From Erythrobacter sp. Alg231-14 (GTDB lineage Bacteria > Pseudomonadota > Alphaproteobacteria > Sphingomonadales > Sphingomonadaceae), in the NCBI RefSeq assembly GCF_900149685.1, contig NZ_LT702999.1, positions 992,001-1,056,000 on the forward strand: a DNA stretch of 64,000 nucleotides, read 5' to 3'. Below are positions 1 through 64,000 of the stretch, piece after piece (the first letter of the stretch is position 1; each line of letters opens with the position of its first letter). Position numbers and translations under genes: made by a program. A model generated the notes under the pieces. It was not told the DNA's origin. It worked only from the letters and a program-made list of their open reading frames with translations, and made no database searches.

Positions 1-15
1 CCCTATCCCTCTGCG

Positions 16-498
16 TCAATCAAAGGTTTCTTGAAGATCTGTCGCCTTTGGGTCTGGTCCAAAGCGGTTGTCCCCCTTGGTGCCAGGCAAAAGCAGAACA
101 ACCAAGAATGCCAAGCTGGTCAACAGTCCAACAAACGGGATCATCGAGGCAACGATCACGCCCAAATACCACCAACCCGATTGCCCCAGATCATGCAAGC
201 GGCGGACCGTGACAGCGATCCACGGTATAAGGACCACCAGGCTGAAGATCGTCGAAACAATCAGGCCGATCGTGTTCATGGTCGTGAAGCTAGCAAGGAT
301 AGCTTCAGCCATCGCTTCCTCAGATCCGGGCCCCGTGGGGTTCACAGAGAAAATGGCCGTGAAGAACGAGAAATAGAACGGCCCCGCAAAGATCAAGAAC
401 ACCGCGAAGAGCAAAAGCGCAAAGCTCCAAAATTCCATGCGCCGTGATCGGCCCTCGAAATCAACGTAGCGTTTAAGCGGCAAAATCATCCAATGCAT
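16..498 (-). CDS. DUF805 family inner-membrane protein
   Basis: This 160-residue protein has the layout of DUF805 proteins. A short N-terminal stretch with the FEGRSRRMEFW signature (residues about 14-25) is followed by four hydrophobic segments. Between segments lies the typical RRLHDLGQSGWW motif at residues 99-110. DUF805 proteins are small inner-membrane proteins with no firmly known role. The ATG at 498 follows a GGGA. It lies downstream of the TonB receptor gene on the same strand but is separated from it by a strong terminator, so it is probably its own unit. Family assignment is confident; function is unknown. Confidence 0.85.
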   Translation of the reverse strand: MHWMILPLKRYVDFEGRSRRMEFWSFALLLFAVFLIFAGPFYFSFFTAIFSVNPTGPGSEEAMAEAILASFTTMNTIGLIVSTIFSLVVLIPWIAVTVRRLHDLGQSGWWYLGVIVASMIPFVGLLTSLAFLVVLLLPGTKGDNRFGPDPKATDLQETFD

Positions 499-605
499 CT
501 CAGATCCCCTCTGTTTGGAGGTATGTCACCACACAATACGAAGAACCGCAACACCGCGCCCGCGTCCATGACGCGCTATCGCTAGACACTGTGAGAGCGG
601 CACAA

Positions 606-643
606 AGAAAAAGGGCCCCGCCATCGCTGGCGGAGCCCCTTTC
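606..643 (-). terminator. Rho-independent terminator of the TonB receptor gene
   Basis: A GC-rich stem (CCCCGCCA pairing with TGGCGG plus flanking G/C) closes on the 4-base loop TCGC. It is followed on the minus strand by TTTTTCTTT. It sits about 20 bases after the receptor stop codon, which is the classic intrinsic-terminator position. Confidence 0.85.
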
Positions 644-664
644 TAACCGTGTTGATCGAATGGA

Positions 665-3280
665 TCAGAAACGGAAGCGAACAACGCCGCCATAAGTGCG
701 CGGTTGGTTCGGGTAACCCGAAACCGTACCGGCCTGTGCAACGCCGTCGAACACTGTCGTGATGAACTCATCATCGAACAGGTTACGGGCAAACGCACCC
801 ACTTCGAGACCGTTGTTCAGAACCAGTGTAACCGATGTGTTCACAAGGTTGACTTCACGGCTGAAGATCTGGGTGTTGCCAAGAGCTGCGTTAAAGGTTG
901 GCAGACCATTGTTGATCGGCGTGTTGCTCTCATGGTTGTAATCGATACGGCTGATGATGCGCGTACCGCTATCCCATTCGTGCGTGTATGTTGCACTTGT
1001 CGCGATTGCGATTTCTGGAATACCAGCCGGACGAACACCCGACAGATCGCCCAAGACGCTTCCTGGGAAGTCATCGAAGAGCGGATCGAGATACGTCAGA
1101 GCAAAGGTGAGAACCAAGCCATCTGTTGGAATGATGGTTGCGTCGAATTCTGCACCCTTAACCGATTGCTGACCAGCGTTCTGAAGCGCAAAACCTGTGC
1201 CGGTGAAGGCAAGGCTTTGGAAGCCGTCGATCGTTTGGTCGAACAGAGCAAGGTTAAAGCCAAATCCGTCCCACTGAGCTTTCATACCGATTTCGTAGAC
1301 TTCGGCATTCTCAGGACCAGCAAAGCGTGTGCCTGAACGCAGGTTTGGAATGGCCAGACCAGCGTCAAGAATTGGCGATGACGGTGCAGCGAAGGTCGAA
1401 CCACCTGGACCAGCAACAAAGTCTGCGCTGGATGGGCGGCTGTCACGCGACAGGTTGACCGAACTGGCTTTAAAGCCGGTTGCGTAGCTGGCGTAGAGGT
1501 TAATCTCGTTCGAAGCCTGATAGGCAACACGCAACAAATACGTCAGCTTGTCATCGTTTGTCTTACCGTCTTCGACAGAGTTCGGGATGGTCAAGAACGG
1601 TGGCTGGAATTGGAAACCTTGCAGACCAATCAACGGGTTTTGCGTTGGGTCAAGAGCGGCTGCCAGCAGACCAGCTTGTACGGCTTCTGGCAGAGCCTGG
1701 AAACCAGCACGGTCGGTTACCGTTGGCAAACCGGGGTTAGCCGCAGTCGCACCAGTGATAAACGCATCAACCAGATTGACCTGACCCAATGGATCCGGGC
1801 TAATTTGGCTCAAAGCAAAGTCTTTGGAATCGTCGGTGTAGTTAAAGCCGCCAGTGAACACGAGGCCATCTGTTGGTTCAAAATCGACCGTACCGAAGAT
1901 TGAGTAGGACGTGTTGTCCATGCTGAACGTTTCTTGGCTCAACAATGGTGTGCGGAAAATGCTTTCCTGTGCAAGACCGAGAGCTTGCTCAACACCGTTA
2001 AACACCGATGGTGCACCGCTCAACACATCGGCTGGGTTGCCGCCTGCGAGCAGTTCAAAGATGTCGCGAATATCAGCGCCATTTTGAATCGCGCTGTCTT
2101 GAGAGATCTTTTCATCGAAGTAGTAACCACCAAGCAAGAAGTTGATCGGTCCGTCAAAATCTGACGTGATCCGGAATTCTTGAGTGAAGGTGTCCACCGC
2201 CTGATCGCGCGTTTCCGTAGCGATCGATGCACTGGTGTAATCAATGTCGGACAAAAAGAAGTTGCGCAATTCACGGTAAGCCGTGATCGACGTGAATTGG
2301 ATCGGACCGGCGTTGTAATCCATTTGGATCGAGCCGCCGTAATTCTCAACTTGGTTTGTCGGAACAAAGTTCAGAAACGCCTCACGATTGAAGAACGTGT
2401 CTGCCGATCCAATTTGACCGCCAACAGCGTTGATCGCTCCGACAGTCGGGCCGCCTACAAGCGTACCAACCTGACAACAGACTTCGTCAATCTCAGAATA
2501 GTCGACGATTGCGCGGATTTTGAAATCGGGGGTTGGCTCGATCAGCAATTGGCCACGAACGCCAAACCGGTCACGGTTGTTTTGCTCTTCATCAAGGTTG
2601 ACGATGGTCGAGTAACCGTCGCGCTGTTGGTAGTTACCGTCGAGCGAGAAAGCGATGTTGTCGGTGATTGGACCGGTTACATCGCCTTTAAGGAAGATGG
2701 TGTTGAAGTTGCCGTAAACGGCTTCGACGCTGCCACCGAACTCAAATTGTGGTTCGCGGGTAACGACAGAGATAACGCCTGCCGACGCGTTCTTACCGAA
2801 CAGGGTCGATTGTGGACCGTTCAGAACTTCGATGCGCTGAACATTGGGAAGATCACCCAGTGCAGCGGCCGAACGTGAACGGAAAACGCCGTCAATGAAA
2901 ACGCCAACCGATGGTTCGATACCAAAGTTGTTATCGCCGTTACCAAAACCGCGAATGATGAAAGTCGAAGCAGACGATGTTTGCAGCTGGCTAACGCGCA
3001 GCGACGGGGTAACCGTTTGCAGATCGAGAACGTCGCGAATTTGCGCATTCTCAAGTGTTTCGCCGGTTGTCACAGAAACCGAAATCGGCGTTTCTTGCAG
3101 TGTTTGCTCGCGCTTAGACGCGGTAACAATGATTTGGTTGCTGGCTTGTGGCGCTTCGAGCTCCGGTTCTTCGCTGTCTTGGGCGAAGGCTACGGTTGGA
3201 GCGGAAACAGCAAAAGCGGCTGCACCTGCAAGTAGGGTAAAGCGGTACGACCCGGCGGCGCCGGAAATAGTGGAACGCAT
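665..3280 (-). CDS. TonB-dependent outer-membrane receptor
   Basis: This is an 871-residue outer-membrane transporter. It has a signal peptide (residues 1-34, ending AFAQD), a TonB-box/plug start (IIVTASKREQTLQETPISV), the plug motifs IIRGFG and IEVLNGPQSTLFGKNASAG, and a 22-strand-type barrel ending in phenylalanine (RFRF). Such receptors import siderophores, vitamins or glycans using TonB energy; the substrate cannot be read here. The ATG at 3280 is chosen because GAGGAG lies just upstream of it; a longer frame begins at 3304. No transporter or regulator gene is adjacent. It is similar in style to the many orphan receptors of sphingomonads. Confidence 0.92.
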   Translation of the reverse strand: MRSTISGAAGSYRFTLLAGAAAFAVSAPTVAFAQDSEEPELEAPQASNQIIVTASKREQTLQETPISVSVTTGETLENAQIRDVLDLQTVTPSLRVSQLQTSSASTFIIRGFGNGDNNFGIEPSVGVFIDGVFRSRSAAALGDLPNVQRIEVLNGPQSTLFGKNASAGVISVVTREPQFEFGGSVEAVYGNFNTIFLKGDVTGPITDNIAFSLDGNYQQRDGYSTIVNLDEEQNNRDRFGVRGQLLIEPTPDFKIRAIVDYSEIDEVCCQVGTLVGGPTVGAINAVGGQIGSADTFFNREAFLNFVPTNQVENYGGSIQMDYNAGPIQFTSITAYRELRNFFLSDIDYTSASIATETRDQAVDTFTQEFRITSDFDGPINFLLGGYYFDEKISQDSAIQNGADIRDIFELLAGGNPADVLSGAPSVFNGVEQALGLAQESIFRTPLLSQETFSMDNTSYSIFGTVDFEPTDGLVFTGGFNYTDDSKDFALSQISPDPLGQVNLVDAFITGATAANPGLPTVTDRAGFQALPEAVQAGLLAAALDPTQNPLIGLQGFQFQPPFLTIPNSVEDGKTNDDKLTYLLRVAYQASNEINLYASYATGFKASSVNLSRDSRPSSADFVAGPGGSTFAAPSSPILDAGLAIPNLRSGTRFAGPENAEVYEIGMKAQWDGFGFNLALFDQTIDGFQSLAFTGTGFALQNAGQQSVKGAEFDATIIPTDGLVLTFALTYLDPLFDDFPGSVLGDLSGVRPAGIPEIAIATSATYTHEWDSGTRIISRIDYNHESNTPINNGLPTFNAALGNTQIFSREVNLVNTSVTLVLNNGLEVGAFARNLFDDEFITTVFDGVAQAGTVSGYPNQPRTYGGVVRFRF

Positions 3281-3710
3281 GGATTTTCTCTCCTCAAATC
3301 CCATCGATCACCAGCCGGATTGTTCATCGCATCCCCAGATGCGCCCCCGGCGGCCTCGATCGATATTATTGTTAGGGTAGTGTTGGGTCAGCGACAAGCA
3401 GCTAACGTCTCGATTTGGACCGGGTGTGCCGACAATGTTGCATGTCCGACACACTCTTACCGCCCGTATTGTGCGGTATTGGTCAGTCATTGTGCCTCAA
3501 AGCTTGCCGCCTAGCGAATGCTGCGCTAGGCGCGCGTCCACACTCGTTTTGATGGTGCAATGCAACATGGAGAAGCGGGCTGCGGAGGTTTCCGTAGCGT
3601 CGAGCCACCTGTCGCTGACATGCCACAAACTCAACCTATTCGCGCCTAACCACCGCGCAACCAACGGTCTTGTATTTTTCAAGCCGAGCTCCTGATGGAA
3701 ATTGACAAAA
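3281..3710. other. 430-base intergenic region between divergent receptor and typA genes
   Basis: No convincing gene is visible. The region must hold the promoters of both divergent genes. It contains a perfect 9-base inverted repeat (CGCCTAGCG at 3508-3516, CGCTAGGCG at 3524-3532) and a 6-base one (TACCGC at 3458-3463, GCGGTA at 3473-3478). Neither is followed by a T-run, so they do not look like terminators. Confidence 0.5.
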
Positions 3711-5567
3711 ATGTCTGCAAGTTCTCCCCAGCGTCCAAATTCGCTCCGAAACATCGCAATTATTGCGCACGTTGACCACGGAAAGACCACTTTGGTCGAT
3801 CAATTGTTCCGTCAATCGGGCACTTTTCGCGAAAATCAACGCGTCGAAGAACGCGCTATGGATTCGGGCGATCTTGAAAAAGAACGCGGTATTACGATCC
3901 TTGCAAAATGCACCAGCGTTGAGTGGGAAGGCGCCGATGGCGAAACGACCCGCATCAACATCGTTGATACACCGGGACACGCCGACTTTGGCGCGGAGGT
4001 GGAACGCATCCTCAGCATGGTCGATGGCGTCATCCTGCTTGTCGACAGCGCCGAAGGCGCGATGCCGCAAACGAAGTTTGTGACCGGTAAAGCGCTGGCC
4101 TTGGGGCTTAAGCCTATCGTGGTCGTCAACAAGATCGATCGTCCCGATGGCCGCCCTCAGGAAGTGCTCGACGAAGTGTTCGACCTGTTCGCATCGCTCG
4201 ATGCCAATGACGAGCAACTCGATTTCCCATCATTGTGGGCATCGGGCCGCGATGGTTATGCCAGCGACGACGAAAGCGCGCGCGAAGGCACATTGGCGCC
4301 TTTGTTTGAGCTCATCACTAAACATGTCCCTGCGCCGAACCTCGACACCAGCGGCAAGTTCAGCTTCCTTGCGACCTTGCTCGACCGTGACAATTTCATG
4401 GGCCGCGTTCTTACCGGCCGCGTTCAATCTGGCACAGTCAACGTCAACGACCCAATCCACGCGATCGACATGGATGGCAACGTGGTCGAAGTTGGCCGCG
4501 CGACCAAGTTGATGAGCTTTGACGGGCTGGACCGCGTTCCGGTTGAAACCGCTCAAGCTGGTGACATTATCGCTTTGGCCGGTCTTGAAAAAGCGACAGT
4601 TTCCAACACGATCTGCGATCCGTCCGTGTCCGATCCAATCGCTGCGCAACCGATTGACCCGCCAACGCTCGCCATGCGCTTTTCTGTCAATGACAGTCCG
4701 CTGGCCGGACGCGAAGGCACCAAAGTCACCAGCCGCATGATCCGCGACCGTCTATTGCGTGAAGCAGAGACCAACGTTGCGATCCGCATCACCGAAGCCG
4801 ACGACAAAGACGCGTTCGAAGTCGCCGGCCGCGGGGAACTTCAGCTTGGCGTCCTCATCGAAACGATGCGCCGCGAAGGCTTCGAATTGGGCATCAGCCG
4901 CCCGGTCGTTCTGTTCCGCGAAGAAGACGGTCAGCGTATGGAGCCGTTTGAAACCGTCGTTATCGACGTGGATGACGAACACTCCGGCACTGTCGTCGAA
5001 AAGATGCAGAAGCGTAAGGCCGACCTCACCGAAATGCGTCCATCGGGCGTCGGCAAGACCCGGATCACCTTCTCTGCCCCGTCACGGGGATTGATCGGCT
5101 ATCACGGCGAATTCCTGTCCGACACGCGCGGCACCGGCATCATGAACCGGTTGTTCGAAAAGTACGACGCCTATCGCGGTACAATCGAAGGCCGCAGCAA
5201 CGGCGTATTGATCTCAAACGGTGACGGCGAATCCAACGCTTACGCCCTCAACATGCTTGAAGAGCGCGGCGAAATGTTCGTGGGGGCATCGATGAAAGTC
5301 TATGAAGGCATGGTCATCGGCGAAAATTCCAAGCCCGACGATCTGGAAGTGAACCCGATGAAGGCGAAGCAGCTTTCCAACGTTCGTTCCACCGGTAAAG
5401 ACGACGCCATCCGCCTTACACCGCCGCGCCGGATGAGCCTTGAGCAAAGCATCGCCTACATCGACACCGATGAAATGGTCGAAGTGACGCCGCAGAGCAT
5501 CCGCTTGCGCAAAACCTTGCTGTGCCCGCACGAGCGCAAGAAGGCGAACCGCAAGAAAAAGGCGTAA
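3711..5567 (+). CDS. typA: Ribosome-associated translational GTPase TypA/BipA
   Basis: This 618-residue translational GTPase resembles EF-G. It binds the ribosome and helps 50S assembly and stress or cold adaptation. The G motifs are clear: AHVDHGKTT (G1), DTPGHADFG (G3) and NKIDRPD (G4). EF-Tu-like domain II, an EF-G V-like domain and the BipA-specific C-terminal domain follow ([19 protein letters not shown], then [19 protein letters not shown]). The length is normal for the family. The open frame starts at a TTG at 3702, but the ATG at 3711 has GGAA at a better distance. It ends in a lysine-rich tail. It is transcribed alone and faces a LysR gene at its end. Confidence 0.97.
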
Positions 5568-5575
5568 TTGGGCAA

Positions 5576-5599
5576 GGCGCGGTCTGACTAGGCCGCGCC
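5576..5599. terminator. Hairpin between convergent typA and lysR-type genes
   Basis: A perfect 7-base inverted repeat (GGCGCGG, 10-base loop, CCGCGCC) lies just after the typA stop and overlaps the end of the convergent LysR gene. There is no T-run on either side, so it may act as a weak or factor-assisted bidirectional terminator. Confidence 0.45.
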
Positions 5600-6463
5600 C
5601 CACTCTCCCAACACCAAACCTCTTTTCTTGGTCATGGCCTGGGCAATAAAGTCCATCAGCAGCCGAATGCGCGGCGTGTTCCTAAGATCGGGATGCGTAA
5701 GCACCCAGATGTCTTGTTGAGGCACCGGTGGGCTCTGGGTCAAACGGGTTAGACTGGGCTCTGGATCAGCCATAAAGCACGCTCCCCTGCTCAAACCGAG
5801 TCCGTTGACCAACGCGCGGTGCCGCGCGGTTATGTCGTCAATTGAGATGGCAATTGGCACATCGGGATATGGCGATTCTTCTAACCATCCCGGTGAACGC
5901 GTCTCCGCGCTGGGCGCGATCCATCGCCATTGATCCCTGGGAGTGGATTCCAGATAATCACGGTTGCCATAATAGGTCACACAATTGGGGAACAACCGCC
6001 TACCTACCAAATGTTCAGGCGGTTCCTGAGCGCCGCGAACGACAACGTCCGCTTCCGATCGGTCTAGATCGACAAATCGGTAACTGGTTTCCACTCGCAA
6101 ATCGATTGCGGGATATGTCTCGCTGAATTCGAGCACATCATCGAGCAGTAGATATTGAGCGATTGCCTCGGGAAGAGACAGCGTGATCGTCCCGGCCATC
6201 CCTTGATCCATGGCTCGTTGATATCGCGCACCCGCTAGCGACAATCCCTCCATCTTCTCGGCGACTTCGATCAACGCCAGGCCCAATGCTGTCGGCGAAT
6301 AGCCTGCCGGTGTCTTTTCAAACAGTTCGCCCCGCGCATCCTGCAGCACCGAAAGCCGCCTCGACACGGTCGTATGGGTCAATCCAAGCTCCATGGCGGC
6401 CGCCCGCATTGACCCTCGCCGCGCGAGCGCCAAGATCAATCGATAGTCGTCCCAATCATCCAT
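5588..6463 (-). CDS. LysR-family transcriptional regulator
   Basis: This 291-residue LysR-type regulator has an N-terminal winged helix-turn-helix (residues 1-62, with GSMRAAAMELGLTHTTVSRR). A periplasmic-binding-like effector domain follows from about residue 90, ending in a patatin-like LLMDFIAQAM helix. It is divergent from the secreted DUF1330-like gene at 6579, with 115 bases between the starts. LysR regulators usually control such a divergent neighbour and themselves. A widely spaced perfect inverted repeat lies in that gap (6488-6546). The effector is unknown. Confidence 0.93.
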   Translation of the reverse strand: MDDWDDYRLILALARRGSMRAAAMELGLTHTTVSRRLSVLQDARGELFEKTPAGYSPTALGLALIEVAEKMEGLSLAGARYQRAMDQGMAGTITLSLPEAIAQYLLLDDVLEFSETYPAIDLRVETSYRFVDLDRSEADVVVRGAQEPPEHLVGRRLFPNCVTYYGNRDYLESTPRDQWRWIAPSAETRSPGWLEESPYPDVPIAISIDDITARHRALVNGLGLSRGACFMADPEPSLTRLTQSPPVPQQDIWVLTHPDLRNTPRIRLLMDFIAQAMTKKRGLVLGEWGAA

Positions 6464-6487
6464 GCATCACTCCTGATGGAACTATTT

Positions 6488-6546
6488 CGCACCAACCTAA
6501 GAACAATTCTACCCATCACTGGATCATTTTTGGCCTTATTGGTGCG
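6488..6546. promoter_or_regulatory. Spaced inverted repeat in the lysR-type / DUF1330 divergent promoter
   Basis: Two perfect 8-base arms, CGCACCAA (6488-6495) and TTGGTGCG (6539-6546), lie 51 bases apart centre to centre, close to five helical turns. Position and symmetry suggest two half-sites contacted by a regulator tetramer, probably the adjacent LysR protein. This is inference from sequence only. Confidence 0.4.
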
Positions 6547-6578
6547 TCTATCAACCACCCCTATCCAGAGAAGCCCCG

Positions 6579-7370
6579 ATGAACTCTATTTTCAAAACTT
6601 CACTGATCGCCGCGATGTTTGCCACCAGTGCGCTTGCCATTGCCGGGAACTCCCACGCCGGGGAGCCGACATCCGAACCCGCGCCGACGCCTGCGGACAC
6701 CCCGGCCTTTGCCGTTGAAATGAAGCGCGGGGAAGTGCTTCAGATCATCGCATCCGAACTGCGCGAAGGCGGCGGACCTGCGGCGCGCACTTACGGCCAA
6801 ACTGCCTTTCCGATCGCATCCAGCTTTGGTTTTCAGAGGTTGGGTCAATTGAACGTGCGTCAAAATGTCATCAGCGATTTTGATCCAGAAGTGTTTTCCT
6901 TCTTCTCATGGCCGGATCAGGCGTCCGCCGATGCATTCGCGGCTCATCCGGATTGGCCTGCGATCAAAGCCACTCGGCCCGATGCGTGGAGCGAGTTGAA
7001 AGTCTACAGCCTAGAATTGCAGGACGACTTATCGATCCAATTTGACGCAACCAAGCATTACACTGTCGTTGTCGCATGGCTAAACAACGAGAATGCATCG
7101 GACTACGATCGCTATCTGACAGGTATTGAGCCAGCGGTTACCCGTGCAGGAGGACGGTTTGTCTACAAAATGCGCGGACCGTCGATGGAATCGCACGCAT
7201 CTCCACCTGCCGCTCCAAGCCAACTGACTTTCGTGGAATGGGACAGCACAGATGGCTTTGCCGAGGTGCAACAATCGGAAGAATATCTGGCGTTCCGCCA
7301 ATACTTCGGCTCCGCAGTCGAGAAGGTGGAATTCTACTGGCTCCAGACACCCCAATCCACCGGGCAATAA
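6579..7370 (+). CDS. Secreted protein with two DUF1330/EthD-like ferredoxin-fold repeats
   Basis: This is a 263-residue exported protein with a signal peptide (residues 1-27, cleavage after NSHA). The mature part looks like two dimeric alpha/beta-barrel-type units. In the first, FSFFSWPDQASADAFAAHPD (about 106-125) is followed by a HPDWPAIK-like helix; in the second, LTFVEWDSTDGFAEVQQS (about 213-230) is followed by EEYLAFRQYFGSAV. This alternation of strand and 'segment-aafaahpdw' helix is seen in DUF1330 and EthD proteins. Function is unknown. It is divergent from a LysR regulator that probably controls it. The periplasmic location is unusual for this fold. Confidence 0.6.
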   Translation: MNSIFKTSLIAAMFATSALAIAGNSHAGEPTSEPAPTPADTPAFAVEMKRGEVLQIIASELREGGGPAARTYGQTAFPIASSFGFQRLGQLNVRQNVISDFDPEVFSFFSWPDQASADAFAAHPDWPAIKATRPDAWSELKVYSLELQDDLSIQFDATKHYTVVVAWLNNENASDYDRYLTGIEPAVTRAGGRFVYKMRGPSMESHASPPAAPSQLTFVEWDSTDGFAEVQQSEEYLAFRQYFGSAVEKVEFYWLQTPQSTGQ

Positions 7371-7523
7371 TGCAGTATGTGCACTGCACAGCATAGAGTT
7401 TGAGGTTGCTTCGTTTCCCCCCTTTGCGGGGCAACCTCATTCCTCACCGTTTGCATTGAAGCTGGCGCGGCCGGCGCCCTCCGGTGGTCAATCGCGCCGC
7501 ACCCTGTTACCCGCCTTTGCACC

Positions 7524-9023
7524 ATGAACACTGCAACGCTCCTATCGCTCGCCGCCTACTTCGCCTTGATGATCGCCATCGGCCTTTACGCTTGGCGCAA
7601 GTCCACTTCAGACAGCGCGGGTTATCTCTTAGCGGGACGCAACCTGCCGCCGTCGGTGGCCGCGTTGAGCGCCGGCGCATCGGATATGTCGGGATGGTTG
7701 CTGCTTGGGCTGCCGGGCGCGCTGTTCCTGACGGGGTTTAGCGCGGCGTGGATTGGAATTGGTCTTTTTGTGGGTGCTGCGGTCAATTGGGTCTTGGTTG
7801 CACCACGCCTGCGTGCGCAGACAGAGGCATACGGCAACGCGCTGACCATTCCGCAATTCCTCGCCAATCGCTTTCCCGATCAAGGGACAAACCTTCGCGT
7901 AATCAGCGCCATCGTTATCGTCGTGTTCTTTACCGTCTACACCGCGGCTGGTCTCGTCGGCGGGGGTAAGCTGTTCGAAACGGCGTTTGCCGATGCGCTG
8001 CCGGATGTGGGCATGTCGGGCTACATGTTCGGTATCATCATCACCGCCGGGATCGTGCTGGCCTACACAATGGTGGGAGGGTTTTTGGCCGTCAGCCTCA
8101 CCGATTTTGTCCAAGGGATCATTATGGTCCTAGCCTTGGTCATCATGCCGCTCGTCGTGATGTACGGGGGCAAGGATGTGGGCGCTTTGGGCGAATTTGG
8201 CGCAGTCTCGGATACGTTGAATGCCGTTGATCCCGCGCTGCTCAACATGTTCGAAGGGATAACACTGCTTGGCTTTATAAGCGCGGTGACCTGGGGTCTG
8301 GGCTATTTTGGCCAACCGCATATCATTGTGCGTTTCATGGCCATTGATACAGTCGAAAAGGTCGCGCGGGCGCGAACTATTGGTCTTTCTTGGATGGCGG
8401 TCGCTTTGATCGGAGCCGTTGGCGTCGGCATTTGTGGGCGGGCCTATGCCTCTGCAAATGGGATAGAGGTCGAAGACGCGGAAACGATCTTCATCATCCT
8501 TGCAGAATTGCTTTTCCACCCGGCAATCACCGGGTTTCTTTACGCCGCATTGTTGGCCGCGATCATGAGCACGATTTCATCGCAATTGCTTGTTAGCTCA
8601 AGCTCGCTCACCGAAGATTTCTATCGGCTTTTCCTGCGCAAATCCGCCAGCGAAAGCGAAGCGGTGAATGTTGGGCGTGTGTGCGTTGCGATTGTCGCTG
8701 GGGCGGCGATCGTTTTGGCCAGCAATCCAAACAGTCAGGTCCTTGGCTTAGTGGCGAATGCTTGGGCCGGTTTTGGTGCGGCCTTTGGGCCCCTCATCAT
8801 CCTTGCTCTGATGTGGAAGGGTATGACTGGGGCCGGTGCGGTTGCTGGTTTGGTCACTGGCGCTGCGGTTACAGGCTTGTGGATTATGCTCGGCCTCAAC
8901 GCGGATTTGGGCGGCGGCGAAGGCTTGTATGAGATCGTTCCCGGCTTCATCGCTGCATGGGTGTCGATCGTCTTGGTCAGCAAAGCGACGGCGCCCGCCG
9001 AGACATCTGAAATCGCCGGGTAA
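7524..9023 (+). CDS. putP: Sodium/solute symporter, PutP-type (sodium/proline)
   Basis: This 499-residue inner-membrane symporter of the SSS family has about 13 transmembrane segments. The family hallmarks are present: the YLLAGRNLPP start of the second region, SAGASDMSGWLLLGLPGA (sodium-site region), a GLGYFGQPHIIVRFMA loop, and LLAAIMSTISSQLLVSSSSL in the late sodium-binding helix. Length and these motifs match PutP, which takes up L-proline with sodium. No putA is in the window. The start has no obvious Shine-Dalgarno sequence. A different sodium-coupled amino-acid or acid substrate is possible. Confidence 0.85.
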   Translation: MNTATLLSLAAYFALMIAIGLYAWRKSTSDSAGYLLAGRNLPPSVAALSAGASDMSGWLLLGLPGALFLTGFSAAWIGIGLFVGAAVNWVLVAPRLRAQTEAYGNALTIPQFLANRFPDQGTNLRVISAIVIVVFFTVYTAAGLVGGGKLFETAFADALPDVGMSGYMFGIIITAGIVLAYTMVGGFLAVSLTDFVQGIIMVLALVIMPLVVMYGGKDVGALGEFGAVSDTLNAVDPALLNMFEGITLLGFISAVTWGLGYFGQPHIIVRFMAIDTVEKVARARTIGLSWMAVALIGAVGVGICGRAYASANGIEVEDAETIFIILAELLFHPAITGFLYAALLAAIMSTISSQLLVSSSSLTEDFYRLFLRKSASESEAVNVGRVCVAIVAGAAIVLASNPNSQVLGLVANAWAGFGAAFGPLIILALMWKGMTGAGAVAGLVTGAAVTGLWIMLGLNADLGGGEGLYEIVPGFIAAWVSIVLVSKATAPAETSEIAG

Positions 9024-9131
9024 ATTCTTCATGAAATGTTCGGTGATTGTGTAACCGATCGCCGAGGGTCAACGAACCTCTCCATGAACCGTCGGCATTT
9101 TGCCGATGTTACCCTTTTGGAGCCCCTCAGA

Positions 9132-9533
9132 ATGATCCGCCTTTTCATGCTTATCGCAGCCATCGGAGCCGTCGTTATTGGCGGAATGCAATTGAACGCC
9201 CAGGCCAGCACAGCCGGTTGGCAATCCTATGACGAGGCTGAATTCATGATGGCCCAGAATAAGGGCAAGACTATCGTGGTCGACATCTACGCCGATTGGT
9301 GCCCTACATGCCGTGCACAGGCCCCTATCCTGGATGAATTGCGGGAAGAACGCGCCAGCGGTGATGTGTTGTTCGTGAAAGTGAATTTCGACGAGGAAAA
9401 GGCGTTCCTGCGCGCGCATCGAGTGCCGCGCCAATCAACCGTTCTGGTGTTCAACGGCACCAACGAAGTCGCGCGCTCAATTGCGGAAACCAACCGCACA
9501 CGTCTGCGCAATGTTGTGCTGGGCGCGTTGTAA
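9132..9533 (+). CDS. Periplasmic thioredoxin-family protein with WCPTC active site
   Basis: This 133-residue protein has a signal/anchor helix (residues 4-25) and a thioredoxin fold with WCPTC (Cys57, Cys60). The loop before strand beta-4 reads RQSTVLVF, so serine (Ser102) takes the place of the usual cis-proline. GGAG 9 bases upstream supports the ATG at 9132; the frame is open from 9036. It is followed 37 bases later by a CcdA-like membrane protein, which in this family carries electrons from cytoplasmic thioredoxin to periplasmic partners. The two probably form one periplasmic reducing pathway. Confidence 0.85.
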   Translation: MIRLFMLIAAIGAVVIGGMQLNAQASTAGWQSYDEAEFMMAQNKGKTIVVDIYADWCPTCRAQAPILDELREERASGDVLFVKVNFDEEKAFLRAHRVPRQSTVLVFNGTNEVARSIAETNRTRLRNVVLGAL

Positions 9534-9570
9534 GCAAACGATCCACTTCTCCATCTCAGGCTGATTGTCG

Positions 9571-10302
9571 ATGTTTTCCAGCGCGCTCCTGTCCTTTGTC
9601 GCAGGGCTCGTCACCATTTTGAATCCGTGCGTCTTGCCTCTTGTGCCGATCCTGGTTGCATCGGCATTGGGTAAGAGCCGGTTCGGACCTCTCGCCTTGG
9701 CCGGGGGTTTGGTGGCCAGCTTTACGTTGTTCGGATTCACCGTGATCGCCTTTGGTTATTCCCTTGGCATCGATGAACAGATGGTGCGCCTATTCGCAGG
9801 CGGAATGTTGGCGGTGGCTGGCATCGTTCTGCTGGTTCCACAGGCTCAGGCCGCGCTGTCTGCAGCGGCGGCCCCGATCGCGAATTTTGGCAACAGGCGG
9901 CTGGAAAAGCTCAACGGTGACGGTCGAACTGGCGGAGCTTTGGGCCAATTCGTTGTTGGTTTGTTGCTTGGTGTTGTGTGGGCCCCTTGTGTCGGCCCGA
10001 CGCTTGGCGTGGCGATTGCAGCGGCCAGTGTTGGCGAAAACCTAATCGGCAGTTTCGCCATATTTGCAATCTTTGGCATGGGCGTCGCCACGTCGGTTTT
10101 GGCCTTTGCCTATGGATCACGCAAAGCGATGGGTGAACGCCGCAAAACGCTCGGCTGGCTCGCGAAATACGGAAAGCCGTTGTTTGGCGCCGCTTTGTTG
10201 GTGGTCGGCCTGATGGTGATCACCGGATTTGATAAAGTCGTCGAGATTTTCGTGCTGGACCTGCTTCCAACATCAATCATCGAATTCACGACCCGTTTTT
10301 AG
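9571..10302 (+). CDS. CcdA-like transmembrane thiol-disulfide transporter
   Basis: This 243-residue inner-membrane protein belongs to the CcdA/DsbD-beta family. Two conserved proline-flanked cysteines, NPCVLPLVP (about residue 21) and WAPCVGPTLG (about residue 139), mark the two halves of the internally repeated fold. About six membrane helices are visible. It passes reducing power across the membrane for periplasmic thiol reductases or cytochrome c assembly. The partner is likely the thioredoxin just upstream. The ATG at 9571 is preferred over the TTG at 9565 because AGG lies 10 bases before it. Confidence 0.88.
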   Translation: MFSSALLSFVAGLVTILNPCVLPLVPILVASALGKSRFGPLALAGGLVASFTLFGFTVIAFGYSLGIDEQMVRLFAGGMLAVAGIVLLVPQAQAALSAAAAPIANFGNRRLEKLNGDGRTGGALGQFVVGLLLGVVWAPCVGPTLGVAIAAASVGENLIGSFAIFAIFGMGVATSVLAFAYGSRKAMGERRKTLGWLAKYGKPLFGAALLVVGLMVITGFDKVVEIFVLDLLPTSIIEFTTRF

Positions 10303-10319
10303 CGGGACTGTTTTTTTTT
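10291..10319 (+). terminator. Weak stem-loop followed by nine T, overlapping the ccdA-like stop
   Basis: CCCG and CGGG can pair across a 7-base loop that includes the stop codon, and a run of nine T follows four bases later. The stem is short, so termination strength is doubtful. The T9 tract runs directly into eight G (10320-10327), an unusual homopolymer junction. Confidence 0.35.
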
Positions 10320-10462
10320 GGGGGGGGCGCACACAATTCGCTTCGCCGCTATCCCATTGTTGATCGATAACTCGGCTTCGCATGCGTTGGTGCAGGTCTC
10401 CTGTCCCTTCCCTCCAACCGGTCTTTCCGCCATGATCCACCGCGATAAAGGGAGGAACAACG

Positions 10463-10867
10463 ATGACCGATGAAACAAAACAGACGCCAAGCGGGCCCCG
10501 TGTCACCGGGCTAGGCGGGGTTTTTTACGTGGCCGGCGACACCGAAGCAACGCGCGCGTGGTATCGCGAAAAATTGGGTGTAGATGGCGAATATGGCCCC
10601 CAACTCGCGTGGTCCGAAGAACCAAAGCCCAACCCATATTCTCTGATCAGCCACTTCAAAGACGACGCCTACATCAAACCGGGCAAAGGCGGATTTATGA
10701 TCAATCTTCGCGTCGATGATTTGGATGGATTTGTCGAAGTGCTCAAATCCCGCGATGTCGAAGTTTTGGATACTGCCGACGAAGGCTATGGTAAATTTGC
10801 TTGGATCCTCGATCCCAATGGGGTCAAGATCGAGTTGTGGGAACAGATCGAAGAAGCGCTCCCTTAA
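10463..10867 (+). CDS. VOC-superfamily (glyoxalase/bleomycin-resistance-like) protein
   Basis: This is a 134-residue single vicinal-oxygen-chelate unit pair. The N-terminal half opens with GGVFYVAGDTEATRAWYREKLG, and the C-terminal half has FAWILDPNGVKIELWE with the metal-ligand glutamate near the end. Such small VOC proteins are metal-dependent lyases, dioxygenases or binding proteins; the substrate is not predictable. The ATG is preceded by a strong GGGAGG. Its neighbours are not functionally related, so it appears monocistronic. Confidence 0.85.
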   Translation: MTDETKQTPSGPRVTGLGGVFYVAGDTEATRAWYREKLGVDGEYGPQLAWSEEPKPNPYSLISHFKDDAYIKPGKGGFMINLRVDDLDGFVEVLKSRDVEVLDTADEGYGKFAWILDPNGVKIELWEQIEEALP

Positions 10868-10985
10868 CCTACTGATAACATTGAATGCATCGGCGCTAAG
10901 GATGATCCAGTAGAGCGCATTTAGTATTTGGTTAACGGTAAACTTTCCTGCTGCCTTAACCAATGCACCGTAGTGGTCCTTAAGT

Positions 10986-11747
10986 ATGAACCACTCAGTA
11001 CCTCTACTTGGCCTCGCTTCTAAAGCGGCCCCAATCGCCGCCGCACTCGCGCTTGCGGGTTGCGGTTCTGTAATCCCCGTTGGCAATGGCGCGTCCTCAT
11101 CCGCCAGCGCTCCGTCCGTTAGCGCACCGTCCAATGGCGGTTCCTCCTACACGCGCACCGCGCCACGCCGGGTGGCATCCGCCCCACAAAGCGTCGCGCC
11201 GCGTGCAGAGGACGCATCGTGTTTGACCAATCTTAGCGCCGCCGGGGCCAGCTTTGACGCTTTGCCCGACACCTATGCAGCGCCGGGATGCAACCGGCTT
11301 GGCACGGTCCAGCTTTCCGCTTTGGCCGGAGATGGTGGAGAATTTGGGATCAGCAATATTGGCCCGGTTCAATGCCGCGTAGCCAGCGCGTTTGGGAATT
11401 GGGCACGATTTGGTGTCGACCGAGCCGCCCGACAAATTCTTGGCAGCCCGCTCGCGCGCATTGAAACCATGGGCAGCTATGCATGTCGGAATATCGCAGG
11501 ATCCAATCGGCGATCGGCCCATTCGCGGGCTGAGGCAATCGACGTCTCAGGCTTTATCCTAGAAGATGGCCGCCGGATTTCATTGGTCGAAGATTGGGAT
11601 GGCGGCACCGCAGCCGAGCGTGAATTCCTGAGGGTTGTCCATTCCAGCGCCTGCAAACGGTTTGGGACTGTTCTTGGCCCTGAATACAACCGCGCCCATG
11701 CCGATCACTTTCACCTCGAAGGCACCGGCTCAGAATTCTGCCGGTGA
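10986..11747 (+). CDS. Extensin-like C-terminal domain lipoprotein (M15-like fold)
   Basis: This 253-residue lipoprotein has lipobox LALAGC near residues 20-25 and a serine/proline-rich linker (about 30-75). An extensin-like C-terminal domain follows (about 80-253). The domain has the histidine/aspartate arrangement of LAS/M15 peptidases: SAHSRAEAIDVSGF and HADHFHLEG. That suggests a zinc peptidoglycan or peptide hydrolase in the periplasm, although extensin-like bacterial proteins are not well characterised. Cysteine pairs (CRVAS, CRN, CKRF, EFCR) fit disulfides in the envelope. Confidence 0.85.
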   Translation: MNHSVPLLGLASKAAPIAAALALAGCGSVIPVGNGASSSASAPSVSAPSNGGSSYTRTAPRRVASAPQSVAPRAEDASCLTNLSAAGASFDALPDTYAAPGCNRLGTVQLSALAGDGGEFGISNIGPVQCRVASAFGNWARFGVDRAARQILGSPLARIETMGSYACRNIAGSNRRSAHSRAEAIDVSGFILEDGRRISLVEDWDGGTAAEREFLRVVHSSACKRFGTVLGPEYNRAHADHFHLEGTGSEFCR

Positions 11748-11768
11748 GCCAGAAGGTGCGCCAAAGAA

Positions 11769-11803
11769 CACGGCCCCAACATCGTATAGATGCCGGGGCC
11801 GTG
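11769..11803. terminator. Hairpin between extensin-like and LuxR-type genes
   Basis: Perfect 9-base arms CACGGCCCC and GGGGCCGTG enclose an inner CATC/GATG pairing. On the minus strand the stem is followed by TTCTTT, so it would best stop transcription from the LuxR-type gene. It may also stop the convergent extensin-like gene. Confidence 0.6.
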
Positions 11804-11874
11804 CGGGCGCCGAAAGGGTGCAGGGGGAACCCGATCGGGAAGTGTATCGTTTTTCGGTCAAGCCATGGGGCGTA

Positions 11875-12501
11875 CTACGGCTGAACCTCAATTTTGGGTT
11901 CCAATCTCGCTTCGAGCTTTAGTCGTACCGCTTCTGCGGCGTGACGGGCGCCCAGTTTGTGCATCATATTGGCCCGGTGAATTTCAACGGTTCGCGGACT
12001 AATTTCCAACTCACGGGCGATCACTTTGTTGCTGCTGCCTTCGGAAAGCCATTCGAGCACTTCGCGTTCGCGGGTTGAAAGGCTGGAGATGCGGTCCCGC
12101 GCTTCGATCATGCGACGGCGCGCCGCGCCAAAAACTTCGGCTTCTTTTTCAATACGGTTGAGGCATCGTTCGAAACGCTCGGTTTCCAATGGGAGCGAAA
12201 GGTAATCGAGCGCACCGGCTTTGATCGCCTCCACAATGCGGCCCGGCCTTGGGTCCGCGTCAATCGCGATCAAAGGCAACCAAATCCCAAGGCGGCTAAG
12301 CCGTTCAAGGATCATCGAGACGCCGCCTTCTTCGGGCATGTCGCGGGCGATGATGATGCCTTCTCGCGGAGGGTGAACGGACAATTCGGACAGGTCGCCG
12401 TATACTTCTGAGTGATGGCCGAGCGTGAAGCCGACCCTCGCCAACTCAGCACGGTGGCGGCTGTTCGGATCGATGAAGTGGAGTGAAGCTTTGCGTGTCA
12501 T
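11875..12501 (-). CDS. LuxR/FixJ-type DNA-binding regulator with degenerate receiver domain
   Basis: This 208-residue protein has a CheY-like N-terminal domain (about 5-120) and a LuxR helix-turn-helix (about 138-200: LSTREREVLEWLSEGSSNKV, then SPRTVEIHRANMMHKL). The receiver lacks key residues. The position four before the conserved proline (Pro56), where the phosphorylated Asp sits, is Ala52. The conserved lysine before the second proline is Leu103 (YLSLPLE). The protein is therefore likely a phosphorylation-independent pseudo-receiver regulator. No histidine kinase is nearby. It lies just downstream of the Anbu cluster on the same strand, with a 173-base gap. Confidence 0.88.
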   Translation of the reverse strand: MTRKASLHFIDPNSRHRAELARVGFTLGHHSEVYGDLSELSVHPPREGIIIARDMPEEGGVSMILERLSRLGIWLPLIAIDADPRPGRIVEAIKAGALDYLSLPLETERFERCLNRIEKEAEVFGAARRRMIEARDRISSLSTREREVLEWLSEGSSNKVIARELEISPRTVEIHRANMMHKLGARHAAEAVRLKLEARLEPKIEVQP

Positions 12502-12566
12502 GCCGAGCTTGGTGTGCGCGGCATGAAATTATTGCATCTCGGACTTAAACCGATTTGGAGGTATGC

Positions 12567-12638
12567 ATGCCTAGTTCGATCCTAGATCGACCAGAATGCG
12601 CCGAAAACTATCTCCAAAACGAACCTTATAATCCCTAA
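12567..12638 (+). CDS. Candidate 23-residue small protein with strong ribosome-binding site
   Basis: A short open frame starts at ATG 12567 and is preceded by a perfect GGAGG 5 bases upstream. It would encode a 23-residue acidic peptide ending NEPYNP. It lies on the plus strand in the gap between the Anbu gene and the LuxR-type gene, both on minus. A perfect 6-base palindrome (TCGATC, CTA, GATCGA) falls inside it. Chance occurrence of GGAGG plus ATG cannot be excluded. Confidence 0.3.
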   Translation: MPSSILDRPECAENYLQNEPYNP

Positions 12639-12674
12639 GTATTCTTCGTTGATATGGAGTTAGCCGCGAAAACC

Positions 12675-13418
12675 TCACTCAGAACCGAAGCTGTAATCTG
12701 GCAGAGAATGAAAAGCCGATCGCAGGGCATCGCCCCAATTTGACGAAATCGTATCAAAATATGGATCTTCGGCGGTCACGCGATGTTGATGCGTTGGTGC
12801 AAAATCGTCTTTGCCAATGACCAAGAGATCCAACGGCAGGCCAACGGACAGGTTCGCCTTCAATGTGGAATCGAACGAAACCATCACAAGTTTCACCGCA
12901 TCTTCAAAGCTCATATCGTGGTCATAGCCACGGATCAGGATTGGCCGTCCATATTTCGTCTCACCAATTTGAAAGAACGGCGTATCCATGCTCGCTTCGA
13001 TAAAGTTGCCTTCGGGATAGATCATGAAAAGGCGGGGTTCCATGCCGGCAATCTGGCCGGCCACGATCATAGAAGCGGTGAATTTCCCTCGTCCCCGATC
13101 GCCATTGGCCTTTTGTTGTTTATCGATCGTGGCGCGCAGCAATTTGCCAATTTCGCTCACCACAGCAAACATAGTCGGCCCGTTTAACACGGTGGTTTCG
13201 CGGTCCTCTGGTTGTTTTGTGCGCTCTTCCAACTGGCTGATCACGGCCTGAGTTGTGGCCAGATTACCGGCTGTCATCACCGCGATCATGCGATCACCAG
13301 GCACCTGCCAATGGAACATCTTGCGAAAAACAGAGATGTTATCGACGCCCGAATTGGTGCGCGTATCGCTCATCAGGACGATGCCCTTATCCACGATCAT
13401 GCCGACGCAATAGGTCAC
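12675..13418 (-). CDS. Anbu: bacterial proteasome-like (Ntn) peptidase
   Basis: This 247-residue protein matches Anbu, the ancestral beta subunit of bacteria related to HslV and 20S beta subunits. Removal of Met1 would expose Thr2 as the catalytic N-terminal nucleophile (MTYCVGM). The catalytic Asp and Lys appear at 18 (SDTRTN) and 33 (FRKMF). The family forms helical or ring-like assemblies; its substrates are unsettled. It is last in a same-strand series with transglutaminase, alpha-E and ATP-grasp genes. A 123-base gap separates it from the transglutaminase gene. No propeptide is present, as in other Anbu proteins. Confidence 0.93.
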   Translation of the reverse strand: MTYCVGMIVDKGIVLMSDTRTNSGVDNISVFRKMFHWQVPGDRMIAVMTAGNLATTQAVISQLEERTKQPEDRETTVLNGPTMFAVVSEIGKLLRATIDKQQKANGDRGRGKFTASMIVAGQIAGMEPRLFMIYPEGNFIEASMDTPFFQIGETKYGRPILIRGYDHDMSFEDAVKLVMVSFDSTLKANLSVGLPLDLLVIGKDDFAPTHQHRVTAEDPYFDTISSNWGDALRSAFHSLPDYSFGSE

Positions 13419-13541
13419 TACAAAAAACTCCGAGATTGAATTGCGGCGCGACTAGCACTTTTGCTTTGGGCGCGAGAGTCTTTTGTTTTTGTGCGCATGC
13501 CTGCGCCACGCCCGCTTAGGCACGGCGTGATTGGCGTAACA

Positions 13542-14366
13542 TTATTGTTGTTGCGTATCGTGCTGTTGTTCCACCGCGACATCGACGGTCAACATCTGTT
13601 CAGCGGCGCCGAAACTGATCCCGGTCACCGGCGCAGCATCGCGGTAATCGCGCCCTGTGGCCACGCGCACATACCGCGGATCGGGGCTAATCCCGTTGGA
13701 AATATCAAATCCGACCCAGCCTAGCTCATCAATATGCGCCTCTGCCCATGCGTGGGTCGCTTCTTGTTCTATCCGATCGTTCATCATGAGATAGCCGCTG
13801 ACATATCGTGCGGGAATATCCGCCGCGCGGGCGGCCGCGATAAAGATATGAGCATGGTCCTGACACACGCCGTGACCGGCGATGACGGCCTCTTCGGCGG
13901 TGGTGTTCACACCGGTTGCGCCGGTTTGATAGACCACGCCTTCGCGAATGCGCGCCGATAGAGCGTGGAGGTAATCAAGCTTCGTCTCTTCGCTGGGACT
14001 ATCGACGTCGCGGATCAACGCCCGCAATTTTGGTCCAGGCTTGGTCAAGGCGGTCTGACCTAAAAAACTCCACAGCGGCAAATGCCCAGAATGACGTCCA
14101 ATCACCCCGGCATTGTCTTCGGTTTGCACCGTGCCGCGACACGTCACCGTGACTTCGCTGACGCCGGGGTTGACGGCGATCAACGTGACCGTGTTGTAAT
14201 TCTGATCGTCAAATTCCAACTCAAGCTGCGCATTGTCATAGCGCATTTCCCAATCCAGAATTTTCTGACCCTGAGTCTCTTTCGGCGTTAGACGCAGGCG
14301 TTGCAACGCGTGGATCACAGGCTCTTTGAAAGAGTACCGTGTCGTGTGGCGGATCGCTAATTTCAT
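13542..14366 (-). CDS. Transglutaminase-like cysteine protease/ligase of the Anbu cluster
   Basis: This 274-residue protein has a bacterial transglutaminase N-terminal domain (about 1-100) and a transglutaminase core. The likely triad is Cys168 (GHGVCQDHAH), His205 (ATHAWAEA) and Asp221 (GWVGFDISNG). Proteins of this type cleave or form amide bonds. In this conserved cluster they are proposed to act with the ATP-grasp enzyme on peptide tags or peptide metabolites. No signal peptide is seen, so it is cytoplasmic. The start codon follows the alpha-E stop by 10 bases, indicating one operon. The tail is glutamine-rich. Confidence 0.92.
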   Translation of the reverse strand: MKLAIRHTTRYSFKEPVIHALQRLRLTPKETQGQKILDWEMRYDNAQLELEFDDQNYNTVTLIAVNPGVSEVTVTCRGTVQTEDNAGVIGRHSGHLPLWSFLGQTALTKPGPKLRALIRDVDSPSEETKLDYLHALSARIREGVVYQTGATGVNTTAEEAVIAGHGVCQDHAHIFIAAARAADIPARYVSGYLMMNDRIEQEATHAWAEAHIDELGWVGFDISNGISPDPRYVRVATGRDYRDAAPVTGISFGAAEQMLTVDVAVEQQHDTQQQ

Positions 14367-14376
14367 AAAGCCTGCT

Positions 14377-15321
14377 TCACGATAAGAACCTGTAATCCTC
14401 GCCTATCGCTTCGGCGATGGCGGCGTTGCGCGCTGTATAATCGATCAAGAATTGGTGCAGGCCGATTTCAAAAATCTGATCAACCGTAACGCCAGCAATG
14501 TCTTCATCTGCTGCGCGCATCAATTCGTTGCAGGCCCCTTCTGCACCGTGGGTCCGCGCCAAGGCGGCAAGGTGTTCGCGTTGAGCGCTGCGACAGAAGG
14601 CCAAGCTGCGTGGGAACCGTTCATCCAACACCAGAAATTCAACAATGCCGCGCGCGTCAATCTGACCCGCATTCAACCAAGTGTACGCACCGGCGCCCGC
14701 AACCGATCGCAAAACCTGATCCCACTGTCCGCTGTCCAAGCTTGACCCGACATAAGAAAGCGACGGCAGCAGCAGGTAATATTTCATATCCAGAATGCGC
14801 GACGTGCTTTCTGCGCGTTCGATAAAGGTACCGGCGCGCGCGAAATGGAACCCTTCGTTCCGCATCATCGACCCATCCAACGCGCCGTGGACTTGTGTGC
14901 CCGTGCGGCGCAAACGGGTGACAACCTCGCCCAATTGCCCCTGGCTCACCGGCCGGGCCAATTGTTTGTCGAGCTTCATCCAGTTTTCATTGACCGCTTC
15001 CCACACCTCGCTGGAAATGTTGGTGCGAGCGGTTCGTGCGTTGTTGCGCATCGCGGCAAACATTTCGCGGACATTAGCGGGATTGGCCTTGTCGCGCAGG
15101 ACAAAGTTCCAAACCGCTGCGCCATCATAAGTGTCGTGCAGCGCTTCGTATTGGGTTTTTAGCCCCAATGTCGCAATGACTGACCGCCATTCCGCCTGTG
15201 CCGTTTCCAAGTCGCGGGTCAACGCCATTCTCAGCCCCGCATCTAGCAGACGCGCGGTGTTTTCCGCCCGCTCAAGATAGCGGAACATCCAAAACAATCC
15301 GTTCGCTGTTCTGCCTAGCAT
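14377..15321 (-). CDS. Alpha-E domain protein of the Anbu / ATP-grasp cluster
   Basis: This is a 314-residue all-helical protein starting MLGRTANGLFWMFRYLERAE, the typical alpha-E start. It has recurrent helix motifs such as FIERAESTSRILDMKYY. The alpha-E domain occurs only in this ATP-grasp/transglutaminase context and may hold the substrate or scaffold the complex; no catalytic residues are recognisable. The frame is open from a TTG at 15354, overlapping the ATP-grasp end. The ATG at 15321 is preferred because it matches the family start. Confidence 0.9.
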   Translation of the reverse strand: MLGRTANGLFWMFRYLERAENTARLLDAGLRMALTRDLETAQAEWRSVIATLGLKTQYEALHDTYDGAAVWNFVLRDKANPANVREMFAAMRNNARTARTNISSEVWEAVNENWMKLDKQLARPVSQGQLGEVVTRLRRTGTQVHGALDGSMMRNEGFHFARAGTFIERAESTSRILDMKYYLLLPSLSYVGSSLDSGQWDQVLRSVAGAGAYTWLNAGQIDARGIVEFLVLDERFPRSLAFCRSAQREHLAALARTHGAEGACNELMRAADEDIAGVTVDQIFEIGLHQFLIDYTARNAAIAEAIGEDYRFLS

Positions 15322-15335
15322 CGCGTGTTCAGCCC

Positions 15336-16763
15336 CTAATCCTTGAGCACCCAAGTGTCCTTGGTGCCCCCGCCTTGCGATGAGTTCACAACCAACGACC
15401 CTTTTTTCAACGCGACCCGCGAAAGCCCGCCCGGCGTGATGTCAATTCCATCGGGAGAAACCAACACATAGGGACGCAAATCGACGTGGCGCGGGGCCAG
15501 ACCCTTTTTGGTGTAGATCGGACAGGTCGACAAAGAGAGCGTGGGTTGCGCTATGTAATTGTCGGGGTTTGCCTCCAACTTGGCCCGGAACGCCTTGATC
15601 TCTTTCTTGGTCGCAGTCGGACCGATAAGCATCCCGTACCCGCCGGAGCCATGGACTTCCTTCACAACCAATTCCTCTAGGTTGTCGAGGACATAGGCCA
15701 AGCTATCGGCATCCGCGCATCGCCACGTCTCAACATTAGGCAAGAGTGGTTTTTCGCCGGTGTAGAATTCAACGATTTCCGGCATGAAGGAATATATCGC
15801 TTTGTCATCGGACACACCCGTGCCCGGCGCATTTGCGATTGTGATGCCGCCCGAACGGTACACATCCATGATGCCCGGCACGCCCAAAACGCTATCAGGT
15901 TGAAAGGTCAGCGGGTCGAGATAGTCATCGTCGACGCGGCGATACAGCACATCAACAGGTTCAAACCCACGCGTTGTGCGCATTTGAACACGGCCATTCA
16001 CCACCCGCAAATCGCTGCCTTCGACCAATTCGGCACCCATTTGATCGGCCAAGAATGCGTGCTCAAAATACGCCGAATTGTAGATGCCGGGCGTCAGAAC
16101 CGCGACATTCGGTTTGCCTTCGCATTTGGGGGGGGCGCACGCGGCCAAACTTCGGGCGAGACGGCGCGGATAATTGGAAACGCTTTCAACGCCGACCCGG
16201 CTGAACAGATCAGGGAACATCGCCATCATCGTTTCGCGATTTTCCAACATGTACGAAACGCCCGATGGGGTGCGTGCATTGTCTTCCAATACGAACCATT
16301 CATCCGGGCCTGTCCGCACAAGATCAATGCCGACAATATGGGTGTAAATGCCGCCCGGCGGCGTCATCCCAACCATGTGCGGCAACCATGCATCGTTGTT
16401 GCGCAACAATCGTTGCGGCAAACGGCCCGCACGGATGATCTCTTGGCGATGATACAGATCGTAAAGGAATGAATTGAGCGCGCGCACACGCTGTTCGATC
16501 CCCCGGGTCAATCGCCGCCATTCGCCCGCGGTGATAATGCGCGGGACCATATCAAACGGGATCAGGCGTTCTTCGGCCTCGTCCTCGCCATAAACGTTGA
16601 ATGTGATGCCGGTGCGGCGAAAGCTCTCATCGGCTTCGGAATTTTTGCGGTTTAGCCAGCCGGGCTCTTGTTCATCATACCATCCGCAATAGTCGGTGTA
16701 GGCGGGACGGGTCGCGCCGGTTGCATCAAACATCTCGTCAAAATTGTCGGATTGATCCGCCAT
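15336..16763 (-). CDS. Circularly permuted type 2 ATP-grasp ligase
   Basis: This 475-residue protein belongs to the circularly permuted ATP-grasp family found with alpha-E and transglutaminase genes. Visible motifs include FEPFDMVPRI-like RLIPFDMVPRIITAGEW, the glycine-rich VKEVHGSGGYGMLIGP loop that binds ATP, and a metal-binding VLEDNARTPSGVSYMLENR. The family is predicted to form peptide-like amide bonds using ATP. The start at 16763 gives a normal length; an in-frame ATG at 16823 would add 20 residues. It is the second gene of the probable operon after the hydrolase. Confidence 0.92.
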   Translation of the reverse strand: MADQSDNFDEMFDATGATRPAYTDYCGWYDEQEPGWLNRKNSEADESFRRTGITFNVYGEDEAEERLIPFDMVPRIITAGEWRRLTRGIEQRVRALNSFLYDLYHRQEIIRAGRLPQRLLRNNDAWLPHMVGMTPPGGIYTHIVGIDLVRTGPDEWFVLEDNARTPSGVSYMLENRETMMAMFPDLFSRVGVESVSNYPRRLARSLAACAPPKCEGKPNVAVLTPGIYNSAYFEHAFLADQMGAELVEGSDLRVVNGRVQMRTTRGFEPVDVLYRRVDDDYLDPLTFQPDSVLGVPGIMDVYRSGGITIANAPGTGVSDDKAIYSFMPEIVEFYTGEKPLLPNVETWRCADADSLAYVLDNLEELVVKEVHGSGGYGMLIGPTATKKEIKAFRAKLEANPDNYIAQPTLSLSTCPIYTKKGLAPRHVDLRPYVLVSPDGIDITPGGLSRVALKKGSLVVNSSQGGGTKDTWVLKD

Positions 16764-16838
16764 CGATACCCCGATTTGTCGACGCCCACTGCTGTGCTTG
16801 GGCATTGTTTGTAACAACGCCATCGCAAATGGAAAGGC

Positions 16839-17615
16839 TCAAACGCGTTCGAGTTCTGCCAAAACCGCAAGAATGGATTCGCGCGTGTATGTGAAGCCGG
16901 CATGGGTGCAGCGCAAAGCGACCGAACGATCGCGTTCACCAGCCTGTCCGGCGGCGCTGCGTGGAGCGATGCAGCCGTCAACCGGGCTCCATAATGCGAC
17001 CGTTTCAACCGGCGGTTTGACCGCGACATCCACCTCTATCGGCGGTTGATCGACGCGGTGCCCGGCGATCGCTTGATAAGCACGCCACACATTGTTCGCG
17101 CGGGGGGAACCCGAAAAAGGCGATCCCATCGTGATCACTTTTGAAATGCGTTCGGGATGCCTCTTTGCCAATTCACGCGCATACAATCCGCCCAACGACC
17201 ATCCCAGCAAGGCGGCTTGATCATCATAGCGCGCGCACACATCGCCAAGCCGTTCCTCCAACCGTTCCATCGACGCCTCTGCCACGCCCCAATTGCGACC
17301 AAGCCCCCATCGTTTCGTTCGGTGGCCGGCTTGTTCCAATTTCTGCGCCATATAGCGCATGCGATTGGGCCCGGTGGCAAAACCAGGCATAACGATGATG
17401 GTTTGCGGGCGTTGGGTCTTTGGAATTTTGATGCGTCGAAACGGTCGGCGGGCCGGTTCCAGCAACAAATCCAGCTCACCCATAAAGCGCAGCAAATCGG
17501 GTTTTCCGCGCTCATCATCGGGATAATCTTCGGATGCGAGCGCAATACGCCGCGCAAGCTCCGTTTCGCCGAGGGCGGCCTTGGATTGGTCCAGCAAGGT
17601 TTCGCGTTTTGTCAT
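16839..17615 (-). CDS. Alpha/beta hydrolase upstream of the ATP-grasp cluster
   Basis: This is a 258-residue alpha/beta-hydrolase. The nucleophile elbow GWSLGGLYA carries Ser. The acid is probably Asp in WSPVDGCI, and the histidine is in CTHAGFTY. The oxyanion region MPGFATGP lies near residue 85. The charged N-terminus (MTKRETLLDQS) has no signal peptide. Esterases or lipases of this shape act on small esters or acyl chains; the substrate is unknown. It ends 75 bases before the ATP-grasp start on the same strand, so it may belong to that operon. The ATG at 17615 is chosen over a TTG at 17636. Confidence 0.8.
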   Translation of the reverse strand: MTKRETLLDQSKAALGETELARRIALASEDYPDDERGKPDLLRFMGELDLLLEPARRPFRRIKIPKTQRPQTIIVMPGFATGPNRMRYMAQKLEQAGHRTKRWGLGRNWGVAEASMERLEERLGDVCARYDDQAALLGWSLGGLYARELAKRHPERISKVITMGSPFSGSPRANNVWRAYQAIAGHRVDQPPIEVDVAVKPPVETVALWSPVDGCIAPRSAAGQAGERDRSVALRCTHAGFTYTRESILAVLAELERV

Positions 17616-17696
17616 TGCTGCATCGAAGGTAGCCAACCTCGGTGAACCGTCAATGAAATAGAGGTGCGCCGATCCATAACTCTTGCCCCACTTCTA

Positions 17697-17728
17697 CAAA
17701 AAGAGCGGGCGAGGTTGCCCCCGCCCGC
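17697..17728 (-). terminator. Rho-independent terminator after the DUF3617 genes
   Basis: GCGGGCG and CGCCCGC form a perfect 7-base stem. On the minus strand it is followed by TCTTTTTG. It lies about 55 bases past the stop of the DUF3617 lipoprotein gene and would end that pair's transcript. Confidence 0.75.
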
Positions 17729-17784
17729 CTTTCCAATCGATACAGACCCGATGGAACACACCATAGGCCGCAGGATAACCCGGT

Positions 17785-18354
17785 TTAGCGGATTTCCTCG
17801 CCAGTGCATTCGCCTTTGAATTCGCCTTTGTTGCTCGCGGTGATCGTCATGTTGCCCATTTCAGATCCTTCCATCGCGATCGACATTTGCATCTCATAGG
17901 ATTCGTCAGTGTAGGTGCCCGTGTTGGTGATTGTGGCGTTGCCTGACCCGGGATCGTTGCAAGACATTTGCATGTCGATCGTCCCACCAGAGAATGTGAA
18001 TTTCTGATAATCGCAACTGGCGTCTTCGTTGCCAGCAAACATTTCCGCTTGTGGCTCTGCGGCCTGTTCTGGTGTCACGCATGTCAACATGGTGTTGACC
18101 TGACCTTTCATCCCCTCGAGCGCTGGGCCGATAAACGCGCGCATCTCTTCGGGAAGGCTCTCTTCATCGATTTCGATGTCGATGAATTCGACTGTGTTTT
18201 CCCACTGACCCGGTTTGATCGAAGCATCCGCGACTGCTGCTTCAACCTCTTCCTGGGTGATCGTGCCATCACCATCGGCATCGGCGTCCGTAGGCGCATC
18301 GCCACAAGCGGTCAGCGCCAAGACTGATACAGCCAAAAAAATACTGGTTCTCAT
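17785..18354 (-). CDS. DUF3617 lipoprotein with an EF-hand loop
   Basis: This 189-residue lipoprotein has lipobox LTAC (Cys17). Immediately after it is a perfect EF-hand calcium loop (residues 25-36, DADGDGTITQEE, with D at 1, 3 and 5, Ile at 8 and Glu at 12). A DUF3617 domain follows: PGQWENTVEF, CVTPEQA, CDYQKFTFSGG. DUF3617 proteins are envelope proteins of unknown role. AAGGAAA before the ATG at 18354 decides the start. The gene next upstream is a DUF3617 paralogue without the EF-hand. The calcium loop is an addition not general to the family. Confidence 0.85.
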   Translation of the reverse strand: MRTSIFLAVSVLALTACGDAPTDADADGDGTITQEEVEAAVADASIKPGQWENTVEFIDIEIDEESLPEEMRAFIGPALEGMKGQVNTMLTCVTPEQAAEPQAEMFAGNEDASCDYQKFTFSGGTIDMQMSCNDPGSGNATITNTGTYTDESYEMQMSIAMEGSEMGNMTITASNKGEFKGECTGEEIR

Positions 18355-18414
18355 AGTGTTTTCCTTATTGGAAGAATTCAAAGTGCAACAATTCTTGATC
18401 AATTAATCGCTGCT

Positions 18415-18909
18415 TTAAGAACAATCGCCGACGCGCTCTTGCGCGATGCGCATTGTCATCGTGCCCGGCCCTATGCCGAAATCACCAGACATAGTCATCG
18501 TGACGTCCGAAGATGTCGCAGAACCGGTGCCTGTCATTTCAATCGTCATGGCGCGTCCATCCACATCGCATGTCATGGCCGCATCAATCTGACCGTTCGA
18601 CGCGTTAAACCGATCATAGGAACATTCACCCTGCTGCGCGCGGTTCATGACCGATTGATAGCCCTCTTCCACCTCTTCGGGTGTTAGGCAGTAATCGAAA
18701 TCACGGTTCATCATGGACCCCATCATATCGGTCACTTGTGGCGGCGCGTCTGGCAAATCGACCGCAAGCAATTGGAGGCTGGCTTGATATTGGCCGGCGG
18801 TGGGACGCATTTCTTCGTCCAGTGTCTGGGCCGCCGCATCGTTGGGCGCCGCGTTCACGACGACCAATCCCGCGACAAAAGTGGCAGCGCCAAGGATTAG
18901 CATTCTCAT
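18415..18909 (-). CDS. DUF3617 family exported protein
   Basis: This 164-residue protein has a signal peptide (about residues 1-27, ending DAAAQ). The DUF3617 domain has the paired features TAGQYQASLQLL, DYCLTPEEVEEG, CSYDRFNASNGQIDAAMTC and a closing cysteine (VGDCS). It is a paralogue of the next gene downstream, which starts 60 bases later. The two are probably co-transcribed and end at the terminator near 17.7 kb. AAGGA lies 7 bases before the ATG at 18909; a longer reading starts at a TTG at 18912. Function is unknown. Confidence 0.85.
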   Translation of the reverse strand: MRMLILGAATFVAGLVVVNAAPNDAAAQTLDEEMRPTAGQYQASLQLLAVDLPDAPPQVTDMMGSMMNRDFDYCLTPEEVEEGYQSVMNRAQQGECSYDRFNASNGQIDAAMTCDVDGRAMTIEMTGTGSATSSDVTMTMSGDFGIGPGTMTMRIAQERVGDCS

Positions 18910-19021
18910 CAATAGGTCCTTTCAAAAAATACGATTCGACGCCGGCTTATTGTGTTTTTTCCTACGCTAGAGTGCGACCGGGCACTTCACAACCGAACCC
19001 AGCGCGCGCATATTGTTGGTT

Positions 19022-21205
19022 ATGTCAGAATTGATCATCAGACGCGGCCTAGACGAACCCGAAACCGGGGAAGAATTCACCCCGCATCGCCCGGATCGAC
19101 CAGAAAAATCGATGCCGGGTAAACCGTTCAAACTGGTGTCGGATTATGAACCGGCGGGCGATCAACCAACGGCCATCGCCGAATTGGTCGCCGGCACGCA
19201 GGATGATGAAAAAACCCAAACTTTGTTGGGGGTGACCGGTTCGGGCAAGACCTTTACCATGGCCAAAGTCATTGAGACTCTTCAACGCCCTGCCCTCATC
19301 CTCGCGCCCAACAAAATTCTCGCCGCGCAGCTTTATGGAGAGTTCAAAAGCTTCTTTCCCGAGAACGCGGTTGAGTATTTCGTATCCTATTACGATTACT
19401 ACCAACCCGAAGCATATGTGCCGCGTTCCGACACCTATATTGAGAAAGAATCCTCGGTAAACGAGGCCATCGATCGTATGCGCCATTCGGCGACGCGGTC
19501 GTTGCTGGAACGCGACGATGTTATAATCGTGGCCTCGGTTTCTTGTTTGTACGGCATTGGGTCGGTTGAGACCTATTCGGCCATGATTTTCGACATCAAA
19601 TCGGGCGATGTCATCGATCAACGTGAATTGATCCGCAAACTCGTCGCGCTGCAATACAAGCGCAACGATGCGGCGTTTGCGCGCGGCAATTTTCGCGTGC
19701 GCGGCGACAATCTTGAGATCTTCCCCTCGCACTACGAAGACATGGCATGGCGCATCAGCTTTTTCGGCGACGAGATCGAAGAAATCGCAGAATTCGACCC
19801 GCTGACCGGTAAGAAAGGCGCCGTGCTGGAAACCGTGCGCGTTTATGCCAATTCGCATTATGTGACGCCCGGTCCCACGATGAAACAAGCCGCCGACGCC
19901 ATTCGTTTTGAATTGGCCCACAGGCTTGAGGAATTGGAAGCGGAAGGTAAATTGCTGGAGCATCAACGGCTTGAGCAGCGCACCAATTTCGATCTTGAGA
20001 TGATTGCCGCCACGGGCAGCTGTGCAGGGATCGAAAATTACTCTCGCTTTCTAACCGGTCGCTTGCCGGGTGAACCCCCGCCTACCCTGTTTGAATATTT
20101 GCCCGAAAACGCGCTTTTGTTCGTGGATGAAAGCCACCAGACTGTCCCGCAAATTGGCGCGATGGCGCGCGGCGATCACCGCCGCAAAATCACTTTGGCC
20201 GAATATGGATTTCGCCTGCCATCGTGCATCGACAACCGCCCCTTGCGGTTCAACGAATGGGACGCAATGCGCCCGCAAACATTCGCTGTCAGCGCGACGC
20301 CTGGCAATTGGGAAATGGAACAAACCGGCGGCGTGTTTGCTGAACAGGTTATCCGGCCAACCGGCCTGATCGATCCGCCGGTCGAAATACGCCCCGTCGA
20401 AGATCAAGTTCAAGATTGCATCCAAGAATGCCTCGCCAATGCGCAAAAGGGGTATCGCACGCTTGTCACCACCTTGACTAAGCGGATGGCCGAAGACCTA
20501 ACCGAGTTTATGCACGAGGCCGGTGTGCGGGTCCGATATATGCATTCCGATGTTGAAACGTTGGAACGGATTGAGCTGATCCGGGATTTGCGCATGGGGG
20601 TGTACGATGTGTTGATCGGCATCAACCTTTTGCGCGAAGGGTTGGACATACCGGAATGTGGGTTGGTCTGCATTCTCGACGCCGACAAAGAAGGATTTTT
20701 GCGCAGCGAGACCAGTTTGGTTCAAACGATTGGCCGGGCGGCGCGCAATGTCGATGGGCGGGTTATTCTATACGCCGACCGGATCACCGGCAGCATGGAA
20801 CGCGCCATGGCCGAAACCGATCGTCGCCGCGAAAAGCAACAGGCGTACAACGATGAACACGGGATCACGCCCAAAACGATCAAACGCGACATTGCCGATA
20901 TCGTCGCTCACACCGCCAGCCAAGACGGGGTTACGGTCGATACCGGCGATGATGAGGTCAACAATCTAGTTGGGCACAATCTGCGCAGCTATATTGAAGA
21001 CCTTGAAAAGCGCATGCGCGATGCTGCCGCCAATCTTGAATTTGAAGAAGCGGGCCGATTGCGCGATGATATCCGGCGGTTGGAAAATGATGAACTCGGC
21101 CTTCCGGATGAACAAAAGAAAGCCCCCAAGGTGGGCCGATCCGACGCCGGCCGTCCCGGCACTCGCAAGACGCGATATGGCCGGACGCAAAGAAAGATGC
21201 GGTGA
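19022..21205 (+). CDS. uvrB: Excinuclease ABC subunit B
   Basis: This 727-residue protein is the damage-verification helicase of nucleotide excision repair, working with UvrA and UvrC on DNA. Walker A is [10 protein letters not shown] and motif II is FVDESH. The beta-hairpin region [12 protein letters not shown] is intact. The helicase motif VI region ([18 protein letters not shown]) and the C-terminal UVR motif that contacts UvrC ([17 protein letters not shown]) are present. The N-terminus is about 30 residues longer than in E. coli, before [14 protein letters not shown]. The frame is open from a TTG at 19013, but the ATG at 19022 is the normal choice. Confidence 0.98.
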
Positions 21206-21223
21206 CCAAATCGCCACCGAAAA

Positions 21224-21248
21224 GGGCCGCCCCTTAAAGGAGCGGCCC
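21224..21248. terminator. Bidirectional terminator between uvrB and the DUF1761 gene
   Basis: GGGCCGC and GCGGCCC form a 7-base stem, extended inward by CC/GG. It is followed by a T-rich stretch on the plus strand and TTTTCGG on the minus strand. It lies between two convergent genes. Confidence 0.75.
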
Positions 21249-21279
21249 GATTGGATTTTGGTTGTTTAGAGCACCGTGA

Positions 21280-21708
21280 TCAATCTCGACCTCGGAAAAA
21301 GCCAAGGATCGCACAGCTCACAACATAGCCAACCAGCAGGTGGACAAAATCGAGTCCTACCGCACCGGCCGCACGTCCCTCATACACCCAATTGTAGCCT
21401 AGAATGGGCAGCGCAATGAACACGGCAATGGTCGCCCCGACCTTAATCGATGTGCCGATGTCTGAGGCGCCCACATGGTTCATGATCCACGCCAAGCCGA
21501 CGACCTGAATAAGCGGCATCACAAAACCCCAAACGAACATCATCGCACCAAGCTGTGCGTTGCGCGCGAGCGCTTCTTCCTCGGTCATTCCCACCTGTTC
21601 GAGCCAAAGCTCGCCAAACAGAACGCCGAAAATTAGAAACCCAACCATGTAGAAAACGACCGCAGCAATTACGATCGCTAACAAAGAAGATCCGAATATT
21701 TTTGGCAT
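21280..21708 (-). CDS. DUF1761 family membrane protein
   Basis: This 142-residue protein has four predicted membrane helices (about 8-30, 55-76, 85-105 and 117-137). The spacing is that of DUF1761, including the start FGSSLLAIVIAAVVFYMVGFLIFG and the glycine/tyrosine segment ILGYNWVYEG. The family has no established function. It is convergent with uvrB, across a shared terminator. The ATG follows a purine-rich GGGGAGAAAATC, a good ribosome-binding site. Confidence 0.8.
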   Translation of the reverse strand: MPKIFGSSLLAIVIAAVVFYMVGFLIFGVLFGELWLEQVGMTEEEALARNAQLGAMMFVWGFVMPLIQVVGLAWIMNHVGASDIGTSIKVGATIAVFIALPILGYNWVYEGRAAGAVGLDFVHLLVGYVVSCAILGFFRGRD

Positions 21709-21867
21709 GATTTTCTCCCCTCCAATCTACCAAGTTCGACCACGAATAATCGCTGATGGCCGAATTTCCAAATCGGGCCGGGACGTGTGGTGCCCTAGTT
21801 ATTTGGAAACGCCCGTATCAGAGCCAAACTTTGCTAGGCTCGTAAGAGTGGCTATGAGCCGATCGCA

Positions 21868-22479
21868 ATGATCAAGACTGCAAACACTACGGTTCTCATT
21901 TTGCTGCTTTCTGGTGCCGCCGCGTGCAAGCCGCCGCCAACCGATGCGGATATTGTGCGCGATATGCCGGGGGACGTTGCGACCTTTGCTTCGGACCCGC
22001 TGCCATCACCCGATACCGAAGGGGCGTTTTGGGCGGTGCCTGAGGTTGATGAACCCCGCATAATTTACGGCGTCAGCAGCCAACCTCCTCTGATCGCGCT
22101 GCGCTGTGTCAGTCCCGAGGACATGGTCCCGGTTGTCCAAATCACGCGCCTTTCCCCGGCCGATGACGGTGCAGAAGCGCTGCTGGCGATGGTGGGTAAC
22201 GGCCATATTGGACGGATCCCGGTGGATTCCACCGATGTGAGAGGGCGCGGCGTGTGGCACGGCGGCGCGCCAGCGGCTGATCTTGCGTGGGAGGCCTTGG
22301 CCGGTCCGCGGCAATTGACGTTGACAGTACCGGGCGCAGGCATGGTCACGATCAACCCCAGCACAATGCCAGGCGCATTGATTGTGGCGTGCCGCAGCGG
22401 GGAAGTATTTGTTCCCTCGCCGCCTGAGCTGGAACCTGAAATCGAACGTCCTGAGGACGCGCCCTCACCGGTCCCGTAA
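21868..22479 (+). CDS. Putative lipoprotein of unknown family
   Basis: This is a 203-residue protein with an N-terminal hydrophobic segment ending in a lipobox-like SGAAAC (Cys20). A globular part follows that I do not recognise, then a proline/glutamate-rich tail (about 180-203, PSPPELEPEIERPEDAPSP). It holds two further cysteines (LRCVSPE, VACRSGE). Its end overlaps the 3' end of the convergent DsbD-like gene by 15 bases. Export to the periplasm is inferred. No function is assigned. Confidence 0.6.
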   Translation: MIKTANTTVLILLLSGAAACKPPPTDADIVRDMPGDVATFASDPLPSPDTEGAFWAVPEVDEPRIIYGVSSQPPLIALRCVSPEDMVPVVQITRLSPADDGAEALLAMVGNGHIGRIPVDSTDVRGRGVWHGGAPAADLAWEALAGPRQLTLTVPGAGMVTINPSTMPGALIVACRSGEVFVPSPPELEPEIERPEDAPSPVP

Positions 22480-24543
22480 GGCACGCTCTATCAGCATGTC
22501 TTGGGTCAAAACCTGCGGCAATTGTTCGGCCTCTTCGCCCGGTTCATACCACAGGTAGAGCGGAACACCCGCCGCGCCATGTTCGGTTAGGAACATGGTG
22601 ATTTCTTCATCACGTACGGTCCAGTCGCCTACGATCGGGATCACGCCCGCTTCTTCAAAAGCCTGCATCGTCGCTTCGCGATCAATTGCAATGCGTTCAT
22701 TCACTTTGCAGGTGACGCACCAATCGGCGGTGAACCAGACGAAAACCGGCCGCCCTTCATTGTCACCGCGCTCGCGCGCTTCGTCTAAGGCTTCGCGTGA
22801 AAAACTGCTTTCGGCACCCGTTTCATAGCTGGACGGCAGAGCAAAGGCCGCGAAGATTAGGAACGGCGCAGCGATTAGACCAAATGCGGGCCACGCCATC
22901 TTGCCCGCATTCTGCAGTCGGCCGACCACCGCCAGCGCCAGCACAATCCCGAACAGCATGATCAATGCAACCAGCGCAAAACCACGCCCGCCCAATTGCG
23001 CTGTGAGCCAAATAAGCGCCAACGCGGTTAGCCCCATCGGGATCGCCATTAAACGGCGGAATGTCTCCATCCATGCACCCGGCTTTGGCAAGACCCGCCG
23101 AAAGGCCGGAACAAGCCCGATCAAAAGGAATGGCAAAGCCAATCCCAATCCCAACATCGCAAACAACAACAAGGCCAGCGGCGTCGGCAACAACAAGGCC
23201 GCCCCCAATGCCGCCGCCATAAATGGCCCCGTGCACGGCGTGGCGGCAAACGCGGCCAACAATCCGGTGGCGAACGCGCCGCCGGCGCCTTTACGCGCGC
23301 CCGAACCGGTGTCGATGCTGGGCAATTCAAATGTGCCGGCAAAATTCGCGGTGATCACGGTGGCCATGATCAACAACACGATCACCACGCTAGGGCTCTG
23401 CAATTGAAACGCCCAGCCCACTTGCTCCCCTGCTGCGCGCAACGCCAACATTACCGCGCCAAGCGCGACACAGGCGATCACCACGCCGGCTGTGTAGGCG
23501 ACACCCTCAATCCGCGCTTCGGCCTCGCTGCTGCCCGCTCGCACAAGCGACATCGCTTTCAAGCTAAGGATCGGAAACACACAAGGCATGATGTTCAAAA
23601 TAAGCCCGCCGACCAGCGCACCGAGGATCAAGGTCCAGAGCGGAGGCGTGTTGTCCATCGAGATCGGGCCAGCAATAAGCTCCCCTCCGGTTGGGACATT
23701 GCCGGGCGCGGCGACGAAACGAACGCCGGAATTCGCTTCAAATGCCAAAATCCCCAATACTGTGTCATCTGTCATAGGGCCGCGGAATTCGCTCAATGGA
23801 ATTTCAACGACCAACAAATCATCGGCACGTCTGAAAGATTGCACCGCTGAATATTCGACCAGCCGGCTTTGCGCGACAAAGAGGTGCGGGTCGGGCAAAT
23901 CCACGCTCGCGGGCAATGGCACCGCGATACGCAGCAGATTGCCAGTCGTTTCATAGATCGCCTTTGCGTCCAATGTTGGCGCAATTTGCGCCCGCCACAT
24001 TACGAAATCGCCGCCTTGGCCTGCGCTCAACCGGGCGTCTTGCGGCACGCAAATTTGATCGGTGCAGGCGAGATATTCGGCAAGCCCGTCGATGATGGGA
24101 ATTCCATCAATCACCGCATCATTGGGCACCTGAACCGGGATTAGTACCGCGTACTGCCCTTCGTAAATGTGGTTCATCAACCCCGAAATCAGCAATGTCT
24201 CTGGCACCGGATACAACGCGTCGCCAGCGACCCATCCCTCTGGCAGGTCGAGCGATACGACCATGCCCAGCCCAGCATCGCCGGGGTTTGACCAATATCC
24301 ATGCCATTCGGGCGCGACCGGCGTAAATCTCAGCGCCAGCATCCATTCTTCGCCAGCGCGCGGCATACCATCGGCGAACATTTGGACCGCAATGTTGTCA
24401 TCGCCGTACCGCACCTCTCGATCTGCGGCCGGCACGTCCTCAAAAGCGGCACTTGGCACGCTCCCAACCAAAAACAGGGCCGACAAAGCCCAAATCAACG
24501 CTTTCAACCATGCGCGAAGTGCAAAGGGGGATGCAGCGAACAA
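22465..24543 (-). CDS. DsbD-like protein-disulfide reductase
   Basis: This 692-residue protein has three parts. The first is an exported N-terminal domain (about 40-290). The second is an eight-helix CcdA-type core with paired cysteines (NIMPCVFPILSLKAM and ATPCTGPFMAAA). The third is a C-terminal thioredoxin domain with WCVTC and cis-Pro in AGVPLYLW. It moves electrons from cytoplasmic thioredoxin to periplasmic reductases. Domain order matches DsbD/ScsB, but the N-terminal domain is larger than in E. coli DsbD, so ScsB-like is possible. The start is TTG 24543, supported by AGAGG six bases upstream. A second, smaller CcdA-thioredoxin pair lies at 9.1-10.3 kb. Confidence 0.92.
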   Translation of the reverse strand: MFAASPFALRAWLKALIWALSALFLVGSVPSAAFEDVPAADREVRYGDDNIAVQMFADGMPRAGEEWMLALRFTPVAPEWHGYWSNPGDAGLGMVVSLDLPEGWVAGDALYPVPETLLISGLMNHIYEGQYAVLIPVQVPNDAVIDGIPIIDGLAEYLACTDQICVPQDARLSAGQGGDFVMWRAQIAPTLDAKAIYETTGNLLRIAVPLPASVDLPDPHLFVAQSRLVEYSAVQSFRRADDLLVVEIPLSEFRGPMTDDTVLGILAFEANSGVRFVAAPGNVPTGGELIAGPISMDNTPPLWTLILGALVGGLILNIMPCVFPILSLKAMSLVRAGSSEAEARIEGVAYTAGVVIACVALGAVMLALRAAGEQVGWAFQLQSPSVVIVLLIMATVITANFAGTFELPSIDTGSGARKGAGGAFATGLLAAFAATPCTGPFMAAALGAALLLPTPLALLLFAMLGLGLALPFLLIGLVPAFRRVLPKPGAWMETFRRLMAIPMGLTALALIWLTAQLGGRGFALVALIMLFGIVLALAVVGRLQNAGKMAWPAFGLIAAPFLIFAAFALPSSYETGAESSFSREALDEARERGDNEGRPVFVWFTADWCVTCKVNERIAIDREATMQAFEEAGVIPIVGDWTVRDEEITMFLTEHGAAGVPLYLWYEPGEEAEQLPQVLTQDMLIERALRDR

Positions 24544-24650
24544 TCTTGCCTCTTATCAAATGGCCAGAGTAGAGAGAGTGACGTAAGAAATACGCCTAGC
24601 GGGCCAAATAGGGTTCGGCAAAGACTGGTTGAAGGGTTACGGATAATCGG

Positions 24651-25892
24651 ATGAGCAACGCAGCCACAAACAACGCCGATACGCAGACACGCGACCTCCT
24701 TATTTTGGGCGGAGGTTTGGTGGGTATGACACTAGCCCTGGCCGCCGCGCGTCAAGGAATTTCCAGCCATGTGATCGATCGGGCGGATCCGGCGGAATTG
24801 ACCGCACCCGGCTTCGATGACCGCGCCACTGCGATCTCTACGGCCAGCTGGCATCTGTTCACCAATATTGGCATCGCCGATGGGCTTGAGGAATTCGCCT
24901 GCGACATCGCCAGCATTGCGGTGACCGATCAAAACAAGCCGGGCAAGCTCGATTTCACGCCGAGTGCGGATGAAGGGACTTTGGGCCGGATGTTTCCCAA
25001 CCGGCGTTTGCGGCTCGCCATGTTTGAGGCCGCGGCCAAAGAACCGTTAATCAATTGGGCATCCAAGGCCGAGATCACAGAACGTCAACGCAACGAATTT
25101 GGCGTTGCGGCGGTTCTTCAGGATGGTCGCACATTAAAAGGCCGTTTGATGGTCGCTGCCGAAGGGCGAGGCTCTCCGACAAGAGAAAGTGCCGGCATCA
25201 CCATCGCCAAATGGGATTACAAGCATCGCGCCGTCATCGCCGGTCTCACCCATTCAAAACCGCACGACAATGTCGCGTGGGAAATCTTCTATCCCGCCGG
25301 ACCGTTTGCTTTGCTGCCCATGCGCGACGATGCCGATGGCACGCACCGATCCTCTTTGGTTTGGACGGTGTCGGAAGAAGATGGAAAAGCGGTCACCAAA
25401 TTGGGCGACCGGGCGTTTCTGGCCGAATTGCAGAAACGCATGGGCGATATTTTGGGCGAGGTGACCAGCGTGGGCGTTCGATCCAGCTGGCCGCTGGGTT
25501 TCCACCACACCGCAAAAATCACTAGCGAACGGCTCGCCCTTATCGGGGATGCCGCGCATGGCATTCACCCCATCGCAGGACAGGGTTTGAACTTGGGCCT
25601 GCGCGATGCCGCCGCTTTGATTGAAGTGATTGCAGAAGGCGCGCGGATAGGTTTGGATCCGGGCGACGCCAATCTGCTGAAACGGTATGAGAATTGGCGC
25701 GGATTGGATTCATTTATGGTCGCATTGGCCACGGATGGTCTGACGCGATTGTTCGGTGTTCCGGGCAAAACCGCATCCGCAGTGCGCCGGTTTGGCATGG
25801 GCGCAGTGCAACGCACGCCGTTGCTCAAAACGTTCTTTATGGACGAGGCGCGCGGCGTATCCGGCGCATTGCCAGAGCTTTTGCGCGCTTAA
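24651..25892 (+). CDS. UbiH/UbiF/COQ6-family FAD-dependent hydroxylase
   Basis: This 413-residue flavin monooxygenase has the N-terminal GGGLVGMTLALAAARQG nucleotide-binding fold. A DG-type motif follows in the middle (AAEGRGSPTRESAGI), then LIGDAAHGIHPIAGQGLNLG (FAD ribose binding). The family hydroxylates the benzoquinone ring in ubiquinone synthesis, using O2 and NAD(P)H at the membrane. Which ring position cannot be told from sequence. Other ubi genes are not in view. It is convergent with the Mic60 gene; the two ends overlap by 4 bases. Confidence 0.9.
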   Translation: MSNAATNNADTQTRDLLILGGGLVGMTLALAAARQGISSHVIDRADPAELTAPGFDDRATAISTASWHLFTNIGIADGLEEFACDIASIAVTDQNKPGKLDFTPSADEGTLGRMFPNRRLRLAMFEAAAKEPLINWASKAEITERQRNEFGVAAVLQDGRTLKGRLMVAAEGRGSPTRESAGITIAKWDYKHRAVIAGLTHSKPHDNVAWEIFYPAGPFALLPMRDDADGTHRSSLVWTVSEEDGKAVTKLGDRAFLAELQKRMGDILGEVTSVGVRSSWPLGFHHTAKITSERLALIGDAAHGIHPIAGQGLNLGLRDAAALIEVIAEGARIGLDPGDANLLKRYENWRGLDSFMVALATDGLTRLFGVPGKTASAVRRFGMGAVQRTPLLKTFFMDEARGVSGALPELLRA

Positions 25893-26857
25893 TCCGTCTG
25901 TTCGATGGGGCTTGGCTGACGAACGATGTTGCCCGCGCCATCGCGAAGACCGCTTTGATCCAGAACAGCCGCCGTCTCAATCACTTCAAGCGCGGCCATC
26001 GCATCGCGATACCGTTCTGCATCGGCGATCCAATTGTCCGCCGCTTGTGCACCGGGCATGCCTTTGATCTCATCAATGGCGTTTTGATAACGCCCTTGTT
26101 CCAACGCGATGCGGGCGCGTTCCAACCGGCGTTCGGGTTGCGGTGACGGTGTGTTTTCGCGGCGCACAACGAACAATTCGCTGATTTCCCGTTGCAGCCG
26201 ATCCCAGCTCATCCCTTCGTCCCGTTCGACCAATTCGGTGCCCAAACCGTCCAACCGCGCGGTTAGATTGTCGATCCGAATGGGTTCGCGGGCAAAATTG
26301 ATGATCCGGCTTACCGCGTTGGGCCATTGATCGGAAAAACGCAGCCGCAATTGATCCGACAAATATCCCAATTCTGCGCCTCTTTCGACGGCGCGGCGCG
26401 TTGCAAAAGCGATCAACAAGCCTTCCGCCCGCGCGGCGTTGCCCGCAGCGGCCTGAGCCTGAAGATCAAGTCGCGCCAATCGTTGTTCCGCCGCAGCAAG
26501 GCGTTGATCGATGCCGCCTTGTTGATCGACGACCCGACTAACCGCTTCTGCGGCGACTTCGGCGTCTTCACCTTCCAACGCTGCCACGGCTTCGGCCAGA
26601 GGACCGGTTGCCAAAGGACTGGGTGATGCGATGACTTCCGATGACGCAGGTCCGTTGGCCCCACCCTCTATCGTTAGCGCATCGGGCAGCGCAGGCGGTG
26701 CATCCGCCGCCGCCAAAACAGCCGATTCAGCCGGGCTAAGATTGTACCAGACCACATAACCGACCAGCGCGCCTCCAACCAAGAATGACGCCAATGCGGC
26801 CAGCATAAAGCCTCTCATAGAGGTCGGCTTTTTGCGGCTGCCATATTTCGATTCCAT
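25889..26857 (-). CDS. Mic60/mitofilin homologue
   Basis: This 322-residue protein has a short basic N-terminus (YGSRKKPTSMR), one membrane helix (about 15-37), a linker, a coiled-coil region (about 85-160 with QGGIDQRLAAAEQRLARLDLQ) and a C-terminal helical segment (about 150-320). The end is similar to the mitofilin signature (ALEQGRYQNAIDEIKGM). Alphaproteobacterial Mic60 proteins sit next to hemC and hemD and shape intracytoplasmic membranes; mitochondrial Mic60 does so in cristae. Gene order here (hemC, hemD, this gene) supports that identity. The ATG at 26857 follows a GTG at 26860. Confidence 0.82.
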   Translation of the reverse strand: MESKYGSRKKPTSMRGFMLAALASFLVGGALVGYVVWYNLSPAESAVLAAADAPPALPDALTIEGGANGPASSEVIASPSPLATGPLAEAVAALEGEDAEVAAEAVSRVVDQQGGIDQRLAAAEQRLARLDLQAQAAAGNAARAEGLLIAFATRRAVERGAELGYLSDQLRLRFSDQWPNAVSRIINFAREPIRIDNLTARLDGLGTELVERDEGMSWDRLQREISELFVVRRENTPSPQPERRLERARIALEQGRYQNAIDEIKGMPGAQAADNWIADAERYRDAMAALEVIETAAVLDQSGLRDGAGNIVRQPSPIEQTD

Positions 26858-26930
26858 CACGTATCCGTATCTTGCGACCCATCGCAGTTACCGTTGTCAC
26901 AGCGGCATCTCTGCGGGGAATAATATGCCT

Positions 26931-27620
26931 CTATATGGACAATGTTCGGTTCAATTCCAACGCCATTTCCAACATCGCACGATCATTGGGTGTGTTGGCA
27001 ACGTGGACTGCCCGCCAACCGGTTCCGGCAGCTTGCGCCACACGCGGCCCAATCACGACCAAAATGATGCGCCCGCGCTGCAACGCCAAACGCCTGCTTT
27101 CGCGCACAAATTGTTCCGCAGCGGCGGCAGAATGCAACAACACGGTTAGCCCAAGATCATGCAGTGGGCGAAGGGGTTCCGGCAGTTCTTGAGGGATGCT
27201 TTCATACGCAATAATTGTGCGGATAAAGACATCTTTGGGTGCAGTAAGCTCCACATGCTGCGCGCCGGCGATCCGCAAAAGGTGCGTTTGCGCAGGGATT
27301 TGGTCGATGACATTTTGCAAGCCACCAACCCCGACGCCGGCGATAGTAAATCCGTGCTCACGCGCCGTTGCAGCGGTTGTTTCCCCGACCGCATAGACCG
27401 GCTTGGCCTTTAGCTGTTCCAACTGTGCGCCGCCTAGGCGGATGGCGTTGGCGCTACCGATCAAAAGAGCATCGATTGTCTCGGGGTTTGGGCAATCCCA
27501 TGCGCGTGGAACCACCTCAAAAAGAGGATACCCAATCGCATTCAACCCCATCGCATCCGCCGCAGCGACGGTGTTGGAAAGGCCCGGTTCTGGCCGCACA
27601 ACAAGAACATATCCGCCCAT
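26931..27620 (-). CDS. hemD: Uroporphyrinogen-III synthase
   Basis: This 229-residue protein closes and rearranges hydroxymethylbilane to uroporphyrinogen III. It shows the two-lobed fold with VLVVRPEPGLSNTVAAADA at the start and VYAVGETTAATAREHGF in the second lobe. HemD is poorly conserved, so context matters: it lies 20 bases after hemC on the same strand. A 70-base gap separates it from the Mic60 gene. Length is normal for the family. Confidence 0.92.
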   Translation of the reverse strand: MGGYVLVVRPEPGLSNTVAAADAMGLNAIGYPLFEVVPRAWDCPNPETIDALLIGSANAIRLGGAQLEQLKAKPVYAVGETTAATAREHGFTIAGVGVGGLQNVIDQIPAQTHLLRIAGAQHVELTAPKDVFIRTIIAYESIPQELPEPLRPLHDLGLTVLLHSAAAAEQFVRESRRLALQRGRIILVVIGPRVAQAAGTGWRAVHVANTPNDRAMLEMALELNRTLSI

Positions 27621-27640
27621 TGCTTCGCTCCCGGCGCGCT

Positions 27641-28603
27641 CTACGCGCCATGCCCCGTGTGCGGCATGGGCTGTCCGAAATGAGGTGATATGCCCGGCGT
27701 CGCACGGGACAAAAGATCACGCGCCAACGCATCAATCGCGGTGTATTCGCCGGGTGCAAAGCGCGCCTCACCCTCCACGCGTTCGGTGCCATCGGGGCTA
27801 AACAACGCCGCCCGCATGGCCAACCCCTCCTCGGTCGTTTGGCATAGAACCGCGATCGGTGAATGGCATGTGCCGCCCAATTGCGCCAACAAAGCGCGCT
27901 CCGCTTCCAATTCGTCGCGAGTGAGCGCATCATCGATCGCGGCGAGTGCCGCGGTCGTCGCCGCATCATCGGCGCGGCATTCCAACACAATAATACCCTG
28001 AGCCGCCGCGGGCACCCATTCGTTTTCATCAAGTGGAGTGCCGACGTCGCTTTGGCCCAATCGTTCCAATCCGGCGGCCGCCAGAAACGTCACATCCGCT
28101 TCCCCCGCTTCCAATTTGCCCAACCGGGTGGCGACGTTCCCTCTAAACGTGACAACACGGCAATCGGGTCTCAGATTTAACAATTGTGATGCCCGGCGCG
28201 GTGCGGATGTGCCGACCACGGACCCCGTTGGAATAGAGGCGATGGTGTCGGCGCCAACCAAGGAATCCCGACGGTCAGCGCGCGGCAAAACACCGCCAAA
28301 ATGAAATATATCGGGCCGGATGGTCTCAACATCCTTTGCCGAGTGCACCGATGCGTCGATCAACCCTTCGCCCAACCACGCGTCCAATTCTTTGGTCCAC
28401 AAAGCTTTCCCGCCGATTTCTGCCAAAGGCTTGTCGAGCACCTTGTCACCGCTGGCCACAACCGGGACGAGTTCAACCTGCGTTTCATGCCAGCCATGCG
28501 CAGCGCACAAACGCGCGCGCGTCTCTTCCGCTTGCACCATGGCGAGCGGGGAATTTCGGGTCCCTAGGCGTAATTTAACGGCGAAATTGGGTGCATCATT
28601 CAT
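27641..28603 (-). CDS. hemC: Porphobilinogen deaminase (hydroxymethylbilane synthase)
   Basis: This 320-residue protein joins four porphobilinogen units. Recognisable parts are the start LRLGTRNSPLAMVQAEETR, the VHSAKDVET substrate loop, FRGNVATRLGKLEAGEADV, and the cofactor-attachment cysteine in IVLECRADD. The start at 28603 is preferred. The frame runs on to 28678, but that would overlap the divergent tsaD gene, which begins at 28648. It heads the hemC-hemD-mic60 series. Confidence 0.97.
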   Translation of the reverse strand: MNDAPNFAVKLRLGTRNSPLAMVQAEETRARLCAAHGWHETQVELVPVVASGDKVLDKPLAEIGGKALWTKELDAWLGEGLIDASVHSAKDVETIRPDIFHFGGVLPRADRRDSLVGADTIASIPTGSVVGTSAPRRASQLLNLRPDCRVVTFRGNVATRLGKLEAGEADVTFLAAAGLERLGQSDVGTPLDENEWVPAAAQGIIVLECRADDAATTAALAAIDDALTRDELEAERALLAQLGGTCHSPIAVLCQTTEEGLAMRAALFSPDGTERVEGEARFAPGEYTAIDALARDLLSRATPGISPHFGQPMPHTGHGA

Positions 28604-28647
28604 CGGTATGCTTGCTCTAACCGCTACACACCTTAGATGGAAGCGCG

Positions 28648-29730
28648 ATGGCACTTGTATCGCACAACTCTGAAACACGCATCGTGCTGGGCATAGAGTC
28701 CAGTTGCGACGAGACGGCCGTGGCCTTGGTAGATGCGAACCGGACGATCATTGCCCAACGCATCGCCAGCCAAGAAAAAGAGCACGCGCCCTATGGCGGT
28801 GTAGTTCCCGAAATCGCCGCGCGAGCGCACGCCGAACGGCTCGCCCCCATGATCGAAGCGGTCATGCAGGATGCCGACATGGCGTTGGCCGATGTCCACG
28901 CGATTGCCGCCACCGCCGGCCCCGGTTTGATTGGCGGGGTGATGGTCGGATTGGTTAGCGGCAAGGCCTTGGCCATGGCGGCGGATAAGCCGCTGATCGC
29001 GATCAATCATTTGGAAGGGCACGCATTGTCCCCGCGCCTAGCGGACGGCGAATTGGCTTTCCCGTACCTTTTGTTGCTGGTGTCGGGTGGGCACTGTCAA
29101 ATTTTGAGCGTTGAGGGAGTGGGACAGTATCGCCGCCTCGCCACCACAATCGATGATGCTTTGGGTGAGGCGTTTGACAAAACGGCCAAGATTCTTGGCC
29201 TTGGCTATCCTGGCGGCCCAGCGGTTGAAAAACTGGCGCGCGAAGGCGATGCCAAAAAGGTCCCCCTCCCCCGCCCGTTAAAGGGATCGAAGGAGCCGCA
29301 TTTCTCGTTTGCTGGTTTGAAAAGCGCGGTCTTGCGCGCGCACAACAGCGGCGATCACGCCCCGGCCGACATCGCCGCCAGCTTTCAACAGGCCTCGATC
29401 GATTGTCTGATCGACCGACTTTCAAAAGCCATCAAAGACTACACACGCGATCACCCGCCATTTCCCGCTTTGGTTGTGGCCGGCGGTGTCGCCGCCAATC
29501 AAGGCGTTCGCGGCGCGTTGGAAGGTTTGGCGGCACAGCACAATATGCGGTTTGTCGCACCGCCTATGGCGTTGTGCACTGACAATGCGGCGATGATCGG
29601 GTGGGCCGGTTGCGAACGATTGGCGCAAGATCCCGATTTTGCCGGCGATCCATTGGATATCAAGGCGCGTCCGCGATGGCCGCTTGACCCCAATGCTGAG
29701 GCGGTTCGAGGGGCCGGAGTGAAGGCGTAA
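28648..29730 (+). CDS. tsaD: tRNA N6-threonylcarbamoyladenosine transferase
   Basis: This 360-residue ASKHA-fold protein transfers threonylcarbamoyl to A37 of ANN-decoding tRNAs with TsaB and TsaE. Iron ligand histidines are in [11 protein letters not shown]. The start [15 protein letters not shown], the central [12 protein letters not shown] and the late [17 protein letters not shown] match the family. Its stop overlaps the ATG of gpsA by one base, so they are translationally coupled. The start is divergent from hemC. Confidence 0.97.
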
Positions 29731-30743
29731 TGGACAACGATATGAACCATCAGCGGACAATCGGCGTCATTGGCGCGGGCGCATGGGGCACGGCGTTGGC
29801 GCAAATGTTGGCCAGCGATGGCCGCGATGTCGCGATATGGGCGTTCGAACCCGACGTGGTCGAAACGATCAACACCGCCCATCGCAATCCGCAATATTTG
29901 CCAAGTGCAACGCTTGCCCCAACAATCCGCGCGACCGGCAATCTTGACGATTTGGCCGGCATCCAAACCGTGTTGGTCGTGACACCGGCGCAGGTGTTGG
30001 GCAAAGTTCTAGGCGGTCTGACACAGGCGCCGCGCGATCTGGTTTTATGCTCCAAAGGGATTGAAGCAGGCACAGAGCGTTTGATGAATGATGTCGCCCG
30101 CGATGCCGCACAAGGGTCCCAAATTGCGGTGCTTTCCGGCCCGACATTCGCGCACGAAGTCGCCGCCGGCCTTCCGACTGCCGTTACTTTGGCGTGCGAG
30201 GGTGGAACGGAACAATGGGACCGGTTGTCACCGGCAATCGCGCGCCCAGCATTTCGCCCGTATTATTCGGATGATGTAACCGGCGCAGAGATTGGCGGAT
30301 CGATCAAAAATGTCCTCGCAATTGCGTGCGGGGTCGTGGACGGATTGGAATTGGGTCAAAACGCCCGCGCCGCCTTGATCGCGCGCGGATATGCCGAAAT
30401 GCTGCGATTTGGCGGCGAATTGGGGGCACGTGCAGAAACATTGGCCGGTTTGTGCGGCCTGGGCGATCTGGTGTTGACCTGTTCATCCACATCCAGCCGC
30501 AATTTCTCGTTGGGCAAGGCTTTGGGTGAAGGCAAAAACGCGACTGAATTGATGGCCGATCGAACAACCGTCGCCGAAGGGGCCCACACCGCGCCCGTTC
30601 TGGCTCAACTGGCCAGTAAGCGCGGCATTGCAATGCCGATTGTGGATGCGGTGAACACGATCCTGTCGGGTGCCAATCCTCGCGATGTTGTTGCCGGTTT
30701 GTTGGCGCGGCCATTGAAGGCGGAACAGACCGACGCACAATGA
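29730..30743 (+). CDS. gpsA: NAD(P)H-dependent glycerol-3-phosphate dehydrogenase
   Basis: This 337-residue protein makes sn-glycerol-3-phosphate from dihydroxyacetone phosphate for phospholipid synthesis. The NAD(P) fold is GVIGAGAWGTALAQML. The catalytic lysine is in EIGGSIKNVLAIACGV, and substrate contacts appear in GLGDLVLTCSSTSSRNF. An alternative start lies four residues in (29742). It overlaps both neighbours (tsaD and the flippase), forming one operon. Confidence 0.97.
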   Translation: MDNDMNHQRTIGVIGAGAWGTALAQMLASDGRDVAIWAFEPDVVETINTAHRNPQYLPSATLAPTIRATGNLDDLAGIQTVLVVTPAQVLGKVLGGLTQAPRDLVLCSKGIEAGTERLMNDVARDAAQGSQIAVLSGPTFAHEVAAGLPTAVTLACEGGTEQWDRLSPAIARPAFRPYYSDDVTGAEIGGSIKNVLAIACGVVDGLELGQNARAALIARGYAEMLRFGGELGARAETLAGLCGLGDLVLTCSSTSSRNFSLGKALGEGKNATELMADRTTVAEGAHTAPVLAQLASKRGIAMPIVDAVNTILSGANPRDVVAGLLARPLKAEQTDAQ

Positions 30744-32323
30744 CAGACACCGTCACCCCTCCTGAAACAGCGCCACGGCCCGACAAAGGCGGCGACGATA
30801 TGGCGACGCTCGCTAAGGGTGGGCGCACCAACACTTTGGGATTTTTCCTGCGATTGTTGGGCGGGATCCCGTTCCTTTTCGTTGGATTCCGTCTTTACGG
30901 CGTGGACGAAATGGGCCGGTTTGCCGCGGCATTTGTGGTCATTGAAATCTTTGCGTTGATTTGTGCGCTGGGTGAGAAACGCGGTCTTGCCCAACGGCTA
31001 ACCGACGGGGCCGAAAACGAACACATCCCACAGGCGAATTTGGTTTTTGACGGTCTCCTGACTTGTCTCATCTTCTCGCTCATGGCCTGTGCTTTGCTGT
31101 TGCTGTTCCCCGTCATCATTTTCCCGAGCGGCACGAACAGCGAATTTGACATGTGGATGATCGCCGCAATCCCAGCCTTTGCGTTGACCGAAATTTTGCT
31201 CGCGGCACAGGCCTATCGCTATGACATTGCCACGACGGTGCGCGCCCGTGCTGTGGTTGAACCATGGACCAAATCGATCCTTGTGGCCGGGTTGTTCTTT
31301 GTCCCCACTTTGGCGGCGGGCGGCATCGCGCTCGCATTCCTTGCCTCCATCTATGCCGCATTGCTCACCGCCGCTTGGTCGTTTCTCAAAACCTATGGCT
31401 GGCCCAAAGGTTGGCGGCCGCGCCCGCGCTACCTTGTCCAGATGACGATGCGCGCCCTGCCTTTGATCGGTGCCGATGTGATCGAACGCAGCACCCGGTT
31501 GCTCGATGTGTTCTTGTTGGGCCAATTCACATCCGCCGGCACGGTTGGCATCTATTGGTTCGCCAAAGAGGTGGTGAGCCTGCCGCAAAAGCTCAAAACG
31601 AGTTTTGAACCGATCCTCTCCCCGGTGATCACAAAGAACCTGAAAATCGGGAATATGGAAGCCATCGCCAACCAAGTGCGTCAGGTCGGCTTTTGGATCA
31701 TCGCCTTGCAATTTGGCATCGCGTTGATGCTGGCCATCCCGGGTGAAGCGGTCATGGGCCTAGGCGGCCCCGATATCGTCGGCGGCACTGGGGCGTTGGC
31801 AATCCTGCTGGCGGCCGAAGTGATCGCGTCCATGGCGGTCGTTTCGGAAAGCGTGCTGGTCTATATTGCGCGCAAGCGAAACCTGTTGATCTCTTTGGGT
31901 GTGATCACGTTACAGGGTTTGTTGACCGTGGGTTTCATCCTGTTGGCGCAACATCTCAATTACGACGAAGGCTTCCAAGCTGCCGGTGCCGCGATGGCTT
32001 TGTTTGTCGCCTTGGGCGTGTCGAGTTTGATCAAAGCCGCCGTGCTCAAACATTTGTTGAAGGCCCCTGTTTCCAATTGGCGTTGGGCGCTGGTTTATGC
32101 CGCCGCGCCGGCTGTTGTTGTGGGATATGCCGCAACCTTCCTGCCGGAATGGATGGAGATTGTGTTTGGCGGCCCTGCCATTTTGGGCGTCTATTTGTTC
32201 GTTATCTGGAAACGTGGATTTGGCGAAGAGGACAAGGTTTTGTTCCGCAAAAATGTGGTCCCGCAGGAGATAACCGACGCCGACGCAGTCACCGACGAAG
32301 CCGAGGTAAAAACCACCCGCTAG
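30740..32323 (+). CDS. Polysaccharide/lipopolysaccharide flippase (MATE/MOP superfamily)
   Basis: This 527-residue multi-spanning protein has about 12-14 membrane helices in the MOP exporter pattern. An N-terminal cytoplasmic tail (about 1-35) precedes LGFFLRLLGGIPFLFVGF. It resembles Wzx-type flippases for lipid-linked saccharides. It overlaps gpsA by 4 bases (ATGA), so it is co-transcribed, although the roles of tsaD and gpsA are unrelated to sugar export. No glycosyltransferases are adjacent; the cargo is not known. Confidence 0.82.
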   Translation: MTDTVTPPETAPRPDKGGDDMATLAKGGRTNTLGFFLRLLGGIPFLFVGFRLYGVDEMGRFAAAFVVIEIFALICALGEKRGLAQRLTDGAENEHIPQANLVFDGLLTCLIFSLMACALLLLFPVIIFPSGTNSEFDMWMIAAIPAFALTEILLAAQAYRYDIATTVRARAVVEPWTKSILVAGLFFVPTLAAGGIALAFLASIYAALLTAAWSFLKTYGWPKGWRPRPRYLVQMTMRALPLIGADVIERSTRLLDVFLLGQFTSAGTVGIYWFAKEVVSLPQKLKTSFEPILSPVITKNLKIGNMEAIANQVRQVGFWIIALQFGIALMLAIPGEAVMGLGGPDIVGGTGALAILLAAEVIASMAVVSESVLVYIARKRNLLISLGVITLQGLLTVGFILLAQHLNYDEGFQAAGAAMALFVALGVSSLIKAAVLKHLLKAPVSNWRWALVYAAAPAVVVGYAATFLPEWMEIVFGGPAILGVYLFVIWKRGFGEEDKVLFRKNVVPQEITDADAVTDEAEVKTTR

Positions 32324-32424
32324 GCCGTTTGCATCGGTCATTTCCCTTTTCTTTCAAAGCCATTCAGTTGGGATTAACGGGCTGAAGCGGATTTTGCGAT
32401 TTGGGTAATTTGTGGGGATGCGAG

Positions 32425-34509
32425 ATGGGTGGATTTAAGCGTACTCGGCTGTTTGTTTCGGTCACAGTGACCATGAGTTTGATGCTTTCGGGTTGCGCTC
32501 AATCGTCTGCCCCGGTCGTCGCTTCTGTCACAAATGTTGATCAAGCCGCCCCATCGACACGGATGAAACAATCGGTCCCGCCGTTAATGGGCGTGACGGC
32601 CGCAGCGCCGGTGGCTCCGTCCCCAAGCGTTCCACCATCTGCGACAAGAACGGGTCCATCGCGGGGGCAATCACAGGGGGCGACACGGGCGCCATCCTTC
32701 GATGAGTTAAGCCAGCTTTCGCAATATCCATTGCCGTCGTGCCCTCCGATTGAAATGGGCCCCGACGCCGTATCGGACCAGACGATTACAGTGACGGCGA
32801 CACGACGCCCCCCTCAACCGCTGCAAGAGACGCCGCTGGCCGTTACGGCGGTCACCTCAGAACAATTGGCTCCTAGCGGCAGCGTGGTCACCGAGAATGT
32901 GGTCAACCCGCCGCCACCGCCTCCGCCACCGCCTCCGCCACCTCCTCCGCCACCTCCCCCCCCGCCTCCGCCGGGATCATCTTCCGCTGATGCCGCTGCG
33001 TTGGCGTCTGCGTTGCGTCCCCAAAGAAATCGCACGGGAGCAGTGCGTGCGGCCCCTGATCCTTCACAAGTCGTCAGCGTAAACCCTGTCGTAGTGCCAT
33101 TCGATCCGGGCCGCGAACAATATGATGGCGAAGAGGTCTCTCCTGTCCGACTGACCAGTGACGAACCGGTCAGCACGTTCGGTGTCGATGTTGACACCGG
33201 CGCATACAGCAACGCCCGCCGAATTTTGTCGCAGGGTCAAAAACCCCCACAAGCCGCGGTGCGCACAGAGGAGATGATCAACTATTTCCGCTATGATTAC
33301 GCCCGGCCAGAGGGACGCGATGTGCCGTTCAGCATCACCACAGACGTGGCGCGTACGCCGTGGAACGACGCAAGCTATTTGATGCGAATTGGCCTGCGCG
33401 GATATGACATCGCCGTCGAAGAACGCCCCGCCGCCAATCTGGTGTTCCTAATGGATGTGTCCGGGTCGATGAACCGCCCGAACAAATTGCCGTTGGTCAA
33501 AGCGGCGTTGCTGGGTCTAGCCGCTGAACTTCGCGAAGAAGACCGCGTCTCAATCGTTGTCTATGCCGGAGCAGCCGGCCTCGTGCTGCAGCCTACCAAC
33601 GATTATTGCGAGATTGATCGGGCGTTGCGTATGCTCAGGGCCGGTGGATCAACCGCCGGCGGCGCGGGCATAGAGCTTGCGTACAACATCGCTCAGGATA
33701 ACTTCATCGAAGACGGCGTGAACCGCGTGATCTTGGCCACCGATGGCGATTTCAATGTCGGCATTCGCGACCGAACCGCTTTGGTCGAATTGATCGAACA
33801 AAAACGCGAAAGCGGCGTCACGCTTACCGCCCTTGGCTTCGGCACCGGCAATTACAACGAAGCGTTGATGGAACAAGTCGCCAATTTCGGGAACGGCAAT
33901 TACGCCTATATCGATAGCGCGTTCGAGGCGCGCAAAGTGTTGGTCGACGAAATGAGCGCGACGATTTTCACGATCGCCAAAGATGTCAAAATCCAAGTGG
34001 AATTCAACCCTTCAGTCATCAGCCAATACCGCTTGATCGGATACGAAAACCGGGCGCTGCGCGAGGAAGATTTTGACAATGATGCGGTGGATGCCGGCGA
34101 TATTGGCGCCGGACATCAAGTCACCGCTCTTTACGAAGTGGTACCGACCGGCGCGAATGGCTGGATCGCCCAACGCCGATACGAAGACGCACCGGCCCAA
34201 GCTGCGATGAACCGCTTAACCGAAGCGGCGCATGTCAAACTTCGTTTTAAAATGCCCGACGGCGACACATCGCAATTGATTGAACGGGTCGTAACCGGTG
34301 ACATCTTTGCCGAGGCTTCATCGCCAGAAGGTGACTTTGCATTCGTCACGTCGGTTGCCGCCTTTGGTCAATTGCTGCGCGGGGACGAATTGATGATGGG
34401 TTTTAGCCACAGCGATGTGGATGAGCTTGCCGGGGAACAAACCGAATTGCTGCGCCGCGAATTCCTTGGCTTAAACGCGGTTGCTGGGGGTTTGAACGCG
34501 GGTGGATAG
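32425..34509 (+). CDS. Von Willebrand factor A lipoprotein (YfbK-like) with TonB-plug-like segment
   Basis: This 694-residue lipoprotein has lipobox LMLSGC (Cys24). Residues about 119-150 (ITVTATRRPPQPLQETPLAV, then TSEQL) closely resemble the start of a TonB-receptor plug. They are followed by 22 consecutive prolines (162-183). A YfbK-type N-domain then precedes a vWA domain (MIDAS: Asp344, Ser346, Ser348 in DVSGSM, with ATDGDF later) and a DUF3520-like C-terminus. vWA proteins bind metal-dependent protein ligands. The ATG at 32425 follows GGGG; the frame is open from a TTG at 32401. It is probably surface- or periplasm-facing. Function is unknown. Confidence 0.85.
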   Translation: MGGFKRTRLFVSVTVTMSLMLSGCAQSSAPVVASVTNVDQAAPSTRMKQSVPPLMGVTAAAPVAPSPSVPPSATRTGPSRGQSQGATRAPSFDELSQLSQYPLPSCPPIEMGPDAVSDQTITVTATRRPPQPLQETPLAVTAVTSEQLAPSGSVVTENVVNPPPPPPPPPPPPPPPPPPPPPPGSSSADAAALASALRPQRNRTGAVRAAPDPSQVVSVNPVVVPFDPGREQYDGEEVSPVRLTSDEPVSTFGVDVDTGAYSNARRILSQGQKPPQAAVRTEEMINYFRYDYARPEGRDVPFSITTDVARTPWNDASYLMRIGLRGYDIAVEERPAANLVFLMDVSGSMNRPNKLPLVKAALLGLAAELREEDRVSIVVYAGAAGLVLQPTNDYCEIDRALRMLRAGGSTAGGAGIELAYNIAQDNFIEDGVNRVILATDGDFNVGIRDRTALVELIEQKRESGVTLTALGFGTGNYNEALMEQVANFGNGNYAYIDSAFEARKVLVDEMSATIFTIAKDVKIQVEFNPSVISQYRLIGYENRALREEDFDNDAVDAGDIGAGHQVTALYEVVPTGANGWIAQRRYEDAPAQAAMNRLTEAAHVKLRFKMPDGDTSQLIERVVTGDIFAEASSPEGDFAFVTSVAAFGQLLRGDELMMGFSHSDVDELAGEQTELLRREFLGLNAVAGGLNAGG
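32908..32973 (+). repeat. Run of 22 proline codons
   Basis: Mixed CCG, CCA, CCT and CCC codons give 22 prolines in a row within the vWA lipoprotein. The mixed codon use means the run is not a simple slipped microsatellite. It would need elongation factor P for translation, and forms a rigid linker between the TonB-plug-like part and the vWA part. Confidence 0.9.
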
Positions 34510-34651
34510 GGGTTGAACCCGGTTGAGGGTGCTTTGCCCGCGCAGGTCCTTTCAACAACCATTGCAAGAATTTGACCGCTGAGATTTGAACACAAGTGCT
34601 CGAACCTGCTAGGATTTTCCTTGCTGTTGTTTTGCAGGGAAAGGTTTGCGC

Positions 34652-35215
34652 ATGACGCCCATCAATCTTGAAGCCGCCGTTCTGATCGGACTTGGCGTGT
34701 TGCTTTTGATCCTCGCGATTTGGATGTTCGTGCGCGCCAATCGCACAACGACCATTGTTGGCGATGATCAGGCTGGGAAAGACGTATTGGACGAAGGGGC
34801 CACACCGGCGGCCCGCAATCAGGCGTTGATTGATGCCCCCTCAGCGGCGGTCCCGACGCATGATTTGACGCCGAAAGTTGAAACCCCACCAGAACCTGTT
34901 GCTGCGCCCCAACCCCAACCCGAACCAGCCGCTCAGGCCGAAACAAAACCTGCACCAAAAGCAGCGAGCGGCGAAGGCGACGACCTGCGCATGATCAAAG
35001 GCGTTGGCCCTAAGTTGGTCACTATGTTGGCAGAGCAGGGTGTGACCTCGTTCGCGCAAATTGCCGCGTGGACCGACGCCGATATCGAACGTGTGGATGC
35101 AACGTTGGGCAGGTTCGCGGGTCGGATCACGCGCGATCAATGGGTTGAACAAGCGAAACTGCTCACTTCGGGGGAGGAAACCGCATTCTCTTCCAAGTTC
35201 GGGAAAAACGGATGA
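34652..35215 (+). CDS. Membrane-anchored protein with helix-hairpin-helix (H3TH-like) domain
   Basis: This 187-residue protein has one N-terminal membrane helix (about 7-28), a proline/glutamate/alanine-rich linker (about 65-105), and a C-terminal helix-hairpin-helix domain. In that domain, DDLRMIKGVGPKLVTMLAEQ and VTSFAQIAAWTDADIERVD match the 'flap endonuclease-1-like' H3TH found in many short bacterial proteins. DNA or nucleotide binding is possible, but no nuclease residues are seen. AGGGAAAGG before the ATG at 34652 sets the start over a TTG at 34646. It stands alone after the vWA gene. Confidence 0.75.
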   Translation: MTPINLEAAVLIGLGVLLLILAIWMFVRANRTTTIVGDDQAGKDVLDEGATPAARNQALIDAPSAAVPTHDLTPKVETPPEPVAAPQPQPEPAAQAETKPAPKAASGEGDDLRMIKGVGPKLVTMLAEQGVTSFAQIAAWTDADIERVDATLGRFAGRITRDQWVEQAKLLTSGEETAFSSKFGKNG

Positions 35216-35289
35216 ATTAGTAGGCACATAGATGCCTGGAACATGTTACCCATTGTGGTCTGGGGTCGATGAAAGAGGGGGAGTGAGTC

Positions 35290-35661
35290 GTGAGTCAACG
35301 AATTTTGGTCGCCGAAGACGAAATGGTTGTCGCCTTTGACCTGTGTGACACCGTCGAAGAAGCCGGGTTTGAAGTCGAAGGCCCACACGCAGGCATCTCA
35401 TCGGCAATGCTTGCTTTCCAAAAGGAAAAACCGGCCCTCGCCATTCTCGATATTTCGCTGGACGATGGAAACGTATTCCCGCTCGCACAAAAACTAGCCG
35501 CCGAAGACGTGCCGCTAATTTTCCATTCTGGCCGCCATACCCGCGAAGAGATCAAGGCGAAGTTTCCGACCGCGATAACACTGATGAAACCGTGCCCACC
35601 CGCAGAGGTGTTGCGCGCGGTGAACGATGTTTTGGATGAATGCGAAGCATCCCGCGATTGA
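35290..35661 (+). CDS. Stand-alone response-regulator receiver
   Basis: This 123-residue single-domain receiver keeps all key residues: acidic pocket in VAEDEMVVAFD, phospho-acceptor Asp in LAILDISLDDG, and the lysine in ITLMKPCPPAE. With no output domain it should act by protein contact, like CheY or Spo0F. The start is GTG 35290 (MSQRILVAEDE), preceded by GAAAGAGGGGGAG. No histidine kinase is adjacent. It contrasts with the degenerate receiver at 11.9 kb. Confidence 0.88.
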   Translation: MSQRILVAEDEMVVAFDLCDTVEEAGFEVEGPHAGISSAMLAFQKEKPALAILDISLDDGNVFPLAQKLAAEDVPLIFHSGRHTREEIKAKFPTAITLMKPCPPAEVLRAVNDVLDECEASRD

Positions 35662-35781
35662 TCCTTGTGGATGCATTTCTGATCGGATTTCTTGCGCCGC
35701 AAAGTTTGCGCTGATGCTAGGCTTGCGGCCAATGCCCAAGCCTGCGAAAGCAAAGGCGCGATAAAGTTTCAGGAGTAACCA

Positions 35782-36999
35782 GTGCACGCCCCCTCGAGCC
35801 CAGATCTAGCGAATGCCGGTATCGTCCCGTTCAATTGGGAAGATCCATTCGATATTGAATCCCAATTGACCGAAGACGAACGAATGGTCCGCGACGCGGC
35901 GCATGGCTTTGCCCAAAGCGAATTGCAGCCGCGCGTGATCGAAGCGTTCCGCAACGAAACCAGCGCCCCGGAACTTTTCCCCTTAATGGGCCAGGCGGGT
36001 TTGTTGGGGGCAACAATACCCGAAGAATATGGCGGCGCGGATGCCGGCTACGTTTCTTACGGCCTCATCGCCCGCGAGATTGAACGCGTCGACAGCGGAT
36101 ATCGCTCCATGGCCAGCGTCCAGTCCAGCCTCGTGATGCATCCGATCTATGCCTATGGATCCGAAGAGCAACGCAAGAAGTACCTTCCCGGTCTGGCATC
36201 GGGCGAACTCATCGGGTGTTTCGGACTAACCGAACCGGATGCCGGTTCGGACCCGGCCGGAATGCGGACCTATGCCAAGAAAGACGGCGATGGCTATTCC
36301 ATTTCTGGCGCAAAAACGTGGATTTCCAATTCGCCATTTGCCGATGTCTTTGTGGTCTGGGCCAAAAGCGAAGAGCATGGCGGCGGCATTCGCGGGTTTA
36401 TCCTTGAGAAAGGGATGGAAGGGCTTTCTGCGCCCAAGATCGAAGGCAAAATTTCGCTGCGCGCATCGACGACGGGCATGATCATGATGGATGATGTTAA
36501 ATTGCCCGCCGATGCGCTGCTGCCCAATGTTCAAGGCTTGAAGGGCCCCTTTGGCTGCCTTAACCGCGCGCGATACGGGATTAGCTGGGGCGCAATGGGA
36601 GCGGCAGAATTCTGTCTTCACGCCGCGCGCCAATATGGCCTTGATCGAAAGCAGTTCGGCGCCCCTCTTGCGGCCACACAATTGTTCCAAAAAAAGCTCG
36701 CCGACATGATGAGCGACATTGCGCTGTCGCTTCAGGCATCCTTGCGCGTTGGCCGTTTGATGGACGAAGGGCGCTTTGCCCCTGACATGATTTCTATCGT
36801 TAAACGCAACAATGTTGGCAAAGCTTTGGATATCGCACGCCAAGCCCGAGACATGCATGGCGGCAACGGGATTTCAGAGGAATATCAAGTGATCCGGCAT
36901 GCGGTGAACTTGGAAACGGTCAACACTTACGAAGGCACGCATGATGTCCATGCGTTGATCTTGGGCCGCGCGGTCACAGGCATTGCAGCGTTTGGTTGA
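35782..36999 (+). CDS. gcdH: Glutaryl-CoA dehydrogenase-type acyl-CoA dehydrogenase
   Basis: This 405-residue flavoenzyme matches glutaryl-CoA dehydrogenase, which makes crotonyl-CoA in lysine and tryptophan degradation. Key segments are [17 protein letters not shown] (FAD site), [37 protein letters not shown] and the catalytic glutamate in [17 protein letters not shown]. The first 30 residues are a typical GcdH N-extension. It starts at a GTG with a clear AGGAG before it. A single-step acyl-CoA dehydrogenase of other substrate range cannot be excluded. Nearby genes cover tyrosine catabolism, so a broader amino-acid degradation role fits. Confidence 0.9.
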
Positions 37000-37080
37000 G
37001 CGGTTCTCAACCGTTCTCAGGGCGGCACCGCAAAGGGCGCGCCGCAATCGCCAATTGTCGACGTTTAGGGATCGCTTTGT

Positions 37081-37725
37081 ATGAAGCTTTACGGGTATTA
37101 TCGCAGTTCAACCAGCTACCGCCTGCGCATTGCGTTGGAATTGAAGGGGATCACTTACGAACAGGATCCCGTGAACCTGTTGGAGGCTGCGCAGAAAGAT
37201 CGCTCTTTCACTGATCGCAACCCCTTTGCCTCTGTGCCTATGTTGGAGGCAGATGGGCGAGATCGCGCGCAATCCATGGCGATGATTGAATGGTTGGACG
37301 AAGCTCATCCTGATCGCCCGTTGCTGCCTATCAACATCGAAGAACGGTTCACGGCGCGCGAATTGACTTACGCCATCGCAACCGAACTGCACGCGCCGCT
37401 TAACCTACCGGTGCTGAAGTATCTGAAGGATCCGCTAGGCCATTCTCAGCAGATCATCGATGACTGGTACCGTCATTGGCTCAAACGAACCTTGGATCCG
37501 GTAGAAGCGCGTTTGGAGCAATTAGACACCGGTCGCTTTCTGTTCGACGCGCCAGGCATATTTGAAACAATATTGATCCCGCAAATCTACAACGCCCGCC
37601 GGTTCCAATACGACCTCACCTCGCATCCTCGGATCACACGGATAGAGGCTGCTTGTACGGCCCTGCCCGCGTTCCACCGGGCGCATCCTGACAACCAACC
37701 CGACAACCCTGCAAATTCTGCATAA
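37081..37725 (+). CDS. maiA: Maleylacetoacetate isomerase (zeta-class GST)
   Basis: This 214-residue glutathione-dependent isomerase converts maleylacetoacetate to fumarylacetoacetate in tyrosine catabolism. The zeta-class signature SSTSYRLRIALELKG is clear; the usual SSCSWRVR is altered. It also has QSMAMIEWLDE and a C-terminal all-helical domain. It is followed 14 bases later by a fumarylacetoacetase-family gene, completing the last two steps. Homogentisate dioxygenase and 4-hydroxyphenylpyruvate dioxygenase are not in the window. Confidence 0.93.
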   Translation: MKLYGYYRSSTSYRLRIALELKGITYEQDPVNLLEAAQKDRSFTDRNPFASVPMLEADGRDRAQSMAMIEWLDEAHPDRPLLPINIEERFTARELTYAIATELHAPLNLPVLKYLKDPLGHSQQIIDDWYRHWLKRTLDPVEARLEQLDTGRFLFDAPGIFETILIPQIYNARRFQYDLTSHPRITRIEAACTALPAFHRAHPDNQPDNPANSA

Positions 37726-37739
37726 AAAGGTCTGCTTCT

Positions 37740-38750
37740 ATGAAACTCGCAACGCTCAACGATGGCACTCGCGACGGCAAACTGGTCGTCGTTTCTAAAG
37801 ATCTCACACGCTGCTGTGCGGCGGGTTATATCGCGCCGACTATGCAGGCCGCCTTGGACAATTGGGCGCGGATTGCACCGGAATTGGAAGTGTTGGCGCG
37901 CGACGTTGAACACGAAACCGTCCCGTGTGAGCGGTTCCACGAGCGTCAGGCTCATTCGCCTTTGCCACGCGCCTATCAATGGGCCGATGGCAGCGCCTAT
38001 ATCAACCATGTGGAATTGGTCCGTCAGGCGCGCGGCGCGACCGTTCCTGAAAGCTTTTACACCGACCCATTGATGTATCAGGGAGGCAGCGACAGCTTTT
38101 TACCCCCTCGCGGCGACATCCCCTTGGGTGATGTGGCGTGGGGTTGCGACATGGAAGGCGAAGTGGCCGTCATTGTAGATGATGTGCCTATGGGCGTCAG
38201 CGTCGATGACGCGGCTGGGCACATTAAGCTGATTATGTTGGTCAACGACGTCTCATTGCGTGGATTGATCCCAGGAGAATTGGCGAAGGGTTTTGGATTC
38301 TTCCAATCAAAGCCATCGAGCGCCTTCTCCCCTGTTGCGGTGACCCCCGAAGAATTGGGCGATGCGTGGAAAGACAGTCTGATCCACCTGCCATTGATGG
38401 TGGATTACAACGGCGCACCGTTCGGCCGCGCAGAAGCAGCCAAGGACGCAACCTTTAATCTGGCACAGCTCGTCGCCCATGCCGCCAAAACGCGCGCATT
38501 GGGCGCCGGCACAGTGATTGGATCGGGCACCATCTCCAACAAAGGCGCGGATGGCGGTCCCGGCAAACCGGTTGCCGAAGGGGGACTTGGTTATTCTTGC
38601 ATTGCGGAAATCCGTATGATCGAAACGATCCGCGATGGCGAAGCGTCCACCCGCTTTATGGCGCCGGGCGATACCGTAAAAATTGAAATGCGCGACGGCG
38701 ACAATCACTCAATTTTTGGCAGTATCGAACAAGAAGTGGTGGGCACCTAA
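37740..38750 (+). CDS. Fumarylacetoacetate hydrolase family protein
   Basis: This 336-residue protein has a fumarylacetoacetate hydrolase core. It shows PLMYQGGSDSFLPPRGDIPL and VAWGCDMEGEVAVIVDDVP, with the metal-binding acidic residues of the family. The end reads GDTVKIEMRDGD. It is shorter than mammalian FAH and like bacterial FahA-type two-domain enzymes. The maiA gene directly before makes cleavage of fumarylacetoacetate to fumarate and acetoacetate the probable reaction. Its end meets the convergent alternative oxidase gene with a 4-base gap. Confidence 0.9.
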   Translation: MKLATLNDGTRDGKLVVVSKDLTRCCAAGYIAPTMQAALDNWARIAPELEVLARDVEHETVPCERFHERQAHSPLPRAYQWADGSAYINHVELVRQARGATVPESFYTDPLMYQGGSDSFLPPRGDIPLGDVAWGCDMEGEVAVIVDDVPMGVSVDDAAGHIKLIMLVNDVSLRGLIPGELAKGFGFFQSKPSSAFSPVAVTPEELGDAWKDSLIHLPLMVDYNGAPFGRAEAAKDATFNLAQLVAHAAKTRALGAGTVIGSGTISNKGADGGPGKPVAEGGLGYSCIAEIRMIETIRDGEASTRFMAPGDTVKIEMRDGDNHSIFGSIEQEVVGT

Positions 38751-38754
38751 CCGC

Positions 38755-39420
38755 CTAAGCCGACCGTCGCTCATCAATTATTGCGACGAAATCGTGGTTC
38801 ACATCGCGGTGCTCGGCTTCATCTGCACGCACCGCGATGATGACATCGCGCAAACGCGCGTCGGCGGGCAATTGCCAATAATCGATGGCGATTTGCGGCG
38901 CGGCAACGTTTTCGTGAGCTCCTGCATCGACCTGTTCCAAATAGCTGGTGTAGCTAATGACGGCTTCTTCTTCGAAATAGCCGACCACGCGATGAGCGGT
39001 TCGTGGTGCAAACAGATAGAGGAAGAAGTAGAAGTTGTAGAAGATCATTTGGACAGCGATGATCAACCCGCGTTCGAACCAATTTGGCTGCGCGATCTCG
39101 ACAAAAGTCATGAGATGCATCCGCTCATTCTCCGCCTCTTCCAAAAGAGTGCGGATCCAGCCTTCGTCATCGCGCATCATGCGAAGCGCACGAAGATGTT
39201 GCCATAGACCACCGACCATGCCCGGCACCGCCGCCACAGTTTCCAAAACGACTGCGCGATGGCCATATCGCCGAGCGAAAAACAGATCGGCGAAGAACCG
39301 CAACATTTTGACAAAGGCAAACGCGACTTTGTCGCTAATCGATTGCGGGGCGATATGGACGTCTATGTCCGCGTCAAGATTGACTTGGCGGACAGTTGAT
39401 CGGCTTTCGGCGTGTTGCAT
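38755..39420 (-). CDS. Alternative oxidase (ubiquinol oxidase, non-proton-pumping)
   Basis: This 221-residue di-iron quinol oxidase passes electrons from ubiquinol to O2 without pumping protons. The iron ligands are all present: Glu in [35 protein letters not shown] and [13 protein letters not shown]. The protein lies on the membrane surface by two amphipathic helices. It is shorter than plant AOX, as in other bacterial members. The start ATG at 39420 follows GGAGG. Directly upstream is a symmetric site (39447-39494). The gene is the last of an alanine dehydrogenase-AOX run on the minus strand. Confidence 0.95.
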
Positions 39421-39446
39421 GGTGCACCTCCGTTTCGGTGCACATC

Positions 39447-39494
39447 ATATAGCGGTTTCGGGGCTAAACCACCCGCGAAACCGCCACACTATAT
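39447..39494. promoter_or_regulatory. Inverted-repeat candidate operator upstream of the alternative oxidase
   Basis: Nested symmetric arms are seen: ATATAG with CTATAT, and within them GCGGTTTC (39452-39459) with GAAACCGC (39477-39484) across a 17-base spacer. It lies just ahead of the AOX start, in the 93-base gap after the alanine dehydrogenase stop. With no T-run following, it looks more like a regulator-binding site than a terminator. A GGTGCAC direct repeat lies at 39421 and 39437 between this site and the start. Confidence 0.5.
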
Positions 39495-39513
39495 GTTCAA
39501 TTTTTTGCAACAA

Positions 39514-40599
39514 CTAAAGGTTTAGACTCTCGGCTACTGCAGAATTTACAATCTTACCTTCGTGAACATTTAATCCCAACGCCAGATGAGGATCGTCATT
39601 GCACGCAGCCACGACACCCTTATTTGCGAGCGCTAAACCGAATGGCAAAGTCGCGTTGTTCAACGCATAGCTGGACGTGTGTGGGACGGCGCCCGGCATA
39701 TTGGCCACGCAGTAATGGATGATGTCATCCACCAGATATGTCGGATCGGCATGGGTTGTCGGTTTTGACGTTTCGAAACATCCGCCTTGATCGATGGCCA
39801 CATCGACAAGGACCGCGCGGTGCTTCATCAAACCCAGCATATCGCGCGTAACAAGCCGTGGCGCGCTTGCGCCGGGAACCAGCACAGCGCCGATCACGAC
39901 GTCAGCTTCGGTAATGGCGTTTTCAATTGTGCCTGCATTCGAATACCGCGTCGTTGCGCGTCCTTGGAACATATCGTCCAATTCGCGGATGCGCGGCAAA
40001 GAGCGGTCCAAAATCTCGACATTCGCGCCCAAACCAACGGCCATACGCGCCGCCTGTGTTCCGACGACGCCGCCGCCAATCACCACGACTTTGGCCGGAA
40101 GCACGCCGGGGACACCGCCCATCAATATGCCGCGCCCGCCGTTTGTTTTGTGGCTGGAGTGCGCGCTCGCTTCAATCGAAAGCCGCCCTGCGACTTCGCT
40201 CATCGGGGCCAAAAGCGGCAGCGAACCATCCGCGGCTGTGACGGTTTCGTAAGCAACCGCAGACACGCCGCTTTCGATCAAACCTTTTGCCTGATCGGGA
40301 TCGGGCGCGAGGTGGAGATAGGTGAAGAGGATTTGCTCTTCGCGCAATTGCACCCATTCTTGGGGTTGCGGTTCCTTGACCTTCACCACCATTTCCGCGC
40401 GCGCAAAAACCTCTTGCGCCGTGTCGACGATGACGGCGCCAATCGCCCTATAATCATCGTCTGTCTTGCTAATGCCCAGACCCGCACCGCTCTCAACGAT
40501 GACTTCGTGGCCCATCGCCACATATTCGCGGGCCGCTTCGGGGGTTAGGCCGACACGGTATTCGTGGTTCTTAATTTCTTTGGGAACGCCAACAAGCAT
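39514..40599 (-). CDS. ald: Alanine dehydrogenase
   Basis: This 361-residue protein reversibly deaminates L-alanine to pyruvate with NAD. The start MLVGVPKEIKNHEYRVGLTP, the Lys/His region VKVKEPQPQEW, the NAD fold VVIGGGVVGTQAARMAVG and the late VANMPGAVPHTSSYAL match the family. AGGAGG sets the start at 40599; the frame is open to 40746. The divergent neighbour is a semialdehyde dehydrogenase; the next downstream gene is the alternative oxidase. It could consume alanine released by kynureninase (55.5 kb). Confidence 0.95.
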   Translation of the reverse strand: MLVGVPKEIKNHEYRVGLTPEAAREYVAMGHEVIVESGAGLGISKTDDDYRAIGAVIVDTAQEVFARAEMVVKVKEPQPQEWVQLREEQILFTYLHLAPDPDQAKGLIESGVSAVAYETVTAADGSLPLLAPMSEVAGRLSIEASAHSSHKTNGGRGILMGGVPGVLPAKVVVIGGGVVGTQAARMAVGLGANVEILDRSLPRIRELDDMFQGRATTRYSNAGTIENAITEADVVIGAVLVPGASAPRLVTRDMLGLMKHRAVLVDVAIDQGGCFETSKPTTHADPTYLVDDIIHYCVANMPGAVPHTSSYALNNATLPFGLALANKGVVAACNDDPHLALGLNVHEGKIVNSAVAESLNL

Positions 40600-40738
40600 G
40601 ATTGCCTCCTGAGGGGAATTCGGACTCGGGCGGCAATACTCCACACGCAATAAAGTTTCAATCGTAACGAATAGTGTTGCATTTGCTCTTGGCCTTTGTG
40701 AGTGTCGATCGAAATTCGCGAACGCAAGGAGCCGAACC

Positions 40739-42190
40739 ATGACCACTTATTCCAACGCCAAAATGCTGATCAACGGCGAGTGGGTTTCCGATGGCGGCGC
40801 GGGATCCATGCCCGTTATCAATCCTGCGACTGAACAGGTCATCGGCGAATGTCCCAAGGCATCCATCGAACAACTCGATGCGGCTTTGGCGGCGGCGGAT
40901 GCTGGTTTTGCGATTTGGAGCAACACGCCCGGCATCGAGCGGTATCGCGCCTTGCGACGGTCCGCCGATCTGTTGCGAGAACGCGCGCCGGCGATTGCAC
41001 GCGTTGTCACTCTTGAAATGGGCAAGCCGCATGCACAGGCTTTGGGTGAGACAAACGGCGCAGCGGACTTGATCGACTTCCTGGCCGAAGAGGCAAAGCG
41101 TCAAGGTGGACGCCTTGTCCCCGTGCGCAGCGCCAATTTGTTGGAACAGCGCGTGACCCAAGAGCCCATTGGCCCCGCCGTGCTTTTGACCCCGTGGAAT
41201 TTCCCCATCAATCTGGCCGCAAAGAAATTGGGCGGTGCGTTGGCGGCGGGTTGCTCGGTCATTCTAAAACCGGCGGAAACAACGCCAGCGTCCAGCCAAA
41301 TGTTGGTCGAGTGTTTCGTCGATGGCGGTGTGCCGGCGGGTGTGATCAACTGCGTCTATGGCGACCCAGCCATGATCTCAGAGCATCTGATCGCCGCTCC
41401 GGAAACTCGCAAAGTTAGCTTCACCGGATCGACGGCAATCGGCAAACATCTGGGCTCTTTGGCGGCGCAACACATGAAACGATTCACGCCTGAATTGGGT
41501 GGCCATGCGCCCGTAGTAATCGGCGAAAGCGCGGATTTTGAACGGACGATCGCCGCTTGTGTCGGAACGAAATTTCGCAATGCCGGTCAGGTTTGCGTGT
41601 CTCCCACGCGGTTCTTGGTTGCGCGGAACATCTACGACAACTTCGTCGCAGAATTTGCAAAGCGGTCACAAGACATCTCCGTCGGCGATGCCAGTGTAGA
41701 CGACAGCGTTAGCATGGGACCTTTGGCGCATGGCGGCCGTGTAACCGCGATGGTTGAATTGATGGATGCACTAGGCGGCACGAACGGAGAAATTGTGAGC
41801 GGAGGGTGCGCGATCGACGGGCCGGGCCATTTCTTCCAACCCACCGTGATCGCTGCCCCCGCTCTTGATAGCGCGATGATGACGCAGGAACCCTTTGGCC
41901 CGGTGGCAGGCATTGTTCCGTATGATAATATCGAAGATGCGGTGAGTATCGCCAATTCGCTGCGATACGGTTTGGCCGCTTATGCCTTCACCGCCGACCT
42001 TGATGAAAGCCACTACCTTGGACGGTCACTGCGGGCCGGTATGGTGGCGATCAATCACTTTGCCGTGGGATCACCAGAAACACCGTTTGGCGGCGTAGGC
42101 GATAGCGGCTTTGGATCGGAAAGCGGCGTCGAAGGGTATCTCGGGTACACGGAGACAAAGCTGGTCACGGTCGCCAAATCGGCGCCGTGA
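40739..42190 (+). CDS. NAD(P)-dependent semialdehyde dehydrogenase (ALDH superfamily)
   Basis: This 483-residue aldehyde dehydrogenase keeps the catalytic Cys (NAGQVCVSPTRF), the Glu base (FTPELGGHAPVV) and the LLTPWNFPINLAAKKL cofactor/oxyanion region. Closest by reading are succinate-semialdehyde and 2-ketoglutarate-semialdehyde dehydrogenases, including the FGGVGDSGFGSESGVEGY end. Exact substrate is not determined. AGGAG precedes the ATG. Its promoter lies in the 139-base gap shared with ald. Confidence 0.88.
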   Translation: MTTYSNAKMLINGEWVSDGGAGSMPVINPATEQVIGECPKASIEQLDAALAAADAGFAIWSNTPGIERYRALRRSADLLRERAPAIARVVTLEMGKPHAQALGETNGAADLIDFLAEEAKRQGGRLVPVRSANLLEQRVTQEPIGPAVLLTPWNFPINLAAKKLGGALAAGCSVILKPAETTPASSQMLVECFVDGGVPAGVINCVYGDPAMISEHLIAAPETRKVSFTGSTAIGKHLGSLAAQHMKRFTPELGGHAPVVIGESADFERTIAACVGTKFRNAGQVCVSPTRFLVARNIYDNFVAEFAKRSQDISVGDASVDDSVSMGPLAHGGRVTAMVELMDALGGTNGEIVSGGCAIDGPGHFFQPTVIAAPALDSAMMTQEPFGPVAGIVPYDNIEDAVSIANSLRYGLAAYAFTADLDESHYLGRSLRAGMVAINHFAVGSPETPFGGVGDSGFGSESGVEGYLGYTETKLVTVAKSAP

Positions 42191-42620
42191 TCTAACCTTC
42201 AAAATTGGTTGGTGGGTGTTATTCTGGTGCGAGGGTGCGAAGGCCCCGCCACTAAGAGTTCAGCGCAGCGGATTGAGCCGCGAAAAAACCCGAGACAAAG
42301 AACTTTGTTGCGGCATCGGACGGATACGACCGTATCGTGCACGGCGTGAATTTTCGTCGCCAAAGCACACTGTGCGGCCCATTTGATCTGGTCCGGATGA
42401 GACGATTGTTGGTTTTTCCATGTGTCGCGTCCCCGATTCGCGAGTTGTTATGCTGCGTAAGCTAACACCGAATCGGGAGATCAGTGAGTCTTATTTGACC
42501 GATCGGGAAACAGAATTGCCAACTGCGTCAATGTGGGACTTTCCATAAAGATGGATTTACCCACATGAAACGACACAATCATTCATCTCAAACGCTGCCA
42601 ATCGGACCGCATAATTGCGG
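42191..42620. other. 430-base intergenic region with long inverted repeats
   Basis: No persuasive gene is seen. A perfect 9-base inverted repeat (CCCGATTCG at 42432-42440, CGAATCGGG at 42469-42477) could form a stem with a 28-base loop. At the far end a perfect 7-base hairpin (GACCGCA, TAAT, TGCGGTC; 42605-42622) overlaps the stop codon of the flavoenzyme gene and may help to terminate it, but no T-run follows. The two flanking genes are convergent. Confidence 0.5.
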
Positions 42621-43796
42621 TCAATCCGTGCGCTGAACCCCCGCCTCTCTCACATCGGCCAAGGTCGGATAACCGTTCACGGCCATCAACAAATCCGCCT
42701 CTGCAAGGATAGAGCGAAGAACCCATGCCGCGCCCTTTGCCCCGCCAAGGGCCAGTCCATACGTATAAGGGCGCCCCACGCCGACGGCGGTCGCACCCAT
42801 AGCCAACGCCTTGACCGCATCGGTACCGGACCGGATCCCGCTGTCGAAAAGAACCGGCAAATCCCCGCTCGCTTTTACAACGTCTGAAAGCAGGTCAATC
42901 GTGGCGATGCCGCCGTTCGCCTGACGCCCGCCATGGTTTGAACAATACACCGCATCCGCCCCATGATCGACCGCCCTTTTGGCATCATCAGGATGGCAAA
43001 TCCCTTTCAAAACGATAGGCAGATCGGTGACCGATTTGAACCATTCAATGTCTTCCCAAGTGAGCACTTGGCCAAAAATCGCCGCAAACATCATGATCGC
43101 GGATTTGGGATCTTCCTCTGGCGGTTTCTCCAACAAAGAACGGAACACGGGATCAGAGAAATAGTTCTGCATCACTTTCCCGCGCAATTGCGGAAAGTTT
43201 GACGCGTTGAGATCGCGCGGCCGCCACCCAGTCAGCCATGTGTCCAATGTTACAACGATCGCCTTGTAGCCCGCCTTTTCGGCGCGTTTGATCAGGCTGG
43301 CCGCAAGTTCTTTGTTGCGCGGCGTGTAGAGTTGGAAAAAGGCGGGCGTTTCGCCGGTCGCGGCAAACACATCTTCCATCGGATCATTGGATAGGGTCGA
43401 TGCGCAAAACGGTACGCCGGTCATAGCGGAAGCCTGGGCTGCAGCCATGTCTCCGTGGCGATCCTGTGTCGCCTCCCCATTCAAGCCAATCGGCGCCATG
43501 AAAAGCGGACTGGGCAATTTCATCCCGAACAAATCGATAGACAAATCACGCTCGGTGCAATCGACCATCATCCGCGGGATCATTCCCCAATGGCGAAACG
43601 CGCTGGCGTTGGTGTCCTGCGTGTGTTCATCGCCGCACCCGCCCGCGACATAATTGGTCATCATCGGACCCAACGCTTCGTGCGCGCGCGCCTCCAATGT
43701 GGCAAAATCAACCGGATAATCAGGCAGAATCCCCTGAAGACCGGCATTGTAGATTTCGTTCTGCATCCCGCCAAAATTGTGCATGGTGTTTTGCAT
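42621..43796 (-). CDS. FMN-dependent alpha-hydroxy-acid oxidase, lactate 2-monooxygenase type
   Basis: This 391-residue FMN alpha/beta-barrel enzyme has FMAPIGLNGEATQDRHGDMA near the flavin, a catalytic SNHGGRQANGG with the active histidine, LKGICHPDDAKRAVDHGADAV and the FMN-phosphate segment LFDSGIRSGTDAVKALAMGATAVGVGR (read in parts). The N-terminal QNEIYNAGLQGILPDYPV start is typical of lactate 2-monooxygenases, which turn lactate to acetate, CO2 and water. An oxidase or mandelate-type activity is possible. Confidence 0.88.
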   Translation of the reverse strand: MQNTMHNFGGMQNEIYNAGLQGILPDYPVDFATLEARAHEALGPMMTNYVAGGCGDEHTQDTNASAFRHWGMIPRMMVDCTERDLSIDLFGMKLPSPLFMAPIGLNGEATQDRHGDMAAAQASAMTGVPFCASTLSNDPMEDVFAATGETPAFFQLYTPRNKELAASLIKRAEKAGYKAIVVTLDTWLTGWRPRDLNASNFPQLRGKVMQNYFSDPVFRSLLEKPPEEDPKSAIMMFAAIFGQVLTWEDIEWFKSVTDLPIVLKGICHPDDAKRAVDHGADAVYCSNHGGRQANGGIATIDLLSDVVKASGDLPVLFDSGIRSGTDAVKALAMGATAVGVGRPYTYGLALGGAKGAAWVLRSILAEADLLMAVNGYPTLADVREAGVQRTD

Positions 43797-43873
43797 GGGG
43801 CGCGGTCCTCTCTTTGACTATCTGGGTGCGAAGAGAGACGAAGTCACGCCATGCGGCAAGTCTTTTCGTGCGA

Positions 43874-44272
43874 CTAGCGCATCAGTTTTTGCAAAGCAGG
43901 GCGGACCCGCAGAAATTGCGCATAAAGTCGTTCCAGTACGGAAAGAACTACGCGGTTGCGTGCAAGTTCACCAACTGGCCTTAAAAAAGGTATCGCCCGC
44001 CACATCGCAGCAAAGGCGGCCGCTCCGTTGAGAATTTCACCATCCTCTTGCGCGTGAAGTCGGCCCAGCAATTGGCCCTGATCAATCGGGCAATTGGGAT
44101 CGCCCTTGCCCGATACATCGACAAAGTTGATGGCGTTTGATCGATCCAGCCTCTTCATGAAGGCTATCTCGCGCTGACAAAGCGGGCACGCTCCATCGAA
44201 CCAGACCTTCACTCTGGTATCGTTCGTGGGTGCATTTGAAGGAGCACTTGATGGAGAATTGCCTGCGGTCAT
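43874..44272 (-). CDS. DCC family thiol-disulfide oxidoreductase-like protein (DUF393)
   Basis: This 132-residue protein has the DCC motif WFDGACPLCQREIAFMKRLD (about 24-43), with a CxxC on a thioredoxin-like fold. The C-terminal part, RPVGELARNRVVLSVLERLY, is typical of DUF393. The N-terminal 20 residues are low-complexity serine/proline/asparagine. Substrate and partner are not known. The gene lies between the flavoenzyme and the porin-like gene, all on the minus strand but with separate spacing. Confidence 0.88.
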   Translation of the reverse strand: MTAGNSPSSAPSNAPTNDTRVKVWFDGACPLCQREIAFMKRLDRSNAINFVDVSGKGDPNCPIDQGQLLGRLHAQEDGEILNGAAAFAAMWRAIPFLRPVGELARNRVVLSVLERLYAQFLRVRPALQKLMR

Positions 44273-44342
44273 TTTACAAATGTGCGAGTGGCGGCTGCAT
44301 TTTCAAGGTCCACCTTCAAACGCCTGTTTTGTCCGTACAGGC

Positions 44343-45377
44343 TCAGAAACTGAACCGGACTGATCCCACCGCTTTCACCTCGTCGGTTTGAACCAACGTG
44401 ACGCCATCCGAAACGATTGTCGCATCGGCGTGGTTCAATCCGAGATTGACCGAAAGCCCCCGCGCCACGGCGTAGTCAGCGCCTAGTGCTACGGCGATCT
44501 CCTCGTCGCCATCGGCCTCACCAAAATGCCCTTCGGCCGAGACACGCAGAGGACCCAGCTGGGTTTGTGCTCCGGCCGAAACGAACCACCGATCAAGATC
44601 GGTCAACGCACCATCCAGATGTTCATACCCACCGCCCAGATCGAACAGAGAGCTCCCATAGACAAATTCGCCCACCAATCCCGCGCCGTTTGTATCGAAC
44701 GTGGTGACACCATCGGCGGCGGTGAATTGGGCGCGACGATATCGCGCTGAGAACCTTAGGTCGCGCACCCCAATTGGCCGTTGAAAAACTGTTCCGGCTT
44801 CGAAATCTCCGTTCTCATCGACGACCAGACCCAAAACGCTGGGTCCAAAGCGACCAACATATGCCCCGCCCCAATTGTCCAACGAGCCAAGGAAATCGTC
44901 AAAAGCCAAAAAGCCATTGCCGACGCCGCGTTGACGCCGGGTCAATTCGCGGACTTGTTGATTCACATTACCACCAATGACGGTGCCAAAACTGGTCCCG
45001 ATAAACCCGGCAACATTGTCCGAATAGTCATCAGAACCGCCAAATCCATCAAGCGACGCCGAGGCATATTGCCCAAAATAGGCCGCCCCGATTGTCCAAC
45101 GATTGCCAAGCTGCGTTTCGGCGGTGACTTGGAAATTGCCCACGGCCTCAACCCGCACGTCATCGCCGCCTGTCACTTCATTGAATTCCGCGATCACCGG
45201 AACATCGGCGACCCCCGTCAGCGCGATCGTTATCCCTTCAAAATCATAGGCAATCGGCTCTTCGAGCGAAGAGAGGCGATCGTAATTGAGATTGACGTCT
45301 TGGGCATGCGCTGCACTTGGCAAAGCGGCGACGCCTACCAAGGCAATAGCCAAAGCGTGTTTTTGAGAAACAACCAC
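44343..45377 (-). CDS. Porin-like outer-membrane beta-barrel protein
   Basis: This 344-residue protein has a signal peptide (residues 1-25, ending AAHA) and many amphipathic strands with acidic loops. It ends in SVRFSF, the C-terminal phenylalanine used for outer-membrane insertion. It resembles alphaproteobacterial general porins rather than TonB receptors. GGAAGG eight bases before GTG 45377 supports the start. It begins 3 bases after the stop of the haloperoxidase-like gene, so the two are co-transcribed. Solute selectivity is unknown. Confidence 0.78.
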   Translation of the reverse strand: MVVSQKHALAIALVGVAALPSAAHAQDVNLNYDRLSSLEEPIAYDFEGITIALTGVADVPVIAEFNEVTGGDDVRVEAVGNFQVTAETQLGNRWTIGAAYFGQYASASLDGFGGSDDYSDNVAGFIGTSFGTVIGGNVNQQVRELTRRQRGVGNGFLAFDDFLGSLDNWGGAYVGRFGPSVLGLVVDENGDFEAGTVFQRPIGVRDLRFSARYRRAQFTAADGVTTFDTNGAGLVGEFVYGSSLFDLGGGYEHLDGALTDLDRWFVSAGAQTQLGPLRVSAEGHFGEADGDEEIAVALGADYAVARGLSVNLGLNHADATIVSDGVTLVQTDEVKAVGSVRFSF

Positions 45378-45380
45378 GGC

Positions 45381-46763
45381 TTAGACCTTCCTTGGGAACA
45401 TCGTGTGAAACGCGTGTTGGGCAATTTGACGCCCTGCGCGGTCGGCCGCTTCGTGATCCTGGAGCCAGTGCACACCGCCGTACAAACGACTCCAACCGTT
45501 TTCATGAGCGGCTTGATCCAAGCTGTTGAAATACCGCCGCTTTCCGGTCAGGCTCGGCCATAGAACCTGATCCGGGCTTTCATGACTGAAGCTGACGGCA
45601 TCGGTGCCGATCAACAATTTCGTCATTTCCACTCCGGCCGCACCAAAGGTTGAATGGCCGGATGTGTATGCGGGGAAATTCGGTGTCGGAATGTAGCTTT
45701 GCCAACGAGGTTGTGTCGTCACGCGCGGGTCGGGATTGCCAAATTCGCCACATCGGAATTTGATTGCGGTTTCTGGGCGCAGCACATCGTAGGTGTATTT
45801 GCTGTCCCATGCGTTGATCGAAGCGTCGGCCTGCGTTGCACCAAGCAGTGCAAAATGGCGCGCATGATCAAGGAAGTCATATCCGCAATCCTGCATAACC
45901 TGCAGAGCGATGTAGAGGAAATGTCCCGGCGGTGTGATGCCCCATGGGCCATCTTCCCAAAACAGAGCGATTTCGGATTGATCGGCGGTTCTCAATTGAG
46001 AATCCTTGCCGCCCAACGCCCTCACCTGTTCAAACTGTCCAGCGAATTCGGGACTGCGCGGGTCGGGGAACGCATCCACACGGAACTGCGAAGGGCTGGT
46101 CATAGTCCAAGGTTTGATCTGACCATGACCGGGAAATAAGCCTCGGTCATAAGCCCCGACCGTTGGCCCGGGCCGCGCACTATAGGATGGCCCGGTTGGC
46201 GTCCACTTCAATGCGTCTTGGCGACGAGGATAGCGTCCATGGTAGTAATTAACGCGGTCGGGTTCTGCACCGTCATGGGTCCGCATCTTGTTGATCGCAA
46301 TGCCAACATGACGCCCCCACGCCGCGCCCAATTCCTTGGCTTCACCGCTTTCGAATTGCCCCATAAAACTGCGCCGTTCCCAAAGGAATGGCTGTTGGAA
46401 ACACTCCGCCGCAGCGGTTGCAAACGCGACACCGTAAGCGACTTCGGGATCTGCACCTTGCGGGGCTTCGCCAAAATCATAAGGCGTATCATATCGCCCG
46501 ATAATAGCGTTCGCCGCAACGAAACCTGCGACCATCGGGCCTGCAAAATTGTAAGCGGCGCGCGGCGGCGCAACGCGTTGATCGCGCACCTGCTGCATCG
46601 CGATGTCGACCCATCGATACACTGTGTTCGTGTTGCGCGGTTCAACGATGTTGGTGAGATAACTCGCCCGTGAACCCATTGATGCGGTTGCGCAGCCCGA
46701 TAGGCCAGTCGCAGCAATAGTCGCCGCAGCGCCGGCCATCGCGGCACGCCGTGATATTATCAT
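45381..46763 (-). CDS. Vanadium-dependent haloperoxidase-like / PAP2-fold exported protein
   Basis: This 460-residue protein has a Tat-like signal with ISRRAAMAGAA followed by a lipobox-like LSGC. Its C-terminal half carries the vanadate/phosphate motifs of the V-HPO/PAP2 fold: VLRPETAIKFR, YTSGHSTFGAAG and SRLYGGVHWLQDHEAA (Arg and His). Such enzymes oxidise halides with peroxide, or act as phosphatases. AGGAGG before ATG 46763 sets the start. It is co-transcribed with the porin-like gene. Which activity it has is unresolved; the long size and motif spacing favour the vanadium haloperoxidase-like group. Confidence 0.85.
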   Translation of the reverse strand: MIISRRAAMAGAAATIAATGLSGCATASMGSRASYLTNIVEPRNTNTVYRWVDIAMQQVRDQRVAPPRAAYNFAGPMVAGFVAANAIIGRYDTPYDFGEAPQGADPEVAYGVAFATAAAECFQQPFLWERRSFMGQFESGEAKELGAAWGRHVGIAINKMRTHDGAEPDRVNYYHGRYPRRQDALKWTPTGPSYSARPGPTVGAYDRGLFPGHGQIKPWTMTSPSQFRVDAFPDPRSPEFAGQFEQVRALGGKDSQLRTADQSEIALFWEDGPWGITPPGHFLYIALQVMQDCGYDFLDHARHFALLGATQADASINAWDSKYTYDVLRPETAIKFRCGEFGNPDPRVTTQPRWQSYIPTPNFPAYTSGHSTFGAAGVEMTKLLIGTDAVSFSHESPDQVLWPSLTGKRRYFNSLDQAAHENGWSRLYGGVHWLQDHEAADRAGRQIAQHAFHTMFPRKV

Positions 46764-46938
46764 CAATTCCTCCTAAGCGATGCGGCCGCCTGAATTGCCG
46801 CATTTCGAAACCCGTCAATTCACAAGCCAATCCATCAAAGACGAGCGAACCTACGAGAGCGCGAGAGGAGGACTTACCCGAGAAAAGGTAAGGAAAAGTT
46901 TCTTGGTTGATGCAATCTTTACGATGATCTCTGAACAC

Positions 46939-46967
46939 AAAAAAGGCCGCCCAAAGGCAGCCTTTTT
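46939..46967 (-). terminator. Intrinsic terminator of the CHASE2-cyclase operon
   Basis: AAAAAGGC-GCC pairs with GGC-GCCTTTTT across a CAAA loop, with one mismatch. On both strands a T-run follows the stem, so it could act bidirectionally. It lies after a second hairpin (47011-47047) on the minus-strand path. Confidence 0.85.
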
Positions 46968-47010
46968 GCTGAATGTCGATCCGAGATCGGCGCGCACTCA
47001 ATCAATGGAT

Positions 47011-47047
47011 ATCCGGCAGCGGCGCAAAACGCGCGCCGCTGCCGGAT
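47011..47047. terminator. Long perfect hairpin immediately after the operon stop
   Basis: Two 15-base arms pair perfectly (starting ATCCGGCAGC and ending GCTGCCGGAT) across a 7-base loop, AAAACGC. It lies 10 bases past the stop of the exported protein gene, and ahead of the T-run terminator at 46939. No T-run follows it directly. It may protect the 3' end of the message or add to termination. Confidence 0.6.
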
Positions 47048-47056
47048 CATAGCTAG

Positions 47057-47800
47057 TTACTGCGCACTCGCCTCAAGCTTATCAGCGAGCTGCGTAAGCT
47101 GGGTCATGCAACCGTTTTCAATCAACGCTTGCGCCAATGCATCAGGAGCCAACCTTTCCTCGGTCAGCTGTACAAAGGTCAATTCTGTGGTCGCCTGCTC
47201 ACCGTCTTCGCCTGCGGGCGCAGTGACGGTGTAGGTGGTGCCTTCGCTCAAAGAGAGACCATCGGGGTCGAGAGCGCGAAGCACTTCGGTTTCCACAAAG
47301 TTCACATCAAGAGTGGTCTGTGTGGTCTGATCAGTGATTTGATAGGTTTGCGGGCCTTCAGTCGCTGGGCGCCAAAGGCGAACCGTTTCCAAGTCATACA
47401 GGCATACTGGTCCCGCAGCGGCAATGTTCACATACCAAAGGTTTGGATTACCAGTCGACGTTGCGCCGCCACGAACCGCACCGGTCCGTGCGCGGCTGCT
47501 GTTGCGGCGACGGGTCAAGTTGGAAAACTGCGACCGCGTCCGTGTTGCCCCTTGGCCAACCCGGAACGTGCCCGGCCCTTGCAAGACGCGTGTACCACCA
47601 TCGGTAAGCACGGTGATTTTGTCACCGGCGCGCAATGTAATGCTCGACGAATCTTCAACTTGACGACCAACGGGGTAGTCACTCGACGACGGTCCGGAAG
47701 ATTTCACAACCACACCGGCTGAAGCCATTGCAGGTACTGTCATAACGGCGCCAACAAGCGCCACGCCCATCAAACGGGCCTTAATTTTATCCGAGAACAT
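47057..47800 (-). CDS. Exported FecR-like protein downstream of the CHASE2 cyclase
   Basis: This 247-residue protein has a signal peptide (about 1-29, ending ASA). A beta-rich segment follows (about 40-80: TLRAGDKITVLTDGGTRVLQ and GPGTFRV), like the start of FecR-type domains. An arginine/serine-rich linker (about 85-110) and an unassigned C-terminal half follow. The start ATG overlaps the cyclase stop by 14 bases and carries GGGGGGAG, so the two are translated together. A periplasmic partner of the CHASE2 receptor is inferred. Two cysteines (PVCLYD, NGCMTQ) may form a disulfide. Confidence 0.65.
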   Translation of the reverse strand: MFSDKIKARLMGVALVGAVMTVPAMASAGVVVKSSGPSSSDYPVGRQVEDSSSITLRAGDKITVLTDGGTRVLQGPGTFRVGQGATRTRSQFSNLTRRRNSSRARTGAVRGGATSTGNPNLWYVNIAAAGPVCLYDLETVRLWRPATEGPQTYQITDQTTQTTLDVNFVETEVLRALDPDGLSLSEGTTYTVTAPAGEDGEQATTELTFVQLTEERLAPDALAQALIENGCMTQLTQLADKLEASAQ

Positions 47801-49901
47801 AAGCTCCCCCCTCATTCAGGTTTCGAATGCGACTGCTATAGTTACGCAACGCCAGATCGTCTGGATGCATAGCAGCCACCTCATCGATTAATTGTACTGC
47901 TACGTCATGTTTGCTTTCGCTAAGCTGAGCGGCCTCAATCAATTTTGCACGATGTTCCTCAGGGAAATCGGGCATGGGTTGGTAGATATCGACCGGTTGA
48001 GCTCGTCCGCGCAAAACAATGCGTCCCATAGGGACCCACCAATCCGGAGACGATCGCTCGATAAACTCGCGGCTGGCAGAAACATTGGAATCCAATGGCT
48101 TGTTCGCCGCTTCGAGCCGGGCGGCGGTGTTCATACTATCGCCCAAGGCGGTGTATTGAATGCGCGTTTCGCCGCCAAAATTGCCGATTACCGCTTCGCC
48201 GTAATGCAACCCAACCCGGGTTTTTCCGATTTTCGGAAGGCTGTCATCCATCGCCGCCACTTCTTTGCGGAAATCTTCGCCTGCTTTCCACATGGCGTAT
48301 CCCGCATTGGCGGCGCGTTCGGCATCATCGGCACGCGCAATTGGCGCGCCCCAAAACGCTACGACCGCATCACCAACAAATTTGTCGATCACCCCGCCAT
48401 GTTCGAGAACAACCTCGCTCAACATTTCAAGGTAGCGATTGAGCAACTTAGCGACCATTTCTGGCTCGATCGCGTGGCTCATTTTGGTGAAGCCCTCCAA
48501 ATCGCTGAAAAGGACGTAGATCTCACGTTTCTCCCCGCCCAAGGATAGGAGGTCTGGATCCTCGATGATCTGTTGGGCGATGTCACGCGGGATGTATTTG
48601 CCCAGCGCGCCCTGCGCGAAGCTGCGTTGAGCCGCGCCAGCCGATCGAGCCGCAGCTGTTACCGCTGTGAACGCGACAATCCATGCAACCAGCCAACCGA
48701 CCGCCGGCAATCCATAAGTGTCGATGTCTTGGAAATGCAGCGCAAATGGCACACCCACAAACAACACGAACAAAACCACCAAGAGCGGTGCCAGTTTTGA
48801 GGCAGGCCATTCGAGCAACGCGGTGAGCGCTGCCGATGCGACAACCAGAATGGCCATCACCCAAAGGGCCCAGCTGGGTACAGTAGGAAGGACCTTCCCA
48901 TCCAACATCTGTGCGATAATCTCGCCGTGAACCGACAACCCTGCGGGTTCAAAGCCGGTCCACGATGTGAACGACGTTTCGACCCGGTCATAGTCGACAA
49001 TATCGCCGCCAATCAGAACATATTTACCTTCGATTTCCTGAGCAACGAATTCGGCCACAACTGGATCGAGGTTGGTGAACAGTTCAATCGAAAGCGATTG
49101 GAACAATGGCTCTTCAACTTCGGCTTGGCCATTTGGATCGGCTTCGACGCCCTCTTCGACCTCTTCGTCAAATCCAGCGCGCAAAGCCCTGCGATATTCA
49201 ATAGCGCCTTCATAATCGGCGAACGCTGCGGCCGGTCCACCAGCATCTTCCAACATGGCACGGCCCAGCAAAGGTGGCAGGTCCGGTTCAATCGATGGCC
49301 AGATACGCGTTGCGCCAAAGGAATTGTCCAAGCGGATACTGGCAGGGCGCGAATTTGACCCTTCCAATTCCGCCATAAATTCTTCGAGGAACACTTGTTG
49401 TTCAAAGACAATGTCGCTCGCATTGGTGGCAACGTTTGCATAACCGACCGCTGTTGGCGTCTGCATATTGCGCAACGTATCGATCAACAGACCATCATCG
49501 GCCTGCGGTTGATCGAAGAGTATATCGATCCCGATCGCTTTTGCGCCCATTTGGTCCAGATTGCCCAAAGCTTCGGCCAAAGCATCGCGGGGCAACGGGG
49601 AACGTTGTTCCAGATTGATCAGAGCCTGATCATCATAAACGACCAAGACGATTCGATCATCCTGCTCCACCAAATCGGCCGAAAGATAAGCGCGCGTATC
49701 ATACAGCGCACGTTCCGCCGCGTTGGTGAGCGGGGTTGGCTCTTCACCACCGGGTAGCACCCAGCTGAAACGAGCGAGGAAAAGTGCAAGACAGAGGAAC
49801 AAGCATGTCGAGATTAGCTGAAGCGTTCCTGCCTCACGAACGCTGCGCCAACCGCGCGCGATCAATCCGCCGCGTTTCTTCTTCTTCGTTTCGTCCGACA
49901 T
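47787..49901 (-). CDS. CHASE2-domain receptor with class III adenylate/guanylate cyclase
   Basis: This 704-residue membrane protein has one helix (about 26-46), a periplasmic CHASE2 domain (about 50-340: YDDQALINLEQRSPLPRDAL, AKAIGIDILFDQP), three helices (about 345-430) and a cytoplasmic class III cyclase (about 450-645). Both metal-binding Asp are present (VLFSDLEGFT and FVGDAVVAFWG). So are a Lys before the second (VIDKFVGD) and the GDSMNTAARLE segment. This pattern suits ATP as substrate, thus cAMP. The divergent neighbours use the other CHASE2 receptor (51.9 kb). The stimulus is unknown. Confidence 0.92.
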   Translation of the reverse strand: MSDETKKKKRGGLIARGWRSVREAGTLQLISTCLFLCLALFLARFSWVLPGGEEPTPLTNAAERALYDTRAYLSADLVEQDDRIVLVVYDDQALINLEQRSPLPRDALAEALGNLDQMGAKAIGIDILFDQPQADDGLLIDTLRNMQTPTAVGYANVATNASDIVFEQQVFLEEFMAELEGSNSRPASIRLDNSFGATRIWPSIEPDLPPLLGRAMLEDAGGPAAAFADYEGAIEYRRALRAGFDEEVEEGVEADPNGQAEVEEPLFQSLSIELFTNLDPVVAEFVAQEIEGKYVLIGGDIVDYDRVETSFTSWTGFEPAGLSVHGEIIAQMLDGKVLPTVPSWALWVMAILVVASAALTALLEWPASKLAPLLVVLFVLFVGVPFALHFQDIDTYGLPAVGWLVAWIVAFTAVTAAARSAGAAQRSFAQGALGKYIPRDIAQQIIEDPDLLSLGGEKREIYVLFSDLEGFTKMSHAIEPEMVAKLLNRYLEMLSEVVLEHGGVIDKFVGDAVVAFWGAPIARADDAERAANAGYAMWKAGEDFRKEVAAMDDSLPKIGKTRVGLHYGEAVIGNFGGETRIQYTALGDSMNTAARLEAANKPLDSNVSASREFIERSSPDWWVPMGRIVLRGRAQPVDIYQPMPDFPEEHRAKLIEAAQLSESKHDVAVQLIDEVAAMHPDDLALRNYSSRIRNLNEGGAYVLG

Positions 49902-50365
49902 TCACCATTCCCCCAAAGACCATCTCTATACAGATGGCCCCAATGCGAAACAGCAAAGCGGTTTTGTTCGGTCCGCGCAAGTCGCCTTGTCTAGGCAATC
50001 CCCCTATGATTGCGCCGCAGCGTTCTGCACCTGCTGACTTCCGGGTGTTGAACCCCATCAAGGCGATTGCTTAGGTTGTGAAGCCTACCGCTCTGAGAAA
50101 GCCGTAACGATGGGCGCATCAGGTCGGCGACTGGTCAATTTTCGAACATAGGAACTCAAACCACGCTGCTAATCTTCGTCTCAAAACTCGAGCCCCATCG
50201 TGCTCGGACCGAATAATCATCCACAAGGGACCAGAAACGGCGATACCGGATAAAGGGGTCTGCATTCGACGTAAGTTTACGAGTTAACACGCAAATTTCC
50301 AGAATCCGCGCTCGCGCGCTGCCCCCGGCAGCTTACAAAGACCCTTCCAAAGTGGAGGTAAGCTA
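49902..50365. promoter_or_regulatory. Divergent promoter region of the CHASE2/partner-switching locus
   Basis: This 464-base gap lies between the minus-strand cyclase gene and the plus-strand small ORF/STAS genes. It must hold both promoters. I see no gene in it. There is a small CCATC/GATGG hairpin (49921-49937) close to the cyclase start; no firm operator can be named. Confidence 0.4.
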
Positions 50366-50440
50366 GTGAAAAATTCACACTTAACTGCTCTCCTGACTTT
50401 GGTCGCCGTTCTGATGCAGGAGTCACTGTGCAGCACTTAA
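50366..50440 (+). CDS. Candidate 24-residue leader peptide overlapping the STAS gene
   Basis: GTG 50366 is preceded by GGAGG with a 7-base spacer. It starts a 24-residue hydrophobic peptide (MKNSHLTALLTLVAVLMQES at its start, then LCST). Its end overlaps the STAS start at 50428 by 13 bases in another frame, and it contains the STAS ribosome-binding site AGGAG. It could be a leader that couples translation to the STAS gene, or a small membrane peptide. No homology can be judged at this length. Confidence 0.4.
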   Translation: MKNSHLTALLTLVAVLMQESLCST

Positions 50441-50904
50441 TCGAAATGTCGCCGGTTCTTGGCGCGTACGACAAATCGTCAAAAGCCGTGCGCCTTTCGC
50501 GCAACTCGGCTTCCAACACCGCATTTGGCAATCCGGTTAACCCACGCTATGCACGTCGTATGACAGGCAGCGTATTGGACTGGAAAAGCGACGAACGCGC
50601 GGGGGCAACCGTGCTCGCTCCTAGTGGTCGAGTGGACGAATCGACGGCCGACGTCTTCAAAGAACACTTGCTGGCAGCGATGGGAAAAGGGCCTTCTTTG
50701 GCCGTCATCGATCTTGCCGGCGTGGAATACATGTCATCGCGCGGCCTTAGAGCGCTAACCTTAGCACAGCGCGCCGGCAAAGATGCCGAAACCACGATTA
50801 TTCTGGCGCGGCCAAACGACACGATGCGCGAAATTCTCGCGATCAGTCGATACGACATGGTATTTAGAGTTGCCGAAACGATTGAAGACGCGATCGGGCA
50901 CTAG
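50428..50904 (+). CDS. STAS-domain anti-sigma-factor antagonist
   Basis: This 158-residue protein has a 45-residue N-terminal extension of no known family, then a STAS domain (about 60-158). The phospho-serine segment is DLAGVEYMSSRGLRAL. In partner switching, an unphosphorylated antagonist binds a HATPase kinase and frees the kinase's target. GTG 50428 has AGGAG upstream; a later ATG (50560) without a ribosome-binding site would remove the extension. The matching kinase (55065) and phosphatase (51867) are in the same locus. This identifies a likely Rsb-type module. Confidence 0.88.
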   Translation: MQHLIEMSPVLGAYDKSSKAVRLSRNSASNTAFGNPVNPRYARRMTGSVLDWKSDERAGATVLAPSGRVDESTADVFKEHLLAAMGKGPSLAVIDLAGVEYMSSRGLRALTLAQRAGKDAETTIILARPNDTMREILAISRYDMVFRVAETIEDAIGH

Positions 50905-50926
50905 CTCAGCGTTTTAAGGGGGGAAT

Positions 50927-51892
50927 ATGCAGGTCCGGTTTTGGGGAACGCGCGGGTCGCTGCCTGTTGCGCCGCACGCCTCGACAATCACAGACAAAAT
51001 TGCGGACGCGTTGGTGCATGCCAACGGCAAGAGCTTTGCAGATAAAGACGCGGCCGCGGCCTATGCACGCGATGAATTGGAATTCGCCGTGGGACAGGGT
51101 TACGGAGGCGCGACCAGCTGTGTCGAAGTGGATGCAGGAGAAGGCGCCTTTGTCGTTTGCGATATGGGGTCGGGATTGCGAGAATTTGGCCTCGATACCT
51201 TGCGCCGCTTGTCTGATGGCCATCGACCAAAAGAATGGCACTTCTTCTTATCGCACCTGCATTGGGACCACATCATGGGGTTCCCATTCTTTGTGCCAGC
51301 CTTCGTCGAAGGCGCGAAGGTAATCATCCATGCCGGACACGCCGATGCCGAAGAGGCGCTGCGCCGTCAGCAGGAAGAGATATCTTTCCCCGTGCCGTTT
51401 CATTGGTTGAAGGCCGATATTGAATTTCGCACTTTAGAAACGGGACGCGAATATGAGATTGGCGAACTAACTGTCTCGCTTATCCAACAAGAACACAGCC
51501 ATGCAAGCTATGGCTATCGGTTCCGTGACGCAGACGGCAAAGTTGCGATTTATTCGACCGATGCTGAGTACAAAATCGAAAACATGGACGCCGAATCCGC
51601 GATGGTCGAATTTATCGCAGGAGCAGATTTGGTGATCGCCGATACTATGTATTCGCTCGCAGACAGTGTTTCGATGAAAGAGGATTGGGGCCACTCATCC
51701 AACATCGTGGCCGTGGACCTTTGTCATGAAGCAAGTGCAAAACGATTGGCGCTTTTCCATCACGAGCCAACCTATAGCGATGCCGACATTCAACGCATGC
51801 ATGGCGAGACCATTCGATACGAAGAGCTAACGCGCAACGGAAGTGAATTGACCGTTCTGTGTTCGTATGATGGGCTCTGTGTCGATCTCTAA
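50927..51892 (+). CDS. Metallo-beta-lactamase-fold hydrolase in the partner-switching locus
   Basis: This 321-residue metal hydrolase has HxHxDH in SHLHWDHIMGF, a second-site GGATSC region and DMGSG. Later come QEHSHASYGYRF, YSTDAEY and the closing DWGHSSN and LFHHEPTY histidines. It resembles PhnP- and cyclic-nucleotide-phosphodiesterase-like MBL proteins. No signal peptide is seen, so it is cytoplasmic. It starts 22 bases after the STAS stop and its end overlaps the CHASE2-PP2C start. A role in breaking down the cyclase product is attractive but unproven. Confidence 0.85.
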   Translation: MQVRFWGTRGSLPVAPHASTITDKIADALVHANGKSFADKDAAAAYARDELEFAVGQGYGGATSCVEVDAGEGAFVVCDMGSGLREFGLDTLRRLSDGHRPKEWHFFLSHLHWDHIMGFPFFVPAFVEGAKVIIHAGHADAEEALRRQQEEISFPVPFHWLKADIEFRTLETGREYEIGELTVSLIQQEHSHASYGYRFRDADGKVAIYSTDAEYKIENMDAESAMVEFIAGADLVIADTMYSLADSVSMKEDWGHSSNIVAVDLCHEASAKRLALFHHEPTYSDADIQRMHGETIRYEELTRNGSELTVLCSYDGLCVDL

Positions 51893-53996
51893 ACCGCAAA
51901 AAGTAGAAGCCGGACCGGACAACCAAACGGCTCATTCATCGCATCGCTCCAGAATTATGCGCGGTATTGTGATCGGCGCGATCATCGGCGCGCTGCTAAC
52001 ATTCCTGGCCGGCGATTTTGAACGACGGACCATGTTCGACACATGGCAAATTGTATCTCCTCGTCAAATCACTGCGGACAATGTCGTTGTCGTTGAAGTC
52101 GACGATTACAGCATCGAAGAGGCAGGCCAATGGCCGTGGCCGCGATATGTCACGGCGCAATTGATCGACCAGATTGGCGCTGCTCAACCGCGTGCGATTG
52201 GGATTGATGTCTACTTCACAGAGCCGGATCCTCTCAGCCCCCAAAATTTTGCAGACCGATACCTCGAAGAGGAGTTGGACAGTGAAACGCGCGAAACGAT
52301 CCGCGCCTTGCCCGATATGGACCAATATTTGGGCATCATACTGGGCCAAACGCCCAGCGTCTTAGGACGGGTGGTCACAAATGATCAGGGTGAAACAGCC
52401 GATCAGTATTTCTTCAACCCCGAAGTAAGCGGTACACCTCCACCCCAGATTTTGACCGGCGACCGCGTTGTGGCCAGCATTTTCACGCTGGACGAAGTGG
52501 CGATGGGCCATGGTATGCTGAACGGAGAACCGGACACCGATGGCTTGGTCAGACGTGTACCGCTGGCCACGAAAGTCGGTGAGGTTCAGGCCGCCGGGTT
52601 CGCCGCAGAATTGGCGCGCATCGCAATGGATGTTCCGCAACTAGAATGGTCGGCCGGTGGGTTGACCTTTGGCGACAAGACGGTCCCGACTGACGATGGC
52701 GCGAATATGCGTTTTCGTATGGGCACGCTTCCTGAAGAAGCGAAAATTTCTGCTTTGGAAGTGCTCAATCAAGAAGTCTCTGCCGACGTTTTCAAAGACA
52801 AAGTCGTGATCATTGGCGTCATCGCCACCGGTACATATGACATCGTCGGCACACCATTGAACAGCGAAGCATTCGGCGTCCACGTTCAGGCGCAGGCTGT
52901 CGATGCCATCCTTGAAAATGCGTGGGTATCGCGCCCTGCTTACATGACCGCGGTTGAGATCGGATTGGCTGTGTTGTTGGTCATCCTGATCATTGTCGGT
53001 GCCAATGCATCACGGAATTGGCCGTTTTGGCTGGCATTTGGTGTTGCGGTAGCCCTACCCTTCGGATCTTGGCTTGGTTACACGCAAGGGAACGTGTTGT
53101 TCGATCCGGCGCGCCCGTTGCTGGTTGCGGCCTGCGCTGCCATTGCTTTGGCAATCACCCGATTTGCAGTGGCCCGATCTGAACGCAAACGATTGGCCGA
53201 TGAATTGGTTGAAGAACGTGTGCGCGCTTCGGAGCAAAAGGGCGAATTGGAAGCAGCCCGCCGCATCCAAATGAGCATGGTGCCGGGCGAAAAAACTCTT
53301 TCCCGATTGGATCATAGGACGGAGATTGGCGCAGTCCTTGAACCGGCAAAATCGGTCGGTGGTGACTTTTTCGACGCCGTGAAGATAAACGAGCATTTGC
53401 TGCTTTTCATGGTGGGCGATGTCACCGGAAAAGGCGTTCCCGCCGCGCTGTTCATGGCGCTTTCAAAGACTCTTTCCAAAAGCAATCTGGCGCGCGCAGG
53501 TGACGGATTGGCCGAAGCCGTCGAGGCACTAAACCGCGATCTAATGGACGAAGCGGACGATGAAATGGGGCTGACCATGTTGGTGGGCACCGTGGATTGC
53601 CGCACCGGAGCCACGCAATTGATCAATGCGGGTCACGAAAACCCCATGGTTGTCCGCCAAGACAAAGATGGCAATGACACGGTCGACACCTTTGAGATGA
53701 AAGGTGGCCCACCGTTCTGTGTCATCGAATTCCCGTATCAAGTGGAAAGCATCGATTTGAACGAAGGCGACACTTTGATCGTGATCACCGATGGCGCCAC
53801 CGAAGCGGCGAATGAAGCCGATCAATTGTTCGGTATGAGCGGCGTCCTAGCGTCCTTAACAGCGCGCAATGACGGCAGCGCAAAAGGACGCGCTAGCAAG
53901 CTCGCGAAAGAGGTCCGCTTGTTCGAAGGGTCCAACGATCCCACCGACGATCTAACAATCTTTGCCTTGCGCTATCTGGGCGAAAAGGATCAATAA
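51867..53996 (+). CDS. CHASE2-domain receptor with SpoIIE/RsbU-type PP2C phosphatase
   Basis: This 709-residue membrane protein has one helix (about 30-47), a CHASE2 domain (about 50-345: VEVDDYSIEEAGQWPWPR, RAIGIDVYFTEPD), three helices (about 350-425) and a coiled-coil linker (about 425-460). A cytoplasmic SpoIIE/PP2C phosphatase follows (about 465-705: EPAKSVGGDFFDAV, VGDVTGKGVPAALFMA, NAGHENP, VITDGATEAANEA). It would dephosphorylate the STAS antagonist on stimulus. It overlaps the MBL gene end by 26 bases; ATG 51867 and GTG 51879 are both possible. Together with the cyclase (49.9 kb) it gives the locus two CHASE2 sensors with different outputs. Confidence 0.92.
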   Translation: MMGSVSISKPQKVEAGPDNQTAHSSHRSRIMRGIVIGAIIGALLTFLAGDFERRTMFDTWQIVSPRQITADNVVVVEVDDYSIEEAGQWPWPRYVTAQLIDQIGAAQPRAIGIDVYFTEPDPLSPQNFADRYLEEELDSETRETIRALPDMDQYLGIILGQTPSVLGRVVTNDQGETADQYFFNPEVSGTPPPQILTGDRVVASIFTLDEVAMGHGMLNGEPDTDGLVRRVPLATKVGEVQAAGFAAELARIAMDVPQLEWSAGGLTFGDKTVPTDDGANMRFRMGTLPEEAKISALEVLNQEVSADVFKDKVVIIGVIATGTYDIVGTPLNSEAFGVHVQAQAVDAILENAWVSRPAYMTAVEIGLAVLLVILIIVGANASRNWPFWLAFGVAVALPFGSWLGYTQGNVLFDPARPLLVAACAAIALAITRFAVARSERKRLADELVEERVRASEQKGELEAARRIQMSMVPGEKTLSRLDHRTEIGAVLEPAKSVGGDFFDAVKINEHLLLFMVGDVTGKGVPAALFMALSKTLSKSNLARAGDGLAEAVEALNRDLMDEADDEMGLTMLVGTVDCRTGATQLINAGHENPMVVRQDKDGNDTVDTFEMKGGPPFCVIEFPYQVESIDLNEGDTLIVITDGATEAANEADQLFGMSGVLASLTARNDGSAKGRASKLAKEVRLFEGSNDPTDDLTIFALRYLGEKDQ

Positions 53997-54011
53997 AATC
54001 CAACCCGCAAC

Positions 54012-54596
54012 TTAGCGGATTACGACATCGACCCTGCGATAATTTGCATCGGCCACGTCATCGCCATTGGCCCGACGCGCGCTGTATTCGCCCATTCCGA
54101 CGACGTCTTCATTCGCAATTTCATATCCGGCAGCGCGCATAATTGCGGCGACGCCTTCCGCGCGTTGCTGAGAAACTTCCGAATTGAGCTCTTCAGACCC
54201 TTCGGAATCGGTGTAGCCACGGATTAGAACTTGATAACCTGGGCGGCTTTCCAACCCTGATAAATGTGCTCGGATTTGCGCCACTTGCTGTTCACTTAAC
54301 TGCATTTCACCGGTTGGAAATCCAGTGAGGCCCAAAGGTGACGCGGCCGGAGGGAGATACGATAGCAATTCAGTGTATGCCGGATCGACAGACGTCAATT
54401 GGCGCACACGCGGCGCCCGTTTGGAAAGGCGGGCCTGTTGATTTTCCACATTGAGAACGGTGTCATCTCCCCCTTCTTGCAACACAGCAACCGATCCGAT
54501 CGGGCCACCGTCGGAATGCGAAAGCAAAGTGACACGGTCGCTGACGCAGGCGCTAAGCGTTAAGGTGGCGCCAAGTGCTAGAAGAGACTTTTTCAT
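54012..54596 (-). CDS. OmpA-domain lipoprotein
   Basis: This 194-residue lipoprotein has lipobox LSAC (Cys17), a linker (about 25-90) and an OmpA peptidoglycan-binding domain (about 95-194: QVLIRGYTDSEGSEELN, then EVSQQRAEGVAAIM and NYRRVDVVI). It would tether the outer membrane to peptidoglycan or sense the cell wall. It starts inside the stop of the FecR gene (ATGA overlap) and is convergent with the CHASE2-PP2C gene. It belongs to the same envelope-signalling locus. Confidence 0.9.
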   Translation of the reverse strand: MKKSLLALGATLTLSACVSDRVTLLSHSDGGPIGSVAVLQEGGDDTVLNVENQQARLSKRAPRVRQLTSVDPAYTELLSYLPPAASPLGLTGFPTGEMQLSEQQVAQIRAHLSGLESRPGYQVLIRGYTDSEGSEELNSEVSQQRAEGVAAIMRAAGYEIANEDVVGMGEYSARRANGDDVADANYRRVDVVIR

Positions 54597-55027
54597 CCGG
54601 AAACCTCAACCACAAATGTCGTGCCACGCACACCAAGCGTCGAAGTTGGAGTGCGCACCCGCATACGGTCTCTGCCGCTGCGTGTGATACTGCCCGAGGT
54701 CACGCCCAAAGATCCGCGATTGATGGAAGTGACAGAACGGCCCGTCTGGCGCCGCCGGTCATATTCGTATTCATCAAGCGTAACGCGGCTGTTGGGGCCC
54801 AGCGCCATACGCGTGTCATCCGAAAGTGTGATCCCTACCCGCGACCGACTGCCCGTGGTGATGACATCGCCTTCTTCCAGCTTTAAACCAGATCGCGCTG
54901 TGATCGTGCGGCCATCTCGCAGGATCTGCACGCCCGATGTCACATTCTTAATTCGACCGATTTCGGCCAGTGCAGGTTGCGCAACGAAGGCAGCCATAGC
55001 AGCTACAAGGATACTAAATTTTCTCAT
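54593..55027 (-). CDS. FecR-domain periplasmic protein
   Basis: This 144-residue protein has a signal peptide (about 1-21, ending PALAE). It is almost all FecR domain, with repeating beta-segments: GVQILRDGRTITARSG, LSDDTRMALGPNSRVTL and the closing TPTSTLGVRGTTFVVEVSG. FecR domains sense envelope signals; they are often found beside CHASE2 proteins. The stop overlaps the OmpA-lipoprotein start by 4 bases. It may act as the periplasmic ligand or partner of the CHASE2 receptors. Confidence 0.9.
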   Translation of the reverse strand: MRKFSILVAAMAAFVAQPALAEIGRIKNVTSGVQILRDGRTITARSGLKLEEGDVITTGSRSRVGITLSDDTRMALGPNSRVTLDEYEYDRRRQTGRSVTSINRGSLGVTSGSITRSGRDRMRVRTPTSTLGVRGTTFVVEVSG

Positions 55028-55064
55028 GTATTCCCCCAGACGGATATCGTGTTAGCATAGAATC

Positions 55065-55478
55065 GTGGCCCATAGGAGACGATTTTCGGCATTCGTTGCC
55101 AGCGAGAGCGATTCGCACTCCACCATTTTGGAGGCGCTTCAATTCGCGCGCGACTTTCTGAGGGGAAGCTGCCTTGATGAACGCGCCCGTGTCAAGGCAG
55201 CGATCATCGTAGAAGAGCTAGTATCCAATTGTTTACATCATGGCGGTCCAAACAAGGACATTGCGCTGTGGTTGTCATTGGAGGATTCTGGTGATGGAGT
55301 TCAACTGCACATAGAAGATGACGGCGGGCGATTTGATCCAACGCAGGCGCCCGAGGTTGTAGGCCCCGATCCGAAGACCGGCGGCGGTGTTGGATTGGCG
55401 ATAGTGGCGGCGTGGGCATCTGACATCACCTATGCGCGCACGAATGGTTGCAACGCTTTGTCGATGACAATCACGTAA
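55065..55478 (+). CDS. HATPase anti-sigma-type serine kinase (RsbW-like)
   Basis: This 137-residue protein has the GHKL ATPase fold: N-box EELVSNCLHHGG, G1 DDGGRFDP and G2 TGGGVGLAIV. It has no sensor or membrane part, as in RsbW/SpoIIAB-type kinases that phosphorylate a STAS antagonist and bind a sigma factor or other target. The start GTG 55065 has no strong ribosome-binding site. It is divergent from the FecR gene and its end overlaps the kynU end by 8 bases. No sigma factor gene is in the window. Confidence 0.85.
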   Translation: MAHRRRFSAFVASESDSHSTILEALQFARDFLRGSCLDERARVKAAIIVEELVSNCLHHGGPNKDIALWLSLEDSGDGVQLHIEDDGGRFDPTQAPEVVGPDPKTGGGVGLAIVAAWASDITYARTNGCNALSMTIT

Positions 55479-56769
55479 CCGCCGATTGCGTGCGATAGGT
55501 GGAGTTGTCCCAGCTTTTATCGCGGCACACGTTCTCCAATCGAGCCACACCATCCAGCACATCGCGATATCTCAACGTCAATGGGGTCAAACCGAAACGG
55601 ATGATATCCGGCGTCCGGAAATCCGCAATTACATCATGTTCATCGCGCAACGCCTGGACGATAGCATAGGCGTTTTCATGGGAGTATCCGATATGGCTGC
55701 CGCGGTCTTCTGCTTGCGCCGGACTAGCAAGCACAAAGCCATAGCGGCCGCATAGCGGCTCCATCGCTTTGATCAACAATTCACCCATGGCAACAGACTT
55801 TGCGCGCACCGCGGTCATCTCCGCCTCCAACATCATGTCCACGCCCACCTCAAGAGCAGCAAGGCCCAAGACATAGGGCGTTCCACAAAGGAAGCGATCC
55901 ACGCCATCGGCGGGTCGGTAGCCTTCTTCGAATGCGAATGGTTGCGCATGGCCGAACCAACCGGACAAAACCGGTTGCGCCGATTGATTGCGTTTCGCCA
56001 CGTAAATGAATGCAGGTGCGCCCGGTCCGCCGTTCAGGAATTTGTACCCACACCCAACCGCAAAATCGGCGTTGGCTGCCGTCAAATCAATGTCCAGAGC
56101 GCCTGTGCTGTGACTCAAATCCCAAATCACCAAGGCGCCCGATTGCTGGATCCGCTGCGTCGTTTCAAAAAGGTCGCGCGCCTTTGACGTTTTGTAATGC
56201 ACATGGGTCAAAAGAACCGCCGCAGTCGTTTCGTCGATCGCTTCCAATACGTTGCTGGGTTCAATCGCGCGAGCTGAAATACGCCCGCCGGAGAACTGTT
56301 CAATGCCCTGCATCATATAGGAATCGGTTGGGAAATTCGTTGTTTCGGTCAGGATTGTCGAACGATCTGGGCGCAGCGACAAAGCAGCGGTTAGCGCCTT
56401 GAAAATGTTCACCGAGGTTGAATCCGCCGCAATTACCTCTCCCGGCTGCGCCCCAATTAGGCGCGCAATTTTGTCGCCAATACGCTGCGGCGCGACGGCC
56501 CAATCGGCGTCATTCCAAGAGCTGATCAAGCCCTCGCCCCATTCGCGTTCAATCGTATCGTTCATCCGATCCAGCGTCGCCTTAGGCAAACAACCCAGGG
56601 AATTGCCGTCGAGATAGATCAAACCGTCGCGAATCTGGAACCGGTTGCGAAACTCAGCGAGAGGATCTTGCGCATCCCATGAAAGAGCTTGTTCCATCAA
56701 TCCCGCTTTGCTCATTCGAAGTGCCTTATCGCTGGTCTCGGTTGCAATACTTGGTGTCGTGCCCGTCAT
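55471..56769 (-). CDS. kynU: Kynureninase
   Basis: This 432-residue PLP enzyme splits kynurenine to anthranilate and L-alanine. Active-site features: WDLSHSTGALDIDL, the PLP lysine in GCGYKFLNGGPGAPAFIYV and the N-terminal IYLDGNSLGCLPKA. The ATG overlaps the kynB stop (ATGA), so translation is coupled. It is the last gene of the kynA-kynB-kynU operon. The alanine made could feed alanine dehydrogenase at 39.5 kb; anthranilate may be further degraded or reused for tryptophan. Confidence 0.97.
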   Translation of the reverse strand: MTGTTPSIATETSDKALRMSKAGLMEQALSWDAQDPLAEFRNRFQIRDGLIYLDGNSLGCLPKATLDRMNDTIEREWGEGLISSWNDADWAVAPQRIGDKIARLIGAQPGEVIAADSTSVNIFKALTAALSLRPDRSTILTETTNFPTDSYMMQGIEQFSGGRISARAIEPSNVLEAIDETTAAVLLTHVHYKTSKARDLFETTQRIQQSGALVIWDLSHSTGALDIDLTAANADFAVGCGYKFLNGGPGAPAFIYVAKRNQSAQPVLSGWFGHAQPFAFEEGYRPADGVDRFLCGTPYVLGLAALEVGVDMMLEAEMTAVRAKSVAMGELLIKAMEPLCGRYGFVLASPAQAEDRGSHIGYSHENAYAIVQALRDEHDVIADFRTPDIIRFGLTPLTLRYRDVLDGVARLENVCRDKSWDNSTYRTQSAVT

Positions 56770-57416
56770 GGCTGCATCTCTCTAAGAATGGCACGAACCG
56801 GGCTCGCATCGGCACCGTCGATTTTGAGCGGTAGCGCGACCAATTCATACGCGCCGACCGGTACATCATCGAGCACGAGCCCTTCGAGAATGCGCATATC
56901 GGCGGCGAGCACGGCGTGATGCGCATCCATAGTTTTTGACGTTTGCGGATCAAGCGACGGTGTATCGATGCCAATCAGCTGGACACCGATCGAGGCCATG
57001 CGTTCAATCACATCGGGTGCGACGGCGGAGAAGTTCTCATCCCATTGATCCTTAGGGAAGCGTCGATAGGTGCGTATGATCACACGCGTATATCCAGCGA
57101 TTGCATCCCAATCGCAGTGCTCCAATTCGACGCGTTGCCCCTCGCCACCACCAGCATCAGCAGCGTCGATGACGATGCAGGAGCCAATATAGGCCGAAAG
57201 GTTGCAATCGGCCGAAGCCAAGCCCGCATCCGAATAATGCAATGGCGCATCGGCATGAGTGCCGGTGTGCATCGGCATGGACACCGCGCCAATGTTTACC
57301 GGGCAATCGGGCCCAATCGCCGCATGACGCGTGACGGTAATGGGCGGCTCACCCGGCCAAAGCGGTGTCGCAGAACTGATACGCTGCGAAATGTCCCAGA
57401 TCCGCCGGTCGATCAT
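56766..57416 (-). CDS. kynB: Kynurenine formamidase
   Basis: This 216-residue cyclase-like metal hydrolase converts N-formylkynurenine to kynurenine. The family motif HTGTHADAPLHY (metal-binding His and Asp) is clear, and the enzyme opens WDISQRISSATPLWPGEPP. It lies 44 bases after kynA and overlaps kynU. Length and context make the assignment firm. Confidence 0.96.
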   Translation of the reverse strand: MIDRRIWDISQRISSATPLWPGEPPITVTRHAAIGPDCPVNIGAVSMPMHTGTHADAPLHYSDAGLASADCNLSAYIGSCIVIDAADAGGGEGQRVELEHCDWDAIAGYTRVIIRTYRRFPKDQWDENFSAVAPDVIERMASIGVQLIGIDTPSLDPQTSKTMDAHHAVLAADMRILEGLVLDDVPVGAYELVALPLKIDGADASPVRAILREMQP

Positions 57417-57460
57417 CCTCTATCCCTTTCGAAGGCCCTATCGCCCTTCATCGCACGGTC

Positions 57461-58399
57461 TTAAGAACCGCTTGCGCTTGGCGCGGCGTGCGCTTCCATT
57501 CGCGTTCGCATCGACCACAATTCTGGGAAGAATTGCAAGTCCAGCGCTTTCACCAAGTAGTGCACACCCGCCGATCCGCCTGTCCCATGGCGATGACCGA
57601 TCACTCGCGCGACAGTCTTCATGTGTTTGAACCGCCATTCCTGGAAATAGTACTCAAGCGCGGTGACCTTTTCGCCCAAATCGTACAGCGCCCAGTGACT
57701 GTGAGGATCGCTGTAAATGGCAAGCCACGCCTCCTCCACTTCTACGCACGGGGCGTATGGCTTAGACCAATCGCGCTCTATGCTATCCGCAGGAATTGCC
57801 AACCCGGCGCGCGACAACACGCCGAGAACTTCGTCGTAGAGAGACGGCTCGCTAAGGGTTCTGTTCAATATCGATTGCGCTGCGTCGTCCCCATGATGAA
57901 CCAAGATCAAATCCGGCCGCTTCAATCCTAAGAGGAATTCGAGTTCGCGATATTGCTGCGATTGGAAACCTGACGCTTTGCCAAGAAAGCCGCGGAACGT
58001 CATGAAATCATGGGGACTCAAAGTTGCAAGAACTTCCCAAGAATGGATCATATGCCGCATAATTGTCGCCGTACGGTCCAGTGTTCGACCGGCTTTGTCC
58101 AATTCGTTGGCGCGCAAATGCACCATCGCCACGCGCAATTCATGCAGCATCAGCTTGATCCAAAGCTCCATGGTTTGATGCATAATGATGAACAGCATTT
58201 CGTCGGGTTTGTCCGACACCGGGCCTTGGCTGTTCAACAATTGGTTGGTTTGCAGGTGCTGACCATAGGTGAGTGCTCGATCCCATTGGATCGTTTCACC
58301 TGCAATATGGGCTTCGAACGTTTCTACGCCGTCTTGGATGGTTTGGCGGATCGGCGCCGAATTGGCCTGTGGCAGGTCAAAGTCTTTTGCATCAGTCAT
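57461..58399 (-). CDS. kynA: Tryptophan 2,3-dioxygenase
   Basis: This 312-residue haem enzyme opens the indole ring of L-tryptophan with O2, the first step of the kynurenine route. Seen motifs include EMLFIIMHQTMELWIKLMLHE near the start (read in parts), DFMTFRGFLGKASGFQSQQYR, and the haem-ligand histidine context VARVIGHRHGTGGSAGVHYL. The short C-terminal tail is as usual. It heads the operon kynA-kynB-kynU. Its promoter shares the 168-base gap with a divergent Lrp-type regulator. Confidence 0.97.
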   Translation of the reverse strand: MTDAKDFDLPQANSAPIRQTIQDGVETFEAHIAGETIQWDRALTYGQHLQTNQLLNSQGPVSDKPDEMLFIIMHQTMELWIKLMLHELRVAMVHLRANELDKAGRTLDRTATIMRHMIHSWEVLATLSPHDFMTFRGFLGKASGFQSQQYRELEFLLGLKRPDLILVHHGDDAAQSILNRTLSEPSLYDEVLGVLSRAGLAIPADSIERDWSKPYAPCVEVEEAWLAIYSDPHSHWALYDLGEKVTALEYYFQEWRFKHMKTVARVIGHRHGTGGSAGVHYLVKALDLQFFPELWSMRTRMEAHAAPSASGS

Positions 58400-58456
58400 T
58401 CGGAACTTATAGCAAGGCTCACCCGAATATCATCCTGAATGATCCAGCATATTAGA

Positions 58457-58483
58457 GAAATTCAGTACAATGTACTTCATTTC
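58457..58483. promoter_or_regulatory. Palindromic candidate operator between kynA and its Lrp/AsnC regulator
   Basis: A perfect 13-base core palindrome (AGTACA, A, TGTACT; 58464-58476) is extended by GAAAT on the left and ATTTC on the right, giving 13-base arms around a single centre base. Only the TC spacer pairs break symmetry. It is 58 bases ahead of the kynA start and 84 bases ahead of the regulator start. Lrp/AsnC proteins bind such AT-rich imperfect palindromes, so this is the likely control site. Confidence 0.7.
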
Positions 58484-58567
58484 CGCATTCTCAGGTTCTT
58501 TCGTGCGTCCATAATTCCCTATACAGCGTCTCTCACCTTGGAATTGGATGCGAAGGGAGTGGGCGTT

Positions 58568-59029
58568 TTGGATGCTATCGATTGGAAGATCGCAGAAGTT
58601 TTGGAAGGCGACGGACGGCGGTCATTTGCCGATTTGTCCGATGACGTAGGGCTTTCGAAATCGCCGTGCTGGGCCCGCGTAAAGGAGATGGAACGATCCG
58701 GTCTGTTGATCGGTTACGGCGCGCAGTTTGATCGCGCCCGCCTTGGGCTAGGCGTCTTAAGCCAGATATCAGTCACGATCCGTTTTGATGCCTACACCGC
58801 GTTTGAAGAGGCGGTGTTGAACCATCCGGCGATTGTTGAATGCCACACCACCGCCGGGTCCAGCGACTATCTGCTCCGCGTGTATGCGCGATCGGTCGAC
58901 CATCTCGACGAATTGCTCCGCCATGAGATTTCCAAGCTGCCCGGTGTCACGTCCAGTTCAACGACGATCTGCCTCAAAACGATCAAAACGAAGGGATCGT
59001 TGACCCGGTGGGCCGGCCAAAACCAATAA
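58568..59029 (+). CDS. Lrp/AsnC-family regulator divergent from the kyn operon
   Basis: This 153-residue regulator has an N-terminal AsnC helix-turn-helix (about 5-60: SFADLSDDVGLSKSPCWARV) and a C-terminal effector-sensing RAM domain (about 70-150: VTIRFDAYTAFEEAV, HTTAGSSDYLLRVYA). It resembles KynR, the Pseudomonas activator of kyn genes that senses kynurenine. The start is TTG 58568, with GGGAG eight bases upstream and normal family length; the frame is open back to an ATG at 58439, inside the operator region. It likely controls kynA-kynB-kynU through the palindrome at 58457. Confidence 0.88.
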   Translation: MDAIDWKIAEVLEGDGRRSFADLSDDVGLSKSPCWARVKEMERSGLLIGYGAQFDRARLGLGVLSQISVTIRFDAYTAFEEAVLNHPAIVECHTTAGSSDYLLRVYARSVDHLDELLRHEISKLPGVTSSSTTICLKTIKTKGSLTRWAGQNQ

Positions 59030-59035
59030 GGTTCA

Positions 59036-60640
59036 TCACCATAGGAAGGCGTAAAGCCCGATCAGCATAACAACCACAAGAGCCGACAATCGGTTAAAGA
59101 GCGGTGTGGTTGCGAATGAGATATCGCCCAGTTCCAGCGACCCTGCGGTTTTACCCTTATCTTCAAAGGTGATGGAAAGAGCAACGGCCAACGCAACGCA
59201 ACCCAAGAACACAATCCAAACGCGGATGATGAACGGAATATCAGGCAGCCCGATCACCGGCCCAAATTTCAGGACGATGTTGAAAACGATCGACCCGATC
59301 AACGCTCCAAATGCGCCGATTGCGGTCGCACGCGACCAGAAAAAGCCAAGCAGGAAAACCGCAACAATGCCCGGTGCGATAAAGCCTGAATATTCTTGAA
59401 CCGCTTGAAACGCGCTGTCCATGCCACCAAGAAACGGTTGGGCCAAAATCAACGCGGCGACCATAGCCAAGAATGCTGAGACCCGACCAACCGTTACATA
59501 ATGATCTTCGGAACGATCTTCGTAACGCGGTTTGTAGATGTCCATCGTGAAGATGGTCGAAATCGAATTCATCATGGATGCGAGCGATGATACGATCGCA
59601 GCGATTAGCGCAGCAAATACCAGCCCTCGCAGACCAGCGGGCGCCAATCCCATCAACTGACCGTAGGTGTCATCCGATTGCTGTTGCAGTGCGCCGCCAT
59701 CCAACGCTCCCTGTTGCGCCAACATGACCGCTGCGATGCCGGGGATAACAACGATCACCGGGATCAAGAGCTTAAGGAACGCGGCGAATGCCAAGCCCTT
59801 TTGCGCCTCGGCAAGGCTCTCTGCGCCCAATGCGCGTTGGATAATGTACTGGTTGAATCCCCAATAGGAGAAATGCAGAACCCAAAGGCCGCCCAACAAC
59901 GTCCAGATGCCGGGCAGATCTCCATAGGCAGGATGGTCGTCAGCCAAGATCATCTTAAAGTGACCAGGAATCTCGCTGTAGAGCATACCCAAACCGGTGA
60001 AAGCACCGCCGGCGTCGCCCGCGACAAGATCCAGCGCAATCCATGTGATCGCCAAACCACCAAAGATAAGAATTACGACTTGAATGATGTCCGTCAGCGC
60101 CACCGCTTTCAATCCACCATACAGAGAATAGAGCAAAGCGAACACCGCAAGGGCAGTCATCGAAGGCAGGATCGACAATCCCGTCAGCGACATAACAGCA
60201 AGACCACCCAACCAAAGAACGGTCGTCAAATTCACAGCGGTATAGAGGATGATCCAATAGATCGACATCATCGTCTTGACGCCGCCGCCATACCGTTGAT
60301 CGAGATATTGCGGCATCGTGTAAATCTTGCGCTTAAGAAAGATCGGCAAGAACCATTTCGCAACAATGATGAGGACAATCGCCGCTTGCCATTCATAGGC
60401 GGCGATCGCCATCCCAACGGCAAAACCTTGGCCAGATTGACCGATGATCTGTTCGGCAGAAATGTTGGATGCAATCAAAGACGCGCCAATGGCCCACCAC
60501 GGCAACATGCGCCCGGCCAAGAAGTAATCTTGCGTGTCTTTCTTATGCCCGGCCGGCTCTCTCGATACCCATAGGGCAATTGAAAACAGGCTGATCGCAT
60601 ACAGCAGAACGACAATCACATCGATTGCGGCCAATTTCAT
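59036..60640 (-). CDS. Sodium/sugar symporter of the SSS (SGLT-like) family
   Basis: This 534-residue membrane protein has about 14 helices. Family signs are the early DYFLAGRMLPWWAIGASLIA and NISAEQIIGQSGQGFAVGM (sodium-site region), plus SLASMMNSISTIFTMDIYK. The SGLT-like group transports glucose, galactose or similar sugars with sodium. It follows a GH3 gene by 52 bases on the same strand, so it is probably the importer for the sugar released. GAGGGG before the ATG at 60640 supports the start. Confidence 0.9.
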   Translation of the reverse strand: MKLAAIDVIVVLLYAISLFSIALWVSREPAGHKKDTQDYFLAGRMLPWWAIGASLIASNISAEQIIGQSGQGFAVGMAIAAYEWQAAIVLIIVAKWFLPIFLKRKIYTMPQYLDQRYGGGVKTMMSIYWIILYTAVNLTTVLWLGGLAVMSLTGLSILPSMTALAVFALLYSLYGGLKAVALTDIIQVVILIFGGLAITWIALDLVAGDAGGAFTGLGMLYSEIPGHFKMILADDHPAYGDLPGIWTLLGGLWVLHFSYWGFNQYIIQRALGAESLAEAQKGLAFAAFLKLLIPVIVVIPGIAAVMLAQQGALDGGALQQQSDDTYGQLMGLAPAGLRGLVFAALIAAIVSSLASMMNSISTIFTMDIYKPRYEDRSEDHYVTVGRVSAFLAMVAALILAQPFLGGMDSAFQAVQEYSGFIAPGIVAVFLLGFFWSRATAIGAFGALIGSIVFNIVLKFGPVIGLPDIPFIIRVWIVFLGCVALAVALSITFEDKGKTAGSLELGDISFATTPLFNRLSALVVVMLIGLYAFLW

Positions 60641-60692
60641 TGCATTTTCCCCTCAAACGCCATGACTCGGCGCCGTATGTAAACCAATCCGA

Positions 60693-63149
60693 TCAGTTGA
60701 ACATCCCGCAATCGACTTGCGGTGATGGGCTTGCCTCAAGAGCGACCGCATGGATTGCGATCTCCCCCGTGCCACTACTGCGCAAACCAAACGGTGTTTT
60801 CAATTTTGTTGGATCAAGGCCGGCGCTTTCAAAACACGCCAAAGGCACCCGTGCCTCATTCCACCCGGCACCAGCCGCGTTTGAGACTAGTTCGGTAACG
60901 TCCAGAGCACCCGAACAGCCCTCACCACAGCCCAATACAAGTTCCATCGCAGAGCTAGGCGCGGCGAGCACATTCCATTCGATCAACAGATCAAAAGAGC
61001 CACCATCGGACATCGTGTCGACATCGATCGGCCGATTGGCTCGAACGCTGTAGACACCTTGGCCGTTGCCTTCCCATTCGATCACCCGCGCGTCTTCTTG
61101 CGCTTTGTAATCGACACCTCTGGTGCTGATCGCTCCTGAAAGGCTGCTGCCCACCAACGCCGAAAGCGGCGAATTGGCATTGGAACTATCACCCAAATAC
61201 ATGCTGAAACCGTTCGCCGCATCGCCGCGTTCCATAACAACGCCTGAGAACGCGCGACTTAGATCGATACCGGCGTCTTCGGAAACAGCCCCGAGGTCGC
61301 TCGCATCGCCATAAGTCAAACCATATCCCAGTGCGAACAGCGCGTTTGGCGCATCGGGACCGTTGATCGGTTCGCCATCACCCAAATTGGGCCATGTGAA
61401 TGACAAACGACCGGCAAAGTCAAAGACCGGCTTACCCTCTTCATCGCCCACCAACACGTCGGCAACACCGGCACCCTCTGTCCCGGGCAACCACGCTGCA
61501 ACAAAGGCATCCGACGCGTTCAGATGCGGGTTCACCCAAAGGGGGCGCCCCGATAGGAACACTGCGACAACCGGAATGTCTTGGCTTTGATAGCTTTGAA
61601 GCAGTGCAAGGTCAGCGCCATCCTCAGTCTCATAGACCAAGTCGCTGCGATCCCCGCGATATTCCGCATAGGGTTCTTCACCAAAGACCACGACTGCCAC
61701 ATCCGGCTTTGTGCCGAAACGACCATCCGCAGAAAGCACTGCGTTGCCACCAATTGCATCCATAGCGTCGGCCAAACCACCAAAGATGGTTTGAGCAGCC
61801 GCAAATTCGTCGTTCGGATTGCCCGTACCTTGCCAATTAAGAGTCCAGCCGCCTGATTGTTGTTGAACACTGTCGGCACCGCTGCCCGTTACCAAAACGG
61901 TTTGGCCCGGTTGCAACGGCAAAACGCCGCCGTCATTTTTGAGCAGCACCAGCGATTTGCGAACCGCTTCGCGTGCGATGGCACGGTGATCTTCGCGGCC
62001 CAACATCGCGGGGTCGCTGGTCACACGTTCAGACGGCTTCACACTATCGAGCAGTCCGGCACGAATTTTGACTTTGAGGATACGGACGACCGCTTCGTCC
62101 AACCGGTCAAGATCAAGCTCGCCCGACTTCGCATCGGCCAAAAGATTGTCATAAAGGCCGCGCCAACTGTCCGGCGCCATATACATATCCAACCCCGCAT
62201 CGAGCGCCGCCACGCAATCGGTGACGGTGCATCCGGGGATTTCGCCGTGGCCGTTCCAATCGCCGATTACGAAACCTTCAAAGCCCAACTCATCGCGCAA
62301 TTCGTCATGCAACAGCTCTCTATAGCCATGCATTTTTCGGCCATTCACACTGGAAAAACTGGCCATGACGATCTGCACATCGGCATCGATAGCCGGCGCG
62401 TATCCGGCACCATGCAATTCCAACAATTCATCGAGGTCGCCTTGCGTGTCACCTTTGTCGATCCCCAATTGGGTCCCACCATCACCAATAAAGTGCTTGG
62501 CCGTTGCGATCACATTTTCGCCGAGCAAAAAACCGTCCGCATCGGAAGAACCCTGAAGCCCCTCCACCATCGCGGCCGAATAGCGGGCAACGATTTGGGG
62601 ATCTTCGGAGTAACTTTCATAAGTCCGCCCCCAACGATCATCGCGGGCAACCGCCAATGTCGGGGCAAAAGTCCAATCCAAACCGGTTGAACGAATTTCA
62701 CGTGCAGTGACCTGTGCGATCCGACCGATCAAATCCGGATCGTTCGCTGCGCCCAACCCGATATTGTGCGGGAAGATTGTTGCCGACTGCAGGTTGTTGT
62801 GCCCATGAACGGCATCAGTGCCCCACAGCAATGGAATTCCCACGCCGCCATCGGATGTGTCAGTGGAAGCTTCCCAATATTCATTGGCAAGCGCGATCCA
62901 CGCCTCGGGACTGGCAGTCTTTCCGCCGCCCGGTGCCGAATTACCACCGTTGAGAACGGAGCCCAGATTGTATTCCATCGCCTCTTGGGGCGTCACTGCG
63001 GAAATATCGGCTTGAATGATCTGCCCGACTTTTTCTTCTAAAGTCATCTTGCCCAAAACTTCGAGCGCGCGCTCCTCCACCGGGTCCGGTGTGAGTGCAC
63101 AGGACGCCAACGGGGCAATCAACAGCATTGCGGCAAAAGCACGGATCAT
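60693..63149 (-). CDS. GH3 exo-beta-glucosidase lipoprotein (ExoP-like)
   Basis: This 818-residue exported lipoprotein has lipobox LASC (Cys17), a GH3 catalytic barrel (about 30-390) with the nucleophile Asp in GFVIGDWNGHGEI, and a GH3 C-terminal domain (about 410-610). An extra beta-sandwich domain (about 640-818) is like that of marine exo-1,3/1,4-beta-glucanases. It releases glucose from beta-1,3/1,4-glucan ends. The start overlaps the stop of the GH16 gene (ATGA) and the sugar symporter follows, giving a beta-glucan operon. Confidence 0.93.
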   Translation of the reverse strand: MIRAFAAMLLIAPLASCALTPDPVEERALEVLGKMTLEEKVGQIIQADISAVTPQEAMEYNLGSVLNGGNSAPGGGKTASPEAWIALANEYWEASTDTSDGGVGIPLLWGTDAVHGHNNLQSATIFPHNIGLGAANDPDLIGRIAQVTAREIRSTGLDWTFAPTLAVARDDRWGRTYESYSEDPQIVARYSAAMVEGLQGSSDADGFLLGENVIATAKHFIGDGGTQLGIDKGDTQGDLDELLELHGAGYAPAIDADVQIVMASFSSVNGRKMHGYRELLHDELRDELGFEGFVIGDWNGHGEIPGCTVTDCVAALDAGLDMYMAPDSWRGLYDNLLADAKSGELDLDRLDEAVVRILKVKIRAGLLDSVKPSERVTSDPAMLGREDHRAIAREAVRKSLVLLKNDGGVLPLQPGQTVLVTGSGADSVQQQSGGWTLNWQGTGNPNDEFAAAQTIFGGLADAMDAIGGNAVLSADGRFGTKPDVAVVVFGEEPYAEYRGDRSDLVYETEDGADLALLQSYQSQDIPVVAVFLSGRPLWVNPHLNASDAFVAAWLPGTEGAGVADVLVGDEEGKPVFDFAGRLSFTWPNLGDGEPINGPDAPNALFALGYGLTYGDASDLGAVSEDAGIDLSRAFSGVVMERGDAANGFSMYLGDSSNANSPLSALVGSSLSGAISTRGVDYKAQEDARVIEWEGNGQGVYSVRANRPIDVDTMSDGGSFDLLIEWNVLAAPSSAMELVLGCGEGCSGALDVTELVSNAAGAGWNEARVPLACFESAGLDPTKLKTPFGLRSSGTGEIAIHAVALEASPSPQVDCGMFN

Positions 63150-64000
63150 TCTTGGCCTCGTGTATTGGTGCGTGTATCGGCTGGCGCAGCCGGTTGGTAG
63201 ACGCGAACGTAATCAACTTCCATTCGCGCAGGAAACGCCTCGGCTTCGACGCCGCGTTGCCCACCCCAGCTGCCGCCAACAGCAATATTTAGGAGCAAAT
63301 GTTGTGGCCGATCAAAGGGCCAGCGCGAACGTTTTGTGCTCTCTTTATTGAACAGAAATTTGGGTCGATCGTCGACGCCAAAAACCATGAAATCTGCGGT
63401 CCAAAGCAATTGGTATTTGTGCATCGCATCGCATGCATCGGGCAATTCATGCTCGGTCGTCATTTGCGTACCGCGTGAGAAATTGAACGCCGTTGTGTGT
63501 ATTGAATGATGGATCACGCCAGGCTCAAAACCCACATGTTCCATAATGTCGATTTCGCCGCCGGCGGGCCATTCTATGTCGGGGTCCGAAGGCAGCATCC
63601 ATATCGCCGGCCATGTTCCCACACCACAGGGCAGCTTGGCGCGCACCTCGAAAAACCCGTAGGTCCAGTCGCCCAACCCTTTGGTGATTAGCCGGGCCGA
63701 ACTGTATTCCTGCTCACCCCAATCGGGATACACGCTGGGATCAAGCTCTTCTTCGTGGGCTTCAATGATCAGATTACCGTCTTCGACACGCGCGTTCTTT
63801 TCGCGGTCGGCGGAGTAATACTGCTTCTCGTTGTTGAACCAGCCTTGTTCATTACGGAACGTATCATAGGCCCAACGTTCGGGATCAGGCAGGCCTGGAT
63901 TGTCAAATTCATCCGACCAAACAAGCTCATAACCAGCGGGAATGTTGGTCGCAACACGATCAGGCGTTGCTGGTGCCGCATCATCAGCGACGCTTGCGCT
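63146..64000 (-). CDS. GH16 endo-beta-glucanase (laminarinase type), 5' end off window
   Basis: At least 284 residues of a secreted GH16 enzyme are present; the start lies beyond the right edge. The open part begins in a linker. It then has YELVWSDEFDNPG and WAYDTFRNEQGWFNNEKQYY (early fold), the catalytic EIDIME (Glu nucleophile and acid) in GGEIDIMEHVGFE, and a beta-sandwich close LLLNIAVGGSWGG. It is an endo-beta-1,3/1,4-glucanase that cuts laminarin or lichenan into oligosaccharides. It is translationally coupled to the GH3 gene. Confidence 0.92.
   Translation of the reverse strand, partial: SASVADDAAPATPDRVATNIPAGYELVWSDEFDNPGLPDPERWAYDTFRNEQGWFNNEKQYYSADREKNARVEDGNLIIEAHEEELDPSVYPDWGEQEYSSARLITKGLGDWTYGFFEVRAKLPCGVGTWPAIWMLPSDPDIEWPAGGEIDIMEHVGFEPGVIHHSIHTTAFNFSRGTQMTTEHELPDACDAMHKYQLLWTADFMVFGVDDRPKFLFNKESTKRSRWPFDRPQHLLLNIAVGGSWGGQRGVEAEAFPARMEVDYVRVYQPAAPADTRTNTRGQE

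Follow-up and report, generated by a model that had tools for sequence, protein, structure and literature searches.

A conserved alphaproteobacterial gene module combining CHASE2-PP2C, STAS, and HATPase proteins with an MBL-fold hydrolase, a candidate partner-switch output

A locus of Erythrobacter sp. Alg231-14 brings together two CHASE2 receptors with different catalytic domains, the proteins of a putative partner switch, an MBL-fold hydrolase, and several exported proteins, which raises the question of which of these genes belong to one system and what that system controls. The locus was analyzed within a stretch of 64,000 nucleotides, hereafter the window, and was compared with related loci in other genomes. 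It comprises eight genes (Table 1). Pfam matches above the family cut-offs supported the CHASE2-cyclase, STAS, MBL, CHASE2-PP2C, OmpA, FecR, and HATPase assignments, and the gene set given by a first-pass annotation of this DNA stands to that extent. A second "FecR-like" protein in that set was not confirmed: this 252-aa protein had no Pfam family match at E ≤ 1 and no NCBIfam match. Its alignment with FecR reached an hhalign probability of 45%, which is only suggestive, and its fold model (pLDDT 46) was too poor for a fold search. The gene encoding it shares 29 nt with the cyclase gene, and the PP2C and MBL genes overlap by 26 nt. An Rfam search of the intergenic regions of the locus for an RNA element returned no match.

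Table 1. Genes of the locus, with positions in the window
Predicted product	Coordinates	Strand	Supporting matches and remarks
Exported 252-aa protein, no assigned family	47057..47815	-	Signal-peptide-like start; accessory, non-core
CHASE2 receptor with class III cyclase domain, adenylate-type residues	47787..49901	-	Pfam CHASE2 1.7e-24, Guanylate_cyc 4e-16; accessory neighbor
STAS protein, RsbV-like, candidate phospho-Ser104 in YMSSRGLR	50428..50904	+	Pfam STAS 3e-13; NCBIfam ant_ant_sig (TIGR00377) above cut-off
MBL-fold metallo-hydrolase, HxHxDH motif, 45-residue insertion; proposed output enzyme	50927..51892	+	Lactamase_B_2 1.3e-15
CHASE2 receptor with SpoIIE-type PP2C phosphatase domain	51867..53996	+	CHASE2 3.2e-48, SpoIIE 6e-39
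OmpA-family peptidoglycan-binding lipoprotein, lipobox LSAC	54012..54596	-	OmpA 2.3e-10, LPAM
Exported FecR-domain protein	54593..55027	-	FecR 2.5e-12
Stand-alone HATPase, RsbW-like putative Ser kinase	55065..55478	+	HATPase_c_2 3.5e-15

The six-gene core and its flanks

A core module consisting of the STAS protein, the MBL hydrolase, the CHASE2-PP2C, the OmpA lipoprotein, the FecR protein, and the HATPase is conserved in alphaproteobacteria. The identical six-gene layout was found at 11 Erythrobacteraceae loci (the window and ten others) and at four loci of other families (L106, L107, L113, and L125); another locus outside the Erythrobacteraceae, L112, has the module in rearranged form. The flanks differ among these loci. 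Because six of the eight genes keep the same order across many genomes, the arrangement is not due to chance. The pairwise divergences measured for the core genes are also correlated with one another (rho 0.39-0.86). This wider set of loci was recovered by class-wide profile searches; a single-protein scan of genome contigs had yielded only five close relatives. A phylum-wide search for the MBL subfamily found no further member outside the class in the sample covered.

Some loci carry a reduced set. The STAS-MBL-PP2C triad occurs without FecR, OmpA, or HATPase genes nearby at L040, L108, L109, L111, and L114, and no HATPase gene was found near the triad of L110, so these components may work from another location or may not be needed.

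The genes for the cyclase and the 252-aa protein adjoin the module at only two of the 28 loci, the window and its closest relative (L031), and unrelated genes occupy the cyclase slot at the others. They are thus neighbors of the module and not part of its core. Co-occurrence beyond this genome, on which the first-pass annotation had made its reading depend, therefore applies to the six-gene core but extends to the eight-gene set in only one close relative, and a full eight-gene system was rejected.

Two other associations were considered and set aside. Kynurenine genes were rejected as members, as they follow the module at no loci other than the window, L031, L032, and L034. An anti-phage role was likewise rejected, as PADLOC yielded only a similarity of the accessory class III cyclase to Pycsar cyclases and, for the core, a weak OmpA/MotB match.

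The PP2C, STAS, and HATPase proteins

Single genes for a SpoIIE-type PP2C, a stand-alone HATPase, and a non-transporter STAS protein are present in the genome, all in this locus, which indicates a closed partner switch. Their active-site motifs are intact. The metal-binding residues D500, D518, D642, and D694 of the PP2C are invariant in 11 orthologs. The candidate phosphorylation-site Ser of the single-domain STAS protein is kept in 28 of 29 STAS sequences. The HATPase has an N box and glycine boxes, with E51, N55, and D85 invariant and the G106-G110 glycine box conserved. Gene anatomy and conservation thus show that the CHASE2-PP2C, STAS, and HATPase proteins form one cognate set, which supports their earlier description as Rsb-type. 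As predicted from their families, the HATPase would phosphorylate Ser104 of the STAS protein and bind its unphosphorylated form, and the PP2C would remove the phosphate.

In a conventional Rsb-type switch, the HATPase would be an anti-sigma factor, or would sequester another transcription regulator, with the target encoded elsewhere and the MBL hydrolase as an accessory. The STAS and HATPase proteins do match anti-sigma antagonist and anti-sigma models, respectively, and the genome has eight sigma factors from which a target could come. However, as first noted from the window, no sigma factor gene lies in or near the locus: the closest of the eight Sigma70_r2 genes is ~0.4 Mb away, and the linked cognate sigma gene typical of sigma-B-type systems is therefore missing. 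The HATPase is, moreover, absent beside several STAS-MBL pairs, whereas the MBL hydrolase is always present. For RbaW of Rhodobacter capsulatus, two-hybrid analysis gave no sigma partner, and the data favored output via RbaV (PMC3999984). We regard an output of this kind as unlikely.

The MBL hydrolase as a candidate output

The STAS gene directly adjoins the MBL gene, on its upstream side, in all 28 loci, and this holds even for L119 and L120, which lack a PP2C gene after the pair. The MBL hydrolase is also the most conserved core member (45-95% identity to the window protein, compared with 24-78% for the PP2C). As the protein that most consistently accompanies the STAS protein, it is, on this comparative evidence, the likeliest output of the switch. 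STAS-linked MBL proteins carry an insertion of 37-45 residues (28/28), compared with 8 residues in each of 14 unlinked relatives; it was modeled as two helices (pLDDT 74.6 for the MBL model, moderate confidence). A relative in L103 is fused to a receiver domain, and MBL proteins of this type thus serve as a regulated output elsewhere. The first-pass annotation had listed the MBL protein as one gene product among several and had left the output of the switch open.

Residues H110, H112, D114, and H115 of the HxHxDH metal motif are invariant, and the closest solved folds in a Foldseek search were phosphodiesterases, namely YhfI, RNase Z, PhnP, PDE1 (yeast), and Apyc1. Two of these, YhfI and Apyc1, cleave cyclic mononucleotides (PMC9117128). 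We give roughly even odds to a reading of the six-gene core as an envelope-sensing partner switch, analogous to SiaABCD, with a regulated MBL phosphodiesterase as its output. The FecR protein and OmpA lipoprotein would report the condition of the outer membrane or cell wall to the periplasmic CHASE2 domain, which in turn would set PP2C activity. Free STAS protein would then bind the MBL hydrolase and alter its activity, probably via the helical insertion, which is found only in STAS-linked members.

The substrate is a less secure part of the proposal. The MBL hydrolase may hydrolyze a cyclic nucleotide, in which case the switch would lower or spare a messenger. In this strain, the neighboring CHASE2-cyclase could make the same messenger, and the two receptors may then push and pull on one pool instead of having separate outputs. 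Taken to its most specific form, the proposal is that the STAS protein directly controls an MBL cyclic-nucleotide phosphodiesterase via a helical insertion dedicated to this purpose. Envelope state would then set messenger removal through a switch that includes no transcription factor and that, in this strain, would oppose the CHASE2-cyclase next door; we hold this version only tentatively. MBL relatives adjoin CHASE2-cyclases in L138 and, together with FecR, in L150; a cyclase was nearby in only two of the 18 unlinked MBL loci examined.

The first-pass annotation had instead placed the cyclase in the same unit, with one periplasmic signal that could act on both CHASE2 receptors and so drive a partner switch alongside a nucleotide messenger. 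The two receptors do stand side by side in the window and L031, and the accompanying statement that CHASE2 and FecR genes are often neighbors proved correct, with a FecR match within 5 kb of 30 of 87 CHASE2 matches against about 0.75 expected. At 26 of the 28 loci, however, neither the cyclase gene nor that of the 252-aa protein adjoins the module, and each receptor at the locus has its own exported neighbor, as does a third CHASE2 protein elsewhere in the genome, a histidine kinase with its own LysM-FecR neighbor. Inclusion of the cyclase in the unit was not borne out, and a shared signal appears improbable.

Alternatively, the MBL hydrolase could be an RNA-processing enzyme, and the switch would alter RNA turnover or tRNA maturation and not a cyclic nucleotide. 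RNase Z proteins are its best sequence matches among solved structures, and RNase Z is its highest-scoring NCBIfam model, slightly above the cyclic-nucleotide phosphodiesterase model NF041851 (57 bits against a cut-off of 400). Yet its RNase Z score of 62 bits lies far below the cut-off (293), and the HEAT motif of tRNase Z is replaced by DTMY at positions 239-242 of the MBL protein. There is, in our judgment, little likelihood of such a role. Least probable is a position upstream of the switch, like that of RsbQ with RsbP, in which the MBL hydrolase would make or remove a small molecule and thereby set the activity of the PP2C: its gene is usually next to that of the PP2C, with a 26-nt overlap here, but it remains with the STAS gene where the PP2C is absent (L119 and L120), and the PP2C sensing domain is periplasmic whereas the MBL protein lacks an export signal.

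For alphaproteobacterial partner switches without a sigma factor, the module offers a concrete, always-linked candidate target. If STAS control of an MBL hydrolase that removes a messenger is correct, messenger hydrolysis would join the known outputs of partner switches, the module would illustrate the coupling of FecR-partnered CHASE2 receptors to different types of output, and a new MBL subfamily, recognizable by its insertion, would be defined.

Comparison with known systems

SiaABCD of Pseudomonas aeruginosa likewise has a membrane PP2C, a kinase, a STAS-type switch protein, and an adjacent enzyme (PMC8457831, PMC7647112), and SiaA is a named match of the PP2C studied here. The adjacent enzyme of SiaABCD acts in nucleotide-messenger metabolism and is controlled by the switch protein, SiaC binding and activating the cyclase SiaD (PMC8457831, PMC7647112); for the MBL hydrolase, such a role is only a candidate one. 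The systems differ in that the SiaABCD output is a diguanylate cyclase and its phosphosite is Thr68, whereas the system described here has an MBL hydrolase as candidate output and a CHASE2 domain as sensor, with FecR and OmpA proteins in the cluster.

The RbaV-RbaW-RbaY proteins of R. capsulatus, which affect gene transfer agent production, are also alphaproteobacterial and likewise comprise STAS, HATPase, and PP2C proteins with no sigma factor linked to them, but their PP2C has a receiver domain instead of CHASE2, and rbaV and rbaW are the two genes described for the operon (PMC3999984). RsbU/RsbV/RsbW-sigma B of Bacillus has PP2C, STAS, and HATPase proteins with the same motifs; here, by contrast, a linked sigma factor is lacking, and the genes for an MBL enzyme and envelope proteins cluster with the switch set.

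On the receptor side, a Campylobacterota cluster of CHASE2-adenylate cyclase, phosphodiesterase, FecR, and TPR genes similarly joins a CHASE2 receptor, a FecR envelope protein, and a phosphodiesterase, but its output domain is a cyclase and it has no STAS/HATPase partner switch (PMC9239204). In Sinorhizobium meliloti, CyaD1/CyaD2/CyaK with NsrA also use CHASE2 receptors to sense an external signal via an outer-membrane protein, although the output is cyclase only and the outer-membrane partner is a beta-barrel (PMC13001267). The class II cyclic-nucleotide phosphodiesterases YhfI and Apyc1 share their fold and HxHxDH motif with the MBL hydrolase (PMC9117128), which differs from them in its fold-alignment identity of about 16-20%, a score far below the family cut-off, and its 45-residue insertion.

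Conserved organization of the six-gene module

The 3.1-Mb genome that holds the window has uncultured Erythrobacter as its closest named relatives in collections. The first-pass annotation had described a partner-switching locus with two CHASE2 receptors and two FecR-like exported proteins. Pfam matched all of its named domains except for a 252-aa protein, which is exported by appearance and has no family match; its profile alignment with FecR was suggestive only, and its structure model was too poor for use. Gene spacing indicates that the core genes form tight units.

Features of the module and of compared loci
Locus	Feature	Position	Arrangement
Window	STAS / MBL		22 bp between genes
Window	MBL / CHASE2-PP2C		26-nt overlap
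Window	OmpA / FecR		4-nt overlap, opposite strand to STAS-MBL-PP2C
Window	HATPase start		37 bp past FecR
Window	CHASE2-cyclase	47787-49901	- strand
Window	252-aa protein	47057-47815	- strand
Window	Vanadium haloperoxidase/PAP2-like protein	45381-46766	
Window	Porin-like exported protein	44343-45377	
L032-L035	Two-partner secretion pair	about 1-6231	
L042 (own genome, C1:2017000-2035000)	CHASE2-PAS-histidine kinase, LysM-FecR	7635-11275	
L103	Receiver-MBL fusion	1105-2289	
L113	Tandem STAS genes	7490-8444	
L117	Split CHASE2-PP2C	3345-7602	
L120 (G285)	STAS-MBL pair	8591-10081	
L122, L123	CHASE2-PP2C, exported-looking protein, FecR	about 8000-13987	
L138	CHASE2-cyclase, MBL relative	6199-9362	
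L150	CHASE2-cyclase, FecR, MBL relative	222-6496	

The order STAS-MBL-PP2C forward, OmpA-FecR reverse, and HATPase forward is common to the window and compared loci L031-L039 and L041, with varying flanks; L033 and L035 are near-identical and count as little more than one locus. L040 retains STAS-MBL-PP2C alone. CHASE2-PP2C orthologues are present in other Erythrobacteraceae and other families of the class. Outside Erythrobacteraceae, all six genes occur in L106, L107, L113, L125, and, with the HATPase relocated upstream, L112; L110 has five of them, and L108, L109, L111, and L114 retain STAS-MBL-PP2C alone. Pairwise divergences of the six core proteins correlate.

Only in the window and in L031, the closest relative, do the cyclase and 252-aa genes lie beside the module, and the haloperoxidase-like and porin-like genes beside the cyclase are kept there in L031 only. 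In L032-L035, a ShlB/FhaC-type transporter occupies the cyclase slot together with a very large exoprotein, and this pair may be a surface target of the switch. The tandem STAS genes of L113 precede the MBL gene, suggesting two inputs to one switch. In L117, ~2.3 kb with no clear domains and no Rfam match splits CHASE2-PP2C between model residues 300 and 301.

A putative closed partner switch

The genome encodes one SpoIIE-type PP2C domain and one stand-alone HATPase of the HATPase_c_2 family (remaining matches sit in long frames), and one of its two STAS matches lies within a 587-residue transporter-like frame. All three switch proteins are therefore encoded here, and the PP2C, HATPase, and STAS of the locus would form a closed switch. 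Conservation extends to their active sites, in the aspartates of the PP2C and in the N box and glycine boxes of the HATPase; the candidate phosphoserine of STAS, presumably equivalent to that of SpoIIAA, is kept in 28 of 29 sequences. L120 has Asn at this position and no linked PP2C or HATPase, which would be the expected exception, in a single data point. In the small genomes of L122 and L123, CHASE2-PP2C is followed by an exported-looking protein (with a TPR match in L123) and a FecR protein, and no STAS or MBL is linked to it.

MBL hydrolase as candidate output

All 28 loci have the MBL gene directly adjoining STAS, even L119 and L120, in which PP2C does not follow, and MBL is the most conserved core protein. 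Judged by score and motif, it is not an RNase Z: the score falls far under the RNase Z cut-off, and DTMY replaces the HEAT motif of tRNase Z. A fold search with the MBL model returned YhfI, RNase Z, PhnP, yeast PDE1, and Apyc1 as the closest solved folds; YhfI acts preferentially on cAMP and cGMP, and every cyclic mononucleotide tested is a substrate of Apyc1 (PMC9117128). By pattern search, supplemented with a second analysis for sequences that the pattern missed, about 37-45 residues separate the first motif from the YGG motif in all 28 STAS-linked MBLs (shortest in L109, L111, and L085) versus 8 in all 14 unlinked relatives. The insertion is predicted to form two helices. The unlinked family member L103, fused to a receiver domain, is a putative response regulator with hydrolase output, and insertion-less relatives lie directly behind a CHASE2-cyclase (L138) or near a CHASE2-cyclase and FecR gene (L150). 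Taken together, STAS linkage, conservation, folds, insertion, receiver fusion, and CHASE2-cyclase neighbours suggest that MBL is a candidate signalling hydrolase, most plausibly a phosphodiesterase, controlled by the STAS protein. On Leptospira plasmid pLiSL25 (L127), FecR, TPR, and PilZ genes are found close to a further MBL relative (31% identity).

Sensory inputs and known systems

The candidate catalytic residues of the cyclase (D467, D511, K507, T584, N591, and R595) are consistent with an active class III enzyme of the adenylate type. Eight cNMP-binding domain matches occur in the genome. Hypothetically, were MBL a cAMP phosphodiesterase, this strain's two CHASE2 receptors would share one messenger.

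Across 86 sampled genomes of the class, a FecR match lay within 5 kb of 30 of the 87 CHASE2 matches, versus 0.75 expected under random placement. Both Pfam FecR genes of this genome adjoin CHASE2 genes, and its three CHASE2 receptors represent three output types: cyclase, PP2C, and histidine kinase (L042). Campylobacterota carry clusters of CHASE2-cyclase, phosphodiesterase, FecR, and TPR (PMC9239204), and Sinorhizobium CHASE2-cyclases are coupled to the outer membrane (PMC13001267). Given this proximity and these parallels, it is plausible that the FecR and OmpA proteins would act as a periplasmic relay to CHASE2.

No description of the STAS-MBL pair or six-gene set was found in the open-access library searched. 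In SiaABCD, the phosphorylation state of SiaC depends on a PP2C and a kinase, and SiaC in turn binds the diguanylate cyclase SiaD and activates it (PMC8457831; PMC7647112); we propose that this switch would work in the same manner. As in RbaVWY, a linked sigma factor is absent (PMC3999984).
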